Origin: Sergeia podlipaevii
Taxonomy: Eukaryota > Euglenozoa > Kinetoplastea > Trypanosomatida > Trypanosomatidae
Direction: 5' to 3'
Length of the DNA: 25,109 nt
NCBI GenBank assembly: GCA_030849805.1
Contig: JASANZ010001928.1
Span: 1 to 25,109, forward strand
Below are positions 1-25,109 of this stretch, piece by piece. Made by a program: the position numbers and the translations under genes. The notes under the pieces were generated by a model. It saw nothing but the letters and a program-made list of their open reading frames with translations, searched no databases and was not told the origin of the DNA. Each line of letters starts with the position of its first letter. Position 1 is the first letter of the stretch.

Positions 1-2
1 GT

Positions 3-47
3 GGGGCGACCTGCGGTGTGCTGACCGCGCACCGCCAGGCGTTATAG
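3..47 (+). CDS. possible C-terminal end of an upstream gene (partial)
   Basis: The first ~47 bases are GC-rich and read as 14 codons followed by TAG, 12 of the 14 ending in G or C. Directly afterwards the sequence turns AT- and pyrimidine-rich, as at the end of a gene in this organism. The peptide GATCGVLTAHRQAL is too short to assign to a family. Frame 2 is also open, to 85, but runs on into the pyrimidine-rich stretch. Coding here is an inference from composition only. Confidence 0.3.
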   Translation, partial: GATCGVLTAHRQAL

Positions 48-764
48 AGCACCCTACTTCCTCCCTTCCTTTACTTTCTTTATAGTTCTTACTTTTCCTT
101 TACATCGGTGATTGCCCGATGTAGTTTTTTTTTGTATGTTTATAACGCTCCTTAGGAGGAACTGTGATGATTTGAATATATACGTACAAAATGGTGATCT
201 CAAATGTAATGACTGTGCTTATAGGAACAGAGCTTTCTAGCAGTAGGCGGATGGAACGCGTTTTCATCTTTCTCGGTGGTCATTATGTAATGTCTATCTT
301 TGCTAATCTCATTTTCTTTTCTTTGCTTCGTGTCATTGTACACTGCGCGATCTTACACGCTTTTTTCTTCTTGCTTTTTTCTTCTTGCTTTTTTCTTCTT
401 TTTTTATGCGTATGTAGAGCGGCTCGTGTTTGCGTTCTTTTCTTTAGTGTTTTTTATCTTTAGGTCTCGTTCTCCGCTCCTTCCTTAAAAACAAAAAAAC
501 AAATTCTCTGTGTTTCTCTCTTCTTTGCTTCTTCAGATTCAAGTGCGTGGAAGCGAGAAGTACAAGTAGATCGATATATTGAAGCAACGTGCGTCTGTAG
601 TGCGTTCTCTGCTGCTGGTGCTGCGAACCCGGAGGGGGGGGGAGACGGGTGAATTCAAAGCAAGAGGTTTTTCAAAAAAAAAAAAAGCATACATATAAAG
701 GAGAATAGTAGTGCATTCTTTCTTTTATTTGCTTTTATTTGCTGTTGTTGTTGTTCTTGGAAGA
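48..764. other. intergenic region upstream of the DnaJ gene
   Basis: AT-rich spacer with no gene I can support. It holds T-rich and CTT-rich runs at 361-400, a strong pyrimidine tract at 505-534 followed by AG at 535-536, a G-rich patch at 633-642 and a poly-A run at about 675-686. From 537 to 764 there is no ATG on the + strand, which suits a transcribed 5' leader of the next gene. Confidence 0.6.
505..536 (+). promoter_or_regulatory. candidate spliced-leader acceptor for the DnaJ gene
   Basis: A long uninterrupted pyrimidine-rich run (TTTCTCTCTTCTTTGCTTCT) ends in CAG at 534-536, the usual form of a trypanosomatid trans-splice acceptor. The 228 nt from there to the ATG at 765 contain no ATG, so this site would give a leader free of upstream starts. 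A second T-rich tract with AG at 762-763 lies one base before the ATG and is an alternative. Confidence 0.5.
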
Positions 765-2228
765 ATGGTCAAGGAAACTGAGCTCTATGAAGAGCTAGGT
801 ATCGCGGTGACTGCGACCGAGAGTGAAATCCGGTTGTCTTACCGCAAGTTAGCACTCAAATATCATCCTGACAAGAATGGCGGTAGCCCGGCAGCGGCAG
901 AGAAGTTCAAGCGTGTGGCGGAGGCATATGAAATCCTTAGCGACCCAGAGAAGCGACGTCTCTATGATAGTTACGGCAAGGCCGGGCCATGCGCCAGTGG
1001 TGGTTCTGGGCCAGGTGGATATGGTGCGGGCATGGAGCCGATGGACATTTTCTCGTCTTTTTTTGGCTTTGCTCGTGGCCGCGATGGGTCTCAGCAGCGT
1101 CAGAGACGAAAGCGGCCGCCCTTTATTCTTGCTGAGATGCAGGTCTCTCTTGAAGAGCTCTACTGTGGTACCACGAAACAGATGGAAGTGTGCCGACTTC
1201 GTGTATGCAAGATGTGTAAGGGCCATGGCACTGCCACTGGCAAACCACCACCAGCGTGTACGATGTGCAGAGGGAGTGGCCAGGTATCTGGGGTGGTGCT
1301 GGTAGGTTCTATGAGAGTTAGGCAAGTACGTGAGTGTGGACTGTGTAGCGGCACGGGTAAGAATCCTATTTCCCACCCTTGCACGTTGTGTGGCTATCGT
1401 CGATCGCATGCTAGCGCACCTACGGGGCATCCACCAGGCGTACTTGAGGAGGTGCACATCCTCACTGTCCGCATCGAGCCCGGCATGTGCGATAGCGACT
1501 CCGTTACCTTCAACGGAGAAGGCGATGAGCTGCCTGGGTTGGATGAAGCAGGAGATGTGCTAGTTGTGCTAGAGGAGCTTGAGCACCCCGCCTACCGCCG
1601 CCTCAACACGCATGATTTGTTGCTGTTGAACTGCAGGGTGAGGCTAGAAAGCATTTTGGCAGCGGGATTCTGCATACCGGTGGAGGCGCTTGACGGCCGT
1701 GTACTGCGTCTTGCCCCGCCCCCACGTGTGCCTGACGACACGTCTGGCACCTTCACGGCAGAGACGCAGTTTCTGCTGTCGAGTGGGGAGCATGTATTTG
1801 TCGTGAAAGGCGAGGGCATGCCAGTGCGTCGTAGCAATAGCGATAACGCGGAATCCGACACAAAAGGTAAACTGTACGTGCCTGTGGATGTGGTGTTCCC
1901 GAGCACGCTGACACCCGAGCAGGTTGATCTGATTGAGCGTGCGCTTGGTCATGAGCTTCCGACCGAGCTAGCCAGTGTCTCTCGTACGCGTACTGCTACC
2001 CTTTCCCCGTACCGAGGTGCCCCGCTGAACCTAAGAGTGGACGTGGATGAGGCGGGAAATGCGGCTAGGCGTGACCGATACGCACGGCGAAAGAAGAAGC
2101 CAAATACGAGCGCACAAGCGCAGCGGCAGCAGGAGCAGGAGCAATGGGCTGGTGCTGGCCCCTCATTCGGCCCAGGTGCTGCCTTCGGTAGTGGGAATGT
2201 ACATGTACAGCAGTGCGGCCATCAGTGA
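765..2228 (+). CDS. type I DnaJ/Hsp40 co-chaperone with CaaX prenylation box
   Basis: A 487-residue Hsp40 of the DnaJA/Ydj1 type, expected to stimulate Hsp70 ATPase and deliver unfolded clients. Residues 1-70 form a J-domain with the HPD motif at 34-36. A Gly/Phe-rich linker covers about 75-110. A zinc-binding region follows with CxxC pairs at 148/151, 165/168, 191/194 and 206/209; the first three keep CxxCxGxG but the fourth reads CTLCGYRR. A client-binding C-terminal domain reaches about 410 and a basic, Gln-rich tail follows. The protein ends CGHQ, a CaaX box with Gln last as in farnesylated yeast Ydj1 (CASQ), so it is probably lipid-anchored to cytosolic membrane faces. The frame is open back to a GTG at 711, but those 18 codons are the pyrimidine tract before an AG, and ATG 765 is the first ATG. 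The family call is firm; prenylation is inferred. Confidence 0.95.
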   Translation: MVKETELYEELGIAVTATESEIRLSYRKLALKYHPDKNGGSPAAAEKFKRVAEAYEILSDPEKRRLYDSYGKAGPCASGGSGPGGYGAGMEPMDIFSSFFGFARGRDGSQQRQRRKRPPFILAEMQVSLEELYCGTTKQMEVCRLRVCKMCKGHGTATGKPPPACTMCRGSGQVSGVVLVGSMRVRQVRECGLCSGTGKNPISHPCTLCGYRRSHASAPTGHPPGVLEEVHILTVRIEPGMCDSDSVTFNGEGDELPGLDEAGDVLVVLEELEHPAYRRLNTHDLLLLNCRVRLESILAAGFCIPVEALDGRVLRLAPPPRVPDDTSGTFTAETQFLLSSGEHVFVVKGEGMPVRRSNSDNAESDTKGKLYVPVDVVFPSTLTPEQVDLIERALGHELPTELASVSRTRTATLSPYRGAPLNLRVDVDEAGNAARRDRYARRKKKPNTSAQAQRQQEQEQWAGAGPSFGPGAAFGSGNVHVQQCGHQ

Positions 2229-2816
2229 GGCTGGGTTTGCTTGTGCATCAGTGGAGATGGCTACGTCTCCTGTTCTCTCTCTCTCTCACACACACGCACA
2301 CATTCACACTTGCACTACTAGTTGCCTCCCTCCGTCTCTTTACAAAGACAAAGGGGGGGGGGAGGAGTTGCAAAGTTCCGTTGCTTTGTTTGTTTCGATG
2401 ATATTACTAGCCTTCTGAAGTGGACGATCTTTCTTTCTTTCTTTGTCTGTGTCAATTGCTAATAAAGGAACAACAACAATAACAACAACAACAACGTTTA
2501 TATACAATCAATTTTTGTGGGGATGCATAATCAACGTCGGTTTATCTATTATTATTATTATTATTCTTCTTCTTCTTTTTTCCGTTCCTTGTTTATATCA
2601 CGTGCATTTTTTTTTCCCTCTCTCTATATTTATTTTTTTTTCTCCCTGGGTAACTTTCTGAGGAACTGGTTGTGCGGTGTGACATCCTCTTTTTTCTCTG
2701 TCTGTCCGTGTGTGTGGGTTTTCGTTTCCCCTCGGCAGTGAGGTGGAGTTAGATCTATATATACTTTTGTTCTCCGGAACAGTTTCATAAATACGTATAT
2801 AAATTCTTTATTTATC

Positions 2817-2849
2817 GTTTTTTTTTTCATTTAATTATCGTTGCAACAG
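2817..2849 (+). promoter_or_regulatory. candidate spliced-leader acceptor for the 5-phosphatase gene
   Basis: A T run (2817-2829) and T-rich stretch end at the first AG, 2848-2849. The 153 nt from there to the ATG at 3003 contain no ATG. An earlier C/T-rich tract at 2608-2655 followed by AG at about 2661 is an alternative. Confidence 0.4.
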
Positions 2850-2933
2850 AGACAGATCCGAGAAAGCATTCTCGCTTGCTGGAGTCTTATATATCCTCGG
2901 CAGTCCACTCTACACTTACTATAGGGGTGTCAC

Positions 2934-2972
2934 GTGTGTGTGTGTGTGTGTGTGCGAGAGAGAGAGAGAGAG
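2934..2972. repeat. (TG)n/(GA)n microsatellite
   Basis: About ten GT units are followed directly by about eight GA units, 31 bases before the ATG of the 5-phosphatase gene. The tract probably lies in the 5' untranslated leader. Confidence 0.9.
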
Positions 2973-3002
2973 TGAAAGAGTAAGATCGGGGGCGCCAAAC
3001 TT

Positions 3003-5894
3003 ATGCAACCGGTGCTTCCTCCGCTTCTTTTCGGCGAGGATCCTTCCCGCGGCGGCGAGGACACGCTTGGTAGCGCAGTCCGTCGCCGGCTCTATACTCT
3101 TTGCTCCAATGCATACACCAGCAACCTTAGTCCCGCTGAACTATGGGTACAACTAGAGCTGCCATACTACTCGGCGTCGTACACTACCGTGCGCGACCTC
3201 ACCGTGAGCGTGGCCACCTTCAACGTGGCCTGCAAGAAGCCAGCGCTTAGCGCAGCCGAGTACGCCGCACTGGCCTCCCTGGGTAGCGTCGGTGGTAATC
3301 ATGAGGATAACGCCGCTGCTTCAGCACAGGCTGGCGAGCGGCCCGATGTGATGGTGCTTTCATTTCAAGAGATTGACATGGGGGCCACAGCGCTGTGGAA
3401 GATTGAAACCGAGGCTGCCGCGCCGTGGGTGCAGGGGGCTTGTGCAGCTGTTGGTGCAGACACGACCACGCGCGCTGCTGGGCCCCGAGTGCCGCCGTAT
3501 TACATGTTGCCACCTCGTCAGCTTGTTGGCATTCTTCTCTGTGTCTTTATAAGGCGGGAGCTTCTCCCTGGACTTGCCGAGCACGCGGTAACGACGGTGG
3601 CGACGGGAGCGCTGGGAGGCATGGGAAACAAGGGGGCGGTGGGGGTCCACATGGTGCTGTATAACACAAGCATCTGCATCATCGGTGCCCACCTGGCTGC
3701 TGGGCAGGACTCGGTCGCAAAGCGCAACGATGACATCAACGTGATTCTCAAGACAATGGACTTCAGCGCAAAACGGAAGTCTGACGGCTCGGAGGGAGCG
3801 CCGTCTGCTGCGACGGGGGTGTCTGGAACAGCTGTCTCCATGGCCGGTGCTGGAGGCCCAGGGGTATCTGGCGGAGGTGGAGGCTCCACTTCTGCTGCTG
3901 CTGCGAGCGGTGGGGTGTTGGCGGTCACACCACTGCCGCTGCTCCCACGAGACCACGACATCATTATCTGCGCAGGAGACTTCAACTACCGGCTCTCCAC
4001 CACGTATGAACGCGCCGCCTCGCTGGCCCGGTGCTGCCAGAGCCCGCAGGGTCGGTCAGAACTCTCTTCTGTGGTGCCGACCCTTCTAGAGTACGATCAG
4101 CTACGGGCGGAAATGCGTGACCCACTGACACCGTGGCATGGCTTCGTGGATGTAACCCCTGAAGGCTTTCTGCCCACGTATCGCTTTGATGTAGGCACGT
4201 GCCAGTATGACACAAGCGAGAAGCGCCGCGTGCCAAGCTACACGGACCGCATATGCGTGTGGACGAGAACCATGAGTGAGCGATGCTGCTGCTGTAACGA
4301 CACTAGAGCGGCCTGCGGTTTGCCAGCGCATTACGCTGATGCCCCTGGGGGCTTTATTGTTGAACGTCTTGGTGCACTGTCGTCCATCTGCATGAGTGAC
4401 CACAAACCAGTGGTCGCGCTGCTGCGCGTGCCGCTTCGGGTGACACGTGAGGAGGAGCAACGCCGCTGTCTTGGTGAACTCCGTGCCACCGTCACGGCGG
4501 CAGGGGGGTCTAGTTTTACAAGTGCGAACAGGGGTAGTGTGGCGCTGGATGCGGTTGGCGGAGCTGTGGTGGCGCTGAGCGTGGGGGAGGTGTGCCTTGG
4601 GGAGCTACAGTATCATCGGGCTGGAGGAGGCAGTAGCTCGAAGCGCTGCACCGTGAGCGTCACGAATATTGGTCAGGCCACAGCACTGGTGTCTGTGCAT
4701 CGACGCACCTCAGCGACGACGAGCAACAACGCAAGTGGTACTGACTTCTCGGCAGGTGCGTGGCTGCGTGTGTGGCCACAGTCCGTGGTGATCCTACCCG
4801 GTGAAAGTGTAGAACTAGCAATTGAGGCGAAGGTGGAGGCACGACTCATGCCGTGGCTATCTAGTTGGGCCCCACTCAGCGGTCGTGGCCAGCTGTCTTT
4901 GACATCTCAGCTTGCCTTGTGCGCGCGGAGCACTCTACAGTGCTGTGGCTCTGGGCCCCTAGGGAACGTTGTGAGTTTAGCCGCCGTCGCCGCTGGAGCT
5001 CCACCGCCCCTTGTGCTGCCTTTGATATGCACCGCCACGCTGCTGCCGAGCGTGTTTGCGAATAGTCTTGACAACATATCACTCCTAGGGCACCTGCCGT
5101 GTATAGCCGGCTACGAGACGAAGTTGTCTCCTCGTGAGTCCACTGCTGCGTCTTCGCAGCTGCTGCTGATGCGGCCGCAAGTACCCAAGGAGTTGTGGGT
5201 TATGGCAGACGCGCTGTCACGCTCGCCACAGTGCAAAGGAATGTTTTCTGTCCCGTCATCGCTCGTGACGCTGCTGGCTGCCGCGGTCGATGAGGGCGGC
5301 GGCGGCTGTGCTCGCGTAGACGCGGCCCAAGAGCTGCGGGAGAAGGAGCTTCGGGAGGGCATCATGACCCACCTTGACACGCGTGCAGAGTGCTTCCCTG
5401 TTGGGACCGATCCCCGCGCGCTCTCCCAGTGTCTTCTGATCTTTCTCGCACAGTTGCAGATGCCTGTGGTTCCCTTCGCTTTCTATCACGCCGCTCTTGC
5501 TGCTGGTAGAGCCTCGGTATCTGGCTCAAGCAATGGAGTGAGGGCCCCGGTGGCATTATTGCAGGCGCTACCAGTGCTACACGCGAATGTGTTTGTGTAT
5601 GTCGTTTCCTTGCTTAACTTGTTGCTACGCCCTGTTCATTCAACTGTCAATGGATTGACAGCGTCTTTTTTGGCCGAGGTGTTCAGTGCGGTGATGATTA
5701 TGCGTCCGCCCCCGTGTGGGCCCGATGTTGCAGCGGGGGATGCCGCTAGCGCTGCTGCGGAAGTGATGCGTCATGGCGAGGGTGGCGCCGTGAATCTAGC
5801 GCTTCGTCAGCAGATGGCCACGGAAAGAGCAGACGCAACGGCACTAGTAGCCTATTTCCTTACCACTCCACCCGAGATACTGATGAAGTACTGA
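3003..5894 (+). CDS. OCRL/INPP5B-like inositol polyphosphate 5-phosphatase with ASH and RhoGAP-like domains
   Basis: A 963-residue phosphoinositide 5-phosphatase, expected to remove the 5-phosphate of PI(4,5)P2 or PI(3,4,5)P3 on endocytic or Golgi membranes. The catalytic domain (about 65-480) shows all family blocks: FNV (N74), FQEI (E123), GNKGAVGV, a substrate His (H230), GDFNYR (D326, N328), YDTSEKRRVPSYTDR (D415, R416) and SDHKPV (D466, H467). A Ser/Gly/Ala-rich insert separates H230 from GDFNYR. Residues about 518-685 look like an ASH domain, with the typical ILPGESVEL strand. About 695-955 resembles the RhoGAP-like module of OCRL/INPP5B, including VPKELWVMADAL, but the arginine-finger position reads GMFSVPSS, so GAP activity is unlikely. 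No PH domain, transmembrane segment or CaaX box is seen. ATG 3003 is the first start after an ATG-free leader. The 5-phosphatase call is very firm; the ASH/RhoGAP call rests on pattern and order. Confidence 0.95.
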   Translation: MQPVLPPLLFGEDPSRGGEDTLGSAVRRRLYTLCSNAYTSNLSPAELWVQLELPYYSASYTTVRDLTVSVATFNVACKKPALSAAEYAALASLGSVGGNHEDNAAASAQAGERPDVMVLSFQEIDMGATALWKIETEAAAPWVQGACAAVGADTTTRAAGPRVPPYYMLPPRQLVGILLCVFIRRELLPGLAEHAVTTVATGALGGMGNKGAVGVHMVLYNTSICIIGAHLAAGQDSVAKRNDDINVILKTMDFSAKRKSDGSEGAPSAATGVSGTAVSMAGAGGPGVSGGGGGSTSAAAASGGVLAVTPLPLLPRDHDIIICAGDFNYRLSTTYERAASLARCCQSPQGRSELSSVVPTLLEYDQLRAEMRDPLTPWHGFVDVTPEGFLPTYRFDVGTCQYDTSEKRRVPSYTDRICVWTRTMSERCCCCNDTRAACGLPAHYADAPGGFIVERLGALSSICMSDHKPVVALLRVPLRVTREEEQRRCLGELRATVTAAGGSSFTSANRGSVALDAVGGAVVALSVGEVCLGELQYHRAGGGSSSKRCTVSVTNIGQATALVSVHRRTSATTSNNASGTDFSAGAWLRVWPQSVVILPGESVELAIEAKVEARLMPWLSSWAPLSGRGQLSLTSQLALCARSTLQCCGSGPLGNVVSLAAVAAGAPPPLVLPLICTATLLPSVFANSLDNISLLGHLPCIAGYETKLSPRESTAASSQLLLMRPQVPKELWVMADALSRSPQCKGMFSVPSSLVTLLAAAVDEGGGGCARVDAAQELREKELREGIMTHLDTRAECFPVGTDPRALSQCLLIFLAQLQMPVVPFAFYHAALAAGRASVSGSSNGVRAPVALLQALPVLHANVFVYVVSLLNLLLRPVHSTVNGLTASFLAEVFSAVMIMRPPPCGPDVAAGDAASAAAEVMRHGEGGAVNLALRQQMATERADATALVAYFLTTPPEILMKY

Positions 5895-6082
5895 ATATGC
5901 AAAAGGTAATATTGTGTGTCTTTCTCTCTATTTGTGTGTTCGTTGGTATATACTGGAGTTTCTAGACAGCTAAATAGGCAAAAAAAAAAAACTTGTTGTC
6001 TGTTTGTTTGTTATTATCTGCTTGTGTTTTATCTTTCCTTTTTCCCTTCTATACAATATTGCAGAAGGGCAAACAAAGAATA

Positions 6083-6094
6083 GCACACACACAT

Positions 6095-6125
<31 letters not shown>
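6083..6125. repeat. (CA)n(TA)n microsatellite
   Basis: About 13 CA units with one interruption pass directly into about eight TA units in the spacer before the P2 gene. Confidence 0.9.
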
Positions 6126-6330
6126 AGAATGGAACTAGATACACAATATGATGTTTAATATTTGTGTTCATCTTGAAGTTTCCATTTATAAGATTGTTGT
6201 TACGTGCTCATGCGTGCTTTACCGCTTATATTATTATATTTTTTCCTGCTCTTTTTCTTTCTATATTTATTTATTTTGCCTTTTTTTGCTTTTTTCTTTA
6301 TGTAACTGCTGAAGCTCGAAAGCGCTACTG

Positions 6331-6346
6331 TTTTTTTTTACTACAG
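6331..6346 (+). promoter_or_regulatory. spliced-leader acceptor for P2
   Basis: A run of nine T followed by ACTACAG places AG at 6345-6346, only eight bases before the ATG. Very short leaders are plausible for a highly expressed ribosomal protein gene. An earlier AG at 6312-6313 also follows a T-rich run. Confidence 0.55.
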
Positions 6347-6354
6347 TCCTCGAT

Positions 6355-6690
6355 ATGTCCACCAAGTACCTTGCCGCTTACGCTCTGGCTTCCCTTGCCA
6401 AGCCCACCCCATCCCAGTCCGATGTGGAGGCTATCTGCAAGTCTGTCGGCATTGCCGTCGAGAGCGATATCCTCGCCTTCGTCATGGAGAGCATCGCTAA
6501 CCGCAATGTGGCCACCCTCATCGCCGAGGGTGCCGGCAAGATGAGCTCCATGGCCGCCGCCGCCGCCCCTGCCGCCGGTGGTGCCGCTGCTGCCCCCGCT
6601 GCCGCTCGTGGCGCCGCCCCTGCCGCCAAGAAGGAGGAGAAGGTTGAGGAGGAGGAGGACGACGAGATGGGCTTCGGTCTGTTTGACTAA
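6355..6690 (+). CDS. RPLP2: 60S acidic ribosomal protein P2
   Basis: An 111-residue acidic stalk protein of the large ribosomal subunit. With P1 and P0 it forms the flexible stalk that recruits elongation factors and stimulates their GTPase activity. The N-terminal dimerisation domain begins MSTKYLAAYALASL, the P2 rather than P1 pattern. An Ala/Gly/Pro hinge follows (about 66-92), then a Lys/Glu stretch, and the protein ends in the invariant DDEMGFGLFD tail, which in trypanosomatid infections is a well-known serum antigen. Length is normal. Codons are strongly biased to C-ending forms (GCC, ATC, AAG), more than in the neighbouring genes, as expected for very high expression. The copy is intact; whether it is one of several P2 genes cannot be told here. 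Confidence 0.97.
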   Translation: MSTKYLAAYALASLAKPTPSQSDVEAICKSVGIAVESDILAFVMESIANRNVATLIAEGAGKMSSMAAAAAPAAGGAAAAPAAARGAAPAAKKEEKVEEEEDDEMGFGLFD

Positions 6691-6956
6691 AGCGTGTTGA
6701 CTCTTGCACCGCGTCATTTAACCAGCCGGCTCCCTCGGCTTTTGAGCCCTTGTGGACTTCTTGAGGCCCAACTGCACTGTTTTCATTACCTATAGCTGTT
6801 GTGACGTTCGCTACGACGGCTAAGACAACAGACGGTTGACTTCCGAGCACTTGTTTCACTTCATTTTATTACTTTTATCTCTCCAAAAAAAAAAAAAAAT
6901 GGATATGGATTCATTCTGTCATCTTTAGAGAGACAGGTTGTGATGCATGACATGCG

Positions 6957-6976
6957 GTGCTATCTGCAAATAGCAC
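6957..6976 (+). other. perfect stem-loop in the P2 3' region
   Basis: GTGCTAT (6957-6963) and ATAGCAC (6970-6976) are perfect reverse complements around a six-base loop CTGCAA. The stem sits about 265 bases after the P2 stop codon. An RNA structure in the 3' untranslated region is possible; no function is shown. Confidence 0.5.
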
Positions 6977-7571
6977 ATCGACTGTGAGCTGCAACTTGAT
7001 ATCTCACCCTTTGCTTTTCAAAAATTCTTTCTCCTACGAACGATGACACATATTGTTTTCTGCTTTTTTTTGTTGTTGTTACAAGTTTGATTCTCTGCCT
7101 CCTCCTCTTTTTTTTCTTTTCCTTTCTTCTACTACATCTATCAGCATAGCCTACCTGCTATTTACGCTTGAATGTCTATATCAAAGTAGAGGCTTCATTT
7201 ATCATATTGTTGCTATTGTTTTTATTTTCTACATTCCTTACAGTTTTCTTTCTGTTTATATACTGTTGACTCACACACACACAAACACATATTTTTTTTG
7301 GTTGATAATTGTTTCTCAGTGTCTTCACTCTTTATTGCTTTATTATTATTGTTGATTTTTTTTTTTCTGAAAACTAGAAAAGCAATTGATTTTTCCTTTT
7401 ATTTGCTTTTGTTGAGTACGCCCCTGTACCTTCTTTGCTGTGCGTGGGTGGCTCTCTTTTTAGTTTCTCGTGATCTTATATTTCAAAAGAGCAATTTGAA
7501 AACTGAAGTGAAGAATAAGAGGAACTCACACTCACATTATAGCCAAAAATTTTGGGCGTGAGGGAGGAGGC

Positions 7572-7619
7572 CATTCTCTTTTTTTTTTTTTGGCGGGCCA
7601 CTTTAATTGCTATATGAAG
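7572..7619 (+). promoter_or_regulatory. candidate spliced-leader acceptor for the large kinase gene
   Basis: A CTCTT plus poly-T run (7576-7591) is followed by mixed sequence to the first AG at 7618-7619. The 213 nt from there to the start codon at 7833 contain no ATG, while an ATG lies just upstream at 7615. Earlier pyrimidine tracts such as 7086-7130 are alternatives. Confidence 0.4.
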
Positions 7620-7762
7620 AGAAGCACAGGAGAGAATCGACCTTTAAAAAAGCAAAACGTTTTCCTTTTTGAGGAGGAGGACATCTGCGTTGTGTTGTGA
7701 ACATTTTCGGCAGTAATCGGGGTTGGCAAGCGGATAGATAAAGTTAGAATTTGAGCAAATAT

Positions 7763-7805
7763 ACACACACACATATATATATATATATATATTTAAGAGA
7801 GAGAG
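7763..7805. repeat. (CA)n(AT)n(GA)n microsatellite
   Basis: CA units pass into about ten AT units and then a short GA run, ending 27 bases before the start codon of the large kinase gene. Confidence 0.85.
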
Positions 7806-7832
7806 ACGAGAGTAAGGAGACACAACTAGCAA

Positions 7833-10800
7833 ATGAGCGAGTCCGCTGCTCACACCGTCTATGTAGATGCAGCCGCCAACCTATCTTGCACTAGTAGTAG
7901 TAGTGGCCCTGGCAACGCCAGAGAGTCCCAACAACAGCAGCAGCAGCAACAACAGTCCGAGGTGGCGCTGGCTGAGTTCACTGTCCTGCCGCTCCACACA
8001 CCATCGCAGGCACAACTATCAGCAACACCATCTGTCATGCACTCCCCATCATCAATGCTACGTGACAATAGCAAAGGGCAGCCATCGCCCTTCTCATCAC
8101 TCCGTCGCGGCGGTGGAGGGCCAGCCATCAAGTCAAATAGGCCCATCAGCACAACAACAGAAAACAGTCAACACCTCAAGGAGCACATTGCTCATTTACT
8201 GAACCGCACGGATTCCTTCCCACTACTCGTAAAAATCGCACGTACCCTTGAGACGCATGCTGCGCAGGACGAGGACAACTCTCAGTACGGACCATGTCTG
8301 CCACTCAGCCCACCGCCCCGCTTCCAGGGCGGTGATGATGCGGTGACGACTGGACAGAACACACCAGTTTGCAGCGATACCATGGCGACGATGGTATCGG
8401 AGAGCACCGTGTCAGGGGGCGAGGACTCCGAGCGCCAAAACAGCTGCGATATGAGGATGAGCAGAAACCGGCGCTTGCGAGCGCGACGAGGGCAGCGCAC
8501 GATTCGGCGGTTGGCGCTCTCCGTGGTAGATGGCTCAGCACCACTGACATACATGGAGGACGGAGACGTTCCTGCGTGCTACCCAGCACTGACGAACACA
8601 CTGACCGCGGCAAGTGAGGATGACTTGTCGCGCAGTGGTGCGTCCTCGCCGGCATACTTGCGCGGGACCTTCGCGGATCTTGAGCGCAGAGGTTTCTCGC
8701 CGTCCGACGCGAGCGGTTTTGCCGACCTCGAGGATGCCAATGATGGCCTCTTCGCTTGGGGTGAAGCCGGTGCGGACATGGACCCTCTAGACGCCACCAC
8801 TGGCACTGCAATGCTACCCAGGGCGGTGCGACGGGGTGGCAGGCGCGTGGCTGTCTCAGCGGCACCGTGCGCCATGACAACAGACTTGAAGCGCTTTAAA
8901 AGGCTCAGCGAGAGCACACGCAGATATGTACCCAAGTCTGCGGTCGAGGAGGCTCACTTGCGTAGGCTGGTGCGTGCGTGCCACTTGTTTGTGGACAGCA
9001 GGGCGGAGAATACGGCTGCGGAGGTTATTAATGAGGGATCTGTGAGGGCTGAAGATACGCATCACACTACTGATGCTGTGGAAGACAAGACTGCGGAGGC
9101 GACAGGTTCATCTCCTCCTTCTTCGCCCAACGCCACGGACACAATTGAAGAGATTGTGCATGCGATGGACAAGGAGGTTCATGCTGCTGGGACGGCGATT
9201 CTTGAACAGGGACAGGAACCCAAGGAGCGCATGTACCTTCTGGCAGAGGGTACTTGCGAGGCTGTGAAGAATGGTAAGTCAGTTGGTACTCTGCACGTGG
9301 GCTCGACCTTTGGAGAACTCGAGCTGATGTATAAACAGGCTCGCTGCGCTGCTACTATACGCTGTGTAACGCGGTGCGTTGTGTACACCCTTGATGAGGA
9401 GTCCTACCATCGCGCGATCCTCAACCGGTCTTTGCAGAAGCGCAAAAGATATGAGTCGGTTACAATGACAGTGCCTTTCCTACGCTCTCTGCCAGACTAC
9501 GAACGCATGAGGGTAGCGGAGGCGCTTTCAAGTGCAACGTATCACAAGGGCGACTACATTATACGCTTTGGCTGCAAAGGCACGCATCTACACTTTATTT
9601 TGGAAGGTGCAGTGCAAGTGCTGGGCCGCAAACGAGGCAGCACGGTCGAAGTGGTCACCTTGGGGGTCGGGAACGTGGTTGGCGAGCTGGAGTTTCTCTT
9701 TGGCCACCTCACCGTTGCTGATGTGGTGGCGTGCTCTGAGCTGGTGATCACTGCATGCATCAGCCGGCGCCACTTTGAGCTCATTGTGGGCCCCATCAAG
9801 GACCGTCTTACCGAGTTTATTGGATCTAGTAGCACTTACGAGAGCTACTATCTGAGCGAGGTGGCGAATGCAAGTGTGCGGAGTGAAGTCAGCCGCTCCT
9901 CGCAGCAAGCGCGACGTCGTACCGCCTCCGGGGCTCAGCAGCCGCTCTCAGCGACGATGAACAGTCAGAAGGCCTCTGCAGCCGTTTCTGCGTTATCTAC
10001 AGATGAAATGAAGGCAAACACAACCGAGTCGACGTCGCCGCAGGAGAATGTGAATAAAACCTTTCTTCATGAGGCCGCCTCGTCCGCTGCTACTGTGTAC
10101 GTAGCTGAAGGGGCTAGAGAGGTAGCAATGCTCACGGATGTGGACCCTCGTGGAGAGATGGTGTTGCCCATTGCTAACCCGCAAGCCGCTGCACCTGCTG
10201 CGGATGGCGACGGTATTTGTGCCGCACGGATCCTCTGCCGCTTCCCCATCTATCCGCTTAGCAAGGCGGGCATGGCACTGGTCGGTCTCCGAGAGGACGG
10301 GGTGATTGCTCTATGGAACGAGGTCCTCGAGGGCGTCACAGGGTACGCTGCGCGGGATGTGATTGGCCAAAGTGTGTACTCCTTCCTTGTCAACGAGAAG
10401 GAGCAGGCGGTGATGTTCAATGCAATCAGTGCGGCGCGCAGCTACGCCGGCAGAACCGACGCTTTCTTTGCTGATGCGACTGCGCTATCAGCGAGTGTGA
10501 GTCTGAGTGTTGCAGGCGCCAGCGTTGTCACTCGCGCGCCTCATAAAGGCACCGGTAGAGGCGCCGCTAGCGGTATAAACGGTAGTGGTGATGCTGGTGG
10601 CGCTGGTAGCGGCGGCACTAAAGTTGGTCTCGCGGCACTTGCCGGCATCATCAAGAACCGCTACACATTTTCACGGAGCGATGGACTCACAAAGGCGGTT
10701 CTAGAGCTTACGCTAGTGCCGCCCACGTTGTCAGCGGGAGAGGAGGCGCCTGAGATGCTCCTCGGCGTGGGCGAGGAGGTGCTGCAACGATCCCAGCACG

Positions 10801-13800
10801 TCGCAGACCAGTCGCAGTGGCTCTCCGCGCAGCTGAAGGACATCATTGCGAATGACAAGGTAGACTATGAACAAAGAATAGCAGCTGTGACGCAGGCTCT
10901 CAACAACTACGAGTTTATGTACCGTGCCATGGCTGTTACCACGGAACATTTACGAGTGGTGAACATACGCCAAATGCTTGGACAGGTCATTATGGACTAC
11001 GGTGCTGAGTGCGTAGAGCGCGCAGTGTTTGTGAGGCAAAGCTTTGAGAAGCTTCGGAGCGAGCAGGTGTACTTGGACTCTGCGCTGCTTCCAGAGTGTC
11101 TGAGGTATGCCATGGGGGTTGCGCTACGGCTTTGCGCATACCCTGTTAAAGTACCTCAGTCGTCACAAGCACGTGTAGAAGCGTCTTTTGGTGATGGCGG
11201 GTCGTCTTTGCAGCCGCAAGATGTGAACTCTGGGGAATCCAATGAATACGCAACTACCAGCATTGCCATTATGGTGACGCTTACTGAGACAAATGGCATC
11301 GAGTTTCTCGTTATCAACTTCAATGTTGTAGGCACGGTTGGGTTTCCTCGTGAGTTTATGGAGCTCTTAGATCGACCACCACATGACTTGAGCGACACAG
11401 ACGGCGAAAGCGATGATAGAAGCTGCAGCAGCGGTGATGATCGCAGCAGCAATCGGGATAGTGGTGATGAGGACGAGAGTAAGACGAGAAGGTTAAAGAG
11501 GGAGGAGCAAAGTAGCGCTGCTCGTCATCCACGGATGGGTGGCGCTGCGTCAAGATGGCGTGGGGTTGGGCCTCGAAAAGGACGGCAGCGGCGGCCCTTG
11601 ACCTCACACCGGCAGCTTGTGCAGCTTTCTCGTGTACGAGCGGCAGTGGAAGAGCAGGGCGGAACGATACGTGTCTTGTCTGAAGGAACGTGGACTGCGA
11701 GCACCTTCACTGATGAGGACGATATCGAAACCGAGAGCAAGGGAGAGGTGCTGATGGAGGGGTATGATGGCGGTGGCAGTGGATCCAATATGGTGATACT
11801 GATTCCTTACATTGCTGCCAGCGATAAGGACACTGGGGACACGGTTGCAGATGATGAGGAGGGCGGCTCTGCGATGATGAACGATTTGAGCGAGGTGAGC
11901 AGGAGCGTGGCATCGACCAGTGACACATCTCTATCTGCGGTAGATTCCTCCCCAATGGCGGGCACATATGGCATTACACTTACAGACCCGTTACATTGCG
12001 ATCACGTCGTCATGGAAGGCTTCGGGGCCGTTGGAAGCGTCATCGCTGGGGCTGGAGACAGTGTCACTGGCCCACAGCAGCTTCGCAACACTTACACCTT
12101 CACCACACTCATAGCGGAGGACACCGCGGCGCACCGCAACATGCTCTGTGCTTTTCTATGGGAGCGCAGACACGCCGTGCTGCCTGCCTACTCGCTCGCC
12201 GACATCGATCGCCTCGCTGGCGTAGCGGACATTCTTATTATTGACCTCGCTCAGTCGGTTGCGTCAGCCATTGCCGCTAAAGAGGACCCCATCGCGCTGC
12301 TTAAGGAGAAGTCTCGTCACATGGCGATCATCATCACAGCTACGAGCTTCGAGGGTGCGGGGGCGATAAGTGCGTTGGTGTACGAAGCCGCCGGGTTTAT
12401 TACGCTTAAGAAACCAGCCTCGGCAGCGCAAGCGGCGCGAGCGTTGCGGCGCGCAGAGGATAAAATAGCAGTTTTTAAGCAGGAAGCGGAACGCATTGCG
12501 CAAACTCGGGCGACACTGGCGAAGTCTAGCCGGGCTGAGTGGGAGCGTGGAGCACTGTTGGGCAAGGGCACCTTTGGGGAAGTGTACAAGGCTATTGATA
12601 AACTCACCGGCGGCACGATGGCAATGAAGGAGATACATATGACGGGGGAAAACATCAAGATGGAGCCCTTTGTAGCGGAGATCGCAGCCATGTGCAGCCT
12701 GCAACATCCTAACATTATCCACTACTTCTACTGTGAAGAGTCCATTGCACCGGATGGGGTGACCATGTTCCGTGTGTTCATGGAGTACGCTCCAGGTGGT
12801 ACGCTGCAGGCTCTGCTGAAGAAAACTGGCAAGTTACCTTTCAAGGAGCTTCAGGCGAAGTTGCGCGACTTAACAGAAGGGCTGGCGTACATTCACTCGC
12901 AAAACTACGTGCACTGCGACATCAAGACTACTAATGTTCTCCTGGGACACGATGGGAAGGCAAAGATTGGTGATTTTGGTACAGCGCGGTCTGTTACGCG
13001 GGGGCGGTTGCTCCATGACATGCAGGGAAGCCCCCTGTACATGTCTCCAGAATGCATGTCCGCGGGCGAGTTACTTGAGGAAGAGGAGGCGACTGAGAGC
13101 ATGCTGGGTGCAACAGTGTATGGAGAGGCGGGTACGGAGAGGCAGCGGCGGAAGGTGGGGTACAGTTTTCCCACTGATGTGTGGTCACTTGGGTGCATTG
13201 TGCTGGAGATGGTGACGAACAAGCCACCTTTTGCTCACATAAAAAAACAGGAAGGACCCGCGCCCTTTATCAACTACATCACCTCCCTCACTGACGTCCC
13301 CGATCTCTCTGTCCTCTTCAACGAGCCTCCGTCTGTTGTGGAATTCGTCTCTGCGTGCCTCAACCCCGACCCGGCTCGGCGAGCAACGGCAAGTGAGCTC
13401 CTACAGTTCAGCATCTTCCGCGAGGCCTCGGATGAGCACACCAAGTCAGCTATTGAGGCACTGCAGCGCGCGCAACTGCTGCATGTTCTCAACAAATTTG
13501 TGGCCTTTCAGGACCCCGTAGCGGTGGAGGTGGAGGTTGCCAGCGATGATGCAACAGGGCGGCCAGCAAAGCCGCACATGAGAGACTTCTTTGACTCATC
13601 TTCTTCTTCTTCCGACTCTTCTTCGTCTCGATCTTCATCCTCTGTGTCTTCTGATAGGGCGGGCGGTTCGATGGGTGGTAGTTCTCATGTCCAAGGACGC
13701 GAACTCGTACAAGGAGACGACAGCCACAGTATGAGCAACAACGATGTTGGTGGCGTGGACGGTGGCCGGCGTGAGGGTGGCGGACTCCGGCGAAGACGGA

Positions 13801-15944
13801 TCGAGGGACTCGGTATAGCCTGCATGGATGATAGCGACTTTACGCTTTCCAGTGATGTCAGTAGAAGTTCTACAAGCAGCAGAAGCAGTAGCAAGAGAAG
13901 GGGAAGCAGCAGTGAGCACAAGGGTAATAGTGGGGCCGTGGCGCAGATGGAGCGAAAGAAGAGCCCATCGATTCACAGCGCCGACCACTCAGATTACATG
14001 CATGGAGGCGACGTGCACCACACACCAACACGAGAAGATCAGCGGAGGGCAGTACTGGCAGCAGAAGAGCACTCTTCTCACGATGAGGGCGGGAATGAAG
14101 ATGCCTCACCAACACCCCGCAAGCGCTCCAAGACGGCAGCTCGTGAAGACACTACTGTGCCCGTGGTCGCTGCAGGGGCTGAAGTCTGTCTTCAGAGCTC
14201 ACCTGTCCCACCTACGCCAAGAACGCGCCAGGGGCGACGAGGTGCAGGGCGACGAGGCGCGCTGGGCTCCTCTGTGACCCGCAAGAGCACCACCATCTCT
14301 TTGAACTCCCTCCCGAGCGGCAGCAGAACAGGCACAAACCATTCTGCCACCACCCGTGCCGAGGCCTCCGTGGGTGCCTCCCTGTGGTCTAAGGTGCGGC
14401 AGCGGCGGCAGTCTCTTGCGGCAGCGGCGACTACAGCAGCCAGTAGAGAAGTCGGCGGTGCAGGCGGCAGCGTTAGTGCTCTTCCTGAGGCATTTGGTTC
14501 CTTCGCTATGGCTGCACCTGCTGCTCTCGCCAACTTGTTCAACGCCTCTGCCGGCAATGCATCCTTTGCGAATGCAAGCTTCTCACGTGCAGCACTGACA
14601 TCTCAGGGTTCTGTGCTGGAGGGACTGCTCAAGGAAGCCGCCTCACAGTTCCTGCAGAAGTTGAGACCCCCACGCATACCAAAGACTGAAGGCAACGCTT
14701 CAGCAGCAGTAGGGAATGAAACACGAAACACCTTAAACACCATCTCTCCAGCAGCAACGCGAAGGACTCTCAACTCAGACTCCATTGTCCCCTTCGGGTC
14801 TGGCCCCCCTTATGTTGCCGGCGGCACTGAAGGGGCGGCGTCCCGCGACTCCTCCCCGGCACCAGCAAGTCCAACGGAAGCTGCAGACAGTTTTAGTCAT
14901 CTTGCTCGACAGCACTTCTCTAGCACCACCAGCCCCTCTCCTGGACGCCACAGGAGCTTTGTGCCGGGAAAGGCTCGCAGCCAGGTGTGCAATCTCTTCC
15001 GCAAGTCTCTCTTCCACGTAGACGATGTGAGCGGTGTGGGTAGAGCCGAAGCGTCTCAGCAATACTTGGGTGTTGACCAGTCTTGCGGCTCTGCAGACTC
15101 TGTCTCCACTCCACATATGTTTACGAGTATTCCTGTGTTCGCCTCACCAAAGGCGGCGTGCACCCCTCGCTCCTCATCAGCGGTACCACCGCCACCTGCC
15201 CCAGCGCTGCTGAGTTGCCCTCGCGTGTCATTAACCGCGACCTCAGCGGTTGCACGTGGCGACGCTCACACAGAGCCGCCGCGTGCTTTGCGGGAAGAAT
15301 GCTCAGACGCCTCACCTGAAGGCGGTGCTGACAAGAAAGAAAAAGACAGCCAATATCACCATCAGCTGCAGCACAATGAGCGAGAGAAGCAGCCATTGCG
15401 CTATATTGAAGAGTCTTTACGTGATTTAGTCACGCAACTAAACAAGGCGATGACAAGTATTCAAGGGGGACATCCGGCTCTGACGGAGTCTCCACAGAGA
15501 CAGGTGTTGCTGTCGTTGTCCCAGATATGTCAGATACCTTTCTCCTCGCTGCCGCCCAAGGAGCGCGCCGTGGGGTCAACGCCGCTGGAACCTCCAAGTT
15601 CGTGTCAATCTGCTTGCTCTGGCCCTGTCTGCGCAGCGCACGCCGTTGGTAATTTTCTGGCCTGCGCAAACGATGGGGTTGAAAAGAACAACGCTGAAAC
15701 TGAGCAGGATTCACTACCCATGGAAACGCGGCAGCGCACGCAGAATATCAAAGCGCCTTCCCACTTTCTTTTCAAAGAAGGTAGCATGGCAGGGGGCAGC
15801 GACTTGGGCTCTGCGATGGGCAGTTGGTCACAGTTGCAGGGCACTACCTCATCCACAATTATTGCCCTGTTGCTGCAACACATTCTCACACGTATCTCTG
15901 CGCTTGTGCGGTATGTCGAAATGCACAAACACGACAGAATGTAA
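7833..15944 (+). CDS. giant multidomain kinase: tandem CNB, PAS, histidine-kinase-like, receiver-like and STE11/MAPKKK-type kinase domains
   Basis: A 2,703-residue intracellular signalling protein. A Q9 run lies at 33-41 and IRRLALS at 224-230. Tandem cyclic-nucleotide-binding domains follow: CNB1 about 437-530, with FGELELMY (E495) and R504 kept, and CNB2 about 549-665, with E618 kept but no Arg. A PAS domain spans about 812-965 with a Gly/Ala-rich insert. Residues 985-1330 look like a decayed histidine-kinase core: a helical stretch, then HATPase-like blocks near 1080-1100 and around LVQLSRVRAAVEEQGGTIRV. Residues 1422-1545 resemble a receiver domain (E1429/D1430, D1471, T1502, K1526). The kinase (1570-1865) has GKGTFG, K1599, HCDIKTTN (D1696), DFG (1714-1716) and SPE (1738-1740), so it should phosphorylate Ser/Thr. 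The last ~840 residues are Ser-rich low complexity. No membrane segment is seen. Kinase and CNB calls are firm, PAS good, receiver likely, histidine-kinase core tentative. Confidence 0.93.
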   Translation: MSESAAHTVYVDAAANLSCTSSSSGPGNARESQQQQQQQQQSEVALAEFTVLPLHTPSQAQLSATPSVMHSPSSMLRDNSKGQPSPFSSLRRGGGGPAIKSNRPISTTTENSQHLKEHIAHLLNRTDSFPLLVKIARTLETHAAQDEDNSQYGPCLPLSPPPRFQGGDDAVTTGQNTPVCSDTMATMVSESTVSGGEDSERQNSCDMRMSRNRRLRARRGQRTIRRLALSVVDGSAPLTYMEDGDVPACYPALTNTLTAASEDDLSRSGASSPAYLRGTFADLERRGFSPSDASGFADLEDANDGLFAWGEAGADMDPLDATTGTAMLPRAVRRGGRRVAVSAAPCAMTTDLKRFKRLSESTRRYVPKSAVEEAHLRRLVRACHLFVDSRAENTAAEVINEGSVRAEDTHHTTDAVEDKTAEATGSSPPSSPNATDTIEEIVHAMDKEVHAAGTAILEQGQEPKERMYLLAEGTCEAVKNGKSVGTLHVGSTFGELELMYKQARCAATIRCVTRCVVYTLDEESYHRAILNRSLQKRKRYESVTMTVPFLRSLPDYERMRVAEALSSATYHKGDYIIRFGCKGTHLHFILEGAVQVLGRKRGSTVEVVTLGVGNVVGELEFLFGHLTVADVVACSELVITACISRRHFELIVGPIKDRLTEFIGSSSTYESYYLSEVANASVRSEVSRSSQQARRRTASGAQQPLSATMNSQKASAAVSALSTDEMKANTTESTSPQENVNKTFLHEAASSAATVYVAEGAREVAMLTDVDPRGEMVLPIANPQAAAPAADGDGICAARILCRFPIYPLSKAGMALVGLREDGVIALWNEVLEGVTGYAARDVIGQSVYSFLVNEKEQAVMFNAISAARSYAGRTDAFFADATALSASVSLSVAGASVVTRAPHKGTGRGAASGINGSGDAGGAGSGGTKVGLAALAGIIKNRYTFSRSDGLTKAVLELTLVPPTLSAGEEAPEMLLGVGEEVLQRSQHVADQSQWLSAQLKDIIANDKVDYEQRIAAVTQALNNYEFMYRAMAVTTEHLRVVNIRQMLGQVIMDYGAECVERAVFVRQSFEKLRSEQVYLDSALLPECLRYAMGVALRLCAYPVKVPQSSQARVEASFGDGGSSLQPQDVNSGESNEYATTSIAIMVTLTETNGIEFLVINFNVVGTVGFPREFMELLDRPPHDLSDTDGESDDRSCSSGDDRSSNRDSGDEDESKTRRLKREEQSSAARHPRMGGAASRWRGVGPRKGRQRRPLTSHRQLVQLSRVRAAVEEQGGTIRVLSEGTWTASTFTDEDDIETESKGEVLMEGYDGGGSGSNMVILIPYIAASDKDTGDTVADDEEGGSAMMNDLSEVSRSVASTSDTSLSAVDSSPMAGTYGITLTDPLHCDHVVMEGFGAVGSVIAGAGDSVTGPQQLRNTYTFTTLIAEDTAAHRNMLCAFLWERRHAVLPAYSLADIDRLAGVADILIIDLAQSVASAIAAKEDPIALLKEKSRHMAIIITATSFEGAGAISALVYEAAGFITLKKPASAAQAARALRRAEDKIAVFKQEAERIAQTRATLAKSSRAEWERGALLGKGTFGEVYKAIDKLTGGTMAMKEIHMTGENIKMEPFVAEIAAMCSLQHPNIIHYFYCEESIAPDGVTMFRVFMEYAPGGTLQALLKKTGKLPFKELQAKLRDLTEGLAYIHSQNYVHCDIKTTNVLLGHDGKAKIGDFGTARSVTRGRLLHDMQGSPLYMSPECMSAGELLEEEEATESMLGATVYGEAGTERQRRKVGYSFPTDVWSLGCIVLEMVTNKPPFAHIKKQEGPAPFINYITSLTDVPDLSVLFNEPPSVVEFVSACLNPDPARRATASELLQFSIFREASDEHTKSAIEALQRAQLLHVLNKFVAFQDPVAVEVEVASDDATGRPAKPHMRDFFDSSSSSSDSSSSRSSSSVSSDRAGGSMGGSSHVQGRELVQGDDSHSMSNNDVGGVDGGRREGGGLRRRRIEGLGIACMDDSDFTLSSDVSRSSTSSRSSSKRRGSSSEHKGNSGAVAQMERKKSPSIHSADHSDYMHGGDVHHTPTREDQRRAVLAAEEHSSHDEGGNEDASPTPRKRSKTAAREDTTVPVVAAGAEVCLQSSPVPPTPRTRQGRRGAGRRGALGSSVTRKSTTISLNSLPSGSRTGTNHSATTRAEASVGASLWSKVRQRRQSLAAAATTAASREVGGAGGSVSALPEAFGSFAMAAPAALANLFNASAGNASFANASFSRAALTSQGSVLEGLLKEAASQFLQKLRPPRIPKTEGNASAAVGNETRNTLNTISPAATRRTLNSDSIVPFGSGPPYVAGGTEGAASRDSSPAPASPTEAADSFSHLARQHFSSTTSPSPGRHRSFVPGKARSQVCNLFRKSLFHVDDVSGVGRAEASQQYLGVDQSCGSADSVSTPHMFTSIPVFASPKAACTPRSSSAVPPPPAPALLSCPRVSLTATSAVARGDAHTEPPRALREECSDASPEGGADKKEKDSQYHHQLQHNEREKQPLRYIEESLRDLVTQLNKAMTSIQGGHPALTESPQRQVLLSLSQICQIPFSSLPPKERAVGSTPLEPPSSCQSACSGPVCAAHAVGNFLACANDGVEKNNAETEQDSLPMETRQRTQNIKAPSHFLFKEGSMAGGSDLGSAMGSWSQLQGTTSSTIIALLLQHILTRISALVRYVEMHKHDRM

Positions 15945-16275
15945 AAGCAGCCCGTGCAGAGAAAGAAAAGCGGGAGAAAAAGCAAACCAGCAAAAAATTA
16001 CAATAAAGCGAGAGAGAGTGAGAGAGAGAGAAAAAGGAGGGGGGGATATTAATGAAAAGGAGTGAAAAGAAGCACACGTACAAATGCTCGCATTCATACA
16101 CTGACATATATACTTGAATGAATAACGTGCCTTGAACGATGAATGCCGATGTTAGACAGCCCTGTTCCTTTACTTTAGATGACTCTTGTTCTTCCCCAAA
16201 GCAATGCCATGTTCTCTCTTTATCTCCTATTCTTTCTGACAATAGCTTGTATGTGGCACATAGTCTACCGTCCTT

Positions 16276-16321
16276 AAAAAAAAAAAAAAAAANAAAAAAA
16301 AAAAAAAAAGACAAAAAAAAA
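16276..16321. repeat. poly-A run with an undetermined base
   Basis: About 34 A with one N at 16293, then GAC and nine more A. The N most likely marks a join or an unresolved homopolymer length in the assembly, so the true length is uncertain. Confidence 0.9.
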
Positions 16322-16420
16322 TAGTTTCATTGAAGGGGCGCTACATGCCTAGAATCTTCCAAAGCCGTTTTACTTAAATAGTATGTTTAAAATCCGCAAA
16401 GAATTTATCACTTGATCCTA

Positions 16421-16450
16421 TTCTTCTTCTTCTTTTTTTTTTTTTAAAGC
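16421..16450 (+). promoter_or_regulatory. candidate spliced-leader acceptor before a small ORF
   Basis: A CTT-repeat and poly-T tract ends TAAAGC directly before ATGGCC at 16451, with AG at 16448-16449. A second textbook tract, C/T-rich with CTCTTCAG, ends at about 16573 inside the ORF that follows. Confidence 0.35.
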
Positions 16451-16777
16451 ATGGCCAACGAGTCTATGTTAAGAACTATTCACTTACGTAGTAAGGTGTT
16501 TTTTTTTTTCCTTTTTGCCATACACTGCGAGCTTTGTTCGCTTGTATTCCTTCCTCCCCCTTCCGCTCTTCAGGACCTAGCTGTGAAGGAGACTGGCGGC
16601 GGGGGCAGCGGCGCGCGCGCAGAGGGGGGGGAGGTGCTTTCTTGTGTGCTGCCAGGCATTGCCCTCCATGTAGCTTGCATATTGTGCCTTATCGCCCTGT
16701 GCGCGTATTTGCACCGACCCTTGTGCACTGTCTCTCGTCTACTCTCTTCATTTCATTTAAAGGAAAAAAAAATGTGA
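16451..16777 (+). CDS. possible small hydrophobic protein (doubtful)
   Basis: An open frame of 108 codons, not recognised. It begins with ATG straight after a pyrimidine tract and AG. Two hydrophobic stretches are visible: residues about 17-35, largely encoded by a poly-T run, and about 70-93 (GIALHVACILCLIALCAYLH), which could be a membrane helix. A Gly/Arg/Ala-rich part lies between them. Third-position GC rises after codon 45. Against coding: the poly-T origin of the first segment, a second acceptor-like CTCTTCAG inside the frame, and no recognisable family. It may only be untranslated RNA. Confidence 0.22.
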   Translation: MANESMLRTIHLRSKVFFFFLFAIHCELCSLVFLPPPSALQDLAVKETGGGGSGARAEGGEVLSCVLPGIALHVACILCLIALCAYLHRPLCTVSRLLSSFHLKEKKM

Positions 16778-17119
16778 TATATCTTTGTGTCGTAGTACAA
16801 GCAACTAAGTTTTAAATTATTCTTTGTTTCTTTCAAGCACTAGCATAAAGCACTAGAAGCCCATTCAAAAGAATAAGGAACAATAAATGTAATAAAGATA
16901 ATAATATCCACTCATACTTTCCGCCGTTGCCGACGATGAAAATGTTCGGCACGGCATCAAAACAAGAAAGGTGGGCCACCTCCATCTTTCAGCTGTAACA
17001 CCCGCAGCGCACCGCGCACGCCTGTGTTCTTAATTGGTGTGATGGTGGCACTTATAGCAATGAACACGCCCACGCAGCCCTCGTAGATGCATCTATTGAA
17101 GACGCAACATCACAAATAA

Positions 17120-17521
17120 CTGAGAAATATATATCCATGTGAAGACCCGCATTGCCACCAATGCAACCCCGCAACACCGCATATCTGTACCAAGTGCTGG
17201 TCTGCATACAAACTTACCCCTGAGGGCACGTGTGACTGGTACGATTGTAACATCGAGAAATGCAACGAATGTGATCATAACGACCCAAATATCTGCGTTC
17301 TCTGCCAATCTGCGTACGTTCTGGTTGACGGGAAGTGCATCAAGCCAACTTGCTACGTCGACCATTGCAACGGCTGCTACCCCGAAATCCCCTACTTCTG
17401 CAGATTGTGTCAATCACAATATAAAAGAGAAAGAGGTTAATGCGCTCTTAAAGGTTGCATGGCTGAAAACCGCCAGATCAGCAAAGATGAGAACGAGGAA
17501 CGCTGCAGCAGCAGCATCAGT
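17120..17521 (+). pseudogene. decayed Cys-rich surface-antigen-like fragment with three CxxC repeats
   Basis: Frame 17120-17440 has no start codon but encodes three clear repeats of ~35 residues: CEDPHCHQCN..CTKC..SAYKLTPEGTC, then CNIEKCNECD..CVLCQSAYVLVDGKC, then CYVDHCNGCY..CRLCQSQYKRERG, ending in TAA. The shared plan is C-x4-C-x2-C-x(7-8)-C-x2-C-x3-Y followed by a G-x-C turn. This kind of Cys-rich module occurs near the C-termini of trypanosomatid surface antigens of the PSA/GP46 type and in other Cys-rich membrane proteins. The same frame reopens after the TAA to 17521 with further Cys. An in-frame TAA at 17117-17119 cuts the 5' side, and no signal peptide, Leu-rich repeats or membrane anchor remain in frame. 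I read it as a gene relic. The family is an inference; the repeats are directly visible. Confidence 0.65.
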
Positions 17522-17652
17522 TAATTCTTATTGCAGTATATAGCGCCACAGTGGGCGGCTTGCCAACGTGGTTCTCAGTCAGTCTCTGCGGCTTCTACGC
17601 GCGGCTATATGTTGGCTGATACTTTGGTTATTCTGAATCCATCATTATAGGA

Positions 17653-17674
17653 ATATATATATATATATATATAT
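17653..17674. repeat. (AT)n microsatellite
   Basis: Eleven AT units in the spacer just after the Cys-rich relic. Confidence 0.9.
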
Positions 17675-17951
17675 GTAGTCACGCCAGACTGGAATACATA
17701 CACGGGACACAGCATGGGAATATATACCCCATATTTTGTTTTTTGTCTTTGATTCTCTTCTTTCCATTTCTCTTCTCAGATAAAATATTTTACCTTTTTT
17801 TTTGTATTGCACAAACCAATTTCATTTTCTTGATTGTTGTTGGACGCCTTTACACATGCACGCAGGGGATGTGGATAAGCATGTCTCTCCTCCCTCCATC
17901 CCCCCCCCACCTCTTCCTTTTTGAAACATGTATACATTTGTGAACGCACTG

Positions 17952-17989
17952 GCATCACCTCAAGGCGGTGAGGTATTTATCGGTGATGC
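17952..17989 (+). other. overlapping inverted repeats (alternative hairpins)
   Basis: GCATCACC (17952-17959) pairs perfectly with GGTGATGC (17982-17989). ACCTCA (17957-17962) pairs perfectly with TGAGGT (17969-17974). The two stems share the ACC at 17957-17959, so they exclude one another. No function can be assigned. Confidence 0.5.
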
Positions 17990-18052
17990 GCAAACTCAAA
18001 ATGTCGCGTCACACCGTTAGCCTTTTTGTGTCTGCGTGGCCTGCATGTGTGC

Positions 18053-18055
<3 letters not shown>

Positions 18056-18087
<32 letters not shown>
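18056..18087. repeat. (TG)n microsatellite
   Basis: About sixteen TG units on the + strand in the long spacer. Confidence 0.9.
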
Positions 18088-18089
<2 letters not shown>

Positions 18090-19141
18090 CATCAGCGTTC
18101 CATCAAAAGCCCCATTAACATGACTGGACTAGTTTATTTTTCTTCTTACTGTTTCAGTTCCGATTTTTTTTTTCTTTGTGTTACAGCAAGCATTACTGCT
18201 GTGTACAACACACTTTCTCTGTTCTTTTTGTATTGCCGCGGTCACCCGCTCGATCGGCTCCTAGCGAGGTGCCCCGACACCTTCGACAGGATGAACCTCC
18301 GTGGCGCGAGATATACGCTCACTTCTCTCTCACTGGGACATACACGGCTCGAGAAATCACAACTGACGGCGAGTCTTTTTTTTTTTCGTTTTTTTTTTTT
18401 CTATCCCTCCCCAGCTAAAGGTACATACATACATATATAGACAAACAGTTGGTTTATATGAGGAGATCATTTATGTGCTGGCTAATATAAAATGTATATG
18501 CCTGCGTTTATATGGAGTCTTCAAAGAGTAAAAAATGAGTTGTATATATGCTGGCAAGGGCGTCTTGCTGTGCCTGTGCCCTCTGCGGGCTCTCTTTCCT
18601 GTACACGCACACACAAACATAAACTTAAGCAGTTGTGTACTGTGTGATGCGCTGGAACGCTTTGTGATAGTGCAATTCATTGATTGTTTACTTTATGTTT
18701 TCTCCTCTTTTTCTCTTTTTTTTTTTGTGTGTGTATGCACACAATAGTCCTTGGACATCTTGTTCAGCTTTTGTATCGTTTCGAGATCACTGTAGAAGGG
18801 AGAGAGAGAGCGTGCTCTGATTGACTGTGTGTGTGTCTGTATATTTTTAAGTCGTTTATTGGCACATACACACCCTTGCATTGTAGCGATTTAGAGTTGT
18901 GTGACTTTTTTTTTTTCTTTGTAGTTGTTCATTCTTTCTGTTGGTTATTTTTGTTTTTTTTGTTTTTTATTTGTCATTTAGCAGATCAAAAGAAAGGGGA
19001 AAGAAGAAGTAACTGGAGAGGGCCACGTGAGCAACTGAGAAGGCATCAAAACATATAAAGGGAGAAGGTTTTTTTTTTCTTCTGCACTTTAGAAGTACTT
19101 ACAGACGAATTCATTTTACAAGCTGTGTTTATTTTTGGTTG

Positions 19142-19195
19142 CTCTTTTTTTTTTTTGCTTTGTCCTTTCCTTTCTCCATTTATTGTTGTGGCAAG
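19142..19195 (+). promoter_or_regulatory. candidate spliced-leader acceptor for the CNB/nucleosidase-like gene
   Basis: A poly-T plus C/T-rich tract (19143-19173) and a T-rich stretch are followed by GCAAG with the first AG at 19194-19195. The 87 nt to the ATG at 19283 contain no ATG. Confidence 0.5.
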
Positions 19196-19282
19196 CGTGG
19201 TTGAGAGGCATTCCTTTCCTACGCAAGATACGCACATACACACATAGTAAAAGCGTGAGAGAGAGAAAGAGAGGAAAGACAG

Positions 19283-22200
19283 ATGGACGACGCCCCTTCT
19301 CTCGGCGATATTGAAGGCAGTCCTCATGCTCAAAGCGCCACGCGGCCGGCCTCTCGTGGCGATGACAAAGTGCCTGAGGCTGAAAAGCATGCTGCTCAGC
19401 AAGCAAGCCTTGGCAGCCACCAAGAAGTGATGCAAGCACCCTCGGTGGTGCTCTCAGATGATGAACGCTTGCCCGGGGGGGTCTCTCTCGAGAGTGCTCA
19501 GCAGATATCTCATTCAGCCCTTTCAGCAACTGGTTTGCGGTCGCCTATGACGTGCAGCTTCCTCTCGCCTCGCTCTGGTGTCTTTGGCTCTACTACATCT
19601 GGCGGCGCTGTGACATCTCAGCCATTGTCGTATTCGCTGACAGTGAAGGCAAACGTACAACGCGCGGCTGTCTTGTCACCAGAGAGAGTCGCGCGTTTCA
19701 GTCCAGAAAGCAGAAGCATGACGCCTTCAGAAAGAGAAGGCGATGGGGTGGGCTCGGAAATGTCCCCTCCAAGGGCTGAGACACCTTCATCGTCTTCTAC
19801 GACCTCTTTCTCGAAAGAGCGCGCGGAGGAGAACTTTAAGAAGGCCAAGGCGGCCATTAGGGAGCAATTTGAGAAGGCAGCTCAGCGAGCGCATGATCAG
19901 CATCCGCTGGATTCAAGAGAGGAAGGCACGTGCAACACTACAGCCGCCGGTGCCGGTGTGGACGCGAGCATGCAACTTGCTCTTAGTATCACCAGCTCCA
20001 ACAACAACAGCGACGCTGGGGATCGCTTATATCATGTTATCCAGTCAGTTATGCAAGCTGCTGATTCTGCAGATGACGATGGCAAACACGACGATGGAGT
20101 GGACGACAACACTGGCCACAAGATGGAGGACGGTGACTGGAGGGACGATGACGACACCATTGTTGCCCCTAGCGCTTTCTTTCAATCGCCGACCTCGCTC
20201 GAGACGAGCAACAACCGCATCATGGAGGCCATCATTGCACGTGGGCACGCTGCTCAAACCGATGCGGAGCTGCGATGGTTGTATCGTCAATCGTACTTGC
20301 TGTCGCTGCTTGATCCTGAGGAGCTCGACGTGGTGGTGAGTAGCTCACTCAGGCGTGAGTACTCCAAGGGGGGCATGATCTTGCCCCTGCACACTAAGCT
20401 GCATCATCTCTATGCAGTGGTGTGGGGAGAAGTCGAGGTGTTCAAGTTGTCATCGCTTCACCCAGAGGAGAAGGCGCTCGAAAGGGCGTATCGCTTGGTA
20501 CAGCACATGAAGACGGCGGGCGTGACAATCCGCGGGTCGCCCATGGGTGGCGGCAGCGCGCCTCATACGTATAAGGACACGGAGCTCGTCTTGAAGGACC
20601 AAGAGTCGAGTGAGAAGGACGAAGGAGCCCTGTACACGCACGTCGCAACGCTGCTTCCAGGTCAGGTATTTGGTACCGAAAGCTTTGTCCTCGACGAGGA
20701 CTCCAAGTACCTCTTCAGGGCTGGTGGCAAGACACGAAAGACGGTAGTTTCATTGATCCCCTTTGCTCATCTTCGCAACGCGTTAGCTCGTAACGCACGC
20801 TTTTCTCAGGGCGTAGGGGCCGCCATCGCGGGCTCGGTGGAGATTTTTGGTCCGATTCGCGAGTTCTGTCGGTATGTTTTCTCCTCCAATGCAGCGCAAA
20901 ACGAGTACCTTCCTCTCTGGTCTATCGTGGAGAGCTACACAAAGATCAACAATGTCATTCACACTAAGATCTTCAGTAAGGAGCTGGACACCGGCGCGTG
21001 GGGATACGCCGTTAATCGCCTCCCTGAAAATGTTACGTCCACCTTTTGTTTTGATTTGGTCCATTCCCTCCCACCCTTTGTGGCCAGCCGCATGCAGGTA
21101 GAGGCGCGTGCTGCGGATGTACGCAAGAACGCAGCAGCTGAGCATCGTAGTCACGGCAGTGGCAGTAGTCGTACGTCAATCACCTATATACGCACGAAGG
21201 AACGTCGGCGTTGCACGTGGCACTTGGGTATGGAAGGCAAGACGCTGGTGCTGCTGCGTGATGGGTTCACCGACTTGCTAGATTTTCTGACCATGCTGTG
21301 CTTGCACATTATTGAAAGCAATAAGCTGCGCGGTAGGGTACAAGGTATGGTGCACCCACCTGCCATTGACATTCTTGACGACTATCTCCGAGAACGGGAT
21401 CGTGAAATGCAGGAGAGTGTTGTGACGTCTGCTGAAGAGGAGATGGGTCGTATCAAACGTGTGCTGCAGCGTATGCCACTAACCTCAGAGGAACGTGCTG
21501 GACTGATCCGCAACTGGGGGGACAAGACGCTGCTCCGCGTATATGAAGTAATGATGCACCGAGAGGAGTACAACGTACGTATCGACCCGAGTATATCGCG
21601 CAAGTTTCAAACCAATCCGTTTCATGAGTGGGCACTAAATCTGAGGGCGTGTGTTCTTGCGAAGATTGGCCTTGATCCCACATCAGCGCTTCCGCATGAC
21701 CTCTACATTGATGTCGTGAGCAGCAATACTCACTGTATCAAGAATCTTCTCTGTAGCTTCAGCCGCAAGTACAGGAAGGAAATCGTGGACTATGCTGTAC
21801 AATATGAGCAGAAGAAGCTTGGCAATGCAACGGAATGGCACAACATGGACGACATGCTGTACAGCTCTCTCACTAACTTCTTGCACAATTACCGTCCAGA
21901 CTTGAAGGAGGAGTTCACCAAGACGCTCGAGCTGAATGGCATCACCGTACTGCAGGACACCGCGATGACAGGTCTGCAGGTCGACGTCATCCCTGTACAC
22001 TCCCTTAACCTGGATACGATTGACGACGCGATTAGAGCGTCCCTTCGTCAAGTGTATGAACATAAGATATTGAATCCGGCAATGCCAACATCAGCAGGCA
22101 CCACTGCAGCTGCTCCTTCTGCTACTACTGGTTGTGCGGCAAAACTCTTGGATGCGCAGCAGCAGCTCTCTTGGGCACGTGTTAGCGATCCTGCTGTTGC

Positions 22201-22987
22201 ATGGAGTTTAGACCACAGTTCCCCACCAGGCAGCCGACGAGTGTCTACGGCGACGAAACCAACAACAGCCACTGCCGCCGCCTTCTCCCCAAACAAAAAG
22301 GCCATGCCACACATGGCGTCTTCGTTCCGCCTACCACGGCACTTTATTATCAACATGGATTTTGCCTTTGGGGCTCAGGCTGAGGGTATCTGTCGTGCAG
22401 TATTCAGTGCCTTTGGAAGGTGTATTCGGAGTGTGAGTGTGATGGGCAAGGCTGGAGGACTTACGGGGAAACGCGGCGACATACAGCTAGCCAGCCATGT
22501 GCTGCTCTCCAAGTCAAGTTTGATTCTTGAAGATAATCAGGATGAGCTGCGAAACTGCCGCAATCAGGACATAACAAGCGAGCGACTGCAGGAACTGGCA
22601 GGTCCCGCCGTGCACGTGCATCATGGCAAGGTGCTCACTGTCACGGGAACTATTCTGCAGAACGTGCCGCTTCTCCAGTACTACAAGCGTGTGTGGCGCT
22701 GCGTTGGGACGGAGATGGAGGGGAGCTACTTTGCACGTGTGATAGAGGACTTCTACCGTCAAGGTATCGCTCATCCTGATCTCATCACACGCTTTGCTTA
22801 CTACACGAGCGATTTGCCGCTGGGTCACAGTGAGCGCGACGAGGCGGAGGAGAAGGAGGTCGAAGGTACCTCAAGTGTCGGCGGTACGGCTGCTGCTACG
22901 CTGTCAGCTCCCATGACCCCAATGGAGGGTGTTCCGCCGCTCTACGCAATTGCTAGAGGAATACTGGAAAAGGTGCTACTACCATAA
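19283..22987 (+). CDS. CNB-like / nucleoside-phosphorylase-like fusion protein of unknown function
   Basis: A 1,234-residue protein I cannot name. Residues 1-320 are low complexity with a charged helical piece near 180-205. Residues about 333-520 have the pattern of a cyclic-nucleotide-binding fold (SLLDPEELD, GGMILPLHTKLHHLYAVVWG, GQVFGTESF with E466), but an insert of ~70 residues splits it and the binding Arg is absent, so ligand binding is doubtful. The middle (about 540-940) is folded-looking and helical, of no family I can name with confidence. After a Ser/Thr/Ala-rich linker, residues about 1018-1190 match nucleoside phosphorylase/nucleosidase blocks: MGKAGGLTGKRGDI (1054-1067), EMEG (1144-1147) and YYTSDLP with D1177, where purine nucleosidases keep the substrate-binding Met-Glu and the general-acid Asp. 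ATG 19283 follows an ATG-free leader. From memory, bacterial proteins of unknown function share these blocks; unverified. Confidence 0.8.
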   Translation: MDDAPSLGDIEGSPHAQSATRPASRGDDKVPEAEKHAAQQASLGSHQEVMQAPSVVLSDDERLPGGVSLESAQQISHSALSATGLRSPMTCSFLSPRSGVFGSTTSGGAVTSQPLSYSLTVKANVQRAAVLSPERVARFSPESRSMTPSEREGDGVGSEMSPPRAETPSSSSTTSFSKERAEENFKKAKAAIREQFEKAAQRAHDQHPLDSREEGTCNTTAAGAGVDASMQLALSITSSNNNSDAGDRLYHVIQSVMQAADSADDDGKHDDGVDDNTGHKMEDGDWRDDDDTIVAPSAFFQSPTSLETSNNRIMEAIIARGHAAQTDAELRWLYRQSYLLSLLDPEELDVVVSSSLRREYSKGGMILPLHTKLHHLYAVVWGEVEVFKLSSLHPEEKALERAYRLVQHMKTAGVTIRGSPMGGGSAPHTYKDTELVLKDQESSEKDEGALYTHVATLLPGQVFGTESFVLDEDSKYLFRAGGKTRKTVVSLIPFAHLRNALARNARFSQGVGAAIAGSVEIFGPIREFCRYVFSSNAAQNEYLPLWSIVESYTKINNVIHTKIFSKELDTGAWGYAVNRLPENVTSTFCFDLVHSLPPFVASRMQVEARAADVRKNAAAEHRSHGSGSSRTSITYIRTKERRRCTWHLGMEGKTLVLLRDGFTDLLDFLTMLCLHIIESNKLRGRVQGMVHPPAIDILDDYLRERDREMQESVVTSAEEEMGRIKRVLQRMPLTSEERAGLIRNWGDKTLLRVYEVMMHREEYNVRIDPSISRKFQTNPFHEWALNLRACVLAKIGLDPTSALPHDLYIDVVSSNTHCIKNLLCSFSRKYRKEIVDYAVQYEQKKLGNATEWHNMDDMLYSSLTNFLHNYRPDLKEEFTKTLELNGITVLQDTAMTGLQVDVIPVHSLNLDTIDDAIRASLRQVYEHKILNPAMPTSAGTTAAAPSATTGCAAKLLDAQQQLSWARVSDPAVAWSLDHSSPPGSRRVSTATKPTTATAAAFSPNKKAMPHMASSFRLPRHFIINMDFAFGAQAEGICRAVFSAFGRCIRSVSVMGKAGGLTGKRGDIQLASHVLLSKSSLILEDNQDELRNCRNQDITSERLQELAGPAVHVHHGKVLTVTGTILQNVPLLQYYKRVWRCVGTEMEGSYFARVIEDFYRQGIAHPDLITRFAYYTSDLPLGHSERDEAEEKEVEGTSSVGGTAAATLSAPMTPMEGVPPLYAIARGILEKVLLP

Positions 22988-23570
22988 AAGCAAGACAGAA
23001 AGACGCTGAACGATAGAAACATAGAATGGTAGGCAGAGAAAGAGGCATCAACTATGGAGTAGTAGTGATCACAAAATGAAAGTCAAAAATGAAGACATAC
23101 CGCAAGGGAGAAGAGTAGGGGAGGGGGGGGGTCGTGAAATAGCGTGTGCAAGCGTACGTATGCTTTGCTTCAACTTTTTCAAAAAAAAAAAAATTACACG
23201 GTGCGACAACACCTAACTGAGGCTTGACGAGGGAGGAGGAGGGGGGAGCATATTCCACATATCGAACTCTAAAACATATCGAAAACTAAGCAAAAAGAAA
23301 CAAACCATCATCAACATACACCCATCATTAGACAAACTGCCAACCTAAATCCAGAAGTACCAAAGCACATGGGCATCACATGACAAATTCTATTTTTCAG
23401 AAAAAACTAGTATTCTAGCACTTGTAAATGATATTACTGGCAGATTAATGCAAATCCACTAATCCTCTCTCTGCAACTCACCGCATTACCTGGAAGTAAT
23501 ATTACAACTCACTAGCACACAAGAGCAGCCCCCTGCTCTTCTCATCGTTTCTTGAACGCAACACACAGAA
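22988..23570. other. intergenic region upstream of the glycosyltransferase gene
   Basis: No gene supported. From 22988 to about 23390 the + strand is unusually purine-rich or A-rich (AGAAAG, GGGGAGGGGG, GGAGGAGGAGG, poly-A at about 23180-23192), unlike the pyrimidine-rich spacers elsewhere. Short pyrimidine runs appear only at 23390-23398, 23463-23472 and 23529-23552. Confidence 0.65.
23529..23568 (+). promoter_or_regulatory. candidate spliced-leader acceptor for the glycosyltransferase gene
   Basis: A C/T-rich stretch (CCCCCTGCTCTTCTCATCGT) is followed by ACGCAACACACAG with the first AG at 23567-23568, two bases before the ATG. The alternative TATTTTTCAG at 23391-23400 would give a 170-base leader containing short upstream ATG frames. 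Confidence 0.35.
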
Positions 23571-25043
23571 ATGCAGAAAATAAGAAAGATTATACAACGT
23601 AGATATCACAACCTTGAACCTTTACATCCTGTAAAGCCACTTCTAAAGTCGTGGACACTGCTTGTTCTGTTATGCATTTTGTTTGCTAACTGCTTCCTGG
23701 TATTGGTTATCTCGTACTCGTCATGGAATGTGACGGAGCAGCTCGACGGTGTGTACGTCGGCAGCCGCGCTAATGTGCGGCATGGTGGAGAGCTCGACCA
23801 CATAGTTGTCGACGGTGCAAGGAACCTGACCCCAATTGCATTTCCCGCGCCGATGGAGCACTTGTGGCGGCAGCATCCGCACCTGGTTGTGGTTGGTATT
23901 CTGGCTACTGATAAGCAGCAGCGGCGAGATATGCGGGATAACCAGCGGGCGACGTGGTTCACGTTTCCCAACGTCGCGACCAAGGACAATGACTTCACGG
24001 GTTACCTGCTTCCTCTATACGTGTGCTCGCTGCGAGCCCTTGTGCCGCCGTATGTCAGCGAGGAGATGGTGAGTGAGATGCAGACGTGGGGCGACACGCT
24101 GCTGCTGCGGATATACGAAAACCCTCCAACAAAAGTGCGTACACCGGGGGTAGGAGGTGGGTATGGCATGGAGTTTCATATGGCTAATTCGCGTAAGATG
24201 TTTCTGTGGATGCGATATGCGTACGTCACGTTCCCCAACGTCCCGTTTCTTGGTAAAGGTGACGACGATGTGTTTGTGTTTGTGCCGGAGCTGCTGAAGG
24301 CTGTGCAGCAGCTGCCCCGCATGTCCGTCATGTACGGCAAGGTGAAGACATTATCGAAGCACGTATTCCCGCATGGTCTTCTTTACCTGCTGTCTCGTGA
24401 CATCGTGTATGAGTATCTGGTGGATGACCTACTGAATTTTCTAGTGTGTAATCCTATTAGAAAGGAACGCTACCCTCACTATAAATCAGTTGTCCTTGAA
24501 GCCGAGGACCAGGCAATCGGAGTGGTACTGAGGCGCTTATATGATCGCAAAGTGCAATACAGAGAACTGCCGGACGGGTGGGAGCGCGCTGACTACAACG
24601 CCCCCGCTGACCTCCCGCCCCTCACTGGATGGGGCAAGTTGTACAGCGAGTACATACGACCCAACTCCACTGTGCCACGCACCGGCACTGTGTCTGACCC
24701 AGGCGATGGTACCCCGACTGCCACCTACTCATTCCCAGAGCACCCAGATCCGCGGAACTTCGTGTTTGTGTCAGATGCCTGCCGCATGAGAAATGCGCCC
24801 AGAATGAAAAAAAGGAGGCAGCTCCTTCTTGCACATCAGATAGTTAACCGCTCAGTGTATGAAGATTACTTCAACTACTATCGGATGGTAGGCAACGCTT
24901 TCGTCCAGTATCCGGTTGCGTTTAACGTTGTGCCGTCGCGTACCTCTTATGGTTATGCGGTGAACCTCGTGCGCAATGATTCATGCTGGTTATCAAGTAG
25001 TGTCCTTTCTACTTCCTATCCTCATTCAACATCGTTAAAGTAG
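23571..25043 (+). CDS. GT31-type beta-1,3-galactosyltransferase-like type II membrane glycosyltransferase
   Basis: A 490-residue Golgi-type glycosyltransferase, expected to transfer galactose or GlcNAc from a UDP-sugar to surface glycans such as phosphoglycan or GPI side chains. A short basic cytoplasmic N-terminus (about 1-25) precedes one signal-anchor helix (about 27-49, TLLVLLCILFANCFLVLVIS). The lumenal domain starts near H104 with LVVVGILATDKQQRRDMRDN and ATWF, the GT31 entry motif. The metal-binding DxD is GDDDVF (D231-D233), and EAEDQAIGVVL (310-320) matches the family's EDxxxG block near the catalytic base. NVT and NST sites are possible N-glycosylation points. Related proteins in Leishmania form multi-copy families that modify lipophosphoglycan; whether this is one of them or a T. 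brucei-style GPI enzyme cannot be decided here. The final ~15 residues are Ser/Thr-rich and may vary. The first ~25 codons are AT-rich compared with the rest. Confidence 0.88.
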   Translation: MQKIRKIIQRRYHNLEPLHPVKPLLKSWTLLVLLCILFANCFLVLVISYSSWNVTEQLDGVYVGSRANVRHGGELDHIVVDGARNLTPIAFPAPMEHLWRQHPHLVVVGILATDKQQRRDMRDNQRATWFTFPNVATKDNDFTGYLLPLYVCSLRALVPPYVSEEMVSEMQTWGDTLLLRIYENPPTKVRTPGVGGGYGMEFHMANSRKMFLWMRYAYVTFPNVPFLGKGDDDVFVFVPELLKAVQQLPRMSVMYGKVKTLSKHVFPHGLLYLLSRDIVYEYLVDDLLNFLVCNPIRKERYPHYKSVVLEAEDQAIGVVLRRLYDRKVQYRELPDGWERADYNAPADLPPLTGWGKLYSEYIRPNSTVPRTGTVSDPGDGTPTATYSFPEHPDPRNFVFVSDACRMRNAPRMKKRRQLLLAHQIVNRSVYEDYFNYYRMVGNAFVQYPVAFNVVPSRTSYGYAVNLVRNDSCWLSSSVLSTSYPHSTSLK

Positions 25044-25044
25044 T

Positions 25045-25062
25045 TGTGTGTGTGTGTGTGTG
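25045..25062. repeat. (TG)n microsatellite after the last gene
   Basis: About nine TG units begin one base after the stop codon of the glycosyltransferase gene. The 47 bases left to the window end are T-rich, with no gene visible. Confidence 0.85.
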
Positions 25063-25109
25063 CGGTATTTTTTTCTAATTTATTATGTATTGGTTTTTTA
25101 ATGCAGTGA

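Follow-up and report, generated by a model that had tools for sequence, protein, structure and literature searches.

What does a region resembling a hybrid histidine kinase do in front of a MAPKKK-like domain in an organism whose group is generally thought to lack two-component systems? The question is raised by one open reading frame in the window, the 25,109-nucleotide stretch of Sergeia podlipaevii DNA analyzed here. In the plant ETR1-CTR1 and yeast Sln1-Ssk1-Ssk2 systems, a histidine-kinase-like sensor acts on a MAPKKK, and the kinase activity of the ethylene receptors is largely dispensable. Those systems consist of separate proteins, whereas the sensor and the MAPKKK of the window form one chain.

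Domains of the window protein

The original prediction concerned positions 10260-13425 (residues 810-1864; residue n of the open reading frame begins at window base 7833+3(n-1)). The order proposed there, a PAS domain followed by two helices, HATPase-like and receiver-like regions, and a kinase, is present in the window protein (Table 1). Its PAS domain scored 22.3 bits, slightly below the Pfam cut-off of 22.6; of 10 further members of the family that were scanned, all but P0029 exceeded it. The protein has no strong hydrophobic segment, with a 19-residue hydropathy maximum of 1.78 versus 3.46 in C294, a DAK-like gene of the same genome.

Table 1. Features of the open reading frame in window coordinates
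Feature	Position	Strand	Residues	Evidence
Whole open reading frame, 2,703 aa	7833..15944	+		ORF listing, Pfam, orthologues
Domain order: CNB-CNB-PAS-DHp-like-CA-REC-kinase-long C-terminal tail	7833..15944	+		Pfam, orthologues
CNB1 (E495, E497, R504)	9180..9419	+	450-529	Pfam, PKA-R alignment
CNB2 (E618, E620, T627)	9495..9812	+	about 555-660	Pfam (two stretches), PKA-R alignment
PAS domain core	10275..10439	+	815-869	Pfam
DHp-like helical hairpin	10800..10934	+		Structure model, MAFFT with hybrid histidine kinases
CA/HATPase-fold domain, long low-confidence inserts	10953..11819	+	1041-1329	Structure model, hhalign
Receiver (REC) domain	12096..12476	+	1422-1548	hhalign, hmmsearch of PDB, structure models
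D1471, receiver phosphoacceptor position	12243..12245	+	1471	21/21 family rows
One continuous predicted helix, receiver alpha5 to kinase border	12423..12545	+	1531-1571	Structure model without the kinase
Ser/Thr protein kinase domain, STE/MAPKKK-like	12543..13412	+	1571-1860	Pfam

Residues were counted in 21 family rows: nine from Trypanosoma, Bodo, and Bodo-like sequences; 11 comprising the window protein, P0016, and nine Leishmania-type rows; and C261, a second CNB-bearing cassette kinase of the same genome, also without strong hydrophobic segments. The kinase domain was recognized by Pfam at 181.4 bits (3e-53). K1599, D1696, and D1714 are found in 21/21 rows, and C1695 replaces the HRD Arg, making this a non-RD kinase. 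The window protein carries the residues of an active Ser/Thr kinase, and MAPKKK function is predicted. In the kinase tree, the window, P0016, L. donovani, Leptomonas, T. conorhini, and T. cruzi members form one clade (99/99).

The solved sequences closest to the CNB pair are those of kinetoplastid PKA regulatory subunits (6h4g, 6flo, and 6ftf; E values of 1.7e-46 to 1.2e-44). E497 and E620, the equivalents of A202 and A326, are Glu in all 20 rows bearing CNBs; Glu at these positions is the definition of the kinetoplastid nucleoside-type CNB given in PMC6440977. The position of bovine R333 is T627 in CNB2 and is Arg in 0 of 20 rows. The kinetoplastid PKA regulatory subunit likewise has Glu at both A202/A326 equivalents and a neutral residue at the R333 site, but it is a separate inhibitory subunit, whereas the window CNBs are the N-terminal part of a MAPKKK. 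Unlike that subunit, CNB1 of the window has an Arg, R504, which HMMER aligned with the PKA phosphate Arg (R209) in a variable column (Arg in 2/20 rows, the window and C261); depending on the register, the R209 equivalent is either R504 or C505 (Arg in 0/20). Since R504 can be aligned to the phosphate Arg, the nucleoside reading of the CNBs is incomplete. Their Glu signature perhaps points to nucleoside rather than cAMP input.

A hybrid-histidine-kinase profile matched the 20-row family at 98.3% and the window plus its ten nearest relatives at 80.1%; 10 column shuffles, five per alignment, reached at most 0.5% with the same profile. The window sequence alone gave 0.7%, so the cassette claim rests on the relatives and the structure model. 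A Pfam scan of the window protein found neither a CA nor a REC domain. The 10 proteins of the profile were recruited by our own searches, nine by a T. conorhini query of which 6-27% was covered, probably through PAS, and the tenth, P0031, by the cassette itself; P0027 was cut at the wrong place, and two of the proteins end before the receiver. The Pfam and PDB comparisons are free of the recruitment weakness. Compared by domain, all 20 rows gave 96.8% for CA and 95.9% for REC in hhalign, with maxima of 1.1% and 1.2%, respectively, in 20 shuffles drawn from the 20-row alignment only; the domain profiles held four (DHp), five (CA), and seven (REC) sequences. The REC values in hhalign ranged from 93.5 to 95.9%. 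CA was undetectable by sequence in the window-plus-ten set (0.7%) and is seen there from structure alone.

Together with the predicted CA fold, these values bear out the proposal of a degenerate hybrid-histidine-kinase cassette and an STE-type kinase in one chain. PAS, DHp, CA, and REC directly precede the ePK, the DHp part being as modelled. A plasmid search with the hybrid kinase P0031 listed at least 5,000 records and gave no lead to a bacterial donor.

Lost catalytic residues and a kept receiver switch

The cassette is homologous to CA and REC domains in that order, has lost the His and ATP-site residues, and has kept the receiver switch. The predicted CA fold includes a helix at 1085-1101, a G1 loop near 1164-1171, a helix at 1258-1274 followed by G1276-G1277, and a strand at 1317-1325 ending in VILIPY; the HATPase-like landmarks noted earlier coincide with elements of this fold. 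The N-box Asn, already thought to be missing, is V1096 in the window protein, and the G1 Asp is V1165; G1167, G1170, G1276, and G1277 are retained. The Asn and the Asp are each present in 8/9 of the Trypanosoma, Bodo, and Bodo-like rows and in 0/11 of the group formed by the window, P0016, and the Leishmania-type rows, and C261 has neither. Identity of the window CA to the seven orthologous rows compared was 0.22-0.43.

Structure comparison of the modelled CA returned the CA folds of ShkA (PDB 6qrj), RetS (6dk7), and ETR1 (4pl9) among its matches, and the VIA-align lists for the modelled cassette were filled by CA domain matches. ShkA shares the CA-then-REC order as well. Unlike ShkA and RetS, the window protein lacks the phosphoacceptor His and the ATP-site Asn and Asp, and its effector is a eukaryotic Ser/Thr kinase. 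As modelled, the CA fold persists despite the lost ATP-site residues.

The DHp-like helices span residues 990-1006 and 1012-1034 in the structure model. MAFFT alignment with hybrid histidine kinases placed the segment W996-I1005 on the H-box, with A999 at the His position followed by Q1000. No row has His at site 999 (0/21), in a register taken from MAFFT for a DHp without profile support: a bacterial DHp profile against the helical stretch alone gave no match (0.1-0.2%), a weak test with four target sequences. Four residues upstream, a His is found in Bodo and two Bodo-like rows and in no others. The suggested H-box remnant TEHLR (H1039) is ruled out, as it lies after the second helix in a column that is His solely in the window and T. 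cruzi (2/21) and R, N, D, E, C, T, or a gap elsewhere. Free-living and Trypanosoma relatives mostly retain the N-box Asn and the G1 Asp (8/9 rows each) but not the His; bodonids had been hoped to keep it, yet it is missing from site 999 in their rows too. Loss of phosphotransfer from His had been anticipated, and His autophosphorylation is very probably lost in the window protein.

The receiver, expected at 1422-1545, has complete switch residues, with landmarks at E1429/D1430, D1471, T1502, and K1527-P1528. D1471 and K1527 are invariant (21/21), and Asp, Thr, and Lys occur together in 20/21 rows, the exception being the T1502 position in C261. Between L. donovani and Leptomonas, identity was 0.85 for the receiver and 0.86 for the kinase versus 0.35 and 0.50 for two linkers. 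The window structure model had a mean pLDDT of 58.3; within the receiver, modelled as part of a longer stretch, the first strand and helix (about 30 residues; model residues 461-490) had values of 28-50 and the remainder 63-85. The Bodo model showed a comparable long helix running on from receiver alpha5. The word "relic" understates the receiver, which has held on to its Asp, Thr, and Lys while the ATP site decayed. Given the dead ATP site and a genome lacking any recognizable histidine kinase, D1471 is without a known phosphodonor, and its conservation might reflect folding.

Related kinases in this genome and in other kinetoplastids

The genome contained no matches to HisKA, Hpt, or Response_reg, in keeping with the view that trypanosomatids lack ordinary two-component systems. 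Among the six matches to HATPase_c, five have Pfam domains belonging to other GHKL proteins; the remaining one resembles, by eye only, a mitochondrial dehydrogenase kinase. Since such searches miss the window's own cassette, they exclude recognizable copies and not degenerate ones.

DAK (dual ancestor kinase, Tb927.9.3120) was reported by Jensen et al. in 2021 (PMC8519429) as a membrane (ER) kinase in which a sensor and a DHp-CA-REC cassette precede the ePK, with the His mutated and the receiver Asp retained. The window fusion, which shares this design, is therefore not new in kind. The window protein differs in lacking a strong hydrophobic segment and in having two CNB domains; the main text of the DAK paper contains none of the terms cyclic nucleotide, cNMP, CNB, and cAMP. 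It also has a non-RD kinase, whereas C294, the probable DAK orthologue of this genome, has an HRD kinase. C294 is separate from the window gene, has hydropathy peaks of 3.46 and 2.46, and joins the family against 6 other kinases in the kinase tree (100/99), where it is a flagged long branch. Its cassette reached at most 5% in single-sequence hhalign, so its identity as DAK rests on architecture. C363, C206, and C50 were rejected as further cassette kinases: their matches start just before the kinase, and by eye they resemble other kinases that lack a cassette. Cassette paralogues were sought among the best-scored matches, so more distant ones could be missed.

Parsons et al. in 2005 (PMC1266030) described LmjF15.1200 as an STE kinase of very large size that bears PAS and two cNMP-related domains, is likely conserved in T. 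cruzi, and has no T. brucei orthologue. The window protein matches this description in its size, two CNBs, PAS, and STE kinase but has a cassette, which the description lacks; in the available text of that paper, both mentions of "histidine kinase" concern other proteins, and "response regulator" occurs 0 times. On the basis of the described domains and the size of the chromosome rather than of an accession, the window gene is probably the orthologue of LmjF15.1200/LmxM.15.1200. Two L. major STE kinases with cNMP domains are listed (PMC1266030, Table 2), so LmjF15.1200 could be the orthologue of the C261 paralogue. The same caution applies to the sand-fly phenotype reported for LmxM.15.1200 deletion (PMC7618733); the main text of the primary screen paper contains zero occurrences of 15.1200.

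Possible roles of the cassette

We think it probable that the window protein is a pseudo-hybrid histidine kinase serving as an allosteric relay to a MAPKKK, in a kinetoplastid sensor-kinase family without strong membrane segments. The tandem Glu-bearing CNBs, perhaps nucleoside selective, and PAS would sense small molecules, and the DHp-like hairpin would dimerize the chain. CA, whose ATP-site residues are gone here and retained in Trypanosoma and Bodo, would act as a structural coupler. D1471 may be switched by phosphorylation or in another way, the trigger being a small phosphodonor, an unknown kinase, or purely conformational input. The state of the receiver would pass through the long alpha5 helix to the non-RD kinase domain, and the output may be a MAPK cascade.

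A pure fossil would instead be a DHp-CA-REC spacer decaying between the sensors and the kinase, with receiver residues kept for folding. The absence of the His from all sampled rows and of the ATP-site residues from those of the window, P0016, and the Leishmania type would suit it, as would the long low-confidence CA inserts and the CA identities, but the receiver is conserved like the kinase rather than like the linkers, its Asp and Lys are invariant, and the CA fold persists; we regard this account as unlikely. Possible, if doubtful, is an active phosphorelay in which D1471 takes phosphate from another protein or a small-molecule donor as the main MAPKKK switch, much as Ssk1 serves Ssk2 in yeast but within one chain. 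Candidate protein donors are DAK, the C261 paralogue, a mitochondrial GHKL kinase resembling PDK, and some unknown protein. The receiver triad, complete in all rows except C261 (T1502), fits such a relay; speaking against it, the genome has no HisKA or Hpt match, although degenerate copies would escape these searches, and DAK reportedly lacks its His too (PMC8519429).

Convergence or a profile artefact in an unrelated alpha/beta region would explain why Pfam finds no CA or REC and why the window sequence alone is not matched; it is strongly disfavored and hardly credible. That the window gene is simply a DAK orthologue is very improbable: the order of cassette and kinase is identical, but the main text on DAK has no CNB terms and places DAK among transmembrane kinases (PMC8519429), the hydropathy peaks of C294 exceed those of the window protein, and LmjF15.1200 is described as lacking an orthologue in T. 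brucei, the species of DAK (PMC1266030). The window gene as DAK itself was rejected in view of the separate C294 gene.

A more specific reading is tentative and rather unlikely: a MAPKKK gated by purine nucleosides and PAS and turned on or off, within one chain, by an orphan receiver that stayed fully switchable in cells with no recognizable histidine kinase. This two-component output domain would have survived the loss of its histidine kinase and come to sense purine supply in the parasites and their free-living relatives. The PKA of these organisms is known to be cAMP independent, and the parasites are purine auxotrophs. Nucleoside input, if true, would provide a sensor-to-MAPK route in such organisms.

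The window and C261 cassette kinases beside a probable DAK suggest that DAK is not the sole fusion of its kind, and the window type is present from Bodo to Leishmania. The family rows form a graded series: Trypanosoma and Bodo retain the ATP-site residues, the window protein and the Leishmania-type rows have lost them, and all keep the receiver switch, T1502 of C261 excepted. This series makes a receiver role without a histidine kinase directly testable. If LmxM.15.1200 belongs to the window family, its sand-fly phenotype (PMC7618733) gains a candidate mechanism.

The histidine-kinase cassette in the window family

Pfam assigned two cyclic-nucleotide-binding (CNB) domains and a Ser/Thr kinase (3e-53) to the window protein; its PAS domain scored 22.3 bits, slightly below the 22.6 cut-off, and neither a HATPase nor a receiver was matched. 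An initial protein search yielded ten homologues from Leishmania, Leptomonas, Novymonas, T. conorhini and others, and two later searches contributed T. rangeli, T. cruzi, Bodo saltans (B6DTM2) and more relatives, along with a group of hybrid histidine kinases. The family analysed comprised 21 rows: the window protein, 19 homologues and a paralogue encoded by the window's own genome.

HATPase_c exceeded its curated Pfam cut-off (26.4 bits) in 6 of the 11 family members scanned, namely T. conorhini (30.0 bits), T. cruzi (31.9), B. saltans (35.5) and the search-recruited proteins P0015 (33.4), P0017 (39.9) and P0030 (40.8). P0013 fell slightly short (25.3), and no match was found in the window protein, P0001, P0007 or P0029. 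Response_reg was matched in two of the 11, both below its cut-off of 30.2 (P0017, 20.7 bits; P0029, 14.4 bits). With the P0017 cassette as a query, P0031, which carries HisKA, HATPase and receiver domains, was retrieved at an E value of 7.4e-4 over 76% of the query length; the pairwise comparison gave 2e-6, spanning CA (the HATPase fold) and REC (the receiver).

In profile-profile comparisons, CA scored 98.4% for the nine Trypanosoma, Bodo and Bodo-like rows, 96.8% for all 20 rows and 0.7% for the window with its ten nearest relatives. The respective values for REC were 95.6%, 95.9% and 93.5%, and DHp remained at 0.1-0.2% in all three row sets. Twenty column shuffles of the 20-row alignments, carried out by domain, reached maxima of 1.1-1.3%. 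A receiver-only profile had 10 matches among PDB sequences at E≤1 (best, 0.02), every one two-component by name. The cassette profile had 11 at E≤0.01, of which five were pyruvate or branched-chain dehydrogenase kinases and six were sensor kinases, including a FixL photoreceptor fusion. We take the histidine-kinase cassette to be genuine: the original prediction, which read a degenerate hybrid kinase from one diverged sequence, was correct on this point. CA and REC are almost certainly homologous to two-component domains, and the helical stretch is probably homologous to DHp.

Fate of the catalytic and switch residues

Residues were counted over the 21 family rows. When the window protein was aligned with hybrid kinases, W996-I1005 faced the H-box, F-V-C-H-E-L-R-N-P-L. 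His was found at site 999, the H-box position, in 0/21 rows (A999 in the window; A, Q, G, E, S or D elsewhere), so its loss either dates back to the common ancestor of the sampled members, or earlier still, or took place more than once. Q1000 is conserved in 20/21 rows, and His occupies the Q995 position in Bodo and two Bodo-like rows (3/21). Site 999 is Glu or Asp in all nine Trypanosoma, Bodo and Bodo-like rows, in P0006 and in the CNB-bearing paralogue on contig C261, and A, G, S or Q in the remaining 10; the acidic residue might mimic a phospho-His.

The N-box Asn (1096) and G1 Asp (1165) are each present in 8 of those nine rows, the exception being P0029, and in 0/11 of the group formed by the window, P0016 and nine Leishmania-type rows; C261 has neither. 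Thus, one part of the family no longer has the ATP-site residues. The predicted absence of the N-box Asn from the window protein was confirmed, and, of the two boxes for which a test of free-living relatives had been proposed, the N-box Asn is kept there and the H-box His is not. Receiver residues D1471 and K1527 occur in 21/21 rows, E1429, T1502 and P1528 each in 20/21, and D1430 in 17/21; the D1471, K1527 and T1502 counts indicate that no orthologue has lost the receiver switch. A comparison of L. donovani with Leptomonas gave an identity of 0.85 in the receiver, 0.86 in the kinase, 0.91 in DHp, 0.66 in CA, and 0.35 and 0.50 in two linkers.

Inputs, output and related genes

The PDB sequences nearest to the window CNB pair are kinetoplastid PKA regulatory subunits. 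Passages of PMC6440977 describe these as having Glu at bovine A202 and A326 and neutral residues in place of the phosphate Arg, substitutions that accompany selectivity for nucleosides over cAMP. Glu stands at both sites (E497 and E620) in 20/20 rows with CNB domains. The R333 site is T627 in the window, with Arg in 0/20 rows. At the R209 site, one register aligns R504 (Arg in 2/20 rows) and an alternative aligns C505 (Cys in 17/20), so that the Arg part of the signature appears mixed.

The catalytic Lys and Asp residues of the family kinase are conserved, and the HRD Arg is replaced by C, G, A or S in 21/21 rows; HRD is present in the DAK-like gene on contig C294 and in 6/6 other kinases sampled from the window's genome. 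Activation-loop phosphorylation does not usually switch kinases of the non-RD type; this fits control of the window kinase by the preceding module.

Features of the window and two related genes
Feature	Position	Strand	Remarks
Window ORF, 2,703 codons	7833-15944	+	Contig C229 of 23.4-Mb genome; ORF listing
C261 paralogue, 3,919-codon frame	C261:5327-17083 (L019, L020)	+	CNB, PAS, kinase by Pfam
C294 gene, 1,039 codons	C294:16239-19355 (L021)	-	PAS; HRD kinase
DnaJ protein	711-2228	+	Pfam 5.5e-26; flanks region, ordinary by Pfam
OCRL-like inositol 5-phosphatase fused to RhoGAP	3003-5894	+	Pfam 2.4e-44, 1.8e-07; sub-threshold ASH match between the two domains
1,234-residue ORF with DUF6909	19283-22987	+	Pfam 1.1e-94; sub-threshold CNB-like stretch at residues 358-391
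Galactosyltransferase-like ORF	23571-25043	+	Pfam 8.4e-07; flanks region, ordinary by Pfam

Searches of the window's genome returned 0 matches each for HisKA, Hpt and Response_reg, a result that covers recognisable copies only, since a comparable search misses the window's own cassette; controls were positive in 12, 8 and 12 of 14 genomes, respectively. HATPase_c had six matches there, by Pfam one of branched-chain dehydrogenase-kinase type, two topoisomerase, two mismatch-repair, and one with HATPase_c alone, whose sequence resembles a mitochondrial dehydrogenase kinase by eye.

Two further genes, C261 and, probably, C294, have the cassette-plus-kinase design. The former comprises a CNB pair, PAS, a CA-like region (weak match, large inserts), a receiver scoring 99.2% against the family profile, with its Asp conserved and Thr changed to Met, and a non-RD kinase. 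C294 has two strong hydrophobic peaks (hydropathy, 3.46 and 2.46); profile comparison of this lone sequence gave no match for the cassette. By eye, its receiver-like region retains an Asp. The kinase tree separates the window, C261 and C294, together with the family, from six other kinases (100/99), although C294 was flagged as a long branch.

Published relatives

LmjF15.1200, by its domain description the probable direct orthologue, is presented in passages of Parsons et al. (2005, PMC1266030) as an STE kinase of very large size that carries a PAS and two cNMP domains; it is described there as likely to be conserved in T. cruzi and as absent from T. brucei. Table 2 of that paper puts the number of kinases with cNMP domains at 0 in T. 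brucei, 1 in T. cruzi and 2 in L. major. According to its methods, LmjF15.1200 and Tc00.1047053505977.13, which share extensive homology beyond the kinase domain, are the only case in which orthologous kinases were not classified congruently. The sand-fly section of a 2022 review (PMC7618733) reports a loss-of-fitness phenotype of LmxM.15.1200 mutants in sand flies and calls the gene unique to Leishmania, whereas PMC1266030 considers the LmjF15.1200 domain structure likely to be conserved in T. cruzi. The number 15.1200 does not occur in the main text of the screen paper (PMC7902614). Among the matches listed from a literature that covers few subscription papers, none described a histidine-kinase cassette in the window's family.

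Such a cassette is described for DAK (dual ancestor kinase, Tb927.9.3120) in passages of Jensen et al. (2021, PMC8519429): DAK joins a sensor, DHp, CA and receiver to an ePK. It is conserved in T. cruzi, L. major and B. saltans, its His is mutated and its Asp retained, and those authors suggested a bacterial incursion. C294, whose kinase spans 755-998 as against 737-980 in T. brucei DAK (PMC8519429), is probably the DAK orthologue. The window protein is a variant of the DAK kind with CNB domains and without strong membrane segments, sharing, as far as those passages go, the lost histidine-kinase site and the retained receiver; we hold the mechanism proposed for it with moderate confidence.
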